Source: Sphingosinicella soli (lineage in GTDB: Bacteria; Pseudomonadota; Alphaproteobacteria; Sphingomonadales; Sphingomonadaceae). Taken from it: a DNA stretch of 64,000 nucleotides. The translations under genes and the position numbers were made by a program. Each line of letters starts with the position of its first letter. Position 1 is the stretch's first letter. This document shows, one piece after another, positions 1 to 64,000 of the stretch. The notes under the pieces are model-generated. The model saw only the letters and a list, made by a program, of their open reading frames with translations, did not search any database and had not been told where the DNA came from. Location of the stretch: NCBI RefSeq assembly GCF_014199685.1, contig NZ_JACHNZ010000022.1:1-64000 (forward strand), given 5' to 3'.

Positions 1-32
1 AAACCAGGCCGCTGCCTAAACCATCGAAATGA

Positions 33-89
33 GGGGTCCCTATTGGACGCCGATCACCCCGCTAACGGGGTCCCTTTTGCACGCCGGTC
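33..89. repeat. tandem GGGGTCCCT repeat, two copies
   Basis: Two direct copies of a 23-base unit lie at 33-55 and 67-89 (34-base period) and agree at 20 of 23 positions. Between them CCCCG-CTAA-CGGGG (57-70) can form a hairpin, and a second one, GTCCCG-AAA-CGGGAC, lies at 105-119. The stretch 1-235 lies beyond the lepA 3' end and shows no credible gene. My recollection is that such units recur between genes in sphingomonads; the function is unknown. Confidence 0.6.
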
Positions 90-235
90 CACACTGATCC
101 CACTGTCCCGAAACGGGACGAAGTGGAGAAAGTGGAGGCAAAGCCCGATTTTTTCTGCGCGGGAGGGACTGAAGCGCCATCGCCTCCCTCGCTGACACAG
201 GTTTTCCTATTGCGCGAGTCTTTCGGGGGGGCCGC

Positions 236-2041
<1,806 letters not shown>

Positions 2042-2098
2042 GGGAAAGGGCAATTACGGGCGCGCGCGACTTTGAGCAAGCACGGGCGGATCAAGTGT

Positions 2099-2213
2099 CG
2101 CCATATTTTACACAGCTCGACTCCGCAAAATTCTCAAGCCGCTTTCGAAATGAAAAAATATGGCGGAATTCCGCGACATGGCCGCGCGGCGGAAAATTTG
2201 GCACGCGTTATGC
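2099..2213 (+). promoter_or_regulatory. sigma54 (-24/-12) promoter with upstream inverted repeats
   Basis: TTTGGCACGCGTTATGCTT spans about 2197-2215. The GG (2200-2201) and GC (2212-2213) doublets are exactly ten bases apart, as required by RpoN holoenzyme. Upstream, CGCCATATTTT (2099-2109) and its exact inverse AAAATATGGCG (2155-2165) are 45 bases apart, and GCGGAATTCCGC (2163-2174) is a perfect palindrome. These are plausible enhancer-binding-protein sites. The following gene encodes a PEP-CTERM protein, a class often controlled by RpoN with PrsK/PrsR. Promoter by pattern only. Confidence 0.75.
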
Positions 2214-2286
2214 TTCTATCGCTTCGACGTTTGTGTCCGCCGGCTATTGCTTCACCGGCGTATGTAACAACAGAGGGGATATGATC

Positions 2287-3060
2287 ATGAGTAAGACCAC
2301 CACCTTGCTGGCAGCCTGCGCTGCGCTCGCCATGGCGAGCGCCGCACACGCTGCTCCCGTATTGTCCGGCGCGGGCGGCGAACTCGGCGCCAACGGCGTC
2401 GTCACCGAGTCCCCCGAAGGCGGCAACTATCGCTACATCACCACCGACGGAGGCCTTTCCGGCGTCGGCGGCCTTCCCGGTATCGGCGGCACGACCGGCT
2501 CAACTTATGTAACGGACTCTTTCTCCGCTGCCGCAGGCGAAGTTCTTGATTTCCACTTCAACTACATCACATCGGACGGATCCGGGTACGCGGATTATGC
2601 GTGGGTCGCGTTGCGGCCGGGCGCAGGCGCGGACATCATCCTGTTCACCGCGCGCACGACGCCGAGCGGCGACACCGTTCCCGGCTTCGACCTGCCCGGC
2701 ATCGACCCCGGCGTGGACCTGGTGCCTGATGCGACGCCGATCATCCCGGGCGGACCCGCCTGGGCCGGGCTCGGCGGAAACTCCGGAAGTTGCTACGCTG
2801 CGGGCTGCGGCTACACGGGCTGGATTCAGTCGCTTTACACAATCCAGGACGCAGGCACTTACAGCCTTGTCTTCGGCGTCACAAACTGGGGTGATAGCTT
2901 ATTCGACTCCGGTCTCGCCTGGGACGGCGTGAAAATCGGCGACGTGATCATCGACGATCCGGACGGTCCTCCCTCGGAGGTTCCGGAGCCTGCAGCGCTC
3001 GCGCTGCTGGGTCTCGGCATCCTCGGGCTGGGGGCAGCCCGTCGTCGCCGCAAGGCCTAA
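2287..3060 (+). CDS. PEP-CTERM sorting domain protein, exported
   Basis: Predicted secreted protein of 257 residues. An N-terminal signal peptide (LLAACAALAMASAAHAA) precedes a Gly/Pro/Asp-rich body of unknown fold that has a cysteine pair (SCYAAGCGYTG). The C-terminus is a textbook PEP-CTERM signal: VPEP, a hydrophobic run (ALALLGLGILGLGAA) and RRRRK. Such tails are cut by an exosortase during export alongside exopolysaccharide. I choose ATG 2287 over ATG 2281 because GAGGGG (2273-2278) sits 8 bases before the former and only 2 before the latter. No exosortase gene lies in this window. The body's function is not recognisable. Confidence 0.9.
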   Translation: MSKTTTLLAACAALAMASAAHAAPVLSGAGGELGANGVVTESPEGGNYRYITTDGGLSGVGGLPGIGGTTGSTYVTDSFSAAAGEVLDFHFNYITSDGSGYADYAWVALRPGAGADIILFTARTTPSGDTVPGFDLPGIDPGVDLVPDATPIIPGGPAWAGLGGNSGSCYAAGCGYTGWIQSLYTIQDAGTYSLVFGVTNWGDSLFDSGLAWDGVKIGDVIIDDPDGPPSEVPEPAALALLGLGILGLGAARRRRKA

Positions 3061-3074
3061 GACTTACAGTCTCG

Positions 3075-3761
3075 TCACGCGGAAGGGGTCGCCTGAAAGG
3101 GCGGCCCCTTTTCATTTGCGGCATCGCGCGCCCAGAGCGGCCAGTCCGCCGGGAGCGGCGCGCTTGCGGAAACCGGCGCTTCGTCACGGTAGGGGATGAC
3201 GACGCCCGCCGAATGCAGCCGCATCGCCCCCTCGCCGCCGCCGTAGATCGGATCGCCCACGATCGGCGCGAGCCCATGCGCCGCGTGAATGCGGATCTGG
3301 TGCGTGCGGCCGGTTTCGGGGAAGAACACCACCAGCGCCTGCCCTTCGTGCGCGGCGAGCAGACGCCAGCGCGTGGCGGCGGGTTTGCCCGCCGGGTCCA
3401 CGACCATGCGCCAGCCTGCCGCCGCGCTCGACACCTTCGCGAGCGGCGCCTCGATGCGGCCTTCGCCCTGCTCCGGCACTGCGTCCAGAAGCGCGAGATA
3501 GGTCTTGGCGATCCGCCCGTCCGCGAACAAGCCGCCGAGACGTTTCAACGCCTTGGGGTGCCGGGCGAGGACGAGGCAGCCCGAGGTGTCGCGGTCCAGC
3601 CGGTGCGCGGGCTGCGGCAGGCGGCGAAAGCCGAAGGCGAGTTCGCCGAGCCGGCCTTCAAGGCTGCGCGGCGTTCTGGGCCCCGGATGCACGGCAAGCC
3701 CGGCGGGCTTGTCGATCACCAGCATGTGCGCATCGATATGAAGGACGCAAAGCGGCGTCAT
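3075..3761 (-). CDS. RluA-family RNA pseudouridine synthase
   Basis: Isomerises specific uridines in rRNA or tRNA. The 228-residue product has the catalytic motif HRLDRDTSG (Asp nucleophile) at about residues 64-72 and the family motif GRTHQIRIHAAHGLAP near residue 160. It lacks an S4 domain, so it resembles the short RluA/TruC-like members; the target site cannot be told from sequence. The start MTPLCVLHID overlaps the stop of the upstream NadR-like gene by 4 bases (ATGA), implying translational coupling. Confidence 0.9.
   Translation of the reverse strand: MTPLCVLHIDAHMLVIDKPAGLAVHPGPRTPRSLEGRLGELAFGFRRLPQPAHRLDRDTSGCLVLARHPKALKRLGGLFADGRIAKTYLALLDAVPEQGEGRIEAPLAKVSSAAAGWRMVVDPAGKPAATRWRLLAAHEGQALVVFFPETGRTHQIRIHAAHGLAPIVGDPIYGGGEGAMRLHSAGVVIPYRDEAPVSASAPLPADWPLWARDAANEKGPPFQATPSA
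3083..3113 (+). terminator. intrinsic terminator after PEP-CTERM gene
   Basis: AAGGGGTCGCC (3083-3093) pairs with GGCGGCCCCTT (3100-3110) through one wobble pair, loop TGAAAG, followed by TTC. It lies inside the last codons of the convergent pseudouridine synthase gene. Confidence 0.75.
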
Positions 3762-4294
3762 GCGATCCCGGCGGAGGCAATCGCCGCGACCGCCGCGGCA
3801 AAGCGCTGCTCCGCATCCCCGGAGATCAGCACCCACGGCACGCCGCGCCGTTCCAGCTCCGCCCGCGACAGCGCCATGAAACGCGCCCGCGCCTCCGGCG
3901 ATTTATGCAGGCGGACGCCGTCGTCCACCCACGGAATATCGTCCGCCATCAGGAGGTAAAGATCGCCGACATCGGTGAAGGCATCGAGCGCAGGCAGCCG
4001 GTGCCCGAGGCCCATCATCGCCCAGGCCGCCGTCATCAGCGGGTCGGTATCCGAAATCACGAGCGCCGCGCCGCGCGAGGCCGCCTGCTCCCGCGCCGCC
4101 TCCGTGAGCGCGACGTGGCCGTGCATGATCGCGACAAGGTCTTCGGCATCCGTCTCGCTGCCGCGCACCTCGCAGTAGAGACGCCCGTATTCGGGGATCA
4201 GCCTTGTATCGTAATGCGCCGCGAGCCGCGCGCCGAGGGCCGACTTTCCGGTGCTTTCAGGCCCGTGGAGGACGACATTGGCAGGCCTCATCAT
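3758..4294 (-). CDS. NadR-type ribosylnicotinamide kinase-like ATPase
   Basis: P-loop kinase of about 178 residues (AAA_28/NadR C-terminal type), expected to phosphorylate nicotinamide riboside to NMN or to be a related nucleoside kinase. Walker A is GPESTGKSALG near residue 10. The conserved EYGR motif (PEYGRLYCE) and a Walker-B-like SDTDPLMT follow. The NMN adenylyltransferase and HTH parts of full NadR are absent, as in many alphaproteobacteria. Two adjacent ATGs (4294, 4291) are possible starts. Its 5' end overlaps a collapsed pnuC remnant, so it was probably once a PnuC-NadR uptake pair. Confidence 0.82.
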   Translation of the reverse strand: MMRPANVVLHGPESTGKSALGARLAAHYDTRLIPEYGRLYCEVRGSETDAEDLVAIMHGHVALTEAAREQAASRGAALVISDTDPLMTAAWAMMGLGHRLPALDAFTDVGDLYLLMADDIPWVDDGVRLHKSPEARARFMALSRAELERRGVPWVLISGDAEQRFAAAVAAIASAGIA

Positions 4295-4419
4295 GCCGCC
4301 GCCGCATCCGTGAAGCGGTCCATCGCGATGCAGAAGGGATAATTCCACACGCTGCGCCGAACGAGCAGCGCGACGTTGGCGAGGCCAAGCAATGCAGCGA
4401 TGATCTCCAGGGCGGACAT
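4291..4419 (-). pseudogene. pnuC: pnuC remnant, in-frame internal deletion
   Basis: A 42-codon open frame, [11 protein letters not shown]...[13 protein letters not shown], matches the N-terminus typical of PnuC nicotinamide riboside/mononucleotide permeases (first membrane segment and the RRSxWNYPFGIxM motif). It then jumps directly to nine residues (DRFTDAAAA) and a stop that overlaps the downstream kinase start (ATGATG), as an intact pnuC would. Normal PnuC is about 200 residues with seven membrane segments, so roughly 150 codons are missing while the frame and stop-start coupling survive. Family assignment from remembered motif; the deletion is inference. Confidence 0.7.
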
Positions 4420-4558
4420 TCGCGTCCCGCATAGCATCCGCCGCGCGCCATGCAAGGCGCTGAAAAGTCAGGATCGGGGCTTTTCCTTGACTCCTGTTGC
4501 GTGCGCGCCTACATCGCGGCCTTCAAGAATTTCCCGATTTTTCGCTGGAGTTTGCCCG

Positions 4559-4900
4559 ATGGCGCGCGTCACCGTCGAAGATTGTGTCGACAAGATTCCC
4601 AACCGTTTCGAGCTGGTGCTGCTTGCCGGCCAGCGCGCCCGCCAGATTTCCAGCGGCGCCGAGCTGACCATCGATCGCGACCGCGACAAGAACCCGGTTG
4701 TCGCGCTGCGCGAAATCGCCGAGCAGACCGTGAAGCCTGCGCAGCTTAACGAAGCGCTGGTTTCGGGCATGCAGCGCGTGATCGTGGACGACGAGGACAC
4801 CGTGGACGAGATCGGCAGCCTTGCCGAAAGCGCGGAGGCCCTGCGCCTGACCGCCGCCGCTCCGCCCAAGCCGACGCCGATCGTTCCCGACTACGACTGA
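4559..4900 (+). CDS. rpoZ: RNA polymerase omega subunit
   Basis: Small subunit (113 residues) that chaperones beta' into RNA polymerase and forms part of a ppGpp site. It starts with [20 protein letters not shown], the classic alphaproteobacterial omega sequence. [10 protein letters not shown] and [11 protein letters not shown] follow, with an acidic and proline-rich tail. GGAG lies about 10 bases before the ATG. It precedes the (p)ppGpp enzyme gene rsh, the usual arrangement, but a strong terminator separates them. Confidence 0.97.
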
Positions 4901-4922
4901 TCGGAACAAGCCAGTGACCTGA

Positions 4923-4950
4923 AACGGCGGGGCCTGCCCCCGCCGTTTTC
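4923..4950 (+). terminator. intrinsic terminator after rpoZ
   Basis: AACGGCGGGG (4923-4932) pairs with CCCCGCCGTT (4938-4947), with a tight loop and TTTTCGTTTT after the stem. Confidence 0.85.
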
Positions 4951-5038
4951 GTTTTGCAAGGGCGGAACCGAACTCTTCCCTTGCCCCGCACGCCCCCCTG
5001 CCCCCACATAGGATCGGGAGGAAAGCGGAAAGGCGCAT

Positions 5039-7144
5039 GTGCTCAGGCAGTTCGAACTTGTCGAGAAGGTAAAGGCCTACGATCCGGACGCGGACGAGGA
5101 ATTGCTGAATCGCGCCTATGTGTTTTCCGTGAAGGCGCACGGCAGCCAGCTTCGCGCGAGCGGCGACCCCTATTTCTCGCACCCCATCGAGGTGGCGGGC
5201 ATCCTGACCGACCTGAAGCTGGACGACGAGACGATCGCCACCGCCATCCTGCACGACACGCTGGAAGACACGGTCGCGACCCCCGAAGAGATCGAAGCGC
5301 TGTTCGGCAAGAACGTCGCGCGGCTGGTGGACGGCGTCACCAAGCTGTCGCGCATCGAGGCGCAGACCGAAAGCGAACGCGCCGCCGAGAACTTCCGCAA
5401 GTTCCTTCTCGCGATGTCCGACGACATCCGCGTGCTGCTGGTGAAGCTCGCCGACCGGCTGCACAACATGCGCACGCTGCACTTCATCAAGGATCCCGAG
5501 AAGCGCAAGCGCATCGCGCGCGAAACCATGGACATCTATGCGCCGCTCGCCGAGCGGATCGGCATGTACGAGTTCATGGACGAGATGAAGCAGATCGCGT
5601 TTCGCGAACTCGAACCCGAAGCCTACCAGTCCATCACGACGCGGCTCGAACGGCTGCGCGCGGCGGGCGGCGACCAGCTGACCCGGATCAGCAGCGAGAT
5701 TACCGACGTGCTCGGCAGCCACGGCGTCGATGCCGACGTGGCGGGCCGCGAAAAGCGCCCCTTCTCGATCTGGCGCAAGATGCAGGAACGGCACATTCCC
5801 TTCGAACAGCTTTCCGACGTGATCGCGTTCCGCGTGATCGTGGACAAGCCCGACGACTGCTATCGCGCGCTCGGCGTCATCCATCAGCGCTGGCCGATGG
5901 TGCCGGGCCGTTTCAAGGATTTCATCTCGACGCCCAAGCGCAACGGATACCGATCGCTGCACACGACGATCATTCACGGCGAGCAGATGCGCGTGGAAAT
6001 CCAGATCCGCACGCGCGGGATGCACGAGCAGGCCGAAATGGGCCTCGCCGCGCACTGGGCCTACAAGCAGGACGAGAACGCGCGCGCATCCGAACGCTAT
6101 CCGTGGCTTTCGGACCTCCTCGAAATCCTCGATCAGGCGGGCAGCCCCGAGGAGCTGATGGAGAACGCCAAGCTCGGCCTCTATCAGGACCAGGTGTTCT
6201 GCTTCACCCCCAAGGGCGAACTGATCCAGCTGCCGCGCGGCGCGACGCCGGTGGACTTCGCCTATGCCGTGCACTCCAAGATCGGCGAGACCACCGTGGG
6301 CGCCAAGGTGAACGGGCGCGTCGTGCCGCTGCGCGTCACGCTTGCGAACGGCGATCAGGTGGAAGTCCTGCGCTCCGCGCGGCAGCAGCCGGACGCGACG
6401 TGGGAAAGTTTTGTGGTGACGGCGAAGGCGCGCGCCGCGATCCGGCGCTTCATCCGCCACAAGGAGCACGAGGAGCAGGCCGCGCTCGGCGAACGCCTGC
6501 TCGCGGACATCATCAAGCGGCTCGACGTGAAGCTGAACGACACGGCGATCAAGGACGCGCTCGGCCGTCTCGGCCTGCAGGACCGCGACGACCTGGTGAT
6601 GGCGCTCGCCGCGCACAGGATCGAGGACGACGCGGTGATCGACGCGCTGCTGCCCGGCCGCATCCTCAACGCGCGCGCCAAACGGCGGGCGAAGCGCAAC
6701 CCGAAGGCGAAACTTTCGATCAAGGGCCTGACGCCGGGCGTCTCCGTGCACCTCGCGCAGTGCTGCAGCCCGATTCCGGGCGATCGCATCATCGGCATCC
6801 GGCGGCAGAGCGGCAGCATCGACGTGCACACGATCGACTGCTCGACGCTCGCCGACGCGGACGGGCGCGAATGGCTCGATCTCGGTTGGGGGGACGACAA
6901 CGAAGGCGCGGTCGTGCGGCTTTCCGCCGTGCTGCGCAACGAGACGGGCAGCCTCGCCACCATGACGGGCGTGCTCGCCAAGCAGGGCGCGAACATCGTG
7001 AACATGCGCACGCACCACCGCGACCGCGATTTCCACACGTTCGTCGTCGATGTGGAGGTGGACAATCTGGCGCATCTCACGAATATCATCGGTGCGTTAA
7101 GGGCAACCGACGCCGTGACATCCGTGGAGCGCATGAAGGCATGA
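5039..7144 (+). CDS. rsh: bifunctional (p)ppGpp synthetase/hydrolase (Rsh/SpoT)
   Basis: Makes and degrades the stringent alarmone. The 701 residues have the usual order: an HD hydrolase domain with the metal-binding pair intact (LHDTLEDT, H72-D73), a synthetase domain ([19 protein letters not shown] near 300), a TGS domain ([19 protein letters not shown] near 385) and a C-terminal ACT domain (from about 625). Both activities should therefore be present. The start is GTG (GTG-CTC-AGG-CAG), with GGAAAGG 5 bases upstream; the nearby ATG at 5037 is out of frame. It is first in a five-gene chain with 4-base overlaps or near-contacts. Confidence 0.97.
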
Positions 7145-7725
7145 CAGACGAAGAGATTCTTGGGGAATTCCGCGCCGCCGAGGCGCTGCTGGAAGGGCAT
7201 TTCATCCTCTCTTCGGGCCTGCGGTCGCCCAGGTATCTGCAGTGCGCGCGCGTGCTGACCGACCCGGCGCGCGCAGAGCGGCTGGCGAAGGCGCTGGTCG
7301 CGAAGATTCCGGCCGATGCGCGCGGGCAGATCGAAGCGGTTGTGGCGCCCGCGATGGGCGGGCTCATCATCGGCTACGAGGTCGCGCGCGCGCTCGGCGT
7401 CGAATCGATGTTCGTCGAGCGCCCCTCGGGCACGTTCGAGCTGCGGCGCGGTTTCCGGCTGGAGCCGGGCACGAAGGTGCTGATGATGGAAGACGTGGTG
7501 ACGACGGGGCTCTCGTCGCGCGAAGCCATTGCCGCGATCGAAGCGGCAGGCGGCACGGTGATCGCGGGCGGCTGCCTCGTCGACCGCTCGAACGGCGCCG
7601 CCGACATCGGCGTGCCGCTCTACCCGCTGATCCGGCTCGACGTGCCCACCTACAGCGCCGACAAGCTGCCGCAAGACCTCGCCGCGATGCCCGCCGTGAA
7701 ACCCGGATCGAGGGCGGCCGCATGA
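7141..7725 (+). CDS. pyrE: orotate phosphoribosyltransferase
   Basis: Converts orotate and PRPP to OMP in pyrimidine synthesis. The 194-residue protein carries the PRPP-binding loop ([14 protein letters not shown] at about 117-130) and an [16 protein letters not shown] segment. The start ATG overlaps the rsh stop (ATGA), and its own stop overlaps the pdxJ start in the same way. The coupling places nucleotide synthesis directly behind the stringent-response enzyme. Confidence 0.97.
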
Positions 7726-8456
7726 GCACGCTGCGCCTCGGCGTGAACATCGACCACGTCGCCACCATCCGCAACGCGCGGGGCGGGGTGCATCCCGACC
7801 CCGTGAAAGCCGCGACGATCGCCGCTGCCGCAGGCGCGGACGGCATCACCGCGCACCTGCGCGAAGACCGGCGGCACATCAGCGACGACGATATCGCGCG
7901 GCTCGCCGCCGAGATCGACTTGCCGCTCAATCTGGAAATGGCGGCGACGGAGGAGATGCTGGACATCGCGCTGCGCCACGCCCCGCACGCCGTGTGCATC
8001 GTGCCGGAGCGGCGCGAGGAACAGACGACCGAAGGCGGGCTCGATGTCGTCGGCAATCAGCCGAACCTGCGGACGTTCGTGGAGCGGCTTTCCGCGCGCG
8101 GCTGCCGCGTGAGCCTGTTCATCGAGCCGGACCCCGAGCAGATCGAAGCCTCCGCCGTGATCGGCGCCGCCGTTGTCGAACTCCACACCGGCCGCTACGC
8201 GCTGACCGAAGGCATGTCGCGCGACGAAGAGCTTGAGCGGCTGGTCGCCGGCGCGGCACTCGCGGCGAAGCGCGGCCTGGAAGTTCATGCCGGGCACGGG
8301 CTTCGTTTCGACAATGTCGCACCGATCGCGGCGATCGCCGAAGTGGCCGAGCTCAACATCGGGCACTTTCTTGTCGGCGAGGCGGTGTTCATCGGCCTTG
8401 ACGCGGCAATCCGTGAAATGCGGCGCCTGATGAACGAAGCCCGCGCGGGAGCCTGA
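7722..8456 (+). CDS. pdxJ: pyridoxine 5'-phosphate synthase
   Basis: Last ring-closing step of DXP-dependent vitamin B6 synthesis. The 244-residue TIM barrel begins [19 protein letters not shown]. It contains the phosphate/active-site motifs [32 protein letters not shown] and [10 protein letters not shown], and ends [16 protein letters not shown] overlap with pyrE. The family length is 240-250. Confidence 0.97.
8447..8451 (+). promoter_or_regulatory. ribosome binding site deciding a CTG start for acpS
   Basis: GGGAG lies 7 bases before CTG 8459. No ATG, GTG or TTG occurs in the acpS frame between the upstream in-frame stop (8414-8416) and the conserved GLGSDL motif. Confidence 0.55.
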
Positions 8457-8458
8457 TC

Positions 8459-8866
8459 CTGGTACATGTTGTCGGCCTCGGCTCTGATCTCTGCAATATC
8501 GAGCGAATCCGGTCGAGCCTCGACCGGTTCGGCGAGCGCTTCATCAACCGCGTTTTCACCGACATCGAGATCGCCCGTTCCGAGCGCCGCGTGCTGACGC
8601 GCGCCGCATCCTACGCCAAGCGCTTCGCCGCGAAGGAAGCCTGCTCGAAGGCGCTCGGCACCGGCTTCCGCCGGGGCGTTTTCATGCGCGACATGGGCGT
8701 TATCAACCTTCCCACCGGCCAGCCGACGCTGGCGCTGACCGGCGGCGCGGCGGCGCGGCTTACCGAGATCACGCCCGAGGGACACATGCTCGACATCCAC
8801 CTGACGCTGACCGACGACCACCCCTGGGCGCAGGCGATGGTGCTGATAACGGCAAGGCCGCTGTGA
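8459..8866 (+). CDS. acpS: holo-[acyl-carrier-protein] synthase, unusual CTG start
   Basis: Transfers 4'-phosphopantetheine from CoA to apo-ACP. The product is about 135 residues. [12 protein letters not shown] near the N-terminus supplies the Mg-binding Asp, [17 protein letters not shown] the second acidic site, and [13 protein letters not shown] the end. All conserved elements are present, but the frame has no ATG/GTG/TTG before GLGSDL. CTG 8459 (after GGGAG) or CTG 8453 must serve, unless the sequence is wrong. The next usable start, GTG 8591, would remove the active-site Asp. Its stop overlaps the lepB GTG start (GTGA). Confidence 0.9.
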
Positions 8867-9672
8867 GCGTGAAGCCACCCGGCATCGACTGGAAAAAGGA
8901 GCTGCGCTACGCGGTTCTGCTCGGCGCGGCGGTGATGGGCATCTGGTCGTTCGTCGCCAAGCCCTTCTATATCCCATCGGAATCGATGGTGCCCTCGCTG
9001 CTGGTGGGCGACCGTCTCGTCGTTGCGAAATACGCGTACGGCTTTTCCTATCTGTCGCCGTTCGTGCCCGTGCTTCCGAAGATGGAGGGGCGGCTTTGGG
9101 GCAAGATGCCCGAGCGCGGCGACATCGTGGTGGTGAAGGCGCCGAGCGATCAGAAGGACTGGATCAAGCGCGTGATCGGCCTGCCCGGAGACACGGTGCA
9201 GATGCAGGAGGGCGTGCTCTACCTCAACAACACCGCCGTGCCGAAGCGCCCGGCCGCGCCGACGATGATCCCCGAAAGCGAGAACATGCCCTGCGCGCGG
9301 CCGGAGTTTCGTGTCGTCGAGGCCGGAGGGGCGCCGTTCTGCCGCTATCCGCGCTTCATCGAAACCCTGCCCGGCGGACATAGCTATGCCGTGATCGACC
9401 TGCTGTTCAGCTACGCCGACGACACACCGCCGGTGCTCGTGCCCCAGGGCCACGTGTTCCTGATGGGCGACAATCGCGACCGTTCGGCCGACAGCCGCTT
9501 TTCGCCCGAGGAAGGCGGCCTCGGCATGCTGCCGATCGAGAACGTCATCGGGCGCGCCGAGTTCACGACCTTCTCGCTCGACGGCAGTCAGCGTTTCTGG
9601 AACCCCGTGAGCTGGTTCACCGCGCTGCGCGGGGACCGGGCGTGGCTGTCGCTGCGGGACGGGGACGAGTAG
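8863..9672 (+). CDS. lepB: signal peptidase I
   Basis: Inner-membrane serine protease that removes Sec/Tat signal peptides. The 269 residues have one N-terminal membrane segment (about 15-33). The catalytic Ser follows in the box [14 protein letters not shown], Lys in [13 protein letters not shown], and the C-terminal box is [20 protein letters not shown] start overlapping the acpS stop. In most alphaproteobacteria rnc and era follow lepB; here a DUF559 repeat cassette follows instead. Confidence 0.97.
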
Positions 9673-9679
9673 CGGGCCG

Positions 9680-9816
9680 CCACCCTCACCAACTTCGCCT
9701 ATGGCCTGCGGCCAAGGCTTCGTATCCTCTCCCATCAAGGGAGAGGATTGTGTAGCCCTCTCCCTTGATGGGAGAGGGAGGGGCCCGCCGCGTCAGCGGT
9801 GGGAGGGTGAGGGTGG
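9680..9816. repeat. structured palindromic repeat, left side of DUF559 cassette
   Basis: The unit is bounded by CCACCCTCACC (9680-9690) and its inverse GGTGAGGGTGG (9806-9816). Inside are three hairpins: TGGCC-TGC-GGCCA (9702-9714), CCTCTCCC-ATCAA-GGGAGAGG (9726-9746) and CCCTCTCCC-TTGAT-GGGAGAGGG (9756-9778). The last two are mirror copies of each other. The first half recurs in direct orientation after the DUF559 gene at 10159-10227. Confidence 0.85.
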
Positions 9817-9821
9817 GCCGG

Positions 9822-10181
9822 GTGAAACGCTATCCGATGGAAGGTGCTGTTCCCCGCGCGCGGCGATTGCGGCGTGAGGCGACCGTGTTCGAGCGGATTT
9901 TGTGGAGCGCGCTTCGGGAACGGCTGCCCGGACCGAAATTCCGCAGGCAGGTGCCGCTCGGGCCCTACATCGTCGATTTCGCGAGCCACCGCGCGCGGCT
10001 GATTGTCGAACTCGACGGCGAGGGGCATGCGTTCCGGGTCGACGCAGATGCCGAGCGGAGCCGGTTTCTTGAGGGCGAAGGTTATCGCGTGCTGCGGTTC
10101 TGGAACGCGGAGGTCGTGGATAATCTGGACGGGGTGGTGGATACGATCGGCGGTGCTGCCACCCTCACCGACTGCGACTAG
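9822..10181 (+). CDS. DUF559 protein, Vsr-like PD-(D/E)xK endonuclease fold
   Basis: About 119 residues. The family core is complete: RARRLRREAT, KFRRQVPLGPYIVDF, LIVELDGEGHA, then GYRVLRFWNAEV. The Asp of IVDF and the E-x-D of VELDG fit the metal site of very-short-patch-repair-like nucleases, but no biochemical role is established for this family as far as I know. The start is unsure: GTG 9822, with ATG 9837 and GTG 9813 as alternatives. The final codons (ATLTDCD) are formed by the flanking repeat itself, so gene and repeat appear to be one unit. It separates lepB from its usual neighbours. Confidence 0.85.
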   Translation: MKRYPMEGAVPRARRLRREATVFERILWSALRERLPGPKFRRQVPLGPYIVDFASHRARLIVELDGEGHAFRVDADAERSRFLEGEGYRVLRFWNAEVVDNLDGVVDTIGGAATLTDCD

Positions 10182-10229
10182 CCGGTTTCACCGGCAAGTC
10201 TCGTTTCCTCTCCCATCGAGGGAGAGGAT
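10159..10229 (+). repeat. structured palindromic repeat, right side of DUF559 cassette
   Basis: CCACCCTCACC (10159-10169), a variable hairpin GCCGG-TTTCA-CCGGC (10181-10195) and CCTCTCCC-ATCGA-GGGAGAGG (10207-10227) repeat the order seen at 9680-9746. The inner hairpin differs in bases from the left copy (TGGCC/GGCCA) but keeps pairing, which suggests selection on structure. It begins inside the DUF559 reading frame and ends next to the 3' end of the FKBP gene, where it may also terminate transcription. Confidence 0.85.
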
Positions 10230-10721
10230 TTATTGGGGCGGCATGCCCTGTTCGAGCGCTTCGCGCGGGGCCACTTCGAGGAGTTCGACGTCGAATTCGA
10301 GCGTCGCGTTCGGCGGGATGACGCCGCCTGCGCCTTCGGGGCCGTAAGCGAGCTGCGGGGGGATGCGGAAGCGGTACTTCGAGCCCTTCGACATCAGCTG
10401 GATGCCTTCCTGCCAACCGGGAATGACGGCATTCACCGGGAAGGCGGCGGGCTGACCGCGATCGTAGCTCGAATCGAACTTCGTGCCGTCGAGCAGGCGG
10501 CCTTCATAATGCACGAGCACCACATCGTCGGCCGTGGGCTTCTGCCCTTCGGCCTCTCGAATCACTTCGTACATCAGGCCTGAGGCTGTCGTCTGCATAT
10601 TGGAAGATACCGCGAATTTCTGGGTTCCGGCCCATGCGAGCGCGCCCATGCCGACGAGAAGAACCGCGATGAGCAGAACCCAACGGCCAAGGCCGCCATC
10701 GCGCGTCGCTACAGTCGCCAT
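10230..10721 (-). CDS. FKBP-type peptidyl-prolyl isomerase, membrane-anchored
   Basis: Accelerates proline isomerisation, probably in the periplasm. The 163 residues have one N-terminal hydrophobic segment (LLIAVLLVGMGALAWAG, about 16-32) that may anchor it. The FKBP domain follows from about 55: VLVHYEGRLLDGTKFDSSYDR, FPVNAVIPGWQEG, YRFRIPPQLAYG, IPPNATLEFDVEL. All core active-site aromatic and Asp positions look present. It sits downstream of rpsU on the same strand with 63 bases between. Confidence 0.93.
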   Translation of the reverse strand: MATVATRDGGLGRWVLLIAVLLVGMGALAWAGTQKFAVSSNMQTTASGLMYEVIREAEGQKPTADDVVLVHYEGRLLDGTKFDSSYDRGQPAAFPVNAVIPGWQEGIQLMSKGSKYRFRIPPQLAYGPEGAGGVIPPNATLEFDVELLEVAPREALEQGMPPQ

Positions 10722-10784
10722 CAGCGCACACTCCAGAACCGAAACCTGAACAAAATCGACCCTCTGGCGGGGCCGAAGGACAGC

Positions 10785-10991
10785 CTAGCGGACGCCGTCG
10801 CGCTCGGCGCGCTTGCGTTCCAGCTTGCGGGCGCGGCGGATGGCGGCAGCCTTCTCGCGGGCGCGCTTCTCTGAAGGCTTCTCGTAATGACGACGCAGCT
10901 TCATCTCGCGGTAGACGCCTTCGCGCTGCAGCTTTTTCTTGAGCGCGCGCAGGGCCTGATCGACATTGTTGTCGCGAACGATGATTTGCAT
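10785..10991 (-). CDS. rpsU: 30S ribosomal protein S21
   Basis: Small basic ribosomal protein (68 residues) needed for initiation on natural mRNAs. It starts [20 protein letters not shown] and continues with the [21 protein letters not shown] signature and an Arg/Lys-rich tail. The longer open frame upstream (to 11057) is leader, not protein. A terminator-like hairpin lies in that leader. Confidence 0.97.
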
Positions 10992-11029
10992 GCGGCCGTC
11001 TACTCCAATCCAGTTTTGCCGTCCGTCCG

Positions 11030-11067
11030 GCACAATAAAACAAGCCGCCGGAGGCAAGCCTCGGCGG
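11030..11067 (-). promoter_or_regulatory. terminator-like hairpin in the rpsU leader
   Basis: On the minus strand CCGCCGAGGC pairs with GCCTCCGGCGG (plus-strand 11046-11067, one bulged base), followed by TTGTTTTATT. It lies roughly 40-75 bases before rpsU, and no minus-strand gene ends here. It could be an attenuator or ribosomal-protein leader, or the end of an unannotated transcript. Confidence 0.5.
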
Positions 11068-11145
11068 AAAGAGCGGGCGATCTAACAGATTCGCACCCAT
11101 GCAGCAAGGGCTGACGCATGGCCAAGGCTGGTGTATCACGCACGT

Positions 11146-11814
11146 ATGACCGACGCCACCACGCCCGCAGACATGACACTCGACGAGCTTCGCCCCGTGC
11201 TGATCGAAGCGCTGTTGCCCAACGTGGCCTTCGACGGCTGGAGCGAGACGGCGCTCGACGCTGCGGCGATCACCGTCGGCATCCCCGCGGATCGCGCGAG
11301 GCTGGTGTTTTCCGGCGGCGCGGCCGACATGATCGATGCGTGGATCCAAAAGGCCGATCGCGACATGGCGACCGAACTGGAGCGGCGCGGCGGCGGCACC
11401 CTGAAAATCCGCGACCGTATCACGACCGCAATCCGCATCCGCATCGAACAGGCGCGCCCGCACAAGGAAGCCGTTCGCCGCGCGCTCGCCGTGCTCGCGC
11501 AGCCGCAGCACGCCGCGTTCTCCGCGCGCACGCTCTGGCGCAGCGCGGACGCGATGTGGCGCGCCGCAGGGGATTCCGCGACCGATTTCAACTATTACAC
11601 CAAGCGCATGTCGCTCGGCGCCGTGTACGCCGCAACGCTGCTGTTCTGGCTGCAGGACGAGAGCGAGAACGATACGGAGACGTTCGCCTTCCTCGACCGG
11701 CGGATCGAAACAATCATGCAGGTGGAAAAGATGAAGGCGCGCTTCCGCGAACAGGCGAGCCACCGTCCGCGCCTTTCCCGCTTCCTCGGTCGACTGCGAT
11801 ATCCTGTCGCCTAG
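11146..11814 (+). CDS. COQ9 family ubiquinone biosynthesis protein
   Basis: The 222-residue protein belongs to the COQ9 family, a TetR-like fold that binds lipid and helps ubiquinone synthesis. Recognisable segments are LDELRPVLIEALLPNVAFDGWSE, LVFSGGAADMIDAW, and the conserved DFNYYTKRMSLGAVYAAT followed by FLDRRIETIMQVEK. No TetR DNA-binding role is suggested. I start at MTDATTPADM; an earlier in-frame Met at 11131 is possible. It is divergent from rpsU. Confidence 0.88.
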   Translation: MTDATTPADMTLDELRPVLIEALLPNVAFDGWSETALDAAAITVGIPADRARLVFSGGAADMIDAWIQKADRDMATELERRGGGTLKIRDRITTAIRIRIEQARPHKEAVRRALAVLAQPQHAAFSARTLWRSADAMWRAAGDSATDFNYYTKRMSLGAVYAATLLFWLQDESENDTETFAFLDRRIETIMQVEKMKARFREQASHRPRLSRFLGRLRYPVA

Positions 11815-11831
11815 CCAAGACCGAATGAACA

Positions 11832-11847
11832 TGATAATCGCTCGCAA
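11832..11847 (+). promoter_or_regulatory. candidate Fur box before feoAB
   Basis: TGATAATCGCTCGCAA differs at two of sixteen positions from the Fur-type half-site pattern TGATAATCATTCGCAA. It lies about 25 bases before feoA. Iron-repressed expression is the natural reading. The match is by eye. Confidence 0.6.
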
Positions 11848-11871
11848 CAATACGGGCAGATCAGGGTGTTC

Positions 11872-12138
11872 ATGCGGATCGAAGATCTCAAGGCCGGGCA
11901 GACCGCCAGTGTCGTCACCATCAGGGAAACCGGGGCAGATGCCGCCGAATCGGTGCGGCTTCGCGAGATGGGCTTCGATGAAGGCGTCGAGATCGAGCTT
12001 TTGCACCGCGGGCTGATCGGCGGCTGCCCCATCGCTCTGCGCGTCGGCAGCAATGTCATCGCCCTGCGCAAGGCCGCCACGCGACTGCTGGATGTTCGCC
12101 TTGTCACGTCTGACATACAGGCCGAGGCCGCCGAATGA
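11872..12138 (+). CDS. feoA: ferrous iron transport protein A
   Basis: Small cytoplasmic SH3-like protein (88 residues) that partners FeoB in Fe(II) uptake. It contains LRLREMGF-type core text (VRLREMGFDEGVEIELLHRG) and GGCPIALRVGSNVIALRK. ATG 11872 follows CAGGG; GTG 11866 is an alternative. Its stop overlaps the feoB start (ATGA). A candidate Fur box lies just upstream. Confidence 0.95.
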   Translation: MRIEDLKAGQTASVVTIRETGADAAESVRLREMGFDEGVEIELLHRGLIGGCPIALRVGSNVIALRKAATRLLDVRLVTSDIQAEAAE

Positions 12139-13988
12139 GCGCAGCCATCGCGGCGCCGATGGTGGCGCTGGTCGGGAACCCCAACGCCGGCAAGACATCG
12201 CTTTTCAACGCGCTGACCGGCGCGCGGCAGAAGGTCGGCAATTATCCGGGCGTCACCGTGGAGCGCAAGGCCGGCTCCATGCAGCTTCCCGGCGGCACGC
12301 ATGTCGAGATCGTCGATCTGCCGGGAACGTACAGCCTGAGCCCCCACTCCCCCGACGAGCAGGTCACGCGCGACGTGCTGATGGGCGAGCACGGCATCGA
12401 GCGGGCGCCCGATGCGATCATCTGCGTGGTGGACGCCACCAACCTGCGCAACCACCTGCGGTTCGTTCTGGAACTGGCGCAGCTCGGACGGCCGATGGTG
12501 GTCGCGCTCAACATGATCGACCTTGCGGACCGCGACGGCACGAAAATCGACACGGCACGGCTTTCAGCGCTGCTGGGTCTCCCCGTCGTGCCGACCGTGG
12601 CGGTACGGCGGCGCGGGCTTGTCGATCTGGGGCAGGAAACCGCCGCCATGTTGACGCGCGAGGCCGTGCATGCGGGACCGGGCGCGGATATCCGCGCGCT
12701 GCAGCACGAGGCGCAGCGCATCGCGGACGGCGTGACGACGCTTTCGGGCGGCGCCGGGGCCGCGACGCGGCGTATCGACACCATCGCGCTTCATCCCGTG
12801 TTCGGGCCGCTGATCCTCGCCGCGCTGCTGTTCATCATGTTTCAGGCGGTGTTCGCATGGGCCGAAGCGCCGATGACGTGGATCGAAGACGGCATCGGCG
12901 CGCTGCAGGGGGCCGCCGCAAGCGCGATTCCCGAAGGCTGGGTGCAATCGATGATCGTCGACGGCGTTCTTGCCGGAGTCGGCGGGGTTGTCGTGTTTCT
13001 GCCGCAGATCCTGATCCTGTTCGCGTTCATCCTGGTGCTCGAACAATCGGGCTACATGACGCGCGCGGCGTTCCTGATGGACCGGCTGATGGCCTATGTG
13101 GGCCTGAACGGTCGCGCCTTCATCCCCCTGCTCTCCTCCTTCGCCTGCGCGATTCCGGGCATCATGGCGACACGCAGCATCGAGGATCCGAAGGACCGGC
13201 TGACCACGATCCTGATCGCGCCGCTGATGACATGCTCGGCGCGGCTTCCGGTCTATGCGGTGATGATCGCGGCGTTCATTCCCGACGAGAGGGTCGGCTT
13301 TGCGAACCTGCAGGGCCTTGTTCTCTTCGGGCTCTATGTCTTCGGCATCGTGGGCGCGATGGTTGCCGCGCTGGTGCTGCGGCGCACGGTCGCCCGCGGC
13401 GCGGCGAGCGGCTTCATGATGGAAATGCCGAAATATCAGTGGCCGGTGCTGCGCGATCTCGTCATCGGCCTGTGGCAGCGCGGCCTCGTGTTCATGAAGC
13501 GCGCGGGCGGCATCATCCTCGCTTCGACGATCCTGCTGTGGGCGTTCGCGAGCTATCCGGTGCCGCCGGAAGGTTCGGACGAATCGGCGATCGAATATTC
13601 GATCGCCGGGCGCATCGGCAGCGCGCTCGAAGTGGTGTTCGCGCCGATCGGTTTCAATCACGAAATCAGCATGACGATGCTGCCGACACTCGCCGCGCGC
13701 GAGGTCTCCGTCGCGGCGCTCGGAACGATCTACAGCCTGCAGACCGATGATGAAGACGCATTGCAGCAAAGCCTTGTCGAGCGGCTGCGCACGGCCTGGC
13801 CGCTGCCGACCGCGCTCGCCTTCCTCACGTGGGTCGTCTTCGCCCCGCAGTGCATCTCGACGCTCGCCGTGGTGAAGCGCGAGACGAACGGGTGGAAGTG
13901 GCCGCTGTTCATGTTTGCGTACCTCTTCGCTCTTGCCTATGTCATGGCCGGGATCACTTACTGGATCAGCCGGGCACTCATCGGCTGA
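12135..13988 (+). CDS. feoB: ferrous iron transport protein B (GTP-gated Fe(II) permease)
   Basis: Inner-membrane Fe(II) transporter of 617 residues. The N-terminal G domain has GNPNAGKTSLFN (G1), VGNYPGVTVE (switch I), DLPGTYSL (G3) and NMIDLAD (G4). The membrane part from about 215 holds two gate repeats, seen as PLLSSFACAIPG with CSARLPVY and the later MLPTLAAREVSVAALG. It is shorter than the E. coli protein (about 770) but normal for alphaproteobacteria. Coupled to feoA by ATGA. Confidence 0.96.
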   Translation: MSAAIAAPMVALVGNPNAGKTSLFNALTGARQKVGNYPGVTVERKAGSMQLPGGTHVEIVDLPGTYSLSPHSPDEQVTRDVLMGEHGIERAPDAIICVVDATNLRNHLRFVLELAQLGRPMVVALNMIDLADRDGTKIDTARLSALLGLPVVPTVAVRRRGLVDLGQETAAMLTREAVHAGPGADIRALQHEAQRIADGVTTLSGGAGAATRRIDTIALHPVFGPLILAALLFIMFQAVFAWAEAPMTWIEDGIGALQGAAASAIPEGWVQSMIVDGVLAGVGGVVVFLPQILILFAFILVLEQSGYMTRAAFLMDRLMAYVGLNGRAFIPLLSSFACAIPGIMATRSIEDPKDRLTTILIAPLMTCSARLPVYAVMIAAFIPDERVGFANLQGLVLFGLYVFGIVGAMVAALVLRRTVARGAASGFMMEMPKYQWPVLRDLVIGLWQRGLVFMKRAGGIILASTILLWAFASYPVPPEGSDESAIEYSIAGRIGSALEVVFAPIGFNHEISMTMLPTLAAREVSVAALGTIYSLQTDDEDALQQSLVERLRTAWPLPTALAFLTWVVFAPQCISTLAVVKRETNGWKWPLFMFAYLFALAYVMAGITYWISRALIG

Positions 13989-14009
13989 TCTCCACGACAA
14001 GGGAAAAGC

Positions 14010-14507
14010 ATGGCGGGCAGCGTCAACAAGGTCATACTGATCGGCAATCTCGGCGCGGACCCGGAAACGCGCACAATGGGCAGCGGCGGCAAGGTCGTGA
14101 ACATGCGCATCGCCACCTCCGAAAACTGGACGGACAAGGCGAGCGGCGAACGGCGCGAGAAGACCGAGTGGCATACGGTCGTGATCTTCAACGAAAACAT
14201 CGCGCGCGTTGCCGAGCAGTATCTGCGCAAAGGCAGCAAGGTTTACATCGAGGGCCAGCTCCAGACGCGCAAGTGGCAGGACCAGTCGGGCGCGGACCGC
14301 TACAGCACCGAGGTCGTGCTCCAGCGTTATCGCGGCGAACTGACGCTGCTCGACGGCCGCAGTGAAGGCGGCGGCGGTGGTGGCGGCGGCGGCAATTTCG
14401 GCGGCGGCGCGGGCAATGGCGGCAGCAGTGGCGGTGGCGGTGGCGGATCGCGCCAGGGCAGCCGACCGAGCTTCGACGACGATCTCGACGACGACGTGCC
14501 GTTCTGA
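14010..14507 (+). CDS. ssb: single-stranded DNA-binding protein
   Basis: Coats ssDNA in replication and repair. The 165 residues consist of an OB fold (1-110: [53 protein letters not shown]), a linker that is almost pure glycine (about 123-150), and the acidic interaction tip [10 protein letters not shown]. Typical alphaproteobacterial Ssb. It is followed by a strong terminator. Confidence 0.97.
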
Positions 14508-14553
14508 TCGGGCCTTTCGCCACGGCACGGCTGTCGGCGGGGTTTACAGTTTG

Positions 14554-14580
14554 AAAGGGCGTCCGTGCGGGCGCCCTTTT
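14554..14580 (+). terminator. intrinsic terminator after ssb
   Basis: AAAGGGCG (14554-14561) pairs with CGCCCTTT (14572-14579), followed by TTTC. Confidence 0.85.
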
Positions 14581-14710
14581 CATTAACTATCCAAGGGATT
14601 GGCGCCGCTTGCGGATGGTATGCGGCAGCATTTCCGGCACGCCGCTTGCAATGCAGCCCATGTGGGCAACGGCTCTCGTCCACACCAGAGTCCCAGATCT
14701 CTGATCTCAT

Positions 14711-14749
14711 GCAAGACCGGGAGCCAGCCTTCCGGTCTTGCACTTCTTT
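14711..14749 (+). terminator. hairpin/terminator between ssb and the DUF177 gene
   Basis: GCAAGACCGG (14711-14720) and CCGGTCTTGC (14732-14741) form a perfect 10-base stem with an 11-base loop, followed by ACTTCTTTT on the plus strand. It sits next to the 3' end of the minus-strand DUF177 gene. The rest of 14581-14710 shows no gene. Confidence 0.65.
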
Positions 14750-15280
14750 TCAGCGATTGCGCTTGAGCACCGCGAACGGGTTTGCATTGGCCTTTTCAGC
14801 GGATTCGCGCGCGGCGGCCTCTTCCTCGCTCAGGAGTTTTCTGCGCGCCGCCGCCACGGCGTCCGTATCCGCGCGGGGATAGGGATCGAGCGCGAGGCCG
14901 AACGTCTGCGAGGCGGCCTCTCCGATATCGATGCTGCGGCCTTCGATGGGGAGCACGTCGCAGTCCGCCTGACGAAGCTCGACCTCCTCACCCTCCTGCC
15001 CGACGTCGTGCAGGAAAAGCAGCTCGACCGGCTCGTCGATCCGTGCCGGAACGTCCTCTCCCGACGTGGCGCAGGCCTGCACCGCTTCGGCTTCGACACG
15101 CCCCTTCACCCGCACGCCGCCGGGCGTCGGTGTCGCCGTCAGGTCCGCTTCAAGCCGATCGAGTGACAGCAGATCGAAGCGCGCGGCGAGCGCGGCGCGC
15201 TCCTGGGGAGTCGCCGTGATACGGCGCTCGACCCCCGCGCCGATCTCGTCGAGCGCCAGCATGCGCATGAACTCGCTCAT
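14750..15280 (-). CDS. DUF177 (YceD-like) protein
   Basis: About 176 residues, DUF177 family. In other bacteria YceD-like proteins lie next to rpmF and are linked to 23S rRNA/ribosome assembly; the alphaproteobacterial version is uncharacterised. Visible motifs are PVELLFLHDVGQEGEEVEL, a QADCDVLPIEGRSIDIGE segment and the tail NPFAVLKR. The start MSEFMRMLALDE overlaps the stop of the CBP3-like gene by 4 bases. It lacks the CxxC pairs seen in some family members. Confidence 0.85.
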   Translation of the reverse strand: MSEFMRMLALDEIGAGVERRITATPQERAALAARFDLLSLDRLEADLTATPTPGGVRVKGRVEAEAVQACATSGEDVPARIDEPVELLFLHDVGQEGEEVELRQADCDVLPIEGRSIDIGEAASQTFGLALDPYPRADTDAVAAARRKLLSEEEAAARESAEKANANPFAVLKRNR

Positions 15281-15825
15281 CCCCGATTCTCCGCCAGAAT
15301 CTCCGCCAGAATCTCCGAAAGCGGACGCGCGACAAGGCGCGCCCATTCGTCGCGCACGTTTTGCTCAAGCCGATCCAGCCTGTCCGTCGCGACATCCTCG
15401 CCGCGCAGCAGATTGCGGGCAAGCGCCGCGCGCAGCAGCGCCGGATCTGCATCCGCCGCAAGCGCATCGCGATAGCTGCCGAGCCGTCCGCCGAGCGCCT
15501 GCATGGCATGGCCCATGTGCTTGCCGATCACCATGTCGCCCACACCGATCTCGCGGAAGCTGCCGTCCATGTCGGCCGCAAAACGCTCGACGAGCAGGCT
15601 GGAAAGCGCACGCGCGCGCGGATCGGCTTCGTCGCGTTCCAGGCGCACCAGCATCAGCGAGAGCGCAAGAATGACCATGTCGAAGCGGCCGTCGACACTG
15701 TCGGGCACGCCCCCTGATTCATACCAGTCCGGACGCCGTGCGATCCCGACAAGGTCGTCGTAAAGCACCGCAGCGCGGACCTCTCCATCGCGGGCGGAGC
15801 GCCGCCTTTGCAGCCATTTCAACAT
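15277..15825 (-). CDS. ubiquinol-cytochrome c chaperone (CBP3/UQCC1 family)
   Basis: 182 residues. The family helps cytochrome b/bc1 assembly in mitochondria and is common in alphaproteobacteria. Recognisable text includes RFDMVILALSLMLVRLE, LVERFAADMDGSFREIGVGDMVIGKHM and a helical C-terminal half. It is first in a two-gene operon with the DUF177 gene and divergent from bamE, leaving about 140 bases for both promoters. The bacterial role is inferred from the mitochondrial homologue. Confidence 0.9.
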   Translation of the reverse strand: MLKWLQRRRSARDGEVRAAVLYDDLVGIARRPDWYESGGVPDSVDGRFDMVILALSLMLVRLERDEADPRARALSSLLVERFAADMDGSFREIGVGDMVIGKHMGHAMQALGGRLGSYRDALAADADPALLRAALARNLLRGEDVATDRLDRLEQNVRDEWARLVARPLSEILAEILAENRG

Positions 15826-15966
15826 CGTTCAGTCCTGTTTCATCGTGTGCGCGCTAGCGAAGGGGCGTGGCTCCAGCTTGCGGGGCCGCTGCAACATGCA
15901 TATTGAGTGGCAACGCCGCGAGGTCAATGCGCGGAGGTCGGGATCAGTCCAGGGTCAGGAGTATCC

Positions 15967-16425
15967 ATGTCGGTGAAACGGGTTGTCGGAACGCTTGCGA
16001 TCGTCGTCGCGCTCGGCGCATGCACGCGGATTACCGACCGGCAGGGCTTTCTGGCGGATCAGGAGCTGATCGCCGCGATCTCGCCGGGGGTTGATAACCG
16101 TGCCTCGGTGGAAAAAACGCTCGGGCGCCCGACCTTCATTTCCAAGTGGGACGAGAACAGCTGGTATTACGTCGCCCGCACGACGAGCCAGCTTGCATTC
16201 CTGCCGTCGAAGCCGACGTCGCAGGACATGCTGAAGATCACCTTCGATAGCGCCGGCAACGTGACCGGCGTGAACCGCGACCAGACGCTCGATCAGATCG
16301 TTCAGGTGATGCCGTCGGGCGACAAGACGCCGGTTTACGGCCGCGACTCGGGCTTCTTCGCGGACATCTTCGGCAACATCGGCGCGGTCGGCGCGATGAG
16401 CCCCGGCCCGAGCCGCGATCAGTAA
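15967..16425 (+). CDS. bamE: outer membrane assembly lipoprotein BamE
   Basis: Lipoprotein of the BAM beta-barrel insertion machine, 152 residues. The signal peptide ends in the lipobox LGAC (about residue 19). The BamE/SmpA fold follows, with VDNRASVEKTLGRPTF, WYYVARTT and ITFDSAGNVTGVNR. The C-terminal Gly/Ser tail is variable in the family. I start at MSVKRVVGT; the longer open frame upstream is not needed. Confidence 0.92.
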   Translation: MSVKRVVGTLAIVVALGACTRITDRQGFLADQELIAAISPGVDNRASVEKTLGRPTFISKWDENSWYYVARTTSQLAFLPSKPTSQDMLKITFDSAGNVTGVNRDQTLDQIVQVMPSGDKTPVYGRDSGFFADIFGNIGAVGAMSPGPSRDQ

Positions 16426-16453
16426 GGGTTTCCTCGACAGAGCAAAAAAAAAG

Positions 16454-16484
16454 AACCCCGCCGGATCGCTCCGGCGGGGTTTTC
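16454..16484. terminator. bidirectional terminator between bamE and hppA
   Basis: AACCCCGCCGG (16454-16464) pairs perfectly with CCGGCGGGGTT (16471-16481). A run of A precedes and T follows, so it can stop both convergent transcripts. Confidence 0.92.
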
Positions 16485-16503
16485 TATAGCGCGATGATTC
16501 GGA

Positions 16504-18591
<2,088 letters not shown>

Positions 18592-18728
18592 GAACGAACC
18601 CCTACTGCTCGCCTTACCCGCCGCTGCCGGCAGGCAGGCGTGTTTCCCCAAGTTTGACTTCTGTCGGCGCGGAGCATTGCAAATGGAATGGCAACAGGCA
18701 AGCTACGGATTTCAGACGGGAACCGCCG

Positions 18729-19685
18729 TCAGGCCCCGTGTTCGTATCCCAGTCGCGGCACCGTCACCGGCCCGCCGTCCTCGCCGATCACCGAAAACCC
18801 CTCGCCCGCCACGACGCGGCCGACATGCGTGAGCCCGAGCCGCACGGTTTCCGAAAGCGTAAAGAGCGCGGCGCGGCTTTGCGGCGGCGCCGCGATCAGG
18901 AGTTCGTAGTCGTCTCCCGAGGTCGCGGCGGCGAGACGGCCCGCGTCGCCCGGCGCAAGACGCGCGGCGGCGGCATCGGAGAGCGGAACGTCGGCAAGCG
19001 CGACCTCGATCCGCACGCCGGACGCTTTCGCCATCCGCGACGCATCGATGAGCAAACCATCCGATACGTCCATCGCCGCATGCGCGCCCGCATCCGCGAG
19101 CCCCTGCCCCATCGCGAGACGCGGCACGGGCAGCCGGTAGCGGCGCAGCAGCGCGGGATCGGCAGGCGCTTCGCCGCGCGCGATCGCGAGGCCGAGCCCG
19201 GCGTCGCCGATCGTGCCGGTGACGTACACATCATCACCGGGCCGCGCGCCCGTGCGCGACAAGGATTTCCCGCGCGGGACATGGCCCACGGCAGTGCAGC
19301 CGAGAACGGCAGAGGCGGCCCCGGTCGTGGTGTCGCCGCCGAATAGCGCGGTGTCGTATTCGGCAAGCACGCGGGCAAGACCGGATGCAAAGCGTTCGAG
19401 CCAGGCGTCGTCGGGTCGTGCGAGGCCAAGGCCGATGAGCACGCCCGCAGGTTCCGCGCCCTTCGCGGCAAGATCGGAAAGGTTCACCGCGACCAGCTTC
19501 CACGCGATGTCGGAGGGATCATCCGCGCGCAGATAGTGCACGCCTTCGGCGATCACATCGTGGGTAAGGACGAGTTCGCGGCCGATCGGGGGCGACCAGA
19601 CCGCCGCATCGTCGGCAAGACCGCGCGCGGCGGGGTGGGTCGCGATCGGGCGCAGCAGCCGCTCGATAATCTCGCCTTCGCGCAT
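18729..19685 (-). CDS. thiL: thiamine-monophosphate kinase
   Basis: Phosphorylates thiamine phosphate to the diphosphate cofactor. The 318 residues carry LADDAAVW near the N-terminus, LVLTHDVIAEGVHY, NLSDLAAKGAEPAG, LFGGDTTTG and the late MDVSDGLLIDASRMA and SGDDYELL motifs that bind ATP and Mg2+. It directly follows nusB on the same strand (12-base gap), a common arrangement with the rib genes. Confidence 0.96.
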   Translation of the reverse strand: MREGEIIERLLRPIATHPAARGLADDAAVWSPPIGRELVLTHDVIAEGVHYLRADDPSDIAWKLVAVNLSDLAAKGAEPAGVLIGLGLARPDDAWLERFASGLARVLAEYDTALFGGDTTTGAASAVLGCTAVGHVPRGKSLSRTGARPGDDVYVTGTIGDAGLGLAIARGEAPADPALLRRYRLPVPRLAMGQGLADAGAHAAMDVSDGLLIDASRMAKASGVRIEVALADVPLSDAAAARLAPGDAGRLAAATSGDDYELLIAAPPQSRAALFTLSETVRLGLTHVGRVVAGEGFSVIGEDGGPVTVPRLGYEHGA

Positions 19686-19697
19686 TTCTGCTCCAGC

Positions 19698-20174
19698 TTA
19701 GCCGCGCACGTCCTTCGCGATGCGATCGAGCAGGCCGTTCACGAATCCCGCTTCCCGCGCCTCGTAGAAGGCTTTGGCGACATCGACATATTCGCTGATC
19801 GCGGCGGCGCGCGGCACGTCGAGCCGGGCGATCAGTTCATAAACGCCGCAGCGCAGGATCTGGCGCATCGGCCGATCGAGTCGATCGAGCGTCCAGCCTT
19901 CGGCGAGCGCGCCGCTGATGCGCTCGTCGATTTCCGCCGCGCGCATGGCGACGCCCGAAACGAGATCATCGAAGAAATCCGCGTCGGCGGGCGCGAAGGT
20001 TTCGTCCTCGATGGTGCGGCCGAGCCGGTGTTCGTGGAACTCGCGCAGCAGCTTGGGGATCGTATCGCCCGACATCTCGCGCTGATAGAGCGCCTGCACG
20101 GCGGCAAGGCGCGCGGTCGCACGCGAGGGTCTCTGGGTTTTCGCCTTGGGGGAGGAGATCGGGGGGGAGGACAT
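19698..20174 (-). CDS. nusB: transcription antitermination factor NusB
   Basis: All-helical RNA-binding factor (158 residues) that pairs with NusE/S10 on boxA of rRNA operons. It shows ARLAAVQALYQREMSG, the conserved core WTLDRLDRPMRQILRCGVYEL, and the C-terminal AISEYVDVAKAFYEAREAGFVNG motif. It lies between ribH and thiL. Confidence 0.96.
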   Translation of the reverse strand: MSSPPISSPKAKTQRPSRATARLAAVQALYQREMSGDTIPKLLREFHEHRLGRTIEDETFAPADADFFDDLVSGVAMRAAEIDERISGALAEGWTLDRLDRPMRQILRCGVYELIARLDVPRAAAISEYVDVAKAFYEAREAGFVNGLLDRIAKDVRG

Positions 20175-20224
20175 GGCGCGCTATGTAGAGCCGCCGCCTC
20201 CGAAACCCAAGCGCCAAAGACAGG

Positions 20225-20644
20225 TCAGCCGAAACGGGCCTTGAGATCGAGCAGCGCGAGCGCCGCCTTCGCCGCCTCGCCGCCCTTGTCCTTCTGCTGC
20301 GGATCCGCGCGAACAAGGGCCTGCGCTTCATCCTCCACGGTGAGGATACCGTTGCCGACCGCAAGCCCGTCCATGGTCAGCGCCATCAGCCCGCGCGCGC
20401 TCTCGCCCGCCACGATTTCGAAATGATAGGTCTCGCCGCGAATGACGACGCCGATGCCGACAAACGCTTCGTAGCGGCCGGATTCCGCCGCGAGCGCAAT
20501 GGCGCCGGGAATTTCGAGCGCGCCGGGCACCGTGATTGTTTCGTGAGCGTGGCCCGCCGCCTCGATCGCGCCGCGCGCGCCCGCGAGCAGCATGTCGTTG
20601 AGATGCGAATAGAAACGGGCTTCGACGATGAGGACGCGTGCCAT
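20225..20644 (-). CDS. ribH: 6,7-dimethyl-8-ribityllumazine synthase
   Basis: Condenses dihydroxybutanone phosphate with the ribitylamino-pyrimidine. The 139 residues contain [42 protein letters not shown] (catalytic His in the H-F-E segment), and [21 protein letters not shown]. It is 20 bases after ribBX in the riboflavin gene run. Confidence 0.97.
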
Positions 20645-20663
20645 GACAGGCCTTTCCGCAGGA

Positions 20664-21935
20664 TCAGGTGGTGGGAATGGGCCGTTCGCCGACGACGTTG
20701 ATGCCGTAGCCTTCGATGGCGACGATGTTGCGATGGGCGTTCGTGAGCAGGATCATGTTGTGGATGCCGAGATCGGCAAGGATCTGCGCGCCGATGCCGT
20801 ATGAGCGCAGGTCCATGTCGCCGTCACGTTCGCCGGCGATCTCGCGCGTCAGGCTGCTCGCCTCCGGCGCGAACAGCAGCACGATGACGCCCGAACCGAC
20901 ACGGCCGATTTCTTCCATCGAGCGCTGCAGGATACGCTTGCGCGGCCCTGGCTGGCCGAGCACGTCCGAGAAGATCGAAACCCCGTGCATCCGCACCAGC
21001 GTCGGCTCTTCGGCGCTGATCTTGCCCTTCTGGAGCACGACGTTGACCGAGCCGTCGGTCTTGTTGCGATAGGAGAGCGCACGCCAGTCGCCGCCGTAGT
21101 CCGACGTGAACGGCGCCTGCGCAACGCATTCGACGAGGTGATCGTAGCGGCGGCGATAGGCGATGAGATCGCGGATCGTGCCCATCTTGAGACCATGCAG
21201 GCGCGCGAAGGGGACGAGATCGTCCATGCGCGCCATCGTGCCGTCGTCCTTCATGATCTCGCAGATCACGCCCGACGGGTTGAGCCCGGCGAGGCGCGCG
21301 ACATCCACCGCCGCTTCGGTATGGCCCGTCCGCACGAGGACGCCGCCGTCGCGGGCGACGAGCGGGAAGACGTGGCCCGGGGTCACGATATCGTCGGAGC
21401 CGCGCGCGGCATCGATGGCGACGGCGACGGTGCGCGCCCGGTCCGCTGCCGAGATGCCGGTGGTGACGCCCTGCCGCGCCTCGATCGAAACGGTGAAGGC
21501 GGTTTCGTGGCGGGTGCCGTTCTGGCGACTCATCAGGCCGAGCCCGAGCTGATCGACGCGCGCCTTGGTCATCGCGAGGCAGATGAGGCCGCGGCCGTGC
21601 GTGGCCATGAAGTTGATCGCATCGGGCGTCGCCATCTGCGCGGGAATGATGAGATCGCCCTCGTTCTCGCGGTCCTCGTCGTCGACCAGAATGAACATGC
21701 GGCCGTTGCGCGCTTCCTCGATGATCTCCTCGATCGGCACGAGCGCCGGGCGATCGCTGTTCGACGCCATGTAGAGTTCGAGTTTGCGGAGCGTTTCGGC
21801 CGTGGGGTTCCACTCGGGCGAATCGATATCGCGCAGCGTGTTGGCGTGAAGCCCGGCCGCGCGGGCAAGACCGGAACGCGACAGGTCGCCCTTGGAGACG
21901 AGGCCGCGAATCGTTTCAATCAGTATCTGGCTCAT
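20664..21935 (-). CDS. ribB: RibBX: HTH + DHBP synthase + degenerate GTP cyclohydrolase II half
   Basis: 423 residues in three parts. Residues 1-60 look like a helix-turn-helix ([19 protein letters not shown]). About 68-270 is 3,4-dihydroxy-2-butanone-4-phosphate synthase with intact motifs ([43 protein letters not shown]). The remainder aligns with GTP cyclohydrolase II, but the zinc-cysteine stretch is replaced by [16 protein letters not shown], with no Cys. RibA activity should therefore be lost. This matches the RibBX variant reported in proteobacteria; a separate ribA should exist elsewhere. Confidence 0.93.
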
Positions 21936-21993
21936 GGCATGCTGATTATCACATCATAATGTGATCGCAACCGGCATTTTACACAGAGACGTG

Positions 21994-22596
21994 TCAGGCA
22001 GCGACGTCGCGCATGCGGCCGATATAGCGCGCGAGCACATCGATCTCGATATTGACCGGATCCCCGACAGCCGCGCCGCCGAAGGTCGTATGCGCCGCGC
22101 TGTGCGGGATGAGGTTGAACGCGACGATGATGCCGTCTGCCGTATCCTCGACCGTGTTGACCGTGAGCGAAACGCCGTCGAGCGCCACCGAGCCCTTGGC
22201 CGCGATGAACGGGGCGACCGATTTCGGCGCGGCGATGCGGAACGTGTGGCTGTCGCCCACCGCCGCAATCGATTCGACGCTGCCGACAGCATCGACATGG
22301 CCCGTGACGATATGACCGCCAAGCTCGTCGCCGACCTTCAGCGCCCGTTCCAGATTGAGCCGCGCGCCCTCGCGCCAGCGATGCGCGGCGGTTTTGGACA
22401 GGGTTTCGGCGGACACATCGACCGCGAACCAGTCTGCGCCCTTGTCCACCACGGTAAGGCAGACGCCGGAACAGGCGATCGAAGCGCCCATGTCCACGCC
22501 CGTCATGTCGTAGCCGCAGGCGATGGTGAGTCGCGCGTCGCCCCGCGCTTCCACGCGGGCGACGGTGCCTATGTCTGTGATGATGCCGGTAAACAT
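21994..22596 (-). CDS. ribE: riboflavin synthase, alpha subunit
   Basis: Dismutates two lumazines into riboflavin. The 200 residues form the usual tandem beta-barrel repeats: MFTGIITDIGTV, SGVCLTVVDKG, GGHIVTGHVDAVG in the first half, and KGSVALDGVSLTVNTVED with NLIPHSAAHTTFG in the second. The start MFTGII is the family N-terminus; the longer frame upstream is spurious. Ten bases separate it from ribD. Confidence 0.97.
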   Translation of the reverse strand: MFTGIITDIGTVARVEARGDARLTIACGYDMTGVDMGASIACSGVCLTVVDKGADWFAVDVSAETLSKTAAHRWREGARLNLERALKVGDELGGHIVTGHVDAVGSVESIAAVGDSHTFRIAAPKSVAPFIAAKGSVALDGVSLTVNTVEDTADGIIVAFNLIPHSAAHTTFGGAAVGDPVNIEIDVLARYIGRMRDVAA

Positions 22597-22606
22597 GCCC
22601 TGCCCT

Positions 22607-23599
22607 CTAGCGCGTTCGCGCGTAGACTTCGAGTCGATCGTTGCCGAGCGCGCGCGTTTCGGCAAGCCGCCAGCGGCCGTGCGCGTCGGCCAGTCGTTCG
22701 AGCCCGATGCGGCCCGCGCCCGGAGCGCCGTCGCCGATCACGACGGGCGCGCGGTAGACGAGCATGCGATCGATGAGATCGGCGGCGAGCAGCGTGCTCG
22801 CGGTCGCCGCGCCGCCCTCCACGAGCACATCGTTCACGGCAAGCCCGCAAAGATCATCGACCGACGCCAGCAGCAGCGGATCCCGATCCGCGAATTTCGC
22901 CGACGCCGGGATCGCATCGAGCGTCGCGCTGAGCACGGCAGGCCGCGGGCTGCGATCCTCGAGCCCCGGCAGCCGCACATCGAGTGAGGGATCATCGGCT
23001 TCAAGCGTGCCGCGCCCGATGACGATCACGTCGGCAAGCGCGCGCTGGAGATGCGCGTGGGCGCGCGCTTCCGGGCCGGTGATCCACTGGCTTTCGCCGC
23101 CGGGCATCGAGACGCGGCCATCGATGGACATCGCGAGCTTCAACGTGATGCGCGGGCGTCCAAGTGCGATGCGCGACAGGAAGCCCGCCATTGCCTGCCG
23201 CGCCGCAGCCTCCCCGGTGCCGAGCGTCACCGCGACGCCCGCGCTGCCGAGCCGCGCTGCGCCCTGCCCGTCGGTGCGCGGATCAGGGTCGCGCATGGCG
23301 ATGTGAACAGCGGAAACACCCGATGCGACGATCAGATCGGCGCATGCCGGGCCGCGCGGGCTGACATGCGCGCAGGGTTCAAGACTGACGTAGAGTTCGG
23401 CGCCCCGCGCTGCGGCGCCGGCCGCCTCCAGCGCCATCATTTCGGCATGCGGGCGTCCGCCGGGCTGCGTCCAGCCGCGCGCCACGATGCGACCGTTTCG
23501 GACGACAAGGCAGCCGACGTTGGGATTGGGCGCTGTTCGACCGAGACCGCGCAGCGAGAGGCGGATAGCGGCATCCATCAGCCGCGCCGCCTCGCTCAT
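22607..23599 (-). CDS. ribD: bifunctional riboflavin deaminase/reductase
   Basis: Second and third steps of riboflavin synthesis. The 330 residues have an N-terminal CDA-like deaminase (TAPNPNVGCLVV, zinc ligands HAEMMAL and EPCAHVSPRGPACADLI) and a C-terminal reductase (LKLAMSIDGRVSMPGGESQWITG, DVLVEGGAATASTLL). The reductase part is on the short side. The start overlaps the stop of the small membrane-protein gene (ATGA). No FMN riboswitch was found upstream. Confidence 0.95.
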   Translation of the reverse strand: MSEAARLMDAAIRLSLRGLGRTAPNPNVGCLVVRNGRIVARGWTQPGGRPHAEMMALEAAGAAARGAELYVSLEPCAHVSPRGPACADLIVASGVSAVHIAMRDPDPRTDGQGAARLGSAGVAVTLGTGEAAARQAMAGFLSRIALGRPRITLKLAMSIDGRVSMPGGESQWITGPEARAHAHLQRALADVIVIGRGTLEADDPSLDVRLPGLEDRSPRPAVLSATLDAIPASAKFADRDPLLLASVDDLCGLAVNDVLVEGGAATASTLLAADLIDRMLVYRAPVVIGDGAPGAGRIGLERLADAHGRWRLAETRALGNDRLEVYARTR

Positions 23600-23991
23600 T
23601 CGCTTGCGGGCTCCGGCGGTTCGGCGGGCGCCGCAGGTTCAGCGGGTTCAGGGGGCCCAGGGGGCGCAGCAGGCTCGGCAGGCGCAGCGGCGCTCTCGGC
23701 CTCTTCCGCAGCGATATCGAGCTGCGCGGCGACGGCTTCCGCCTGTTCCTGCATCAGCCGTTCCTCTTCTTCCTGCTGGGCCAGCGCTTCGTCGCGCGAA
23801 CGCCCATCGTCCCAATTCTTGAAGTACGCGATGATCGGATCGGGCTTCATATAGCCGAAGCGGTTTTCGATGAGGAACGTGTACATGATGATGGTCGTCA
23901 TCGTCAGCGACAGGCCGCCGATGATCCATTGCTTCCGCTCGATGGCGGCGATCCGCGCGCGGACGCGTTTGAAAAAGCTCTCTTCACTCAT
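23596..23991 (-). CDS. small membrane protein with Pro/Glu/Ala tail, unknown
   Basis: 131 residues, family not recognised. A basic N-terminus (FFKRVRARIAAIERKQW) precedes one membrane segment (about 24-42). A short folded part (ENRFGYMKPDPIIAYFKNWDDGRSRDEAL) then leads into a Gln/Glu-rich predicted coiled coil and a low-complexity Pro-Ala-Glu tail. Probably a single-pass inner-membrane protein with a periplasmic tail. It lies between gltX and ribD and overlaps ribD by 4 bases. The start MSEESFFKR is preferred over an upstream Met. Confidence 0.75.
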   Translation of the reverse strand: MSEESFFKRVRARIAAIERKQWIIGGLSLTMTTIIMYTFLIENRFGYMKPDPIIAYFKNWDDGRSRDEALAQQEEEERLMQEQAEAVAAQLDIAAEEAESAAAPAEPAAPPGPPEPAEPAAPAEPPEPASE

Positions 23992-24032
23992 GCCGGGACA
24001 GATAGAGGCTGATCGGCGCATATGCCAGCCCA

Positions 24033-25355
24033 TCACGCGGCGCGCAGGCGTTCGAGCGCGCGGTCGCGGCCGATCAGAAGCAGCAGCCCTGCCATTTCCG
24101 GGCCGTGATCGCGGCCCGTGAGCGCGCGGCGAAGCGGCAGGAACAGCGCCTTGCCCTTGCGCTCCGTCGCCGCCTTGAGCGCGCCGGTGAGCGCGGACCA
24201 GACGCCTTCATCCCACGGCAGCGCTTCGAGCGTGTCCGCAGCGCGCGCGAGGTAGTCGGCATCCTCGGCGGACGGCGGAACCGGGCCTTCGACCACGTTC
24301 CACCAGTCGGCGGCGTCCGCAAGGGTTTCCAGGTTCGGGCGCAGCACCTCCCACGCAGCCGCGTCCATGCCGGGCGGCAAACGATCCGCGACGGCATCGA
24401 AGCCAAGCTGATGCAGGATGCGCGCGTTGAGCTGGCGCAGCTCCGCCTCGTCGAAGCGCGCGGCGGCGCGGCCGAAGTGCGCGAAATCGAAATGCGCGAC
24501 GAGCGGATCGAGACGTGTGACCGGCTCCACCGAATCCGACGTGCCGAGACGCGCAAGCAGCGCGGCGATGGCGACGGGCTCGATCCCGGCCTCGCGGAAA
24601 TGCGCCATGCCTGCCGATCCGAGCCGCTTCGAAAGCGCGCCTTCGGTGCCGGTAATCAGCGCCTCATGCGCGAACGCGGGCGGCTTTGCGCCGAGCGCCT
24701 CGAACATCTGGATCTGCACGCCGGAGTTCGTCACATGGTCCTCGCCCCGGATGACGTGGGTGACGGCCATGTCGATGTCGTCGATCACCGACGGCAGCAT
24801 ATAGAGGTAGGAGCCGTCGGCGCGGCGCACGACGGGATCGCTGAGCGAGGCGGGATCGATGTGCGATTCGCCCCGGATCAGATCGTGCCAGCGAACCGGC
24901 GCGTCCGTATCCAGGCGAAAGCGCCAGTGCGGCCGCGCGCCCGCCGCCTGTTTCGCCGCGATCTCGTCGGGCGTCAGCTTCAATGCCGCACGGTCGTAAA
25001 CCGGCGGGCGCCCGCGCGAGAGCTGGATCTTGCGACGCACCTCCAGCTCCTCGGCGGTTTCGAAGCATGGATATACGCGGCCCGCCGCGACAAGCGCCGC
25101 GAACTGTTCATCGTAGCGGCCGAGCCGGTCGGACTGGCGATATTCCGCATCGGGGACGAGACCCAGCCACGCAAGATCGGCGCGGATCGCATCGGCATAT
25201 TCGGCGCGCGAACGCTCCGTATCCGTATCGTCGAGGCGCAGCAGGAAACGCCCGCCGTGCTTGCGTGCGAACAGCCAGTTGTGGAGCGCGGTGCGGACAT
25301 TGCCGACATGCAGATATCCCGTCGGCGACGGGGCGAAGCGCGTGGTGAGGGTCAT
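24033..25355 (-). CDS. gltX: glutamyl-tRNA synthetase (short GltX type)
   Basis: Charges tRNA with glutamate. The 440 residues begin TTRFAPSPTGYLHVGNVRTAL (HIGH-type motif HVGN). LSKRLGSAG is the KMSKS equivalent, and a full C-terminal anticodon-binding part is present, which excludes GluQ-RS. Many alphaproteobacteria carry two GltX paralogues, one discriminating; which one this is cannot be decided here. The start overlaps the nadE stop (ATGA). The longer open frame to 26069 is a shadow of nadE. Confidence 0.94.
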   Translation of the reverse strand: MTLTTRFAPSPTGYLHVGNVRTALHNWLFARKHGGRFLLRLDDTDTERSRAEYADAIRADLAWLGLVPDAEYRQSDRLGRYDEQFAALVAAGRVYPCFETAEELEVRRKIQLSRGRPPVYDRAALKLTPDEIAAKQAAGARPHWRFRLDTDAPVRWHDLIRGESHIDPASLSDPVVRRADGSYLYMLPSVIDDIDMAVTHVIRGEDHVTNSGVQIQMFEALGAKPPAFAHEALITGTEGALSKRLGSAGMAHFREAGIEPVAIAALLARLGTSDSVEPVTRLDPLVAHFDFAHFGRAAARFDEAELRQLNARILHQLGFDAVADRLPPGMDAAAWEVLRPNLETLADAADWWNVVEGPVPPSAEDADYLARAADTLEALPWDEGVWSALTGALKAATERKGKALFLPLRRALTGRDHGPEMAGLLLLIGRDRALERLRAA

Positions 25356-27004
25356 GATGTCCGGAAGGCGTTGGTGATCGGGTAGCGACGATCGCGCCCG
25401 AAGTTGCGGACGCCGATCTTGACGCCGGGCGGCGATTGGCGGCGCTTGTATTCCGCGATGTAAAGCAGGCGCTCGATGCGGGCCACCGTTTCGACGTCGA
25501 AGCCCGACGCGGCGATATCGGCGACAGAAAGCTCTTCCTCGACAAGCCCGTGCAGAATCGGATCGAGCACCTCGTAGGGCGGCAGCGAATCCTGGTCCGT
25601 CTGGTTTTCGCGCAGCTCGGCGGTGGGCGGCTTCGTGATGACACGCTCGGGCATCACGGGGCCCTCGGACCCGAGCGCGAGCTTGGGCCGGTTGGCGTTG
25701 CGCCAGCGCGACAGCGCGAACACTGTGGTCTTGTAGGCATCCTTCAGAACCGAATAGCCGCCCGCCATGTCGCCGTAGATCGTCGCGTAGCCCACCGACA
25801 TCTCGGATTTGTTGCCCGTGGTGAGCAGCATGTGGCCGAACTTGTTGGAAAGCGCCATCAAGGTGAGCCCCCGGATGCGCGACTGGATATTCTCTTCGGT
25901 CGTGTCCGGCGCGCGATCGGCAAACGGCGGCGCGAGCATGTCGCGGAAGGCCTCGATCGCCGGTTCGATGGGGATCGTGTCGAGACGGCAGCCGAGCATG
26001 CGCGCGCACTCGGCGGCATCGTCGAGACTGTCCTTCGAGGTGAAGCGCGACGGCATCATCACGCACCACACGCGGTCGGCGCCCAGCGCATCCACCGCCA
26101 CCGCCGCCGACAGCGCCGAATCGATGCCCCCCGACAGACCGAGCACGACGCCTGGGAAACGGTTGCGGTTCACGTAATCGGCAAGCCCGAACTGCATCGC
26201 GTGGTAGATGTCTTCCGGGTAGGGATCGAGGCGGTGCTTGTGCCCCTCCTCGCAGACCCAGCCCTGCGGCGTGCGCGACCAGATGGTGAGCGTGGTCCGC
26301 TCCTCCCAGTCCGGCATCTGCAGGGCGAGGCGGCGGTCGGGGTTCATCACGAAGCTGGCGCCGTCGAAGACGATCTCGTCCTGACCGCCGACACGGTTGA
26401 GATAGGCGAGCGGCAGGCCCGTTTCGGCCACGCGCATCGCGGCGAGCGAAAGCCGCTTGTCGTCCTTGTCCAGCTCGTAGGGGCTGCCGTTCGGGACGAG
26501 CAGGATTTCAGCGCCGGTTTCGGCAAGACATTCGCACACGTCCGGGAACCAGATGTCCTCGCAGATCGGCACGCCGAGGCGGACGCCCCGGAACGCGATC
26601 GGGCCCGGCAGCGGTCCCGCCGCGAACACGCGCTTTTCATCGAACACGCCGTAGTTCGGCAGCTCGTGCTTGCGCGTCCACGCGGTGATTTTGCCGCCGT
26701 CGAGCAGCGCCATCGCGTTGTAGAGCTTGCCGTTTTCCAGAAGCACGCTGCCCACGAGCATGCCCGGGCCGCCGTCCGCCGTGGCCTGCGCCATGCGCTC
26801 AAGCTCCGCCGCCGCCGCCTGCACGAGCGAGGGCTTCAGCACGAGGTCTTCGGGCGGATAGCCGATGAGCGAAAGTTCGCAGGTGACGACAAGGTCCGCA
26901 TCCGGCTGCGCCGCGCGCGCGGCGAGCATGGCGTCGGCATTGCCGCGAAGGTCGCCCATCATCTGGTTGAGCTGCGCGAACGCGATCTGGAGGCGGTCGG
27001 TCAT
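25352..27004 (-). CDS. nadE: glutamine-dependent NAD+ synthase
   Basis: Final step of NAD synthesis using glutamine as ammonia source. The 550 residues start with a nitrilase-type amidase domain: Glu in VVTCELSLIGYPPEDL, Lys in WTRKHELPNYGVFDE, Cys in GVPICEDIWFP. The synthetase domain follows with P-loop VVLGLSGGIDSALSAAVA and TTGNKSEMSVGYATIYGDMAGG. All three amidase residues are present. It forms an operon with gltX and is divergent from plsY. Confidence 0.97.
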   Translation of the reverse strand: MTDRLQIAFAQLNQMMGDLRGNADAMLAARAAQPDADLVVTCELSLIGYPPEDLVLKPSLVQAAAAELERMAQATADGGPGMLVGSVLLENGKLYNAMALLDGGKITAWTRKHELPNYGVFDEKRVFAAGPLPGPIAFRGVRLGVPICEDIWFPDVCECLAETGAEILLVPNGSPYELDKDDKRLSLAAMRVAETGLPLAYLNRVGGQDEIVFDGASFVMNPDRRLALQMPDWEERTTLTIWSRTPQGWVCEEGHKHRLDPYPEDIYHAMQFGLADYVNRNRFPGVVLGLSGGIDSALSAAVAVDALGADRVWCVMMPSRFTSKDSLDDAAECARMLGCRLDTIPIEPAIEAFRDMLAPPFADRAPDTTEENIQSRIRGLTLMALSNKFGHMLLTTGNKSEMSVGYATIYGDMAGGYSVLKDAYKTTVFALSRWRNANRPKLALGSEGPVMPERVITKPPTAELRENQTDQDSLPPYEVLDPILHGLVEEELSVADIAASGFDVETVARIERLLYIAEYKRRQSPPGVKIGVRNFGRDRRYPITNAFRTS

Positions 27005-27104
27005 GGGTGCCTTCTAGGGCGTCGAAACGCCTTTGGCGATGCCCTCGCGCGCGCTTGAGAAGAGGGCTTTCGAACACTGCGGCTTCGGTCTAGGTTCCGC
27101 GCCG

Positions 27105-27731
27105 ATGTTTGACGATACGCCTCTGCTGGCAAACCCCTGGACCTGGTTCGCCGTCGGCTATCTGCTCGGCGCGATCCCCTTCGGCCTGATCGTCACCCGG
27201 CTTGCCGGGATGGGCGACATCCGCCGCCTCGGATCGGGCAATATCGGCACCACCAACGTGCTGCGCACGGGCGGCAAGAGCCTTGCCGCGCTCACCCTGC
27301 TGCTCGACGCGGGCAAGGGCGCGCTCGCCGTCTGGCTGGGGCAGACCTTTGCGCAGGGCGGCGACATCCTGGGGGGCATGGGCGCGTTCGTCGGCCACCT
27401 GTTCCCGGCATGGCTGATGTTCCGCGGCGGCAAGGGCGTCGCCACGATGCTGGGTATCGCACTTGCAGTTTATCCGCCCGCAGGCCTCGTTTTCGCGGCG
27501 GTGTGGCTGATGATCGCGGCGGTGACGCGCTATTCCTCGCTTGCCGGGATGATGGCCGCGACCCTCGCGCCGCTCGCGCCCGCGCTCGCGGGCCGGTGGG
27601 ATGCCACGCTGCTGTTCGCGGGCATGGCCGTGCTGGTGATCGCCAAGCACGACGAGAACATCGCGCGCCTGCGCGCGGGCACCGAGGGCAAGATCGGCGG
27701 ACGCAAGGATGCGCCCGATCGCAATGGCTGA
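27105..27731 (+). CDS. plsY: glycerol-3-phosphate acyltransferase PlsY
   Basis: Multi-pass membrane enzyme (208 residues) that acylates glycerol-3-phosphate from acyl-phosphate, the first step of phospholipid synthesis. Motif 1 GSGNIGTTNVLRTGGK, motif 2 (GHLFPAWLMFRGGKGVATMLG) and motif 3 near RYSSLAGM are visible. I start at MFDDTPLLANP. dprA begins 8 bases before its stop. Confidence 0.95.
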   Translation: MFDDTPLLANPWTWFAVGYLLGAIPFGLIVTRLAGMGDIRRLGSGNIGTTNVLRTGGKSLAALTLLLDAGKGALAVWLGQTFAQGGDILGGMGAFVGHLFPAWLMFRGGKGVATMLGIALAVYPPAGLVFAAVWLMIAAVTRYSSLAGMMAATLAPLAPALAGRWDATLLFAGMAVLVIAKHDENIARLRAGTEGKIGGRKDAPDRNG

Positions 27732-28821
27732 CCGGCCGGGCAGCGACATCGAACACATCGCAAAGCTGCGCCTGATTCGCAGCGAAAACGTCGGCCCCGT
27801 GAGCTACCGGCACCTCACCGCGCGCTACGGCAGCGCATCGGCGGCGCTCGACGCGCTGCCCGAACTTGCGCGGCGCGGCGGCGGGCGGGCCTTCAGGATC
27901 GCCGACATCGGGGCCGTGCATCGCGAGATAGAGGCAACCGAAGCGGCGGGCGCGCGCTTCGTGTTTCTCGGCGACAGCAATTATCCCGCGCGTCTTGCCG
28001 AAACCGAGGATGCCCCGCCCGTGCTGGCGATACGCGGCGACATCGCGCTCGCGCACCGCCGCACCGTGGGCATCGTCGGCGCGCGCAATGCGTCGGCGGC
28101 GGCGATCCGGTTTGCGCGCGGCCTCGCCTCCGATCTTGCCGCCGCGAACATCGTCGTCGTTTCCGGCCTCGCGCGCGGTATCGATGCCGCGGCGCATTCG
28201 GGCGCGATCACCGGCGGCACGATCGGCGTCATCGCGGGCGGCATCGACAACATCTATCCGCCCGAAAACGCCGAACTTTACGCCGCGCTTTACGAACGCG
28301 GCCTCGTCGTTGCCGAACAGCCGATCGGCACCGAGCCGCAGGCGCGCCATTTCCCGCGCCGCAACCGCCTGATTTCCGGGCTTTCTGCAGGGATCGTCGT
28401 GGTCGAGGCCGCGCCGCGTTCCGGCTCGCTTATCACGGCGCGTTTCGCGGGCGAGCAGGGCCGCGAGGTGATGGCGGTGCCCGGCTTCCCGCTCGATCCG
28501 CGCGCGCAGGGCTGCAACCAGCTGATCCGCGACGGCGCGACGCTCGTGCAGTCCGCCGCCGACATTGCCGAGACGATCACGCCGTTCGGCGGCGTGCGCC
28601 TCGGGGCGGGCGGCAGCCGCTTCACGGCCCCTCCCCCGACGGATGCCGACGACAACGCGCGCAGCGCCGTGACCGCGCTGCTCAGCCTTACCCCGGTGGC
28701 GATCGACGAACTCGTGCGCCTGTCGGGCGAACCGCCCGCCGTGGTGCAGACCGTGCTTCTGGAACTCGAACTCGCGGGGCGGCTCGTGCGCCACGCGGGC
28801 GGGCGCGCGTCGCTCGCATGA
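27724..28821 (+). CDS. dprA: DNA-processing protein DprA/Smf
   Basis: Loads RecA onto incoming single-stranded DNA during transformation. The 365 residues have a short N-terminal SAM-like part, then the Rossmann core: VGIVGARNASAAAIRFARG, VVSGLARGIDAAAHSGA, GTIGVIAGGIDNIYPPEN, FPRRNRLISGLS and VVVEAAPRSGSLITA. The C-terminal winged-helix (DprA/WH) domain is VTALLSLTPVAIDELVRLSG. It overlaps plsY by 8 bases and aat by 4. Confidence 0.95.
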   Translation: MADRPGSDIEHIAKLRLIRSENVGPVSYRHLTARYGSASAALDALPELARRGGGRAFRIADIGAVHREIEATEAAGARFVFLGDSNYPARLAETEDAPPVLAIRGDIALAHRRTVGIVGARNASAAAIRFARGLASDLAAANIVVVSGLARGIDAAAHSGAITGGTIGVIAGGIDNIYPPENAELYAALYERGLVVAEQPIGTEPQARHFPRRNRLISGLSAGIVVVEAAPRSGSLITARFAGEQGREVMAVPGFPLDPRAQGCNQLIRDGATLVQSAADIAETITPFGGVRLGAGGSRFTAPPPTDADDNARSAVTALLSLTPVAIDELVRLSGEPPAVVQTVLLELELAGRLVRHAGGRASLA

Positions 28822-29501
28822 GCTCGCGGCAGAAACGCGGCGCGGCGCTCGATCCGGAGCTTCTGCTGAGGGCCTATTCGATCGGCATCTTCCCGATGGC
28901 GGAAAGTCGCGATGCCGAAGATGTCTTCTGGGTGGAGCCGCGCGAGCGCGCCATTCTGCCGCTCGAAGGCTTTCACCTGTCGCGCAGCCTCGGCAAAACG
29001 CTGAAGCAGGGGCGTTTCACCCATAGCGTCGACCGCGCGTTCGAGGCGGTGATCGATGCCTGCGCGCAGCCCGCGCCGGACCGCGCCGACACATGGATCA
29101 ATCGCCAGATCCGCGAAGCCTATACGTATCTGCACCGTATCGGCCACGCGCACAGCATTGAATGCTGGGACGCCGAAACGCTTGTCGGCGGCCTGTACGG
29201 CGTGCGGATCGGCGGCGCGTTTTTCGGCGAAAGCATGTTCAGCCGCCGCACCGACGCATCGAAGGCCGCGCTCGCGCACCTGATCGCCCGGATGCGCTTC
29301 GGCGGCTTCCGGCTGCTCGACTGCCAGTTCATGACCGGACACCTCGCCAGCCTCGGCGCGGTGGAGATTCGCCGCGAAGCCTATCTTCAGTTACTGGGCA
29401 CTGCGACGGGGGTTGCGAATGCGGACTTCGGCGCGCTGACGCGCGGCGAGCCGGACATTTCAGGCGCGCGCATCGCGGGGCTTCTGCGCGCAAGCGGCTG
29501 A
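28818..29501 (+). CDS. aat: leucyl/phenylalanyl-tRNA-protein transferase
   Basis: Adds Leu or Phe to proteins with basic N-termini, marking them for ClpS/ClpAP. The 227 residues include LLRAYSIGIFPMAE, FWVEPRERAILPLEGFHLSRSL, DTWINRQIREAYTYLHRIGHAHSIECWD and GGAFFGESMFSRRTDASKAAL, all family hallmarks. ATGA overlap with dprA. It converges on the DUF2155 gene with a 5-base gap. Confidence 0.96.
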   Translation: MSSRQKRGAALDPELLLRAYSIGIFPMAESRDAEDVFWVEPRERAILPLEGFHLSRSLGKTLKQGRFTHSVDRAFEAVIDACAQPAPDRADTWINRQIREAYTYLHRIGHAHSIECWDAETLVGGLYGVRIGGAFFGESMFSRRTDASKAALAHLIARMRFGGFRLLDCQFMTGHLASLGAVEIRREAYLQLLGTATGVANADFGALTRGEPDISGARIAGLLRASG

Positions 29502-29506
29502 GCGAC

Positions 29507-30043
29507 TCAGTTTTCGGAATGCGCCGAAGGTGCAGGCGCGGGGGCAGCGGCGGCCGGCGCAGGTGCAGGCGCAGGCGCAGACTTGCCGACCACGACCGTA
29601 CGCGGCCCGGTTTCGGGGAAGCGCATCGCGCAGCTTCTGACCCAGACATCGTAGCGGGCATTGTCGAAGCTGTTGAGCGACGGGCTTTCGGCGAACAGCC
29701 AGCCGGAAAACAGGCGCTTCACCGTATTGTCGCGGACAGGCCCGTCGATCTGGAGAAACGCGCCGGTATGCGGGCGCTGCCACGGCGGCGACGCCTCGCA
29801 CGTGCGCGCCGAGATACGGAGCTTGCCGAAGCGCACGGTTTCGCCGGGTTTCAGCGTCAGATCGCGGGTTTCACTGCTCACCTTGTCGAGCACGCCGATC
29901 ACGAGGACACGTTCAGCGTTGGGTGTCGGCAGCTTTGCGGTCGCCGCCCTGGGCGTCGGCTCTGCTGCAGGGACGGGCTGCGCGGAGACCGGCGCGGCGA
30001 ACAGCACCATGCCGAGCGCGGCGCGGGCCGCATTGCGGATCAC
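29507..30043 (-). CDS. DUF2155 periplasmic protein
   Basis: 178 residues, DUF2155 family, function unknown. It has a signal peptide (AALGMVLFAAPVSAQP). The domain shows VLDKVSSETRDLTLKPGETVRFGKLRISARTCEASPPW, GAFLQIDGP, LFSGWLFAESPSLNSFDNARYDVWVRSC. An Ala/Pro low-complexity C-terminus follows. GTG start overlapping the mlaD stop (GTGA). The NDUFA12-mlaD-DUF2155 order is conserved in alphaproteobacteria, hinting at an envelope role. Confidence 0.88.
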   Translation of the reverse strand: MIRNAARAALGMVLFAAPVSAQPVPAAEPTPRAATAKLPTPNAERVLVIGVLDKVSSETRDLTLKPGETVRFGKLRISARTCEASPPWQRPHTGAFLQIDGPVRDNTVKRLFSGWLFAESPSLNSFDNARYDVWVRSCAMRFPETGPRTVVVGKSAPAPAPAPAAAAPAPAPSAHSEN

Positions 30044-30546
30044 GGTGCGGCAGGCTCCGCAGGCGCGGCATCGCCCGCCTTGTCGTCCTGGCCACCGGAC
30101 TGGTTGATGAACCCGCCGATCAGCGTCATCAGATCGACCGAGCCCTGCGTATCGATGATCTCGTCGCCTTCGCGCATCGTCTCGCTGTCGCCGCCCGGCG
30201 TCAGGGAAATATAACTGCCGCCGAGAATGCCTTCGGACGTGATCGCGGCGCTGCTGTCGAGCGGAAGCGCGATGCGCTGATCGATCGAAAGGCCGAGCCG
30301 CGCCTGGAATGTCTCGGGATCGAGCGTCTGATCGACGACCGAGCCGACCTTGATGCCGGAGACGCGCACATCCGTGCCGACCGCGACGCCCGTTGCATTC
30401 GGGAACAGCGCCGAGACGCGGTAGCGATCCGCGCCCACGTTCCCGGACGTGCGCTGATACGAAAACAGGACGAACACCACCGCGATACCGACGACGATTG
30501 CGCCGACGATCGCCTCGATCAGATTCTGCCGGAACAGCGCGGTCAT
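30040..30546 (-). CDS. mlaD: MlaD-type MCE phospholipid transport protein
   Basis: Periplasmic substrate-binding part of the MlaFEDB complex that keeps outer-membrane lipid asymmetry. The 168 residues have one N-terminal membrane anchor (LIEAIVGAIVVGIAVVFVLF). The MCE domain follows: YRVSALFPNATGVAVGTDVRVSGIKVGSV, then ITSEGILGGSYISLTPGG. The C-terminal tail is rich in Ala/Asp/Pro. No mlaE/mlaF in the window. ATGA overlap with the NDUFA12 gene. Confidence 0.92.
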   Translation of the reverse strand: MTALFRQNLIEAIVGAIVVGIAVVFVLFSYQRTSGNVGADRYRVSALFPNATGVAVGTDVRVSGIKVGSVVDQTLDPETFQARLGLSIDQRIALPLDSSAAITSEGILGGSYISLTPGGDSETMREGDEIIDTQGSVDLMTLIGGFINQSGGQDDKAGDAAPAEPAAP

Positions 30547-30941
30547 GCTTCCTCGGGGCTCCATGCTTCATAGTCGCCCGTTGCGCGCGCCCGCGGCGCC
30601 GCGTTGGCGAGCGTACCGGGCCGTTGCCACGCTGCCGCAGTGCCGGTGAGGTTCGCGTGGTGAGGCGTTTCCCACGTTTTGCGCGGCTGCGATTCGCTCG
30701 GCAAAACGTCGGTCGATTTGTGCAGCCAGCCGTGCCACTCGGGCGGCACGCGGCTCGCCTCGTTGAGACCGTCGTAGATCACCCAGCGACGCTCGATGCC
30801 CTTGCCCGGTTTGCCGGCTTTGCGGAAATAGCGATTGCCTTCGGCATCATGGCCGACCTCTTCGCCATGGAAACGCGTCACATAGCGCGTGCCCCACGTC
30901 GGGCCGTCCCACCAGGTGAAAATCGATTTGAACAGACCCAT
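30543..30941 (-). CDS. NDUFA12-family complex I accessory subunit
   Basis: 132 residues, homologous to the mitochondrial NDUFA12/B17.2 accessory subunit of NADH:ubiquinone oxidoreductase, a mark of alphaproteobacteria. Family text: GTRYVTRFHGEEVGHDAEGNRYFR, ERRWVIYDGLNEASRVPPEWHGWLH and the late ETPHHANLTGTAAAWQRPG. Expected on the cytoplasmic arm of complex I. I start at MGLFKSIFTWWDG. Confidence 0.93.
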   Translation of the reverse strand: MGLFKSIFTWWDGPTWGTRYVTRFHGEEVGHDAEGNRYFRKAGKPGKGIERRWVIYDGLNEASRVPPEWHGWLHKSTDVLPSESQPRKTWETPHHANLTGTAAAWQRPGTLANAAPRARATGDYEAWSPEEA

Positions 30942-30978
30942 TCCCGGCTCCGCTGACTTCGGTTGGCGCCTTAGAGCC

Positions 30979-31518
30979 TTATTCCGTGCCGCCTTGCAAG
31001 TCCCGAAGGTCGTATTCCACAAGATCGCCGGGCGTCGCGCCGATCCGCGCGGCCTCTCCGGCATTCAATTCCAGTACGGCGGCGACCGGCCCGAGCGAGC
31101 GGCGCTGCGCTTCATTGAGCGGCGGGACATCGGCAAGGATGCTCTCGATACGCCCGTCGGCAAGCAGGAACACCATGTCGAGCGCGATGTAGGTGTTGTG
31201 CATCCAGAACGCGGCCGGGCGCGGCGCGGGAAACGGGAAGATCATGCCCGCATCCTTCGCCATCGTGCGCCGGTACATGAGGCCCTGCGCCTGCTGGTCC
31301 GGCGTTCGTGCGACCTCGACCGTGTAAACATGCCGCTTGCCGTCGTTCGTGACGATCGTGAGCGGAACGGTCGGCAGTTTCTGGACGGCGGGTTCTTGGG
31401 CGGCGACGTCCTGGGCGACGGGTTCCCGCGTGGCGGCAGAGGGCGCGCCCCCGCAGCCCCAGACAGTGCCCGCGAGCAGAAAGACCGCGAGAAGCGACCG
31501 ATAACGAACAGCATTCAT
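30979..31518 (-). CDS. DUF192 lipoprotein
   Basis: 179 residues, DUF192 family, of unknown function. A signal peptide ends in a lipobox-like VWGCGG, so it is probably a lipoprotein. The core contains EVARTPDQQAQGLMYRRTM, GMIFPFPAPRPAAFWMHNTYIALDMVFL and VLELNAGEAARIGATPGDLVEY, all standard. It lies between the cold-shock gene and the NDUFA12 gene on the same strand. Confidence 0.88.
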   Translation of the reverse strand: MNAVRYRSLLAVFLLAGTVWGCGGAPSAATREPVAQDVAAQEPAVQKLPTVPLTIVTNDGKRHVYTVEVARTPDQQAQGLMYRRTMAKDAGMIFPFPAPRPAAFWMHNTYIALDMVFLLADGRIESILADVPPLNEAQRRSLGPVAAVLELNAGEAARIGATPGDLVEYDLRDLQGGTE

Positions 31519-31529
31519 GAAAAGCGGCT

Positions 31530-32105
31530 CTATGCCTCTCCGACCCCGATGGCAACGGCGAGCGGCCCCTTGTCGCCTTCCGCGATGCGCGCCAACACAT
31601 GCTGGCCCGGTATCAGCTCGATGATGCCCGCACGGCGCACGGTTTCCATGTGAACGAAGATATCGGGCGACCCCTCACCTCGCGTGAGAAATCCGTACCC
31701 TTTCAGGCGGTTGAACCATTTGACTTCGAGGCGCTCGTAATCGCCGGCATCCTCTATCAGCTGCATCGGATCGACGCGCGACGCCGCGCGCTGCACGACG
31801 AGTTCGGGATCGGGCCCGATCGCCGTCGTCAGATCCAGCTCAAGGATACGTCGCGCCTGCCGACCGCGTTCCCGCGCGACAGCCGTGCAAACGACTGTCG
31901 CACCTTCGGGAAGCGTGCGGCGACCGACTTCGCGCAACGTGGAAAAGTGTACCAACACATCCCCGCTCCCATCACTGGGAACGATGAAGCCATATCCCCG
32001 TACCGCATCGAACCACTTTACCGTGCCATCGACGCGGCATTCCTCGGCGACTTCGGCAAGGTCGGACACGTGCTCACCTTCTGGCAGCAACGCGTGCTCG
32101 GCCAT
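31530..32105 (-). CDS. double cold-shock-domain protein
   Basis: 191 residues with two cold-shock domains: [20 protein letters not shown] (from about 24, with DVLVHFSTL) and [20 protein letters not shown] (from about 126, with [10 protein letters not shown]). RNP1/RNP2-type aromatic residues are kept in both. Two-domain CSPs of this length are typical of alphaproteobacteria and act as RNA chaperones. Divergent from the CoxG-like gene. Confidence 0.93.
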
Positions 32106-32216
32106 TACCCCCTCCGACGCACATTTAATTTTTCGAGAAAGAACGCTACCACAAAACCCCGTAACGACGAACTATATAGTTAATTTTCAAAGCGACAAGA
32201 CAAAGGATTTACGCCC

Positions 32217-32804
32217 ATGGAACTGAACGGAGAGACCCTCATCGCGGCGCCCCGCGAACGGGTCTGGGCGGCGCTCAACGACCCCGAGGTTCTCGCCGCC
32301 TGCATCGACGGTGTGGAACGGCTTGAGCGTGCAGGGGAAAACCGTTTCGAAGGCACGATGAACGCCAAGGTCGGGCCGGTGCGCGCGAAGTTTACAGGCG
32401 CAGTCGAGCTCTCGGAAATCGACCCTCCCAACGCCTATGTGATCTCCGGCGAAGGCAAGGGCGGCGTCGCGGGTTTCGCCAAGGGCAAGGCCTCCGTGCG
32501 GCTCGACGACGCCCCGGAAGGCACGCGACTCACCTGGCAGGCAAGCTCGACCGTGGGCGGCAAGCTCGCCCAGCTCGGCGCGCGGCTGATCGAAGGCACC
32601 GCAAAGGCTTATGCGGAATCCTTCTTTGCCGCGTTCAAGGCGCGGGTAGAGAGCGGTGAAACGACGGCGGAACCTGCGCCGGTCGCACCCCCCGAAACCG
32701 ATCTCGCCGAGGGAACCGATGAAACGCGGGGCCTGCCCCCCGCCATATGGGGCGGCCTCGTGATCGCGCTCGTCGCCGCGCTGGTGCTCTGGCTCGTGCT
32801 GTGA
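32217..32804 (+). CDS. CoxG-like SRPBCC protein with C-terminal membrane anchor
   Basis: 195 residues. The SRPBCC/CoxG domain (1-145) begins LNGETLIAAPRERVWAALNDPEVLAACIDGVE. A Pro/Glu linker leads to one C-terminal membrane helix (WGGLVIALVAALVLWLVL). CoxG helps recruit or assemble molybdenum-containing CO-dehydrogenase-family hydroxylases. The next two genes are also molybdenum-hydroxylase accessories, with GTGA overlaps, but the large/medium/small oxidase subunits are not in this window. Confidence 0.88.
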   Translation: MELNGETLIAAPRERVWAALNDPEVLAACIDGVERLERAGENRFEGTMNAKVGPVRAKFTGAVELSEIDPPNAYVISGEGKGGVAGFAKGKASVRLDDAPEGTRLTWQASSTVGGKLAQLGARLIEGTAKAYAESFFAAFKARVESGETTAEPAPVAPPETDLAEGTDETRGLPPAIWGGLVIALVAALVLWLVL

Positions 32805-33721
32805 GCGGAGACGACACCGCCGCGCTGATCGCAACCCTGCGCGGCTGGATCACCGGCGGACACAGCGCGGCAATCGCGACGGTGATCGAGACATGGGGCT
32901 CCGCGCCGCGCCGCACGGGCGCGCATCTCCTCGTGCGCGACGACGGCCTGTTCGAAGGTTCGGTGAGCGGCGGCTGCGTGGAAGGCGATGTGATCGCCGC
33001 CGCTGCGGACGTGCTCGCCGACGGCGCGCCGAGGCGCCTGGAATACGGCGTCGCCGATGCCCGCGCGTGGGAGGTGGGCCTGGCCTGCGGCGGCCGCATC
33101 GCCGTTCTGGTGCAGCCCGTCTCCGAAGCGGGCTTCTCTCCCGCGCTCGTCGAACGACTCGCCGACGCGCTCGCGCGCGGCGAAAGCGTCAGCGTCACCA
33201 CCGATGCCGATAGCGTTTCCCGCGAGGGCGAACACGAAGGCTTCACCCGTCTTTACGAGCCCGCCGGACGGCTGATGATCGTCGGCGCGGTTCACATCGC
33301 GCAGGCGCTGGTGCCGATGGCCGAACTGCTCGGCTATGTGCCGCTCGTCGTCGATCCGCGCGGCAGCTTCGCCGCCGCCGAGCGCTTCGCGCACATCGCG
33401 GTCGATCCGCGCTGGCCCGACGAGGCGCTCGCCGACTGGAAGCCCGACGGCGCGAGCGCCATTGTCGCGTTGACGCACGATCCCAAGCTCGACGACCCGG
33501 CGCTGATCGCGGCGCTGCGCTCGCCCGCCTTCTACATCGCCGCGCTCGGATCGCGGAAGAACCAGGCGATCCGCCGCGAACGGCTCGCCGCCGCCGGATT
33601 CGATGAGGCTGCGCTGGCGCGGATCCACGGCCCTGCGGGCCTTGCGATCGGCGCGGCGAACCCCGCCGAGATCGCGCTTTCGATCGCCGCCCAGATGATC
33701 GCGGTGCGGCGCGGCGCGTGA
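32801..33721 (+). CDS. XdhC/CoxF-family molybdenum enzyme maturation factor
   Basis: 306 residues. XdhC proteins bind molybdenum cofactor and insert its sulfurated form into xanthine-dehydrogenase-type enzymes. The N-terminal part has TVIETWGSAPRRTGAHLLV and EGSVSGGCVEGDV; the Rossmann part has RLMIVGAVHIAQALVPMAELLGY and ALGSRKNQAIRRERL. GTG start overlapping the CoxG-like stop; its stop in turn overlaps the next GTG start. Confidence 0.92.
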   Translation: MSGDDTAALIATLRGWITGGHSAAIATVIETWGSAPRRTGAHLLVRDDGLFEGSVSGGCVEGDVIAAAADVLADGAPRRLEYGVADARAWEVGLACGGRIAVLVQPVSEAGFSPALVERLADALARGESVSVTTDADSVSREGEHEGFTRLYEPAGRLMIVGAVHIAQALVPMAELLGYVPLVVDPRGSFAAAERFAHIAVDPRWPDEALADWKPDGASAIVALTHDPKLDDPALIAALRSPAFYIAALGSRKNQAIRRERLAAAGFDEAALARIHGPAGLAIGAANPAEIALSIAAQMIAVRRGA

Positions 33722-35295
33722 AGTTCGGCCCCGTCCCCCTCGAACGCGCGGAAGGCGCCTGTCTCGCCCACGCGGTGCATGTCGGCGGGCGGCGGATCGC
33801 CAAGGGAAAACGCCTCGATGCGGCGGACATCGCCGATGCCCGCGCGGCGGGGCTTTCCGAACTGGTTGTGGCGGCGCTTGAAAGCGGTGATCTTCACGAG
33901 GATTCGGCGGCGGCCATGCTCGCGGTCGCCTCGGCAGGCTCCGGCCTTACCGCCCAGCCGCCCGCGCACGGCCGCGCCAACATCATCGCCGATGCCGCCG
34001 GGCTGTTGGTGGTGGACGTCGCTGCCGTCGATGCGGTGAACGCCCACGACGAGGGCGTGACGCTCGGCACGCTCGCCCCCTTCGCACCCGCCGCGCAGGG
34101 CGAGATCGTCGCTACGGTGAAGATCATCCCCTTCGCGATTCCCGAAGCGCTCGTCCAAAGCGCGGCGGCAAGCGCGGAAGGCGTGCTGCGGCTGGCGCCG
34201 TTCGGGTCGCTGCGGGCCGCGTTCATCCAGACGACGCTTCCCGGCACGCCCGCCAAGCTGCTCGCCAAAACCGCCGAGGTGACCGAAGCGCGCTGCGCCG
34301 CGCTCGGCCTCGCAGCATGGCGCGAAATGCGCTGTGCGCACACGGCGGACGCGCTCGCGGATGTGCTGGCGGAAACGGCGGATGCCGACCTCGTTCTCAT
34401 CAGCGGCGCCTCCGCGATCAGCGACCGGCGCGACGTGATTCCCGCCGCGATCGAACGCGCAGGCGGCGGCGTGCTGCGCCTCGGCATGCCGGTTGATCCG
34501 GGCAACCTGCTTTGCCTCGCCCGGATCGGCACGCGGCCGGTGATCGGCCTGCCCGGCTGCGCGCGAAGCCCGCGCCGCAACGGCTTCGACTGGGTGCTGG
34601 AACGGCTCTGGGCAGGGCTCGACGTGACCGGGACAGACATTGCCCGCATGGGCGCGGGCGGGCTTCTGGCCGATGTGCCCCGCCCCGAGCCGCGCCCGAA
34701 ACCGGCGGCGGGAGGCCCGGTCGGCGCCATCGTGCTCGCGGGCGGACGGTCCGTGCGGATGGGCGCGAACAAGCTGCTCGCGGACCTCGGCGGCAAGCCG
34801 GTCCTCGCGCATGTGCTGGGCGCGCTGCGCGCCGCAGGGCTCCCGGCGATCGTCGTGACCGGCCACGCGGAGGCGGAGATTGCCGCAACGGCAGCACAGT
34901 TCGGTTTTCCGAGCGTTCACGCCGCGCGCTACGCGGAGGGGCTGAGCCGGTCGCTCGCGGCAGGAATTGCCGCCGCGCCCGCGGACTGGTCGGCGGCACT
35001 GGTGCTGCTCGGCGACATGCCCGGCGTGACCGCGGAACACATCGAAACGCTTGCCGCCGCCGCAGGCGCAGGCCGTATTGCGGTGCCGGTGCATGACGGC
35101 AAGCGCGGCAACCCGGTCGCGTGGGGACGGCGCTATTTCACGCGGCTGCGCGGCATCGACGGCGACGTCGGCGGCAAGGCGCTCCTTGCCGAGTTCGCGG
35201 ACGACATCGTCGAGGTGCCCCTGGAAAGCGACGCGATCTTCATGGATGTGGACACGCCAGAAGCCCTCGCAGCGGCGCGGTCGCGCTACATCTGA
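33718..35295 (+). CDS. fused MoeA-like/MocA molybdenum cofactor cytidylyltransferase
   Basis: 525 residues in two halves. About 1-315 is a molybdopterin-binding-like domain (GRRIAKGKRLDAADIADA, the NAHDEGVTL region, VLISGASAISDRRD, VIGLPGCARSP). About 335-525 is an NTP-transferase (MocA/NTP_transf_3) domain with the nucleotide loop VLAGGRSVRMGANKLLADL and LLGDMPGVTAEHI. It probably makes molybdopterin-cytosine dinucleotide for a CO-dehydrogenase-type hydroxylase. GTG start. Converges on recX with a 10-base overlap. Confidence 0.87.
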   Translation: MKFGPVPLERAEGACLAHAVHVGGRRIAKGKRLDAADIADARAAGLSELVVAALESGDLHEDSAAAMLAVASAGSGLTAQPPAHGRANIIADAAGLLVVDVAAVDAVNAHDEGVTLGTLAPFAPAAQGEIVATVKIIPFAIPEALVQSAAASAEGVLRLAPFGSLRAAFIQTTLPGTPAKLLAKTAEVTEARCAALGLAAWREMRCAHTADALADVLAETADADLVLISGASAISDRRDVIPAAIERAGGGVLRLGMPVDPGNLLCLARIGTRPVIGLPGCARSPRRNGFDWVLERLWAGLDVTGTDIARMGAGGLLADVPRPEPRPKPAAGGPVGAIVLAGGRSVRMGANKLLADLGGKPVLAHVLGALRAAGLPAIVVTGHAEAEIAATAAQFGFPSVHAARYAEGLSRSLAAGIAAAPADWSAALVLLGDMPGVTAEHIETLAAAAGAGRIAVPVHDGKRGNPVAWGRRYFTRLRGIDGDVGGKALLAEFADDIVEVPLESDAIFMDVDTPEALAAARSRYI

Positions 35296-35807
35296 TCGGG
35301 TTCGATATCCCGCATGTCCAGCACTTCGGAGGTGATGCGCGCATCGTGGCCGGCGCGCAGCATGGCCGCGAATTGCTTCTGCCGCACGGCCCGGTCCGGC
35401 ACTTCGCGCGCAAACGGGCCGAAACGCTTGCGGCGCGCATAGGCGAGCGCCGCGCCGTGCGCATCGACCGTATCGGTGATTTCGCCGCGCAGATCCTCGG
35501 CAAGGCCCGCCGCGCGCAGCTCCTGCCCGATGCGCCGGGCGCCGTAGCCGCGCCGCTCCAGCCCCCGCGCGCGGGCTTCCCCGAACGTGCGGTCATCGAC
35601 ATACCCCAGCGCCGCGAAGCGCGTGACGATGCCGTCCACGTCGGCAGGGCGCTCTCCCGCCCAGCCGCGCTCTCTCAGCTTGCGCGCGAGATACGTCCTG
35701 AGCTTCGCTTCGGAGGTCGAATAACGCTCGACATGGCGCAGCGCGAGCGCGCGAAGCGCATCTTCATCCAGCGGCCGGGGCTGTTTTCGGTCTTTTTCGC
35801 TACGCAC
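35286..35807 (-). CDS. recX: RecX regulator of RecA
   Basis: About 173 residues from GTG 35807. RecX blocks RecA filament extension. The tandem three-helix repeats appear as ALALRHVERYSTSEAKLRTYLARKL, ADVDGIVTRFAALGYVDDRTFGEARARG and YGARRIGQELRAAGLAED. A longer frame to 35891 exists, but the N-terminal extension looks non-family. recA itself is not in the window. Confidence 0.87.
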   Translation of the reverse strand: MRSEKDRKQPRPLDEDALRALALRHVERYSTSEAKLRTYLARKLRERGWAGERPADVDGIVTRFAALGYVDDRTFGEARARGLERRGYGARRIGQELRAAGLAEDLRGEITDTVDAHGAALAYARRKRFGPFAREVPDRAVRQKQFAAMLRAGHDARITSEVLDMRDIEPDQM

Positions 35808-35950
35808 GCCATGTTCCTGCCATAGTCGGACCCAATTTTGAACGTCACATTCCTGCAAAGGCTGACGCTGGCCTGTTTTGCATGTGGCCAAAGAGTCGTG
35901 TATCTGGCGAGGTTTATGAGCGGCGAAGCCGCCGCCGCGCCGAGAGAACT

Positions 35951-35957
35951 GAGGAGG
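35951..35957 (+). promoter_or_regulatory. strong ribosome binding site favouring a TTG start
   Basis: GAGGAGG lies 9 bases before TTG 35967 and inside the frame that could begin at ATG 35916 (which has GAGG only 3 bases upstream). The SD strength argues for TTG. Confidence 0.55.
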
Positions 35958-35966
35958 TTCGGGGAC

Positions 35967-37751
35967 TTGCTGAATCGCACTTCGGATTCAAGCGCATTGG
36001 CGCTGTCCGGCGCGGAAGACACGGTGACGGCCCCAACGCCGACGCTCGATGATCTGCCGCGCCGCCTTGCGGACTTCAACACGCTGGGCGAGGCGCTGGA
36101 TTATGCGGCGCAGGGCAAGCGCGGCCTCAATTTCTTCGATGCGCGGGCGCGGCTTGCGCGGGTCATGACCTTCGCCGACCTCAAGGCCGATGCCACCGCA
36201 AACGCATACCGGCTGATTGCTGCGGGCATCAAGCCGGGCGACCGCGTGGCGCTGATCGCCGAGACGGGCGCGGATTTCGTCAGCCTGTTTTTCGGCGCGA
36301 TCTATGCAGGCGCGCTGCCCGTGCCGCTGCCGCTGCCCACCTCGTTCGGCGGCCGCGAAGGGTATGTCGACCAGATCCGCAGCCAGCTGACGTCCTGCGA
36401 TCCCGAGATCGTGCTTGCGCCTTCCGGCCTCTCCGCGATCGTCGCGGAGGCCGCCGCAGGCCTGCGCTGCCGCACCGCGCACGACTGGCTCGATTTCACG
36501 GCGCGCGATGCGAAACCCGCGCCGCTGCCGTCCGCCCGCAAGAGCGACATCGCCTACCTTCAGTATTCGAGCGGCTCCACGCGCTTTCCGCACGGCGTCG
36601 AGATCACGCATGAGGCGCTTCTCGCCAATCTGAACGGCCATGCCGTCGGCGTGAACCTGCGCCGCGACGACCGTGTCATTTCGTGGCTGCCTTATTATCA
36701 CGACATGGGCCTCGTCGGCTGCCTGATGGCGCCGATCGCCAATCAGGTCTCCGCCGACTACCTCGCCACCGAGGATTTCGCGCGGCGTCCGCTGTCGTGG
36801 CTGGCGCTCATCACGCGCAACGAAGGCCACAGCCTCTCGTATTCGCCCACCTTTGGCTACGACATCTGCGCCCGCCGCGTTTCCAGCCAGACCGATGTCG
36901 CCGAGCGTTTCGACCTTTCGCGTTGGCGCGTCGCGGGTAACGGCGCCGACATGATTCGTCCCGACGTGATGAACAGCTTTGTCGAAGCCTTCGCCCCTGC
37001 GGGCTTCAAGGCGGGCGCGTTCCTGCCGAGCTACGGGCTTGCCGAAGCGACGCTCGCCGTCACCATCTCGCCCGTGGGCGCCGGTATCGTGACCGACCTG
37101 GTCGATGAGCGCCTGCTTTCGGGCGAGCGCGAAGATGGGGGCGCAGGCACGGGCCGCATGCGCGAGATCGTGAACTGCGGCGTCGCGCTTCCGGGCATGG
37201 AAATCGAGATCCGCGACGACGCCGGACGCCGCCTCGGCGACCGTTTGATCGGCAAGGTGTTCGTGGCCGGACCCAGCATCATGACCGGCTATTTCCGCGA
37301 CGAAATCTCCACCCGCGCCGCGCTTCAGGGCTGCTGGCTCGACACCGGCGACATGGGCTACATGCTGGAAGGCGCGCTCTACATCGTGGGCCGCGCCAAG
37401 GACATGATCATCATCAACGGCAAGAACCACTGGCCGCAGGACATCGAGTGGGCGATCGAGCAGCTTCCGGGCTTCAAGGCAGGCGATATCGCCGCGTTCT
37501 CGATCACCACGGAAGGCGGAGAGGAAGCGCCCGCCGTGCTCGTGCAGTGCCGCACCAGCGACGCCGCAGAGCGCGCCGAACTCCGCGAGACGATCAAGAC
37601 CAAGGTACGCACCATCACCGGCATGAACTGCATCGTCGAACTCGTGCCGCCGCGCGCGCTGCCGCGCACCAGCTCCGGCAAGCTCAGCCGCTCCAAGGCG
37701 CGCGCGCTGTACCTCTCCGGCCAGATCCAGCCGTTCGACATCGCGGCCTGA
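35967..37751 (+). CDS. fatty acyl-AMP ligase / acyl-ACP synthetase for sphingolipid synthesis
   Basis: About 594 residues. Activates a fatty acid as acyl-adenylate and loads it on an ACP. Adenylation motifs: YLQYSSGSTRFPHGVEITH, SWLPYYHDMGLVG, LPSYGLAEATLA and LDTGDMGYM. DMIIINGKNHWPQDIEW is the fatty-acyl-AMP-ligase (FAAL) version of the A8 region. First of four same-strand genes ending in serine palmitoyltransferase. In Caulobacter a similar synthetase, ACP and CerR flank spt, so I infer it charges the ACP at 38744. Start TTG, alternatively ATG 35916. Confidence 0.88.
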   Translation: MLNRTSDSSALALSGAEDTVTAPTPTLDDLPRRLADFNTLGEALDYAAQGKRGLNFFDARARLARVMTFADLKADATANAYRLIAAGIKPGDRVALIAETGADFVSLFFGAIYAGALPVPLPLPTSFGGREGYVDQIRSQLTSCDPEIVLAPSGLSAIVAEAAAGLRCRTAHDWLDFTARDAKPAPLPSARKSDIAYLQYSSGSTRFPHGVEITHEALLANLNGHAVGVNLRRDDRVISWLPYYHDMGLVGCLMAPIANQVSADYLATEDFARRPLSWLALITRNEGHSLSYSPTFGYDICARRVSSQTDVAERFDLSRWRVAGNGADMIRPDVMNSFVEAFAPAGFKAGAFLPSYGLAEATLAVTISPVGAGIVTDLVDERLLSGEREDGGAGTGRMREIVNCGVALPGMEIEIRDDAGRRLGDRLIGKVFVAGPSIMTGYFRDEISTRAALQGCWLDTGDMGYMLEGALYIVGRAKDMIIINGKNHWPQDIEWAIEQLPGFKAGDIAAFSITTEGGEEAPAVLVQCRTSDAAERAELRETIKTKVRTITGMNCIVELVPPRALPRTSSGKLSRSKARALYLSGQIQPFDIAA

Positions 37752-37764
37752 CGCCGCTCCGCGT

Positions 37765-38673
37765 ATGACGACGCTCGCCATCACCGGCGGAACCGGCTTC
37801 GTCGGGTCGAAACTCATCGATCTTGCACTCGAAAAGGGGCACGGGGTCCGCGCGCTCGCCCGCCGCGCGCAACCGGCGCGGCCGGGGCTCGAATGGGTGA
37901 CCGGCGATCTTGCAAACGGCAGCGCGCTCGCCCGGCTCACGGAAGGCGCAGATGCCGTAATCCATGTCGCGGGCGTCATCAATGCGCGGAGCCCGCTCGC
38001 GTTTGCGGCAGGCAATGTCGAGGGCACGCGCGCCATGCTGGAGGCGAGCCGCAACGTGCCGCGTTTCGTCCACGTCTCCTCGCTCGCGGCGCGCGAACCG
38101 GCGCTCTCCATCTACGGCAACACCAAGGCCGCCGCCGACGCGCTCGTCGAAACCGCGCGTCCCGACGCCGCGATCGTGCGTCCGCCCGCCGTCTACGGGC
38201 CCGGCGACCGCGAGACGGCGAACGTCTACAGGCTCGTCGCGCGCGGCTGGGCCTTGCTGCCGGGGCGCGGGCGGTTTTCCGTCGTCGAGGTCTCGGACCT
38301 TGCAAGCGCCCTGCTCGCCCTTGCCCAAAGCCCGTCCGCCCAGGGGATCTTCGAGATCGACGATGCGACGGCAGGCGGGCTCAGCCACCGCGACATGGCC
38401 GCGTACATTGCCGCCGCGCTCGGCAAGGCGCCGATCTATGTGCCGTTGCCGTCTGCGGCACTGATGCTCGGCGCCGCGATCGACACGCTCGGCGCGAAGC
38501 TCTCCGGGCGCCTCCCCGCGCTCAGCTTCGACCGCGCGCGCTACCTCGCGCATCCCGATTGGGTGGCCGACAGCACGCGCCTTCGCGCGCTCGGCATCTG
38601 GGCGCCCGAGGTGCCCGCCGCGCAGGGCATCGCACGCACGGCGGAATGGTACAGGAATGCAGGCTGGATTTAG
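37765..38673 (+). CDS. SDR/NAD(P)-dependent reductase, CerR-like
   Basis: 302 residues, extended SDR fold. The nucleotide loop is AITGGTGFVGSKLID and the catalytic Tyr-Lys pair is in YGNTKAAAD (about 113-121), with VRPPAVYGPGD downstream. It lacks sugar-nucleotide epimerase context here. Its position between the acyl-AMP ligase and ACP/spt genes matches CerR of Caulobacter, which reduces the 3-keto group of the sphingoid base or ceramide. Function inferred from position. Confidence 0.83.
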   Translation: MTTLAITGGTGFVGSKLIDLALEKGHGVRALARRAQPARPGLEWVTGDLANGSALARLTEGADAVIHVAGVINARSPLAFAAGNVEGTRAMLEASRNVPRFVHVSSLAAREPALSIYGNTKAAADALVETARPDAAIVRPPAVYGPGDRETANVYRLVARGWALLPGRGRFSVVEVSDLASALLALAQSPSAQGIFEIDDATAGGLSHRDMAAYIAAALGKAPIYVPLPSAALMLGAAIDTLGAKLSGRLPALSFDRARYLAHPDWVADSTRLRALGIWAPEVPAAQGIARTAEWYRNAGWI

Positions 38674-38743
38674 GCTGCCCGCCCGCCTATCCCCTGCCAC
38701 AATCTGTTGGCATCGAACCGCAACGACATTTCGGGACACACGC

Positions 38744-38992
38744 ATGGCGCACACACGCGAGACCATCCTTCCAAAGCTGATGGAACTGATCGAGCCGCTG
38801 AACCGCAGGGGCATCGCGCTTACCGGGGACACGAGCTTCGCCAGCGACCTTGAGCTGGACTCGCTGACGGTGATGGACCTCGTCGCCAATATCGAGGACG
38901 AATACGACATCATCCTGCCGATGAACCTGCTCCCCGAACTGGAAACGATCGGCCAGCTCGCCGACGCCGTCGCCCGTATCGTGAACGGTTGA
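38744..38992 (+). CDS. acyl carrier protein of the sphingolipid locus
   Basis: 82 residues. The phosphopantetheine Ser lies in SDLELDSLTVMDLVANIED (LDSL). The N-terminus (MAHTRETILPKLMEL) and acidic helix III are ACP-like, but it is clearly distinct from a housekeeping AcpP. Probably receives acyl chains from the ligase at 35967 and delivers them to serine palmitoyltransferase, whose gene starts 8 bases after its stop. Confidence 0.9.
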   Translation: MAHTRETILPKLMELIEPLNRRGIALTGDTSFASDLELDSLTVMDLVANIEDEYDIILPMNLLPELETIGQLADAVARIVNG

Positions 38993-39000
38993 GGCGAACG

Positions 39001-40209
39001 ATGGCTGACCTCTTCGACAAATTCGACCCCATCATCGCCGAAAAGGCCGCGCTGCTGGCAACCGGGGTCAACGACCCGTTCAACCTGGTGATGGAGCAGG
39101 TCCACTCGCCGACCGAGGCGACGGTGAACGGGCGCGAGACCATTCTGGTCGGCACCTACAACTACATGGGCATGACCTTCGACCCCGACGTGATCGCGGC
39201 GGGCAAGGAGGCGCTCGACCGATACGGCGCGGGCACCACCGGCAGCCGGGTGCTGAACGGAACGTATCAGGGCCACCGCGATGTCGAGGAGGCGCTGAAG
39301 GATTTCTACGGCACCGACCACGCGATGGTGTTTTCCACCGGCTATCAGGCGAACCTGGGGCTGATGGCGACGATGGCGGCCCGCGGCGAATACATCATAC
39401 TCGACGCGGACAGCCACGCCTCCATCTACGACGGCTGCGCGATGGGCAATGCCGACATCGTGCGCTTCCGCCACAACAGCGTCGAGGATCTCGACAAGCG
39501 TCTCGGCCGCCTGCCTGCGGAGGCGGGCAAGCTCGTCGTGCTCGAAGGCGTCTATTCGATGCTCGGCGACATCGCACCGCTGAAGGAGATGGTCGCGGTC
39601 GCGAAGAAACACGGCGCGATGACCGTGGTGGACGAAGCGCACGGCATGGGCTTCTTCGGCCCGAACGGGCGCGGCGTCTATGAGGCCGCAGGCGTGGAGG
39701 CGGACGTCGATTTCGTCGTCGGCACCTTCTCGAAATCGGTGGGTACGGTGGGCGGCTTCGTCGTCTCCAACCACCCGAAGTTCGAAGTGCTGCGCCTCGT
39801 CTGCCGCCCCTACGTGTTCACCGCCTCGCTGCCGCCGAGCGTCGTCGCGACCGCCGCAACGTCGATCCGCAAGCTGAAGCACGCAGAGAGCAAGCGCCAG
39901 CATCTGTGGGAAAACAGCCGCAAGCTGCATGGCGGGCTGAAAACCAAGGGCTTCACCATCGCCACCGAGACGGCGGAAAGCGCCATCATCGCGGTGCTGA
40001 TGCCCGGCCAGGAAGCCTGCGCGCGCATGTGGAGCGCGCTGATCGAACTCGGCATCTACGTCAACATGGCGCGCCCGCCCGCGACGCCTGCGGGCATGTT
40101 CCTGCTGCGCTGCTCGCTCTGCGCGGAGCACACGGCGGAGCAGGTGGACATCATCATCGCGCGCTTCGTGCAGGCGGCGGGGATCGCGGGGATTCCGCTC
40201 AACGCGTAG
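39001..40209 (+). CDS. spt: serine palmitoyltransferase (soluble bacterial type)
   Basis: PLP enzyme (402 residues) of the alpha-oxoamine synthase family that condenses serine with a long acyl thioester, the committed step to sphingolipids. Seen: TYNYMGMTFDPDVI, GTTGSRVLNGTYQGHRDVE, DADSHASIYDG (stacking His), VDEAHGMGFFG (Asp binding PLP) and GTFSKSVGTVGG (Schiff-base Lys). The preceding dedicated ACP argues for serine palmitoyltransferase rather than KBL/ALAS/BioF. Its 3' end overlaps the convergent MBL-fold gene by 11 bases. Confidence 0.93.
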   Translation: MADLFDKFDPIIAEKAALLATGVNDPFNLVMEQVHSPTEATVNGRETILVGTYNYMGMTFDPDVIAAGKEALDRYGAGTTGSRVLNGTYQGHRDVEEALKDFYGTDHAMVFSTGYQANLGLMATMAARGEYIILDADSHASIYDGCAMGNADIVRFRHNSVEDLDKRLGRLPAEAGKLVVLEGVYSMLGDIAPLKEMVAVAKKHGAMTVVDEAHGMGFFGPNGRGVYEAAGVEADVDFVVGTFSKSVGTVGGFVVSNHPKFEVLRLVCRPYVFTASLPPSVVATAATSIRKLKHAESKRQHLWENSRKLHGGLKTKGFTIATETAESAIIAVLMPGQEACARMWSALIELGIYVNMARPPATPAGMFLLRCSLCAEHTAEQVDIIIARFVQAAGIAGIPLNA

Positions 40210-40954
40210 CGGCGACGTTCAGGCGTTGCTCGTATTCGTCGGCCAGCCTGCGAAGCGCCTCCGCGCCGTCTCCGCGGAAGGATGAGCCGTGCATCACGGC
40301 GAGCAGGCTGGGCGCCAATTCGGCCAGTCGGCGCAGCGTCGGCGCGGTATCGGGCGTCAGGCTGGTTGCCCCGAACATGTCTTCTGCGGCCATGGCGGCC
40401 GGAATGATGTCGCTTTCTGTTACGGCCTCGCCGTCCCCGACCTGCGTGAACACATCCCCGCAAAAGAGTGTGGAGGTCGTTTCCTCGTAGAGCATCTGCG
40501 CCTCCCAGCCGTGCGGAACATGCGGCGTGGGAACAAGCCGGACACGCTTGCCGCCGAGATCCATCACCGCGTCCTCGCCAAGCGACCGGGGCGCACGGTC
40601 TGCGAGATCACTCACCGAGATATTGCACCCGAGCGGGCTGTAGACGACCTGCGCGCGGGGCGCGGCTTCAAGCCACAGGTTCATCGCGCCGCATTCATCG
40701 GCCTCGATATGCCCGAAACTGATCCAGCGGAGGCGATCGAGCGGAATGAGCGCCGCGACGGCTGACGACACCGATGGGAAGAGCGACCGGGGGCCGCAAT
40801 GAAAGAGCAGCGGTTCATCCGCCACGATCAGAAATTGATTGAACGTGAACCCCGCAGGCGGCGCAACATCGGCGACATGCGTCGACAGGCGGTGGATGCC
40901 CGGAGCGATCTCGGTGGTTCGCGTATGGATAGGGGCCTCCCTTCGAAAAATCAC
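40199..40954 (-). CDS. metallo-beta-lactamase-fold protein of the sphingolipid locus
   Basis: About 243-251 residues. MBL/flavodiiron-like fold: FNQFLIVADEPLLFHCG, FGHIEADECGAMN in place of the usual HxHxDH, HVPHGWEAQMLYEE, TLFCGDVFTQVG and LLAVMHGSS. It may bind one or two metals as a hydrolase or a lipid-modifying enzyme; the substrate is unknown. GTG 40954 is the only standard start. A perfect AAGGGAGG (40936-40943) instead points to ATC 40930, where family-like sequence begins (HTRTTEIAPGIHRLS). Last gene of a four-gene operon. Confidence 0.8.
   Translation of the reverse strand: MIFRREAPIHTRTTEIAPGIHRLSTHVADVAPPAGFTFNQFLIVADEPLLFHCGPRSLFPSVSSAVAALIPLDRLRWISFGHIEADECGAMNLWLEAAPRAQVVYSPLGCNISVSDLADRAPRSLGEDAVMDLGGKRVRLVPTPHVPHGWEAQMLYEETTSTLFCGDVFTQVGDGEAVTESDIIPAAMAAEDMFGATSLTPDTAPTLRRLAELAPSLLAVMHGSSFRGDGAEALRRLADEYEQRLNVAATR
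40936..40943 (-). promoter_or_regulatory. strong SD placed before an ATC codon
   Basis: Minus strand AAGGGAGG then CCCCT then ATC-CAT-ACG (ATC at 40928-40930). No ATG/GTG/TTG lies between here and the conserved domain. Either a rare AUC start or a chance match inside a GTG-started gene. Confidence 0.4.
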
Positions 40955-41037
40955 CCGAACGGATGTATCCGGCTTTTTTGACGAAGCCGTAACAGAAGTC
41001 GAGCTTCGGTTTGCGGCTGCGAGACCTTCGATCGCGA

Positions 41038-41955
41038 TTACCGTATCGCGCCCTTGCGGATCAGCTGGGGCAGGAACACCAGCCCGGCAAGTATCGGAAA
41101 GCGGCGGTGCCACGGCTTCACGATGATCCCGGCGTCCGCGTGCCGGTTCACCTTCCACGCGATGTAATCGACGCCGCCCTTGAACGTGAAACTGGCCTTG
41201 GCGAGCCGCAGCATGGAGAGCAGCTTGCCCCGGCGGCGCAGCTTCCCCCACGTTCGTCTGCCGTGCGCGCGGTCGGCATCGGCGCGAAAATGCACGGTCC
41301 CGCCGCGCAGCTCCGCTGCAAGATCGCTGTCGGCGATGGCGGGGGCGGTGAACGCGGTGTAGCGCGCCGGATCGGCTTCGAAGATCGACCGCCCGCGCCC
41401 GGAACGCTCGGACCGGAGTTCGGAGGCATAGGTGAGCGCGAAGGCGCCGGTCCACAGCGCCTCGACACCGAGATCATCGTCCAGCATCGGCCGCGCGGTC
41501 TTGAGCAGCGTCGGCGCGGCGGCGGCAACCGCGCGGATCACGCGCGCGCGCGCCGCATCCCCGCGTACCCAGACAAGCCGCGAAGGCTGCGCGAACCGCG
41601 CCCAGACCGATGCGTTGTCGCAATCCGGCGAGCAGGCGTGCGCGAAATCATCAACGGTCATCACCGCGAACTTTGCGCGCAGACCTTCATGTTCGGCATA
41701 AAAAACATTGGGCGGAATCAGCCGGTTCGCCACCGCCATCCACCGGCGCGTGTAGGCGCGATCATAGGAATCGACGAGCAGATAGAAATCGAGCAGCGAA
41801 TCCGCCAGGTCTTCGCTCCTGAGGCACGAGCCGTAGTACAGCACGGCCTGCGCCGCGCCGCCGCAGCGCCCGGCGATGGCCCTGGCAAAATCGGCGACTT
41901 CAGGGGCGGCGGGCGTTTCCAGCTCGTCCGCGACCAGCGGCACGAGCGCCGTCAT
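41038..41955 (-). CDS. unrecognised protein, possible nucleotidyltransferase-like fold
   Basis: 305 residues. I do not recognise a characterised family. The segment VLYYGSCLRSEDLADSLLDFYLLVD resembles the G-S-x(n)-D-x-D start of nucleotidyltransferase folds, here as D-F-Y. The middle has CDNASVWARFAQPSRLVWVRG and the C-terminus a basic, amphipathic segment (KPWHRRFPILAGLVFLPQLIRKG) that could touch membrane. The start overlaps the stop of the lipid-kinase gene by 4 bases (ATGA), so both are made together. Likely acts on the phosphorylated ceramide, but that is inference. Confidence 0.7.
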   Translation of the reverse strand: MTALVPLVADELETPAAPEVADFARAIAGRCGGAAQAVLYYGSCLRSEDLADSLLDFYLLVDSYDRAYTRRWMAVANRLIPPNVFYAEHEGLRAKFAVMTVDDFAHACSPDCDNASVWARFAQPSRLVWVRGDAARARVIRAVAAAAPTLLKTARPMLDDDLGVEALWTGAFALTYASELRSERSGRGRSIFEADPARYTAFTAPAIADSDLAAELRGGTVHFRADADRAHGRRTWGKLRRRGKLLSMLRLAKASFTFKGGVDYIAWKVNRHADAGIIVKPWHRRFPILAGLVFLPQLIRKGAIR

Positions 41956-42923
41956 GCCGCAAGGTTGAGGAAGGACACCGGTGCTGTCGGCGTCAGCACG
42001 ATCGAGCGCCCCTCTCCGGCCTCGTAAAGTTCACCGTCGAGAATCACGCTGGCGCGCTTGCCCTCGATACGGATCTCGTCGCCGCGCCTGAGATGCAGTC
42101 CGCTGAAGCGCGCGCTGCCGAGCCGCCCGGCGAGCGCGGACACGAGGGCCATCAGCACGGTCGTCCGGCGCTGCTCGATCGCCATCAGCTTCAGGGGACC
42201 GGCCCGGTCGCTGAACGGCGTGGCGAAATTGAGCAGCAGGCGTTCGAGCGTCGTCACCATCAGCACGAGGAAACTGCCCTCGACCGGCACGCCGCCCCGA
42301 TGCAGCGAGACGCGCATCGGGCTCGTCTTCACGGGGTTCCAGCGCGCGCCCGCGCCGAGGAGCACGCTTACCAGCACCACGAACGTGGCGATCAGGTGGC
42401 TCACCCAGTTCGGCAGGCCGAGCGGGTAGATCTTGTTGCGGCAGAACAGGATCGCCTCGGCAAGACCCGCACCACCCAGAAACATCCCGAACACGGGGCG
42501 CGCCGCAAGGCCGTCGCTCAGCGCGATGAGCTGCCGCGCCACGACGTGTGGATCAACCCCCGTCTCGACGATCTTCAGGATATTGGCGAGCGCCTCCACC
42601 GGATTGGCGCCCGCACCCAGATCGAGCGCGATGAGATTGGTCTTGCCGTTCGGCAGCACCGCGAGCGGCGGCACCGCACCCTTGAAATGGTGGCCGTTGT
42701 AGATTTCGGTGAGCGCCGCCTGCACGGTGCCGTCGCCGCCGTTGATGACGAGAACGGCAGGCTTGACGCGCGCGATCATGGCGAGCGCGTCGGGCACTTC
42801 GGAAATGTCTCCCACCTCGTAGTGGAAAATGTTGGGATGCTGCGCCACGAATTCACGGATGCGCGGCAACGCGGCTTTGTTGCCGGTCGAGCGCGGATTG
42901 GAAAGAAGCGCAACACAAGCCAT
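41952..42923 (-). CDS. diacylglycerol/ceramide-kinase-like lipid kinase
   Basis: 323 residues, DAGK-catalytic family. The N-terminal nucleotide site reads LLSNPRSTGNK, VINGGDGTVQAALTEIYNG and AVLPNGKTNLIALDLG. The GGDGT loop is intact. A hydrophobic stretch (about 175-200) and a C-terminal beta domain (FSGLHLRRGDEIRIEG, VILDGELYEAG) follow. Housekeeping DgkB/YegS homologues usually stand elsewhere; here the gene lies between spt and DUF2141/lptFG-like genes. This matches the position of the Caulobacter ceramide kinase (CpgB/CerK), so phosphorylation of ceramide is the favoured inference. Confidence 0.85.
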   Translation of the reverse strand: MACVALLSNPRSTGNKAALPRIREFVAQHPNIFHYEVGDISEVPDALAMIARVKPAVLVINGGDGTVQAALTEIYNGHHFKGAVPPLAVLPNGKTNLIALDLGAGANPVEALANILKIVETGVDPHVVARQLIALSDGLAARPVFGMFLGGAGLAEAILFCRNKIYPLGLPNWVSHLIATFVVLVSVLLGAGARWNPVKTSPMRVSLHRGGVPVEGSFLVLMVTTLERLLLNFATPFSDRAGPLKLMAIEQRRTTVLMALVSALAGRLGSARFSGLHLRRGDEIRIEGKRASVILDGELYEAGEGRSIVLTPTAPVSFLNLAA

Positions 42924-42924
42924 A

Positions 42925-43473
42925 TCAGTCGCGCCTTGCCACAAGAGGTTTCACGGAGAGCAGACCCTGACGATAGTTCAGGATCACATCGACAACGGTG
43001 ACGCCGCTGCGCGCGACGAACATCGATTCTTCATAGTCGGGTTTGGCAAGCCCCAGTTTGGGATTGCCCGAAAAACCCACGCCATCCTTTGAAACGGAAA
43101 GTTTGCCGTTCATGTCGCGATCGTGGAGCACCGCCATCGAAAACTCGCCGAAGCGGGGCAGCGCCATGCAGATGTTCATGTCGCCCGATGCCGTCATCGG
43201 CAGTTCGATCCGCTTGAGATACTTGCCCTTTTCAAGAAACTCGTGGGCTTTATCGCTGTAAACCTGGGTGCGGAGATTGCCTTCGCGATCCTTGAATCCG
43301 TAAACGCGGATCAGCGCGGCAGGGCCTTTCGCGCCCGGAGCGCAGGCCGCCGCATCGGGGCCGATGATCGTCTGAGCCGAGGCGGACGCTGAAAACGCGC
43401 CGAAAACCGCCGTGGTCGCCACAAGCGAACGGATCAGCCCCCGAGAAAACGCATTTGAATTTTTCAGCACCAT
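42925..43473 (-). CDS. DUF2141 secreted protein
   Basis: 182 residues, DUF2141 family, unknown function. A signal peptide (about 1-33, ending ASASAQT) precedes a beta-rich domain: LIRVYGFKDREGNLRTQVYS, SMAVLHDRDMNGKLSVSKDGVGFSGNP and VDVILNYRQGLL. Members are frequent beside lipid and carotenoid genes. First gene of the minus-strand operon of the sphingolipid locus; 1 base separates it from the lipid-kinase start. It shares a 118-base divergent promoter region with the LptF-like gene. Confidence 0.85.
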   Translation of the reverse strand: MVLKNSNAFSRGLIRSLVATTAVFGAFSASASAQTIIGPDAAACAPGAKGPAALIRVYGFKDREGNLRTQVYSDKAHEFLEKGKYLKRIELPMTASGDMNICMALPRFGEFSMAVLHDRDMNGKLSVSKDGVGFSGNPKLGLAKPDYEESMFVARSGVTVVDVILNYRQGLLSVKPLVARRD

Positions 43474-43591
43474 GTCTCTCCTCGATCGTCCCCCTTTTTC
43501 GAATCACCAAATAGTTGATGCATCGCTGCTCTCCCGTGGTATCGGGTCCGCTTGCGGCCAAAGTTTGACCAAGGATCGACAAAACCAAGAG

Positions 43592-44815
43592 ATGCTGGCT
43601 CGGTTCGACAGGTACATGGCGCGGCTGATCGCAGTGCCGCTGTTCGCGACACTGATGATCGCGGCCATGCTGCTATTGCTGGAGAAGATGCTGAAATTGT
43701 TCGACTTCGTGGTCAACGAAGGCGGGCCGGCATCGGTCGTCTGGCGCATGCTGGGCAACCTGATTCCGCAGTATCTGGGCCTCGGCATCCCGGTCGGGCT
43801 GCTGCTGGGTATTTTGCTGGCGTTCCGCGGCCTCGCACTTTCGAGCGAACTTGATGCGATGCGCGCGGTCGGCATTAGCTACATGCGGATGCTGCGCGTG
43901 CCTTATATGTACGCGCTGCTGCTCGGCCTTCTCACGCTGATCATCGTCGGCTTCATCCAGCCCATCAGCCGCTATGCCTACGAGGGGCTGGAGTTCGAGC
44001 TGCGCTCCGGCGCGCTCGGCGCGACGATCGACGTCGGCGAGTTCGTGCAGGTGGCGCGCAATACGACGCTGCGCGTCGAGGAAAGCCGCAGCCAGGGCCG
44101 CGACCTGCGCGGCATCTTCGTCAGCGGCCGGAGCGGCGACGGCAAGACGGTTTCCGTCACCGCCGCGCGCGGCACCTTTCTGGCGACCGACGACCCCGAT
44201 GTCATCCTGCTGAGGCTCACCGACGGCACGCTCGTCCACGACGCGCCGGGCTACAGGCAGCCCCGCGTGCTGAGCTTCCGCATGCACGACCTGCCGATCG
44301 ACCTTCCGCAGATCGAGCTGTTCCGCATTCGCGGCGCACAGGCCGACGACAACGAGTTGACCCTCCCGGAACTCTACCGCGTCGGCTATCTCGGCCAGGG
44401 CGCCGCCACCGAGGAAAGCCGGAACGCCGTGCGCGCCAACCTGCACCGGCGGCTGGTGCAGGTGTTCGCGGTGCTGGTGATCCCGCTGCTTGCGGTTGCG
44501 CTCGCGGTGCCGCCGAAGCGATCGACATCGGCGGTCGGCGTGTTCGCGGCGCTTACGATTCTGATCGTTTACAACGAGATTTCAGAGGCGGCGGAGCGCG
44601 CGGGCGCCGCAGGCAAGGCCGACATCATCCTGAGCCAGTGGGGCAGCTTCATCGCGTTCAGCCTGCTCTGCGCCTGGTTCTTCCACGTGCTTGCGAACGT
44701 GCCGGGCGGGCAGCCGATCGCCGTGATCGAGCGCGGCGCGGGCATTGCCGCCAAATGGGTCGTCAGCCTGTGGCGTCTGCTGCGCCGGCGCTTCGGAAAG
44801 GCGCAGGCGGCATGA
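43592..44815 (+). CDS. LptF-like (YjgP/YjgQ) lipid-export permease
   Basis: 407 residues, LptF/LptG family. Three N-terminal membrane segments (about 12-35, 55-75, 95-120), a periplasmic beta domain (about 135-270), and three C-terminal segments. Family text: FDRYMARLIAVPLFATLM, GIPVGLLLGILLAFRGLALSSELDAMRAVGIS, LPELYRVGY and LLAVALAVPPKRSTSAVG. LptFG normally pulls LPS from the inner membrane with LptB. In this locus, and given that sphingomonads use glycosphingolipids in place of LPS, sphingolipid export is plausible. Start ATG 43592. Stop overlaps the LptG-like start. Confidence 0.88.
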   Translation: MLARFDRYMARLIAVPLFATLMIAAMLLLLEKMLKLFDFVVNEGGPASVVWRMLGNLIPQYLGLGIPVGLLLGILLAFRGLALSSELDAMRAVGISYMRMLRVPYMYALLLGLLTLIIVGFIQPISRYAYEGLEFELRSGALGATIDVGEFVQVARNTTLRVEESRSQGRDLRGIFVSGRSGDGKTVSVTAARGTFLATDDPDVILLRLTDGTLVHDAPGYRQPRVLSFRMHDLPIDLPQIELFRIRGAQADDNELTLPELYRVGYLGQGAATEESRNAVRANLHRRLVQVFAVLVIPLLAVALAVPPKRSTSAVGVFAALTILIVYNEISEAAERAGAAGKADIILSQWGSFIAFSLLCAWFFHVLANVPGGQPIAVIERGAGIAAKWVVSLWRLLRRRFGKAQAA

Positions 44816-45915
44816 GCGGCGCGCTTACCTTCTGGCCCTCCCCGACCATCGCGACCTACACCGCGCGCATGTTCATGCTGCGGACGCTCGCCTTCGCGAT
44901 CGGCCTGGTGGCGATCCTGCAAACGCTTGATCTGCTGACCGAATCGAACACGATTCTCGCCGTCGACGGCAACGGCAACCCCGAACTGCTGCGCTATGTG
45001 CAGCTTCGGCTGCCGCAGCTCGTCTCGCAGTTCCTGCCGTTTTCGGTGCTGCTCGGCGCGCTGGTGACGATGACGACGCTGAGCCAGAACAGCGAGGTCA
45101 CGATCTTTCGCGCCTCCGGGCTTTCCGCTCACCAGATTCTCTACCCGATGATGGCGGCCGCGCTCGGCGTCTCGCTGTTCCACTTCGCCTTCAACGAACT
45201 CGTTCTCGTCCGCACCAACGCCGAACTCATCGCCTGGGAGAAGGCGGAGTACCGGAACGACGCGACGATCGACACCAATCCGCTTTCCGATGTGTGGGTG
45301 CGCGAGGGCCGCGAGATCATTCACGCCGACAGCGTGACCGGAAGCGGCGCGCAAACGCGGCTCCACGGCGTGCGCGTCGATCGGCGCGACGGCAGCCGCC
45401 TGCGCCAGATCATCAACGCAGAAAGCGCGCGCCCCGACGGCAATGCGTGGCGCCTCGACAACGTGCGCATCTTCACCGTGCGGACGGGTGCGCTTTCGAA
45501 CGCGGCGCAGATCCGGCTCGGCGCGGGCATCGAGCCGGATCGCTTCACCATGCGCGCGCCGGACCCCGACCGAACCGACATCATCGCGCTCTGGAAACAG
45601 ACACGCCTTCTCGAATCGGTCGGGCGCGGCACGGATTCGCTGCGCGTCGCGCTTTACCACAAGATTTCGCTGCCGCTTTCCGCCGTGCTCATGCCGCTGC
45701 TCGGCGCCGTCACCGCGTTCGGGCTCGCCCGGTCGGGGCGGCTGTTCGCGCGCGCTGTCGTGGGCATGGTGCTTGGCTTTGCGTATTTCGTCGCCGACAA
45801 TTTCATGGTCGCGATGGGCGAATTCGGCACCATACCGCCGCTGGCGGCGGGCTGGGCGGCGTTCGTGCTGTTCTTCCTGGTCGGCGAAGCCGTGCTGTTC
45901 AGGACCGAGGAATGA
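44812..45915 (+). CDS. LptG-like (YjgP/YjgQ) lipid-export permease
   Basis: 367 residues, partner of the LptF-like protein. Pattern: TARMFMLRTLAFAIGLVAI, FLPFSVLLGALVTMTTLSQNSEVTIFRASGLS, a periplasmic jellyroll (about 130-260), and LPLSAVLMPLLGAVTAFGLARSGR. ATGA overlap with the gene before, and the flippase start overlaps its own stop, so three membrane proteins are translated in series. No LptB ATPase, LptC or LptA is present in the window. Confidence 0.88.
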   Translation: MSGALTFWPSPTIATYTARMFMLRTLAFAIGLVAILQTLDLLTESNTILAVDGNGNPELLRYVQLRLPQLVSQFLPFSVLLGALVTMTTLSQNSEVTIFRASGLSAHQILYPMMAAALGVSLFHFAFNELVLVRTNAELIAWEKAEYRNDATIDTNPLSDVWVREGREIIHADSVTGSGAQTRLHGVRVDRRDGSRLRQIINAESARPDGNAWRLDNVRIFTVRTGALSNAAQIRLGAGIEPDRFTMRAPDPDRTDIIALWKQTRLLESVGRGTDSLRVALYHKISLPLSAVLMPLLGAVTAFGLARSGRLFARAVVGMVLGFAYFVADNFMVAMGEFGTIPPLAAGWAAFVLFFLVGEAVLFRTEE

Positions 45916-47453
45916 CGCGCCCCGACGATTCGGGCAAAACGGGAATCAGCAAGAAAACGGTGGTGAGAAGCGCGGGTGTCGTTGCGATGGCCCGGCTCGG
46001 CGCGCTGATAGAGGCGGTCGCGCAGCCCGCCTATGTCTGGATGTTCGGCCTTGCCACCTACGGCATCTACATGGCGCTGTGGGCCGCTGTGAACATCGTG
46101 TCGAACGTCGCCGACCTTGCCATGACAAGCGCGATGCAGCGCACCATCCCGCAGGCGAAAACCGAAGAACGCGCGCACAGCGCACTGAAGACCGCGCTCG
46201 TTATCGGCATGGTGCCGAGCATCATCATCGCCCTCGGCGTCAGCACCTTCGCGGCGCCCGTCGCGGCGCTGTTCAATGCCGCGCCCAGGGATGCGGCGTC
46301 GCTGGAACTGGCCGTCGCGCTGTTCGCCTGGGCGCTGCCGCTCTGGACGTTCGTGGAACTGGCGACATCCGCCTCGCGGGCGCGCAAGGCGTTCGGGCCG
46401 GAAGTGCGGCTCAGGATCTTCTGGGAACAGATCGTGCGCCTGCTGATGGCGGGGGCCGCATGGCTCGCCGGCTGGATGACGATGGGCCTCGTCGTCGCGC
46501 ACCTCGCCTCGCTCGCGATCACCGCGGCGCTCGGCTGGCGGCTGCTCGCCCGCTACTACAATGTCCCCATGCTGATCCGCGCGCCGTTTGACAGGGACGT
46601 GCTGCGCGATCTGCTCGGCACGGGTCTCGGCATTCTGCCCGCCAATATCGCGGTTCGGGCGTTTTCCGACATGCCGCCGCTGCTGCTCAACATGCTTCTG
46701 CCGGGCGCTGCGGGCGCCAGCGCATCGGGCCTTTTCGGCATCGCCCGGAAGATCGCCTCGATCCCGCTCATCGTGCGTCACAGCCTGTATTACGTCATTC
46801 AGCCCCTCGCGGCGGAGCAGGCGATCCACGACAAGCATCGCATCAACCCGGTCTACGGCTTCGCCTCCCGTCTCTCGATGATCCTGCTGCTGCCGATGTC
46901 GCTGCTTCTGGCGCTGCTCGCCGGGCCGATGCTGATGCTGTTCCCGCCCGAAGCGGCAACGGCGGCCGCGCTGATCGTGGTGCTGACGCTCGCGCGCGGC
47001 GTCAACGCCATCGCGGGGCCGGCGAACGGCATCCTCCAGATGCTGCGGCCCCGCATCCTGCCGACGGCGAACGCGCTTGTCGGCGTTGCCGTATGGCTGC
47101 TCGTCTCGTGGCTGCTGTGGGGCCGCGATCCCGCGCTCGCGATGGCGTGGGGCGTCGCCTGCGGGGCGTTCGTGATGGAGTGGCTGGCGCTGGCGGAACT
47201 CTGGCACACCGATCGCATCCACCCGTTCGCGGCGCCGTTCGCGCGGGGCATCGTGATCCTCGGCGGTTCATCGCTGCTGATCTGGGCGCTGCTGGGCAGC
47301 CATCAGCCGTTTCCCTTGTGGCTCGACATCGCCTTGCCGGTCGTCGCTGCCCTGAGTCTGGTCTGGCTCGGCCTTCGCGTCGTGCTCACGGCGCAGGAAC
47401 GGCAAAGCCTCGGCGCGATCGGGCGCAGACTCGGGCTATCGCGCGGCAAATAG
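45912..47453 (+). CDS. Wzx-like lipid-linked saccharide flippase (MOP superfamily)
   Basis: 513 residues with about 12-14 membrane segments. It resembles polysaccharide/lipopolysaccharide flippases: a start with VVRSAGVVAMARLGALIEAV, the amphipathic FNAAPRDAA loop and paired helices throughout. Coupled to the LptG-like gene by ATGA. In this neighbourhood its cargo may be a glycosylated ceramide or an undecaprenyl-linked sugar; sequence alone does not decide. Confidence 0.8.
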   Translation: MTRPDDSGKTGISKKTVVRSAGVVAMARLGALIEAVAQPAYVWMFGLATYGIYMALWAAVNIVSNVADLAMTSAMQRTIPQAKTEERAHSALKTALVIGMVPSIIIALGVSTFAAPVAALFNAAPRDAASLELAVALFAWALPLWTFVELATSASRARKAFGPEVRLRIFWEQIVRLLMAGAAWLAGWMTMGLVVAHLASLAITAALGWRLLARYYNVPMLIRAPFDRDVLRDLLGTGLGILPANIAVRAFSDMPPLLLNMLLPGAAGASASGLFGIARKIASIPLIVRHSLYYVIQPLAAEQAIHDKHRINPVYGFASRLSMILLLPMSLLLALLAGPMLMLFPPEAATAAALIVVLTLARGVNAIAGPANGILQMLRPRILPTANALVGVAVWLLVSWLLWGRDPALAMAWGVACGAFVMEWLALAELWHTDRIHPFAAPFARGIVILGGSSLLIWALLGSHQPFPLWLDIALPVVAALSLVWLGLRVVLTAQERQSLGAIGRRLGLSRGK

Positions 47454-47547
47454 CGGCGGCGACCACAGTGCCGTCCAAAATATGCCGCATTGCCGCGAAA
47501 TAAAGACAGCTGATGGCGGTTAGACCGCGAAGCGCAGGATAATCAGT

Positions 47548-48321
47548 ATGCAGGTGCTCAAGGGCTATCGGCTCGGCATGTGGAGCAAGAGCCACAATCT
47601 GTCGAAGATGACGTTCCGCGAGCTCGTCGTCGCCTATTTCCAGTATTATGCGATCCAGGCGTATCTGCTGCTGACCGTGGCCTGCGCTTATGTCGCGGTC
47701 GCCTATCCCACGACGCTGCTGCGCGGCGCGGCTGCCGCCGGTATCGCCGTTGCGGCCTATCCGCTGGCGTGGTTCCTGCTCCACCGCTACGTCCTCCACA
47801 GCAACTGGATGTTCAAGTCGCCGCTGACGGCGCGCACGTGGAAGCGCATCCATTACGATCACCATCAGGATCCCAACCACCTCGAGGTGCTGTTCGGCGC
47901 GCTTTACACGACACTGCCGACCATCGCGCTCGTCACCATCCCGATGGGCTATGCGATCGGCGGCATCGGCGGCGCGGCATGGGGCTTCGGCGCCGGGCTG
48001 CTCACCACCTGCTTCTACGAGTTCTGCCACTGCATCCAGCATCTCTCCTACAAGCCGCGCATGCCGTGGCTGGTGGAGATGAAGACCCGCCACATGGAAC
48101 ACCACTTCCACGACGAAGACGGCAACTTCGGCATCACCAGCTTCCTGTGGGACAAGCTGCTCGGCACCTATTACCAGCGCGCCGAACGCCCGGAGAAAAG
48201 CGAGACGGTGTTCAACCTGGGCTACACGCCGCAGGCCGCCGAGAAATGGCCGTGGGTATCCGAGATGTCGGGCGGCGTTGCCGAAGGGCACCCTCGCCAG
48301 CGCCTGAAAAAAGCGGCCTGA
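47548..48321 (+). CDS. fatty acid hydroxylase/sterol desaturase family di-iron enzyme
   Basis: 257 residues. Membrane segments at about 30-50, 55-78 and 125-150. The histidine clusters that bind two irons are complete: HRYVLH, HYDHHQDPNH, HCIQH and HMEHHFHDED. The family hydroxylates or desaturates lipid chains, including the 2- or 4-position of sphingolipids in eukaryotes. It is followed after 8 bases by the candidate ceramide synthase gene, so acting on the sphingoid base or N-acyl chain is the likely role. Confidence 0.88.
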   Translation: MQVLKGYRLGMWSKSHNLSKMTFRELVVAYFQYYAIQAYLLLTVACAYVAVAYPTTLLRGAAAAGIAVAAYPLAWFLLHRYVLHSNWMFKSPLTARTWKRIHYDHHQDPNHLEVLFGALYTTLPTIALVTIPMGYAIGGIGGAAWGFGAGLLTTCFYEFCHCIQHLSYKPRMPWLVEMKTRHMEHHFHDEDGNFGITSFLWDKLLGTYYQRAERPEKSETVFNLGYTPQAAEKWPWVSEMSGGVAEGHPRQRLKKAA

Positions 48322-48329
48322 TTCCAGCG

Positions 48330-49475
48330 ATGGGGGGCGGCATCGAGATCCGGCCGGTCGTGAGCGCGGCCGACCGCAAGACGTTCATCGACCTGCCGTG
48401 GGCGCTGTACGCGCACGACCCCAACTGGGTGCCCCCGCTGAAATCGGAGGTCGCAGGCCTGATCGGCGGCGCGAAATCCAATCCGTGGTTCGAACACGCC
48501 GAGGCCGTATTCTGGCTGGCATGGCGGGATGGCAAACCCGTGGGCCGCATCTCCGCGCAGGTCGACCAGCTGGTGCTGAAGCACATGGGCGCGGGCACGG
48601 GCCAGTTCGGCATGTTCGAATGCGTCGACGATCCGGCGGTCGCGGCGCTGTTGCTGGACACGGCCGAGACGTGGCTGAAGGCGAAGGGCATGACCCGGTC
48701 GCTCGGGCCGTTCAGCCTGTCGATCTGGGACGAACCCGGCCTTCTGGTGAGCGGTTTCGAACTGCCGCCGACGGTGATGATGGGCCACCATTTGCCCTAT
48801 TACGAAGGCCTGATCGAAAACCGCGGCTACGCGGGCGTGAAGGATCTTTACACCTACGAGCTTCCGATCGCGGCCGGCTTTCCGCCGGCGTTCGACCGCA
48901 TCGTCGCGGCAGCCGAGAAATCGAGCCGCATCCGCATGCGCAATGTAGACAAATCGCGTTTCGCCGAAGAGGCGGCGCTGATCCTCGATATCCTGAACGA
49001 TGCCTGGTCGGACAACTGGGGCTTCATCCCGCTGACACCGTCGGAAGTCGCGTATGTCGGCAAGAAGCTGAAGCCGATCGTCTTCGAGGATCTGATCCGC
49101 ATCTGCGAGGTGGACGGCGAGCCCGTGGCGTTCATGATCACGCTGCCCGACGTCAACGAGATGACAGCCGATCTGGACGGCAGATTGCTGCCCTTCGGCT
49201 GGGCGAAACTGCTGTGGCGGCTGCACAAGCCCCGCGTACGCCGCATGCGCGTGCCCCTGATGGGCGTTCGCCAGACGCTGCAGGGCAGCCGGCTCGCCAG
49301 CTTCATGGCGCTGATGATGGTGGAACACGTGCGCCGCGTCGCCGTGAGCGACTACGGCGCGACGCAGGGCGAACTCGGTTGGGTTCTCGACGACAACGGC
49401 CCGATGAAATCCATCGCCGAGATCATCCAATCCAAGATCAGCAAGACGTACCGGATCTACGAAAAGGCGCTGTAG
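48330..49475 (+). CDS. GNAT-fold candidate bacterial ceramide synthase
   Basis: 381 residues, GNAT-superfamily N-acyltransferase often mis-annotated as dATP pyrophosphohydrolase. Characteristic text: DRKTFIDLPWALYAHDPNWVPPL near the N-terminus, LGPFSLSIWDEPGLLVSGF, MGHHLPYYEGLIENRGYAGVKDLYTYE and AELGWVLDDN-like ending (GELGWVLDDNGPMKSIAE). The Caulobacter homologue near spt (bCerS) N-acylates the sphingoid base. No catalytic residue assigned here. Start MGGGIEIRPV is the first credible Met after the hydroxylase stop. Confidence 0.83.
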   Translation: MGGGIEIRPVVSAADRKTFIDLPWALYAHDPNWVPPLKSEVAGLIGGAKSNPWFEHAEAVFWLAWRDGKPVGRISAQVDQLVLKHMGAGTGQFGMFECVDDPAVAALLLDTAETWLKAKGMTRSLGPFSLSIWDEPGLLVSGFELPPTVMMGHHLPYYEGLIENRGYAGVKDLYTYELPIAAGFPPAFDRIVAAAEKSSRIRMRNVDKSRFAEEAALILDILNDAWSDNWGFIPLTPSEVAYVGKKLKPIVFEDLIRICEVDGEPVAFMITLPDVNEMTADLDGRLLPFGWAKLLWRLHKPRVRRMRVPLMGVRQTLQGSRLASFMALMMVEHVRRVAVSDYGATQGELGWVLDDNGPMKSIAEIIQSKISKTYRIYEKAL

Positions 49476-49582
49476 CGGGGCAGTGCGTCGCCGCTTCGCA
49501 TTCGCGAGAGCGCCCCCACGGACCTGCGCGGACAGTCATGTCCATAATTCTGGAGACAAGCGCGCAAGTGCCTGGAAACGCT

Positions 49583-49657
49583 TGGCTGGGGCGGGAGGAT
49601 TCGAACCTCCGCGTGGCGGTACCAAAAACCGCTGCCTTACCGCTTGGCTACGCCCCA
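49583..49657 (-). tRNA. tRNA-Gln (anticodon TTG), CCA encoded
   Basis: On the minus strand the acceptor stem TGGGGCG pairs with CGCCCCA. The anticodon arm is GCGGT-TTTTGGT-ACCGC with anticodon TTG. The T arm is GGAGG-TTCGAAT-CCTCC, followed by discriminator G and an encoded CCA. No integrase or att-like duplication was seen beside it. Confidence 0.95.
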
Positions 49658-49746
49658 ATGCGATGCTTGAAACGGCAAATGCCGTGCTTGCGGCGGCCCT
49701 TATAACCGCTGCCCCGGCTTTGGAAAGAGCTGCGCGCGCGTTTGTT

Positions 49747-50799
49747 TCAGGCGCGAATGCTGCGGCGAACGGTCCCGCCGCGCGTCGCCGCGAACAGCGT
49801 CGCCGCGTACATGAAAGCGCCGAGGCCGAGCAGCGCAAGGCTGTAGGCCGGGAACGCCACGCCGAGGAAGTTCGGCACCGCCGCAAGCGTCGCATAGATG
49901 CCGAGACCCGCAGGCCACCCCCAGCGCGCGTGCAGATAGTGGTGAAGGTGGTTGCGATCACCCGCGAACGGGCTTCGGCCCTGCCCGATCCGCCAGGCCA
50001 TGAGCCGGACCGTATCGAGCACCGGCACGAGGAACAGCAGCGCCACCTGCCCTGCATCGAACGTCGCGAAATTGTGGTTGTACGCATAGATGGCGAGCAG
50101 GCCGAAAATGGCCGAAATCCCGTAGCTGCCGCCGTCGCCGAGGAACAGCGTGCCCTTCATGTTGAACCAGAGCATGACCGCAAGGCTCCCGGCGATGCCG
50201 AAAAGCAGCGGATCGAACGGCTGCGGATTGCGGGCGAAGAGCACGGCCGTCCAGACAAGCGATAGCGTGAGCACGATGCCGTTCTTGCCGTCCGCCATGT
50301 TAACGGCGTTCAAAAGCCCGATGAGACAGACGAGCGTGAACGCCACGGAGGCCCACGCCGGCAGCAGAACAAGGTCATCGACCCCGGCGAAGCGCAGGAA
50401 ACTCACCCGCAGATCGGGCACTTCAAGGATCGTCAGGATGAGAACGAACGCGGTCAGCGCCAGCCTGACGATCGGCGACAAGCCCATGCGATCGTCGGCG
50501 AGGCCGACAAGCGCCATCGCGCCGACCGCAAAGCCCAGCCACATGATCTGCCAGTCAAGCAGCGCCGAATCCTTCGCCAGCAGGTGATAAAGCAGCAAAG
50601 CCGACACTTCGAACGCCACGACGACGGCAACCCCGCCGACCAGCGGCGTGACACGCGCATGGCGCTTGCGGCCTCCGAAGGGATCGGGATAATCAAGCAG
50701 ACCCAGCAGGCTGCCGAGACGGCCCGCGTTGCGCCCGACCAGAAAGGCAATGCCGATGCCCATGGCAGCGCAGAGCATATTCAAGCTCATCGCGGTCAT
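49747..50799 (-). CDS. WecA/MraY-family undecaprenyl-phosphate sugar-1-phosphate transferase
   Basis: 350 residues with about 10-11 membrane segments. The family's Asp motifs are visible: VTPLVGGVAV (N-terminal), VGLADDRMGLSP (DD), NAVNMADGKNG (DG) and LFLGDGGSYGIS. The HHL-like loop is RNHLHHYLHARWGWP. It starts an undecaprenyl-linked glycan, probably exopolysaccharide or O-unit, with a UDP-HexNAc-type donor. Same neighbourhood as the epimerase, nucleotide-sugar dehydrogenase and SLBB export protein. Confidence 0.9.
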   Translation of the reverse strand: MTAMSLNMLCAAMGIGIAFLVGRNAGRLGSLLGLLDYPDPFGGRKRHARVTPLVGGVAVVVAFEVSALLLYHLLAKDSALLDWQIMWLGFAVGAMALVGLADDRMGLSPIVRLALTAFVLILTILEVPDLRVSFLRFAGVDDLVLLPAWASVAFTLVCLIGLLNAVNMADGKNGIVLTLSLVWTAVLFARNPQPFDPLLFGIAGSLAVMLWFNMKGTLFLGDGGSYGISAIFGLLAIYAYNHNFATFDAGQVALLFLVPVLDTVRLMAWRIGQGRSPFAGDRNHLHHYLHARWGWPAGLGIYATLAAVPNFLGVAFPAYSLALLGLGAFMYAATLFAATRGGTVRRSIRA

Positions 50800-50927
50800 T
50801 ATCGTGCCGTGGCCCCTTTTCCCATCAGCCCCCGCCGACCTTACCGTTGCGGCCCGGCGAGCGCTACGCTAACTGCGCTCAATGCGGCGACGAACTGCAA
50901 CGGCTCGCCTTTATGCAGGATGAATCA

Positions 50928-51926
50928 ATGACTTTTCTCGTGACCGGAGCTGCCGGCTTCATTGGCTACCACCTCTCGGAACGGCTGCTGTCGCGCGGCG
51001 AGCGGGTTATCGGGATCGATAACGTCAACGATTATTACAGCACGAAACTGAAGCGCGACCGCATCGCCGAACTCCAGCGGCGGCATAACGGTTTTACCTT
51101 CATCGAACAGGACTTCGCGGATTTCGACGGCCTGAAGGCCGCTCTCGCGCCGCACCGAATCGAGCGTATCGCGCATCTCGGCGCACAGGCCGGGGTCCGC
51201 TATTCCATCACGAACCCGCATGCCTACGTGCATTCGAACCTCGTGGGGCACCTCAATGTGATGGAGTATGCGCGGCATACGGACAGCGTCGAGCATCTCG
51301 TCTACGCGTCATCCTCATCGGTTTACGGCAAGAACGAGAAGCTGCCGTTTTCGGTGGAGGACCGCGTCGATCAGCCGATGTCGCTCTATGCGGCGACCAA
51401 GAAGGCCGACGAGCTGATGAGCGAGACCTACAGCCACCTCTACCGTCTGCCGCAGACGGGCCTCAGGTTCTTCACGGTTTACGGCCCCTGGGGGCGGCCC
51501 GACATGGCGATGTGGCTGTTTACCGACGCGATCCTGAAGGGCGAGCCCATCAAGGTGTTCAACGGCGGCGACATGCGCCGCGATTTCACCTATGTCGATG
51601 ATATCGTTTCGGGAATCGTCGCCTGTCTCGACAATCCCCCGCCCGATGACGGCAGCGTCAAGGCAGGCGGATCGGTCAGCCCGCACCGCGTCTACAACAT
51701 CGGCAACCATCGTTCCGAAGAGCTGATGCACATGATCGCGGTGCTTGAAAAGGCGGTGGGCAAGACCGCGATCAAGGAATTCGAGCCGATGCAGCCCGGC
51801 GACGTGAAGGACACGTTCGCCGATATTTCCGCGATCGAGCGCGATCTGGGCTTCCGTCCGACCACGTCGATCGAAGAGGGCGCGCCCCGGTTCGTCGCGT
51901 GGTTCCGCGCCTATCACGGCGTCTGA
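50928..51926 (+). CDS. UDP-glucuronate 4-epimerase-like NAD-dependent epimerase
   Basis: 332 residues, extended SDR. The NAD loop is LVTGAAGFIGYHLSERLL, then GIDNVNDYYSTKLKRDR (the NDYYxxxLK signature of GlcA epimerases), SSVYG and YAATKKADELM (catalytic Tyr/Lys), and FFTVYGPWGRPDMAMWLF. Supplies a uronic acid for surface glycan; in sphingomonads it could also serve glycosphingolipids. ATG 50928 preferred (AGGA upstream); ATG 50913 possible. Confidence 0.92.
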   Translation: MTFLVTGAAGFIGYHLSERLLSRGERVIGIDNVNDYYSTKLKRDRIAELQRRHNGFTFIEQDFADFDGLKAALAPHRIERIAHLGAQAGVRYSITNPHAYVHSNLVGHLNVMEYARHTDSVEHLVYASSSSVYGKNEKLPFSVEDRVDQPMSLYAATKKADELMSETYSHLYRLPQTGLRFFTVYGPWGRPDMAMWLFTDAILKGEPIKVFNGGDMRRDFTYVDDIVSGIVACLDNPPPDDGSVKAGGSVSPHRVYNIGNHRSEELMHMIAVLEKAVGKTAIKEFEPMQPGDVKDTFADISAIERDLGFRPTTSIEEGAPRFVAWFRAYHGV

Positions 51927-51932
51927 AGGGCG

Positions 51933-52670
51933 ATGTCGCTGAACTACCTGCTCTGGGCGCTTTTCGGCCCCGCGGCCTGGTTTGTTTGGCTGACACTTCT
52001 CGCCGCCGCGTTCCTGCTTAGCGGCGCTCTGCGGCCTGCGCGCATAACGGTGGCGCTTCTTGCCCTCTGGGTCGTTCTGCTGGCGGTCCTGCCGACAGGG
52101 AACCTGCTGATGAAGCGGCTGGAGTCGGCGTATCCGCGCGCCGCGGCGCTGCCGGAACCGATCGATGCCGTGGTGGTGCTCGCCGGCGCGGAGAGGCTGC
52201 GGGCCTCAGCGCTGTCCGGCACGCTGGAATTCGGACCGCACGGTGAAAGGATCAGCGAAGCGCTCGCGCTCGCCCGGGCCTATCCGCAGACGAAGATATG
52301 GATCGTCGGCGGCATAGAGCACGGCGGACGCCGCGATATCGACTGGACGGCCGACTATTGGCAGCGGGCGGGTCTGGCGAAACACCGCGTGGGGAAGATC
52401 GCCGGAACGCTCGACACCTGCCAGAACGCGCGCGGGATCGCCGAGACCCTGCCCGGCAAGCGGGTGCTGCTCGTCACGTCAGGCTTTCACATGCCCCGCG
52501 CAATGGCCTGCATGAGAGCGGCGGGCGTCGATGCGATCCCCTACCCCGTGGACCGCCAGGCCAGCGATCGCAGCCTGTCCATCGCCTTCAACGAAAACGT
52601 CGAGCAGGCAGACCTCGCGCTTCACGAATACGCGGGGTTTGTCTGGTATCGGTTGACGGGCGCCCTATAG
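51933..52670 (+). CDS. YdcF/ElyC-family (DUF218) membrane protein
   Basis: 245 residues. Two N-terminal membrane segments (about 7-30, 36-58) precede a DUF218 domain: PIDAVVVLAGAERL, RISEALALARAYPQTKIWIVGG, TLDTCQNARGIAE and VLLVTSGFHMPRAMACMRAAG. ElyC affects envelope and undecaprenyl-linked glycan synthesis in E. coli; the biochemical activity is not settled. Seven bases after the epimerase. Convergent 6-base overlap with the nucleotide-sugar dehydrogenase gene. Confidence 0.88.
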   Translation: MSLNYLLWALFGPAAWFVWLTLLAAAFLLSGALRPARITVALLALWVVLLAVLPTGNLLMKRLESAYPRAAALPEPIDAVVVLAGAERLRASALSGTLEFGPHGERISEALALARAYPQTKIWIVGGIEHGGRRDIDWTADYWQRAGLAKHRVGKIAGTLDTCQNARGIAETLPGKRVLLVTSGFHMPRAMACMRAAGVDAIPYPVDRQASDRSLSIAFNENVEQADLALHEYAGFVWYRLTGAL

Positions 52671-53942
52671 CTGCCAGCGGTCGACACCGGCCGGCAGGGC
52701 CTTGCCGCGCAAGGCTCCCTTGATGTCGGCAACAAGCCCGCCATCCTTCACGAGCCCCCCGATCACCGCCGGGTCCATCGCGAGATACTGGGCATGCGGA
52801 ACAGCCAGCACCACCGCACTGTATTGCCGTGTCAAGGCGTCTACATCGAGCGTAAGTCCGTATTCGTGAACAGCTTCCTCGGCATCGGCAAGCGGGTCAT
52901 GCACCGTGACGTTGTGGCCCAGCCACTTCAACCGCTCGATAACATCGACAACTTTGGAATTGCGAAGATCGGGCACATCCTCCTTGAAGGTAAGCCCCAT
53001 CACGAGCACATCGCCGGCCTTGCGCAACCGGTCGTGCACCCGGTCCGCGACGTAAGCGCCCATGCTGTCGTTGATCGAACGCCCCGCCAGGATCACGCGC
53101 GGAAGCTGGCCGAGCTGCTGCGCCTTGTAGGCGAGGTAATAAGGGTCAACGCCGATACAGTGACCGCCGACGAGGCCCGGCCGGAACGGCAGGAAGTTCC
53201 ATTTCGTGCCCGCCGCTTCGAGCACGTCGTATACCGACAGGTCGATTTTCTGGAAGATCTGCGTGATCTCGTTGACGAACGCGATGTTGATGTCGCGCTG
53301 CGCATTCTCGATGACCTTCGCCGCTTCGGCCGCCTTGATCGAGGCTGCGCGGAACACGCCGCCGGTCGTGACCTTGCTGTAGAGCGCCGCCACCTTTTCG
53401 AGCACTTCGGGGCTTTCGCCCGAAACCACCTTGATGATCTTGTCTACGGTGTGTTCGCGGTCGCCCGGGTTGATGCGCTCAGGAGAGTATCCGAGGAAAA
53501 AATCCTCCCCCTGCCGAAGACCGGAGACCTTTTCGATGAGCGGGCCGCATATCTCTTCGGTAACGCCGGGATAGACCGTGCTTTCATAAACGATCACGGG
53601 CTTCGAGGCCGCGTTGATCGCACCCGCGAGCGCGCGCGTTGCGCCTTCCACGGGCCCGAGATCGGGCTGGTTGGCGCGATCGACGGGTGTCGGCACGGTC
53701 ACGATGATGAATGCAGCCTCCGCGCAGGATGACACATCGGACGCGTATTTGAGGCTGCTGGCCTTCAGGGTTTCGCTGTCTATCTCGCGTGTCGCGTCAT
53801 GACCCTGCTTCAGCGCCGCGATACGGGCGGCATTGATATCGACGCCCACCGTGTCGAAATGACGGGCGAGCGCCACCGCGAGCGGCAAGCCGACATAGCC
53901 GAGGCCGACGACGACCACTTTCGTTGCAGCATCAAGGCTCAT
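52665..53942 (-). CDS. UDP-sugar 6-dehydrogenase (nucleotide-sugar dehydrogenase, WbpA/TviB type)
   Basis: 425 residues. Oxidises a UDP-HexNAc or UDP-glucose at C6 to a uronic acid. It has the N-terminal loop VVVVGLGYVGLPLAVALA, FIIVTVPTPVDRANQPDL, VYESTVYPGVTEE and the catalytic Cys region VGGHCIGVDPYYLAYKA. ESTVYPGVTEE and GHCIGVDPYYL are typical of the UDP-GlcNAc/GalNAc dehydrogenase (VipA/WbpO) branch. Supplies acidic sugars for the EPS made by the neighbouring genes. Confidence 0.92.
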   Translation of the reverse strand: MSLDAATKVVVVGLGYVGLPLAVALARHFDTVGVDINAARIAALKQGHDATREIDSETLKASSLKYASDVSSCAEAAFIIVTVPTPVDRANQPDLGPVEGATRALAGAINAASKPVIVYESTVYPGVTEEICGPLIEKVSGLRQGEDFFLGYSPERINPGDREHTVDKIIKVVSGESPEVLEKVAALYSKVTTGGVFRAASIKAAEAAKVIENAQRDINIAFVNEITQIFQKIDLSVYDVLEAAGTKWNFLPFRPGLVGGHCIGVDPYYLAYKAQQLGQLPRVILAGRSINDSMGAYVADRVHDRLRKAGDVLVMGLTFKEDVPDLRNSKVVDVIERLKWLGHNVTVHDPLADAEEAVHEYGLTLDVDALTRQYSAVVLAVPHAQYLAMDPAVIGGLVKDGGLVADIKGALRGKALPAGVDRWQL

Positions 53943-53988
53943 GCATTCTTTCCCACAGGTTTGGCGGCAGGCAACGTGCCCGCTGCGG

Positions 53989-56811
53989 CTAGTTCCGGTC
54001 CGCCAGAATCGCGACGGACGCGACGGCTGTCGCCAATTGCCCGAAAATGGTTGCAACATCGCGAACAATCCCCAGCGTTCGCAGCGGCTGCAGGTTTTTC
54101 GGCACGATGATCGTGCTCCCCGGCGGCACGACGGCATTGGACCGCCTCCAGAAGCTCGACCTCACAGGCTGCGCGCTGCCGTTCGGCAGAACCAGGAAGA
54201 CGCGGCCGTCATCTGCGGTCGACTGCGTCCCACCCGCTTCGGAAACGTATTCGGAAACCGATTTTCCCGGCTGGAACTGAACGGCGCCGGGATTGGAAAC
54301 ATCGCCGAGCGCGAGGACATAGGTGGGCTTTTTCGGGATATGCAGCGTGTCGCCGCCATCGAGAATGGGATCGAGGTCCGGGCGCTGCGTGAGCACGCGG
54401 GGATCGGCCTCGACAACCATGCGCCCCACAGCCTGGGTTTCCGACAAGGTCCGGATCAGTTCGCCGGCAGCGACAATGGATTGTCCGTTCACGTTCTCCT
54501 GCGCCGCAAGCGCAAGGAGCGAGGTATTCAGTTCTCGCGCGGTGCGCTGAAACCCTTCCTGTTGCTGTTCGCGGACGCTCCTGCGCGTGAATATCGCGCC
54601 ATAGGGATACGCCTGATCGCTGAGTCCTCCAGCGCGCGCGACGAGCTCGGAAAGGCGTTCGCCCTTGCGGATCGTATAAAGGCCCGGGCTGTTGAACTCG
54701 CCGGTCAGCAGCACGGCACCGGCTTCATATGCCGCGTTGTTCGCCGTTACGCGTATGTCGTCGCCGGCGCTCACGATGACATTGGCCAGCTGAGCCTCCT
54801 GGCCGTTCAGCATTTCATATCGCATGAACGCGCCGCTGGCCGGCGAGATATCCAGCACGGGATCGCGTACGTTCGCCATGACACCGTCTGAAGCAGAAAT
54901 GAGCGTATCCGCAGAAATCGTGCTCGCCACCGGATAGGCTCCGGGCCGGCGAACGGCACCGCCCACGCTGACGCTGTGCTCGATCAAGACGGGAAGCAGT
55001 TCCGGCACGTCCTCGAAGACCGGCGGACACTCAATGTTTCTGGGCGACAGTGGATCGAAATCCGGCGCATTGCGCTGACGCGGGTCGTACTGACGCTGGT
55101 CGTTCCGCTGGGGATCGTTCTGCTCCCGATCAGCGCGTGGCAACTGCTCGAAGTCCTGCATCGGCCGCGCATTCATGGCCTCCAGAGACTGATCGGACCC
55201 ACTCGTCCCGGCGCCCGTAAGCGCGCGACCGTCGCTCGCCGCAACGTCGCGGCCCTCGCGTTCAACCGTGATTGTGCCGCGTGTAATCACGTTGAAACGT
55301 GGCGACTGCGTATCCGCCACAAGGCTTTCAAGTTTCTCGAGCGCGAAGCACTGAGGTTTCGGATTTTCCTGCCCCAGGATTATCTGGCGCGTCGCGCTCG
55401 AATTCAGGAAGGCGATATCGTCTGCACTGAATACGTAAACCCGATCGTCACCGCGAAGCGCCACTGGCCGGCTGCGATCGAGCGCGCTGCGGAGATCGGC
55501 AGCTTCATAAGTGCGCATGCCCGTAACCGGGTTGCGCCGGATGATGATGGCCATGGGCATATACGTGCCGAGCCGCAAACCCTCCGACCCGCCGATCAGA
55601 TCGGCAAGCGTGGGGACGGCGGAAAGTGCGCGCGGGCCGGGATTGCGCACATGGCCTGCCAATACGATCCGGTCCAACGCCGCGCCTGCGCTGCCGGAAA
55701 GCACCTGAACGCCATCTCCGGACCAGATGGCGGCGGCAGTGCCTTGCGGGCGGACGAAAATTTCGCGCCCGTCCTCGCCGATACGGCTGATCGAAATCTG
55801 GTAACCGCGTGGATAAAGCGCACCACCGGCATATGCGAGCACCTCGCTGACGCTGGCCGACCCATGAAGCTCGTAAATGCCGGGACGCGCCACGCTGCCG
55901 GTCACAGCCACCGTATTGCCCACCACGGGCACGACGATCCTGTCACCATCCTGCAGCCTCATGCGCGGCGCAGTACCGATACCGAGGAGGGCGTACAGAT
56001 CGACGATCCGTGTCACACCGCCGCGCACGAGGCGAATATTGCGCAGGCTCCCCGCCTTGCGCACGCCGCCCGCCAGCGCAAGCGCATTGGCAACATCGGA
56101 CAGTGCCGTCACCTGATACTGACCGGGCCGCTCCACCTCACCGCCGACGAGGACCGTCGCGGACCGCACGCCGCCCAGCGAAACGAAAACGTCAGTGCCG
56201 AGAAGGTTTTGACGCGTCGCTTCAGCCAAAGACGTCCGAACCGAGCCCAGTGTGCGACCCGCGGCGCGAATGGGCGGCAGGCTGGCGACGATCAGGCGGC
56301 CATCGCGCGCTACGCGGGCGTTATGGCTTGAATTGGTGGCGCCCTGAAACGTGACGACCAGTTCATCACCCGGGCCCAGCAAATAACCGTCCGAAACCTC
56401 GCCGGTGACAGAACCGGAACCGCCTTCGGAAACCCGGAACAGATCATAGCCGAACTGCCGAAGCGCCGGATCGCCGAGTCTTTCCCGATACTGTCGTTCC
56501 ACCGGGGAAGGGAGATAAATGGAATCCAGCTGAATTCGCGATTGCTGACGACGCAGTTCGCGTTCTTCGCTGGTGATCTGAGACGTGGCGGGAAGCGTGA
56601 CGCGGTCGCTCTGTTCGCGCGCCCGATCGACCTGCGCACCGGGATCCTGCGTACCCTGCAGCCGTCCCTGCAATTGTTCGATAACACGCGGATCGACTTG
56701 GGCTACTGCCGGAAAGGCAAAGCAAAGGATGAAGGACGCCTGCAGCAATCCCTGCACGGCCCTGGGCGCCAGGGCATGTACTGCATTCGACGCCCCGCGC
56801 ACGATTGCCAT
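53989..56811 (-). CDS. large SLBB-domain polysaccharide export protein (Wza-like)
   Basis: About 940 residues, well above Wza (about 380). A signal peptide (ASFILCFAFPAVAQ) precedes a Poly_export domain: GYLLGPGDELVVTFQGATN. Several SLBB domains follow, seen as repeated GxVxRPGxY/L motifs: VGGEVERPGQYQV, VTGSVARPGIYEL, LAGHVRNPGPRAL, VGGAVRRPGAYPV, LTGEFNSPGLYTI, LGDVSNPGAVQF. An Asp/Gln/Arg-rich linker sits near 560-600. A C-terminal hydrophobic stretch is at about 920-938. Likely an outer-membrane or periplasmic EPS export channel. GGGAGAGAG before ATG 56811 supports that start over 56844. Confidence 0.9.
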   Translation of the reverse strand: MAIVRGASNAVHALAPRAVQGLLQASFILCFAFPAVAQVDPRVIEQLQGRLQGTQDPGAQVDRAREQSDRVTLPATSQITSEERELRRQQSRIQLDSIYLPSPVERQYRERLGDPALRQFGYDLFRVSEGGSGSVTGEVSDGYLLGPGDELVVTFQGATNSSHNARVARDGRLIVASLPPIRAAGRTLGSVRTSLAEATRQNLLGTDVFVSLGGVRSATVLVGGEVERPGQYQVTALSDVANALALAGGVRKAGSLRNIRLVRGGVTRIVDLYALLGIGTAPRMRLQDGDRIVVPVVGNTVAVTGSVARPGIYELHGSASVSEVLAYAGGALYPRGYQISISRIGEDGREIFVRPQGTAAAIWSGDGVQVLSGSAGAALDRIVLAGHVRNPGPRALSAVPTLADLIGGSEGLRLGTYMPMAIIIRRNPVTGMRTYEAADLRSALDRSRPVALRGDDRVYVFSADDIAFLNSSATRQIILGQENPKPQCFALEKLESLVADTQSPRFNVITRGTITVEREGRDVAASDGRALTGAGTSGSDQSLEAMNARPMQDFEQLPRADREQNDPQRNDQRQYDPRQRNAPDFDPLSPRNIECPPVFEDVPELLPVLIEHSVSVGGAVRRPGAYPVASTISADTLISASDGVMANVRDPVLDISPASGAFMRYEMLNGQEAQLANVIVSAGDDIRVTANNAAYEAGAVLLTGEFNSPGLYTIRKGERLSELVARAGGLSDQAYPYGAIFTRRSVREQQQEGFQRTARELNTSLLALAAQENVNGQSIVAAGELIRTLSETQAVGRMVVEADPRVLTQRPDLDPILDGGDTLHIPKKPTYVLALGDVSNPGAVQFQPGKSVSEYVSEAGGTQSTADDGRVFLVLPNGSAQPVRSSFWRRSNAVVPPGSTIIVPKNLQPLRTLGIVRDVATIFGQLATAVASVAILADRN

Positions 56812-56920
56812 GCCCAGCTCTCTCCCGATCAAAGTGGTTGTCACGCGTGATAGATAGCCGGGAAATACCAGTCAACTCGCCCCGGACGGTTGCCGAGGCA
56901 AGTGGCGGCGGAGGGCGGGC

Positions 56921-57130
56921 TCAATCCGAAAGGACGCTTTCGACAGCCGCCAGCGCCTCGCCATCAACGCGCTCCATATCCGCAGCCCCGCGATCCATCC
57001 GATACAGGCCTTTATCCGCGTGGTAGCGCTGATGAACGCTGCTCGCTTGACCCGGGGAAACGGGCGACGGCGTGATGAGAAATGCGGCGGCAATAACGGG
57101 TGCCGTAAATGCTTGTACACGCAATTTCAT
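56921..57130 (-). CDS. possible small secreted protein, unknown
   Basis: 69-residue frame with a plausible signal peptide (KLRVQAFTAPVIAAAFLITPSPVSPG) and a charged mature part ending ALAAVESVLSD. No family recognised. It lies 110 bases before the SLBB gene on the same strand. Shine-Dalgarno is weak (CACAGG). If not real, 56812-57361 holds only the divergent promoters of the SLBB and MarR genes; the part 57180-57300 is AT-rich. Confidence 0.4.
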   Translation of the reverse strand: MKLRVQAFTAPVIAAAFLITPSPVSPGQASSVHQRYHADKGLYRMDRGAADMERVDGEALAAVESVLSD

Positions 57131-57361
57131 ACAATAGGCCTGTGCTTGGGGTCGGGACGTAATCCCGAACTCTCTTTACTAAATGGCGGTCCCCAACCGC
57201 GAGCTCGACTAATGCGCAAGTATTACGAAATCAAGTCTTTAAACAACCATTTCGGCCGGCTGTTGGGTTTTACAGTCGAAGTGTGACTCTGAAACCATGA
57301 CTGGTACGTATCGGTTTTTCACACCTTCTCCCGAAGCGCGATCCGTGCAAGATGCGTCAAT

Positions 57362-57856
57362 ATGGCTGACTCTTTTTTGCCGCCGTCACCGTTGTTCCTG
57401 CGCGAGGCCGAGGTCCGCCGGGGCATCGAACTTCTGTACTTCGGCTATTCCAGCCTGATCAAACACGCGGACGACAAGCTGGGGAGCACGCCCTATGGGC
57501 GAGCACATCACCGTTCGCTGTATTTCATAGCGCGGCAGCCGGGGCTCACCGTTTCCGAGTTGCTGAGGCTGCTCGACATCACGAAGCAATCGCTCGGACG
57601 GGTGCTCACCGACCTGCAGGACGGCGGACTTGTCGAGCAGAAGGTCGGTGAACGGGACCGGCGACAGCGGCGGCTGTTCCTGACCGATGCGGGCACGGCG
57701 TTCGAGCACGAACTCTTCGATCTTCTGCGACGGCGCATGGCCGAGGCCTATGCCGAAGCGGGGCAACAGGCCGTGGGCGGATTTTGGTCGGTTCTGCGCG
57801 GCCTGCTGCCCCCCGACCTGCGGGAGGCTGTCGCCGATCTGCAGCAGCGGGACTAG
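57362..57856 (+). CDS. MarR-family transcriptional regulator
   Basis: 164 residues, winged helix-turn-helix. Recognition part: HHRSLYFIARQPGLTVSELLRLLDITKQSLGRVLTDLQDGGLVEQ; wing: VGERDRRQRRLFLTDAG. N- and C-terminal helices for dimerisation. It is divergent from the SLBB export gene, across about 500 bases, so it may regulate the exopolysaccharide genes or itself. Ligand unknown. Confidence 0.9.
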   Translation: MADSFLPPSPLFLREAEVRRGIELLYFGYSSLIKHADDKLGSTPYGRAHHRSLYFIARQPGLTVSELLRLLDITKQSLGRVLTDLQDGGLVEQKVGERDRRQRRLFLTDAGTAFEHELFDLLRRRMAEAYAEAGQQAVGGFWSVLRGLLPPDLREAVADLQQRD

Positions 57857-57877
57857 GGTGTGGACGCATCGTTTTTT

Positions 57878-57916
57878 GCGGAAAACCGGTTCCCACTTTT
57901 CCGCACGATGCTCTAG
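57878..57916. repeat. dispersed alphaproteobacterial palindromic repeat
   Basis: GCGGAAAA (57878-57885) and TTTTCCGC (57897-57904) flank CCGGTTCCCAC, followed by ACGATGCTCTAG. Near-identical units are, to my recollection, scattered between genes in many alphaproteobacteria. It sits between the convergent marR-like and proC genes and may also act as a terminator. Confidence 0.65.
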
Positions 57917-58713
57917 CGCCCTTCGGCGAGTTCCTTCGACCTGCCGGCGGCGGCGCGAACGGCGGCGCGGACCAGTGCTGGAAGGCCGGGATCCGCGTCG
58001 AGCGCTTCGAGGCCTGCCTGAGTGGTGCCGCCCGGCGAAGTGACGGCGGCGCGCAGATCGCGGGGGCTGCGGGGGTCGGCTTCGGCGAGCGCGGCGGCGC
58101 CGACGACGGTGGCGCGGGCCAGCTTTTCCGAGAGTTCAGGCGGAAGACCCGCAGCTTCGCCTGCGGCGGCGAGGGCCTCGATAAAACGGAAGACGTAGGC
58201 CGGGCCGGAGCCGGAGACGGCGGTGACGGCGTCGAACTGGTTTTCGGCTTCAAGCCAGACGACTGATCCGGTGCGTGCGAAGAGTTGCTCGATCGACACG
58301 CGTGCGTCGTCGGAGAGGCCGTTTGCGAAGAGCGCGGTGACGCCCTTGCCGACTGCGGCGGGCGTATTGGGCATCGCGCGGACGGTGATCGCATCGCCGG
58401 AAAACGCGGCGAGTTCGGCAAGCATGGTGCCCGCCATGATCGAGATGACAATCGTTTCGGGCCCGACAAGCGCCGGGAGCCCCGCAAGCGCGGCCGGGGC
58501 CACCTGAGGCTTGACCGCAAGCACGACCACATCGGGCGGCGGCGCGCCCTCAGGCAACGCCTGGAAAAGCTCGACCTCTGCGGGAACCACCGGCGAACCC
58601 GGATCGACGACGACGACGGCTTCGGCGGCATCCGCCCAGCTCGCCAGCAGCGCGCTCCCCATGTTGCCGCAGCCGATCAGCCACAGCGTTCGAATTTTGT
58701 TCTCGTTCTGCAT
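57913..58713 (-). CDS. proC: pyrroline-5-carboxylate reductase
   Basis: Last step of proline synthesis. The 266 residues start with the dinucleotide fold LWLIGCGNMGSALLASW. Family motifs VVLAVKPQ, VRAMPNTPAAVGKGVTAL, VTAVSGSGPAYVFRFIEALA and the C-terminal LRAAVTSPGGTTQAGLEAL follow. The start ATG 58713 (MQNENK) is the only sensible one; the longer frame to 59085 is antisense to the lipoprotein gene. Confidence 0.96.
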   Translation of the reverse strand: MQNENKIRTLWLIGCGNMGSALLASWADAAEAVVVVDPGSPVVPAEVELFQALPEGAPPPDVVVLAVKPQVAPAALAGLPALVGPETIVISIMAGTMLAELAAFSGDAITVRAMPNTPAAVGKGVTALFANGLSDDARVSIEQLFARTGSVVWLEAENQFDAVTAVSGSGPAYVFRFIEALAAAGEAAGLPPELSEKLARATVVGAAALAEADPRSPRDLRAAVTSPGGTTQAGLEALDADPGLPALVRAAVRAAAGRSKELAEGR

Positions 58714-58818
58714 AATCGATGCGCTCCTTAACCGGGCATCGCGGCAACCGCAATCGCGACTTTCGGAACCAATGCGCCCGCCCATTGTTATGTGGGAACC
58801 GAAGATAAGGAGATCGCT

Positions 58819-59151
58819 ATGCAATCGAAGGTTTTTCGAGTCGCCACCGCAGCTGCGGCATTGACGGCTTTCAGCGCTCTTGCCGCGTGCAACAGCCCGA
58901 CTGAAGAGGCAGCGGAAGACCGCGCAGACGTTATCGAGGATCAGGCTGATATCATGCGCGACAGCGCGGACGCGCAGGCCGATCAGATGGAAGACGCTGC
59001 CGACAACATGGATCCGACACTGGACGGCATCGATTCGCCCGCTGAGGAGGCGATGGACAATCAGGCCGACGCCGTTCGCGAGCAAGGCGAAGCCAAGGCC
59101 GATGCCATGGAAGACAAGGCCGACGCCGTGCGCGACGCCGCCGACCAGTAA
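58819..59151 (+). CDS. heptad-repeat lipoprotein, unknown
   Basis: 110 residues. The signal peptide ends in the lipobox LAAC (Cys about 24). The mature part is highly charged with Ala/Asp/Glu heptads (RADVIEDQ-ADIMRDS-ADAQADQ and ADAMEDK-ADAVRDA), predicting a helical coiled coil. A short break (NMDPTLDGIDSP) separates two repeat blocks. It resembles Lpp-like or spacer lipoproteins only in general form; function unknown. AAGGAG (58807-58812) lies 6 bases before the ATG. Confidence 0.85.
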   Translation: MQSKVFRVATAAAALTAFSALAACNSPTEEAAEDRADVIEDQADIMRDSADAQADQMEDAADNMDPTLDGIDSPAEEAMDNQADAVREQGEAKADAMEDKADAVRDAADQ

Positions 59152-59171
59152 AGCTGCGGTCTCTACTTTTT

Positions 59172-59210
59172 AAAAAACCCGGCGCCGCACCTGCGGGCCG
59201 GGTTTTTTTT
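59172..59210. terminator. bidirectional terminator
   Basis: AAAAAACCCGGC (59172-59183) pairs with GCCGGGTTTTTT (59197-59208), a 12-base stem with T-run. It serves the lipoprotein gene and the convergent oxidoreductase gene. Confidence 0.92.
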
Positions 59211-59215
59211 CGTGC

Positions 59216-62200
59216 TCAAGCCGCCTGTCGAAGCGCCTCGCCGGGCCATTTCGCCCAAAGGGCCGCCGCCCGCGCGGCGACTTTTTTCGAAGCCTCTTCC
59301 TTCACCGGACCATAGCCGCGCACATCGAGCGGCAACGCGGCAAGGGACGTCGCAAGGCCGATATTGTCGGCACGGAGACCCGCGATCAGACGATCGAGAT
59401 CGGCTTCGAAGGCAGGGATCGCTTCGCGCTCTTCCCTGCGCTCCTGCGAATATCCGAAAATGTCGAACGGCGTGCCGCGCAAACCCTTCAGCTTCGCCAG
59501 TATCCTGAACATCGGCATGATCCACGGGCCGAATTCATATTTCTTCGGACGTCCGGTACGCGGATCGGGCCGCGCGAACAGCGGCGGCGAAAGCTGCACC
59601 TTCATCTTGTAGTCGCCGCCGAACTGCTGCTGAATCGCCGCTGCAAAACGCCCGTCGGTGTAGAGCCGCCCGACCTCGTACTCGTCCTTGTAGGCCATCA
59701 GCTTGTAGAGCGACCGCGCCGCCGCCTGCGTCAGACACTCGGAATCGGGTTTGGCGGCCTGCTCTGCTGCGCGCACATCGGCGATCCGCTGCGCATAGCG
59801 CTGGCCATACGCCGCGTCCTGATAGGCCGTGAGATCCTTCACGCGGCGGGCGATGAGATCGTCCAGCGTTTCGGAAAGCGGCTCCGGCGCGGGGCCCTTC
59901 GCTTCCTCGACCATCGCCATCACCTTGTCCGGCCGGTGCGCGAGCATCCGCCCGAGCGCGAAGGCGCGCTTGTTGAAGGGAATGGCGACGCCGTTGAGGT
60001 CGATCGCCGCATCGATGCTGGCGAGCGCCAGCGGAACAAGCCCCTGCTGCCACGCATAGCCGAGCATCAGCATGTTGGTGCCGATGGCATCGCCAAGCAG
60101 TGCGGTGGCGATCTCGTCCGCCTTCACGAAGGTCGTGGCGTTCGGGTTCGCAGCCTTGCGGATCGCCCGCTCGATGGCGGCGTGCTGGAAATCGAGATCA
60201 CGGTCGCGCACGAAATCGCTGACCGGCGAGATGTTCGCATTCGCGACCACCGCTGTGCGGTTCGGCAGCATCAGATTCTGCGCAGCCTTGTCCACCGCGA
60301 CCACCGCATCGAAGGCGAGCACGAGATCCGCGGACCCCGCGATGATGCGCGGGCTGAGCAGCTGATCGCTGCGATCCGCGAGGCGGACGTGGCTGTAGAC
60401 CGCCCCGCCCTTCTGCGCGAGACCGGCCATGTCGGCAGTTGTCGACGCCTTGCCTTCCAGGTGCGCGGCCATGCCGAGCAGCGCCGAGATGGTGAGCACG
60501 CCGGTGCCGCCGATGCCGGTGACGAAGATGTTGTAGCCGTGGCCGGGCGCATTCAGCGCCGGCTGCGGCACCTCCGACAGATCGACATCCGCAGACTTCG
60601 CCTTTTTGATCTGCGCGCCTTCCACCGTCACGAAGCTCGGGCAGAAGCCCTTGAGACAGGAGAAATCCTTGTTGCAGCTCGACTGGTTGATGCGGCGCTT
60701 GCGGCCGAATTCGGTCTCCACCGGCTCCACCGACACGCAGTTCGACTGCACCGAACAATCGCCGCAGCCTTCGCAGACGGCGGTGTTGATGAACACGCGG
60801 CGATCGGGATCGGGGAACTTGCCCTTCTTGCGGCGGCGGCGCTTTTCCGCCGCGCAGGTCTGGTCGAAGATGATGACCGTGGTACCCTTGGTGTCGCGGA
60901 ACTCGTTCTGGATCGCGGGCAGATAGTCGCGGTCCTTCACCGGCACGCCCGAGACGGTCTCGCCTTCATAGCGCGACATGTCCTCGGTGAGGACGACGAC
61001 TTTCTTCGCGCCTTCGGCAAGCATCTGCGCGGCGATCTGGCCGACCGAAATCTCGCCGTCATGCTGCTGGCCGCCGGTCATGGCGACGGCGTCGTTGTAG
61101 AGGATCTTGTAGGTGATGTTGACGCCCGCCGCGATCGACTGGCGCACGGCGAGACTGCCGGAATGGAAATAGGTGCCGTCGCCGAGATTCGCGAAGATGT
61201 GCGGCTCGTCGACGAACGGCGCCTCGCCGATCCACGGCACGCCTTCCCCGCCCATCTGCGTGAAGTTGCCCGTCTCGCGGTCCATCCACATCGACATGAT
61301 GTGGCAGCCGATGCCGGCCATAGCGCGACTGCCTTCGGGCACCTTGGTCGACGTGTTGTGCGGGCAGCCAGAGCAGAAATAGGGCGCGCGCTTGGTCGGC
61401 GGCGTATAATTTTCCGACGTCTTCGCGCGCTCCTCGAAGAAGGCGAGGCTGGCGCGGATGCGATCGGTATCGTGATACTTCTGCATGCGGCTGGCGACGA
61501 CATGCGCGATCATGCCGGGGGTCAGCTCGTTATCGGGATTGAGCAGCCACTCGCCCTGCTCGTCCTGCTTGCCGACGATGCGCGGGCGCACGTCCTCGCG
61601 CCAGTTGTAGAGCTGCCAGCGGACCTGATGCTCGATGAATTCGCGCTTTTCCTCGATGATGAGGATTTCCTCCAGCCCCTCGCAGAACTGGCGGATGCCG
61701 TCCGGCTCCAGCGGCCAGGGCATGCCGACCTTGTAGATGCGAAGGCCGATGTCGCGCGCGACCGCCGCGTCGATGCCGAGCGCGTCGAGCGCCTCCATCG
61801 TGTCGGCATAGGCCTTGCCGGTGGTGATGATGCCGAAGCGGGGCCGCGGCGTATCCCACACCGTGCGATCGATGCCGTTCGCCTTGGCGAAGGCCATCGC
61901 CGCGAAGCCCTTGTAGCGCTGCAGGCGGGTATCTTCCTCGCGCCAGATATCGCCTTCACGGATGCCGAGACCGCCTTCGGGCATTTCGAAATCACCCGGC
62001 ATGATGATGCGGCGCTGTTCCTTGGCAAGATCGATCGTCGCCGAGGTTTCGACGGTATCGGCGGTCGCCTTGAAGCCCACCCACGTGCTGGCGAAGCGCG
62101 ACATGGCAATGCCGAGAAGGCCGTATTCGACATATTCGTCGACGCTCGCCGGGTAGAGAAACGGCACGAAGGCGGCGAGGAAATTATGGTCCGACTGGTG

Positions 62201-62671
62201 CGGCAGCGTGGAGGACTTGGCGCCGTGATCGTCGCCCACAATGGCGAGGACGCCGCCGTGCTGCGAGGTGCCGGCCGCGTTCGCGTGCTTCAGCACGTCC
62301 ATGGCGCGGTCGAGCCCGGGGCCCTTGCCGTACCAGATGCCGAACACGCCATCGAACTTGCGGTGCGGATTGAGCCCGACGTGCTGCGTGCCCCACACGG
62401 CGGTGGCGCCAAGCTCTTCATTGACGCCGGGGACGAAGCGGACGTCCTGCGATTCGAGAAGCTTTTTCGCGCGCCAGAGTTCCTGATCGTAGGTGCCGAG
62501 CGGGGAACCGCGATAGCCGGAAATGAAACCGGCGGTGTTGAGGCCCGCAGCGCGGTCGCGCGCCTTCTGGATGAGGGGAAGCCGGACCAGCGACTGAACG
62601 CCGCTCATGAACACACGCCCGTCTTCAAGCAGGTATTTGTCGCTGAGCGTGACGGCAGGTTTCGTGGACAT
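59216..62671 (-). CDS. fused indolepyruvate ferredoxin oxidoreductase
   Basis: 1151 residues, IorA and IorB on one chain. Oxidatively decarboxylates aryl 2-oxoacids to acyl-CoA. The N-terminal pyrimidine-binding part has GFISGYRGSPLGTYDQEL; the TPP part has CSGCPHNTSTKVP and GDGTYFHSG. A 2[4Fe-4S]-type segment has CEGCGDCSVQSNC. The gamma-type domain starts FVTGIGGTGVLTISALLG. A C-terminal DUF6537-like region ends the protein. Probably catabolises aromatic or branched amino acids. Start MSTKPAV chosen because GGGAGA lies 8 bases upstream. The region 62672-62868 holds no gene. Confidence 0.93.
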   Translation of the reverse strand: MSTKPAVTLSDKYLLEDGRVFMSGVQSLVRLPLIQKARDRAAGLNTAGFISGYRGSPLGTYDQELWRAKKLLESQDVRFVPGVNEELGATAVWGTQHVGLNPHRKFDGVFGIWYGKGPGLDRAMDVLKHANAAGTSQHGGVLAIVGDDHGAKSSTLPHQSDHNFLAAFVPFLYPASVDEYVEYGLLGIAMSRFASTWVGFKATADTVETSATIDLAKEQRRIIMPGDFEMPEGGLGIREGDIWREEDTRLQRYKGFAAMAFAKANGIDRTVWDTPRPRFGIITTGKAYADTMEALDALGIDAAVARDIGLRIYKVGMPWPLEPDGIRQFCEGLEEILIIEEKREFIEHQVRWQLYNWREDVRPRIVGKQDEQGEWLLNPDNELTPGMIAHVVASRMQKYHDTDRIRASLAFFEERAKTSENYTPPTKRAPYFCSGCPHNTSTKVPEGSRAMAGIGCHIMSMWMDRETGNFTQMGGEGVPWIGEAPFVDEPHIFANLGDGTYFHSGSLAVRQSIAAGVNITYKILYNDAVAMTGGQQHDGEISVGQIAAQMLAEGAKKVVVLTEDMSRYEGETVSGVPVKDRDYLPAIQNEFRDTKGTTVIIFDQTCAAEKRRRRKKGKFPDPDRRVFINTAVCEGCGDCSVQSNCVSVEPVETEFGRKRRINQSSCNKDFSCLKGFCPSFVTVEGAQIKKAKSADVDLSEVPQPALNAPGHGYNIFVTGIGGTGVLTISALLGMAAHLEGKASTTADMAGLAQKGGAVYSHVRLADRSDQLLSPRIIAGSADLVLAFDAVVAVDKAAQNLMLPNRTAVVANANISPVSDFVRDRDLDFQHAAIERAIRKAANPNATTFVKADEIATALLGDAIGTNMLMLGYAWQQGLVPLALASIDAAIDLNGVAIPFNKRAFALGRMLAHRPDKVMAMVEEAKGPAPEPLSETLDDLIARRVKDLTAYQDAAYGQRYAQRIADVRAAEQAAKPDSECLTQAAARSLYKLMAYKDEYEVGRLYTDGRFAAAIQQQFGGDYKMKVQLSPPLFARPDPRTGRPKKYEFGPWIMPMFRILAKLKGLRGTPFDIFGYSQERREEREAIPAFEADLDRLIAGLRADNIGLATSLAALPLDVRGYGPVKEEASKKVAARAAALWAKWPGEALRQAA

Positions 62672-62868
62672 AGGTCGATTCTCCCTCAATAGGTAAGCCA
62701 TACTGCCTTAACCGCCGTCGCGCAAGAAAATTACAACGCGTTCAGGCCCGGTTTTTGGACGATCCGGGCATCGAAAGGCGAAAATTGAGGCAGATCGTGC
62801 TAAACAAACCTCTCCTTTGAGCAGAGTTTTTCGACGACGCGGGCAAAACGCCGACTGAAAGGCAGATT

Positions 62869-63204
62869 CTAGCGACTTTGCATGTTCACGGCCGCGCCCG
62901 GCATCCGCACTTCAAGTTCAGGCATATCCGCCGCTGTGTAAAGCTGGCAGGCCAGCCGGGAATGGCGCGATGCGCCCCAGGCGAAATCGAGCATGTCCTC
63001 TTCTTCGACGCTCGGACGCGGGAGCAGCGCGGCGTGCCGCTCGGCGACGATGACGTGACAGGTGGAGCACGCCATCTGCCCCTCGCAGACGCCTTCCAGC
63101 GGCTGATCGTGCGTCTGGGCGATCTCCAGCACACGCTCGCCCGGTTTCGCATCAACCTCGACGATGCGGGAACCATCGGCGGAAATGAAGCGCACCAGCG
63201 TCAC
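62869..63204 (-). CDS. 2Fe-2S ferredoxin (adrenodoxin type)
   Basis: 111 residues, GTG start overlapping the cysteine desulfurase stop (GTGA). The cluster ligands are in CEGQMACSTC plus the late Cys of RLACQLYTA. VRFISADGSRIVEVDAKPGERVLE is the usual N-terminal beta grasp. Given its place behind a NifS-like desulfurase, a role in Fe-S assembly (Fdx-type) is likely. Confidence 0.93.
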   Translation of the reverse strand: MTLVRFISADGSRIVEVDAKPGERVLEIAQTHDQPLEGVCEGQMACSTCHVIVAERHAALLPRPSVEEEDMLDFAWGASRHSRLACQLYTAADMPELEVRMPGAAVNMQSR

Positions 63205-64000
63205 GCCGCGCTCCTCCGCTGGAGCAGAACAGCATCGCCGATCATCGCGGCGGCGGTCCGCACATCGTCTTGCGTCGTAAAACGCCCCCATCCGATGCGC
63301 AGGCTCGCCTTTGCCTGCGCGCGGGACAGGCCGAGCGCTTCCAGAACATGGCTGTGGCGTCCCTGCGCGCTTGCGCACGCCGCGCCCGACGAAATGGAAA
63401 TGCGGCGCAGATCCGCGATCAGGCGATCCCCATCCAGCCCTTCGAAGCGGACATTCATGTTCCCGCGCCAGCGCTGCGCCGTGCTGCCGTTGATGGCATG
63501 CGGCACGTGCAGCGCCGCCAGAAACGCATCCCACAGCGCCTCCACATGGGCGGCATCCTGCGCGATGCCTGCGCAGGCGATCTCGGCGGCCTTGCCGAAG
63601 CCGACCGCGAGCGGCGCCGCGAGCGTGCCGGAGCGCAGGCCCCCGCCCTCCTGACCGCCGCCGTGCATCTGCGGCTCCAGATCGAGCCCGGGGCGGATGA
63701 CGAGCGCGCCGATGCCTTTCGGGCCGTAGACCTTGTGCGCCGACAGGCTCATCAGATCGATGCCGAGCGCGTGCATGTCGAGCGGAACCTTGCCGAAGGC
63801 CTGCGCGGCATCGCAGTGGAAAAGCGCATCCGCAGCGTGCGTCATCGCCGCGATTTCGGCGAAGGGCTGGATCACGCCGATCTCGTTGTTGACCGCCATC
63901 ACCGAGACGAGCGCGACATCGGGACCGAGCGCTGCCCTGAGCGCTGCGAGATCGACGAGGCCGTCCGCGCCGACGCCGAGCACGGTGAGGGAAGCGCCTT
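63201..64000 (-). CDS. cysteine desulfurase (NifS/IscS class), 5' end outside window
   Basis: Partial gene; 266 codons of the C-terminal part are visible. PLP enzyme that takes sulfur from cysteine. Seen: VMAVNNEIGVIQPF, FHCDAAQAFGKVPLD (PLP Asp), SLSAHKVYGPKGIGALV (Schiff-base Lys) and SSGAACASAQG (catalytic Cys loop). The visible end ISSGAACASAQGRHSHVLEALG resembles the NifS branch more than E. coli IscS. Coupled to the downstream ferredoxin gene. Confidence 0.93.
   Translation of the reverse strand, partial: GASLTVLGVGADGLVDLAALRAALGPDVALVSVMAVNNEIGVIQPFAEIAAMTHAADALFHCDAAQAFGKVPLDMHALGIDLMSLSAHKVYGPKGIGALVIRPGLDLEPQMHGGGQEGGGLRSGTLAAPLAVGFGKAAEIACAGIAQDAAHVEALWDAFLAALHVPHAINGSTAQRWRGNMNVRFEGLDGDRLIADLRRISISSGAACASAQGRHSHVLEALGLSRAQAKASLRIGWGRFTTQDDVRTAAAMIGDAVLLQRRSAA

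Follow-up and report, generated by a model that had tools for sequence, protein, structure and literature searches.

A gene cluster for sphingolipid synthesis is published for Caulobacter crescentus, in which the cluster CC_1168-CC_1152 carries aasR-cerR-acpR-spt, a gene beside a ceramide kinase, LptF/LptG and CerS in one region (Olea-Ozuna 2024, PMC11324152). Export by an Lpt-like system was suggested in that study, and orthologs, transport genes included, were listed for S. wittichii and Z. mobilis, although transport itself was not studied and the route by which sphingolipids are carried to the outer membrane was called not known. Both CC_1160 and CC_1161 (CpgC, CCNA_01219) are needed to make ceramide phosphoglycerate (PMC11324152), yet the step performed by CpgC was still called 'yet unidentified' in 2025 (PMC12275187). 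A 64,000-nt stretch of Sphingosinicella soli DNA (the window; positions 1 to 64,000 of NZ_JACHNZ010000022.1, assembly GCF_014199685.1; Alphaproteobacteria, Sphingomonadales, Sphingomonadaceae) was analysed by profile searches, structure prediction and comparison with related genomes. No lipid or enzyme was measured, and all functions given below are inferred.

Positions 35967-49475 carry a Caulobacter-type ceramide route together with candidate modification and export genes. The first gene (35967..37751, +, start codon uncertain) is an acyl-AMP/ACP ligase and AasR-type candidate, which matched PF00501 and passed NF006624 (854.1 bits against a cut-off of 600). It is followed by an NAD-epimerase-family reductase and CerR candidate (37765..38673, +; PF01370, 89.5 bits; GGTGFVG motif), a dedicated acyl carrier protein and AcpR candidate (38744..38992, +; PF00550, 43.3 bits; DSL at residue 39), found in 80 of 80 loci around spt, and serine palmitoyltransferase (39001..40209, +), which passed the NCBIfam equivalog NF047603 (758.6 against 670 bits). 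At the far end of the cluster lies a candidate bacterial ceramide synthase (bCerS/CerS; 48330..49475, +). No Pfam or NCBIfam match was found for this protein, but its AF2 model (pLDDT 88.7) is a tandem GNAT (Z 24.3). Ceramide synthesis by these genes is thus supported by families and predicted fold and is considered nearly certain.

Four genes read on the - strand follow spt. The first encodes an MBL-fold ODP-family protein (40199..40954, start uncertain; PF19583, 52.6 against 27.2 bits), the second a protein of unknown function (41038..41955), and the third a DAGK/LCB5-type lipid kinase (41952..42923; PF00781, 49.5 against 23.6 bits) whose gene overlaps the second by 4 nt. The kinase has GGDG at residue 62 and lacks CxxxCxxC, features given for CpgB-type kinases (PMC10331486), and is a ceramide kinase (CpgB) candidate. 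The fourth gene encodes a DUF2141 protein (42925..43473; PF09912, 65.4 bits), present in 32 of 80 loci. On the + strand there then follow lptF (43592..44815; PF03739, 194.6 against 27.9 bits) and lptG (44812..45915; PF03739, 236.8 bits; match to LptG in the PDB, 1e-25), which overlap by 4 nt, and a gene overlapping lptG by 4 nt that encodes a Wzx/MOP-type flippase-like protein (45912..47453). The latter has 9 hydrophobic segments and fell just under its Pfam cut-off (PF01943, 27.6 against 28.2 bits). Between this gene and the GNAT gene lies a di-iron fatty acid hydroxylase (47548..48321, +; PF04116, 71 against 31 bits) with the histidine motifs HYDHH, HCIQH and HMEHH. Its best solved relative is the ceramide fatty acid hydroxylase Scs7 (4zr0, 4zr1; 1.4e-10), and we propose that it hydroxylates the amide-linked fatty acid of ceramide. 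In other species this Scs7-like hydroxylase beside the ceramide synthase is replaced by a desaturase-family gene, and the two were never found together.

The genes named in the initial annotation are there at the stated place, but it overlooked the DUF2141 gene; it had proposed that no unrelated gene lies between them and that the genes beyond the ceramide route modify and export the product. The absence of unrelated genes is not shown, since the MBL gene was found in only 1 of 80 related loci and is probably not part of the conserved system. A role in modification or export is supported for the kinase, the hydroxylase and LptFG by conserved linkage in order and class, but is weak for the Wzx-like gene (7 of 80 named loci, and 5 of 40 class and order loci) and not supported for the MBL gene. 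LptFG lies within 15 kb of SPT in 78 of the 109 order genomes for which both positions were recorded (118 searched), against about 1 expected, and 18 of 27 class loci outside the order, fetched around GNAT, also hold lptFG. Among the 58 named loci longer than 20.5 kb, lptFG lies near spt in 39 and GNAT in 35. In the window's own family, however, LptFG lies away from SPT in 29 of 56 genomes, so the linkage is old and partly broken up. Although these last genomes could be read as evidence of a chance neighbourhood without a common function, the order and class counts make this very unlikely.

The genome was searched for Lpt genes and LpxC. The lptF/lptG pair of the cluster is the only one found in this 99.5%-complete genome, and no LpxC was found in it or in 118 of 118 sampled genomes of the order, while E. 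coli and Caulobacter controls were positive; judged on LpxC alone, the bacterium is most likely without lipid A. LptFG was nevertheless kept in 115 and LptD in 117 of the 118 order genomes, and the genome studied here contains one LptC, a lptC-lptA-lptB-rpoN locus (lptB assigned by place and ABC domain) and a lptD-surA locus. In a sample of 192 class genomes, the number of LptFG genes followed LPS plus sphingolipid genes: 4 or more were present in 11 of 14 genomes with LpxC and the GNAT gene but in 1 of 149 with LpxC and no GNAT gene, and exactly 2 were present in 16 of 17 with GNAT and no LpxC. The exceptions were one genome with GNAT but neither LpxC nor LptFG, and three with GNAT (a weak hit in one) and LpxC but one LptFG pair; in addition, two of the 11 genomes with 4 or more have only a 30-31% identical GNAT protein. 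In a tree of LptFG, 45 sphingolipid-side rows and 34 LPS-side rows were parted by one branch with support 100, and the split was the same after removal of one long row. The E. coli LptG lysine positions did not mark the two LptG types.

Taken together, these findings suggest that the Lpt machine of this bacterium exports a sphingolipid, a reading we consider likely. Neither the single LptFG pair nor the missing LpxC was part of the initial annotation. An alternative is that the sphingolipid-type LptFG exports some other lipid or polysaccharide and that its linkage to sphingolipid genes reflects only co-regulation of the envelope. This is in keeping with the 6 of 12 class genomes that have neither LpxC nor the GNAT gene and still have LptFG, but the copy-number pattern and the tree argue against it, as does the location of LptF2/G2 in the Caulobacter cluster, in which the CC_1156 (LptF2) mutant shows cofitness 0.60 with the CC_1159 mutant (PMC11324152). 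We regard this alternative as unlikely.

The protein of unknown function was next examined by structure prediction. Its AF2 model (pLDDT 91) resembled Tam41 mitochondrial/bacterial CDP-diacylglycerol synthases (7ecd, 6ig2, 6ig4) with Z scores of 19.0, 15.7 and 15.3, the next fold scoring 7.3; the best match, to 7ecd, extended over 230 residues with an rmsd of 3.1. Kinship is by predicted fold only, over 214-230 residues at 12-16% identity, and no Pfam model of Tam41 matched any of 37 relatives at E values up to 10, so the protein is not filed as a member of that family. Over 69 aligned relatives G42, D56, K95, R120, E179, R181 and E183 are invariant, and position 58 is never acidic (Y in 67, F in 1, H in 1); Tam41 is described as keeping only one of the three acids of its fold (PMC11646218), but these two positions do not settle whether the protein does the same. 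By gene order alone the protein matches CpgC: it lies beside the kinase and near spt, with the MBL gene between it and spt in the window, and directly next to spt in other class and order loci. The kinase lies directly after lptG on the same strand (gaps of 46-240 nt) in 7 of 19 loci in which lptF and kinase were both found, of 36 examined.

On this basis we propose that the kinase makes ceramide-1-phosphate and that the protein with the predicted Tam41 fold is a CTP:ceramide-1-phosphate cytidylyltransferase that forms CDP-ceramide, a proposal that we hold to be about as likely as not. A head group would then be transferred to CDP-ceramide, possibly by an unlinked CDP-alcohol phosphatidyltransferase on another contig (C35 in our numbering). 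A protein of this genome is 40% identical over 376 aligned positions to a CDP-alcohol phosphatidyltransferase that lies just upstream of the kinase in one compared locus. Alternatively, the protein might be an ordinary CDP-diacylglycerol synthase and the kinase might make phosphatidic acid, the two recycling diacylglycerol into phospholipids and only happening to sit beside the sphingolipid genes. The solved proteins it resembles, a Firmicutes one included, do make CDP-diacylglycerol (PMC11646218), and Caulobacter CpgB also phosphorylates diacylglycerol in vitro (PMC10331486). However, the gene is linked to kinase, spt, lptFG and GNAT in many class loci, CC_1160 and CC_1161 are needed for ceramide phosphoglycerate, and loss of cpgB leaves phosphatidic acid unchanged (PMC10331486); without a test for a normal CdsA in this genome, this alternative appears improbable rather than excluded. 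It is also conceivable, though doubtful, that CTP is used to activate the head-group side (a glycerate or phosphoglycerate), since CpgD, another nucleotidyltransferase of the Caulobacter pathway, makes CDP-glycerate (PMC12275187). The solved Tam41 proteins act on a lipid phosphate, however, and a cytidylyltransferase-like gene, called CpgD-like here by Pfam domain and place, is present in 20 of 40 class and order loci searched, so that role may be taken there. No match to the CpgD-like genes of class loci was found in the 80 named loci, and in the window only a weak one inside a MobA-like gene.

The explanation we favor, with some confidence, is that the cluster makes, caps and exports a main outer-membrane lipid. 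Ligase and ACP would load a fatty acid; serine palmitoyltransferase, the GNAT acyltransferase and the CerR-like reductase would make ceramide, to be hydroxylated, phosphorylated and capped as proposed above; and LptF/LptG, with LptB, LptC, LptA and LptD encoded elsewhere in the genome, would carry the lipid to the outer membrane. In its widest form, which is possible but somewhat less likely than not, bacterial phosphosphingolipids are made through CDP-ceramide, a term in none of the 5.39 million open papers searched, and a dedicated sphingolipid class of LptF/LptG has taken over the Lpt bridge in an order without LpxC, so that the whole Lpt machine there is a sphingolipid exporter. Export of this kind would show that Lpt machines are not tied to LPS.

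Since such a cluster is published for Caulobacter, the cluster itself is not new. The Caulobacter study calls the genes scattered in the two Sphingomonadales and, in the parts consulted, does not compare LptFG copies with LPS genes. Our data back its prediction that sphingomonads such as S. wittichii and Z. mobilis can make phosphosphingolipids (PMC11324152), here for a cluster with a kinase and a gene for a predicted Tam41 fold but without a CpgD-like gene. Relative to LptF/LptG of LPS export, the pair described here belongs to the same Pfam family but falls on the other side of the main split of the tree, is found with sphingolipid genes and is kept in genomes in which no LpxC was found. The hydroxylase is related to Scs7 but is bacterial and lies beside a GNAT-type ceramide synthase candidate. 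Compared with the Caulobacter cluster, in which LptF/LptG are second copies beside LPS, the window holds the only LptFG pair found in its genome, and has a hydroxylase and a Wzx-like gene between lptG and GNAT.

The window lies on contig C22 of a 3.76 Mb genome that is 99.5% complete. Among the 80 named loci returned by the search, the closest serine palmitoyltransferase is that of a MAG titled Sphingosinicella sp. MCMED-G19, which is 96% identical. The 13.5 kb hold 13 genes, comprising an acyl-AMP/ACP ligase, a CerR-like reductase, an acyl carrier protein (ACP) and spt on the + strand, an MBL gene, a gene for a 305-aa unknown protein, a lipid kinase and a DUF2141 gene on the - strand, and lptF, lptG, a Wzx-like gene, a di-iron hydroxylase and a GNAT-fold gene on the + strand. 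The lptF/lptG, lptG/Wzx-like and kinase/unknown pairs overlap by 4 nt each, as in operons. The gene list of the initial annotation, which described these genes as a sphingolipid synthesis cluster, is right except that the DUF2141 gene was missed and that no unrelated gene was said to lie between the members.

Conservation within the order was investigated in the 80 named loci around spt, some of which are cut short by contig ends. Since neighbouring genes were identified by tblastn with cut-offs, absences mean only that a gene was not found, and Pfam assignments rest on one or two members of each neighbour cluster. The acpR gene was found in 80 loci, cerR in 49, lptFG in 47, the unknown in 47, GNAT in 41, DUF2141 in 32, the kinase in 28, the hydroxylase in 19, aasR in 8, the Wzx-like gene in 7 and the MBL gene in 1, and membership of the MBL gene in the system was discarded on this basis. 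In the 58 loci longer than 20.5 kb, lptFG was found in 39 and GNAT in 35, with GNAT never found without lptFG. One of the loci, L024, comes from a record titled Bacillus sp. 2B10 but holds a sphingomonad-like cerR-acpR-spt locus, perhaps reflecting a mislabelled or mixed assembly. Two further gene families recur around spt. A family whose tested member is a CHASE3 hybrid histidine kinase (locus L004, 11246-13264, and the same cluster in 54 other loci) occurs in 55 of the 80 loci, usually right after spt (median 1274 nt from the spt start), where the window has the MBL gene instead; it may regulate sphingolipid synthesis. A gene on the opposite strand just upstream of acpR, whose tested member is a PycTM (Pycsar effector-like) membrane protein (locus L019, 9076-9618, and 28 other loci), was found in 29 of the 80.

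The linkage of LptFG and SPT was then examined in 118 genomes of the order, using the best LptFG match of each genome. The two lie within 15 kb (at most 10.8 kb) in 78 of the 109 genomes for which both positions were recorded, corresponding to 27 of 56 genomes in the window's family and 51 of 53 in the other families. The nine genomes left out are three without an LptFG match (G009, G021 and G037, draft genomes 93-96% complete that have SPT and LptD), five whose LptFG positions were not recorded (G001, G002, G006, G024 and G045; no lptFG was seen around spt of G045 and G002) and G014, whose only SPT match is at paralog level (240 bits). Thus the linkage is old and has been broken in about half of the window's family. 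The protein of the Wzx-like gene is 49% identical to the counterpart in a near relative (locus L033) whose lptG and hydroxylase are 91 and 94% identical, while in the comparison of 45901-47500 nucleotide identity is 53-77% over this gene and 79-92% at its edges, as if the allele had been swapped; it is therefore not a simple ortholog.

The GNAT protein was matched in 31 of 192 genomes of the class, three of them weakly (G169, and G137 and G247 at 30-31% identity). Of 27 loci outside the order retrieved around this gene (L113-L139), some cut by contig ends, 18 hold lptFG and 21 the hydroxylase, one of these at only 27% identity. The kinase follows lptG directly on the same strand in 7 of the 19 loci in which lptF and the kinase were both located, of 36 examined. 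Further genes recur among the 40 loci L113-L152, namely an NTP-transferase/IspD-domain gene referred to here as CpgD-like (20 loci), CDP-alcohol phosphatidyltransferases (7) and a metallophosphoesterase (10). None of the three was found in the 80 named spt loci, and in the window the only match to a CpgD-like gene was a weak one inside a MobA-like gene (34693-34839).

The unknown protein (41038-41955) gave no match at the thresholds used in Pfam, NCBIfam or PDB sequences, apart from one meaningless PDB hit at E 2.1. Its AlphaFold2 model, however, built from 37 aligned sequences (pLDDT 91), matches Tam41, with a Foldseek value of 1.9e-8 and VIA Z scores of 19.0 (7ecd, solved with CTP-Mg), 15.7 and 15.3, the next fold being at 7.3. 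Across 69 aligned sequences G42, D56, K95, R120, Q123, E179, R181 and E183 are invariant, S43 is present in 68, and the usual place of the second acid is a tyrosine in 67, in line, as far as the first two positions go, with the statement that Tam41 keeps only one of three acids (PMC11646218). By gene order the protein corresponds to CpgC, which together with the ceramide kinase CpgB is needed for ceramide phosphoglycerate (PMC11324152), "through a yet unidentified mechanism" (PMC12275187). A kinase, then a cytidylyltransferase, then a CDP-alcohol transferase is the established logic of phosphatidylglycerol synthesis. A CDP-alcohol transferase is found in 7 class loci, in one of which (L127) it lies on the same strand just upstream of the kinase, and the window's genome has a relative of it on contig C35, 40% identical over 376 aligned positions, with no sphingolipid gene recognised beside it. 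In addition, two CDP-alcohol phosphatidyltransferase matches lie on opposite strands about 1 kb apart on contig C1 of genome G000 (52273-53804), where the gene structure is unclear. The parallel drawn here is an inference, and two rival explanations stand beside it.

The GNAT protein (48330-49475) is predicted to fold as a tandem GNAT (Z 24.3), although N-myristoyltransferases also appear among the structural matches, with Z up to 16.4. Beside it lies an Scs7-like hydroxylase. Of the 41 named loci with GNAT, 18 have this hydroxylase gene, 17 have a gene of a cluster whose tested member is a fatty acid desaturase (16 of them near the same slot between lptG and GNAT, that of locus L030 being elsewhere), 6 have neither and none has both. 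In Caulobacter a desaturase-family gene is suggested to hydroxylate the amide-linked acid (PMC11324152). Two unrelated enzymes for the same step is the simplest reading, albeit without a direct comparison with the Caulobacter protein.

LpxC, the only lipid A gene searched for and one needed for lipid A, is missing from this genome and from 118 of 118 genomes of the order, while E. coli and Caulobacter controls are positive. Yet LptFG is kept in 115 of 118 and LptD in 117 of 118. The window's genome has one LptFG pair, the one in the cluster, one LptC, and ordinary lptC-lptA-lptB-rpoN and lptD-surA loci elsewhere. In the class sample, the 149 genomes with LpxC but without GNAT have two LptFG genes in 139 cases, four in 1, three in 3, one in 5 and none in 1; the 14 with both have four in 10, five in 1 and two in 3; the 17 with GNAT but without LpxC have two in 16 and none in 1; and the 12 with neither have none in 6, two in 5 and three in 1. 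Since the genomes are related, Fisher values for these counts are only indicative. The single genome with GNAT but neither LpxC nor an LptFG match (G171, locus L133) also has spt, suggesting a diverged pump or another export route.

A joined LptF+LptG tree of 79 rows is cut by one long branch (support 100) into 34 LPS-side rows, of which 26 are from genomes with LpxC and no GNAT, 7 are second pairs of genomes with both and 1 is from a genome with neither, and 45 sphingolipid-side rows that include the window. The split stays when the longest row (L128) is removed. The trees are quick searches supported by SH-aLRT only, and the LPS-side rows were selected by us from the list of matches. One second pair (L161) was dropped before tree building because of its length, and two of the seven second pairs (L163 and L164) are from genomes whose GNAT protein is only 30-31% identical and whose other pairs were not retrieved. 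Of the 23 rows labelled beforehand as sphingolipid-linked, L149 shows no sphingolipid gene in its retrieved 20 kb and L184 lies about 25 kb from its GNAT gene, both genomes lacking LpxC, while three rows left unlabelled beforehand (L156, L159 and L162) fell on the sphingolipid side and were counted there. Lysines of E. coli LptG (K34, K40, K41 and K62, as aligned) did not mark the LPS type, a lysine being present in at most 2 of 34 or 2 of 45 rows. The simplest reading of these findings is that there are two old LptFG types, one per lipid, with only the sphingolipid type left in this order.

The cluster is real and largely of a known kind, in a setting that turns two open questions into simple experiments. 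The literature consulted comprised PMC11324152, PMC12275187, PMC11087976, PMC10331486, PMC7018664 and PMC11646218, and apart from the first of these, searches listed no other paper on the subject of sphingolipid export by LptFG, as judged by title alone. In that study, Olea-Ozuna 2024, a sphingolipid role was suggested for the second LptFG copies of Caulobacter, and orthologs were listed in two sphingomonads (PMC11324152).
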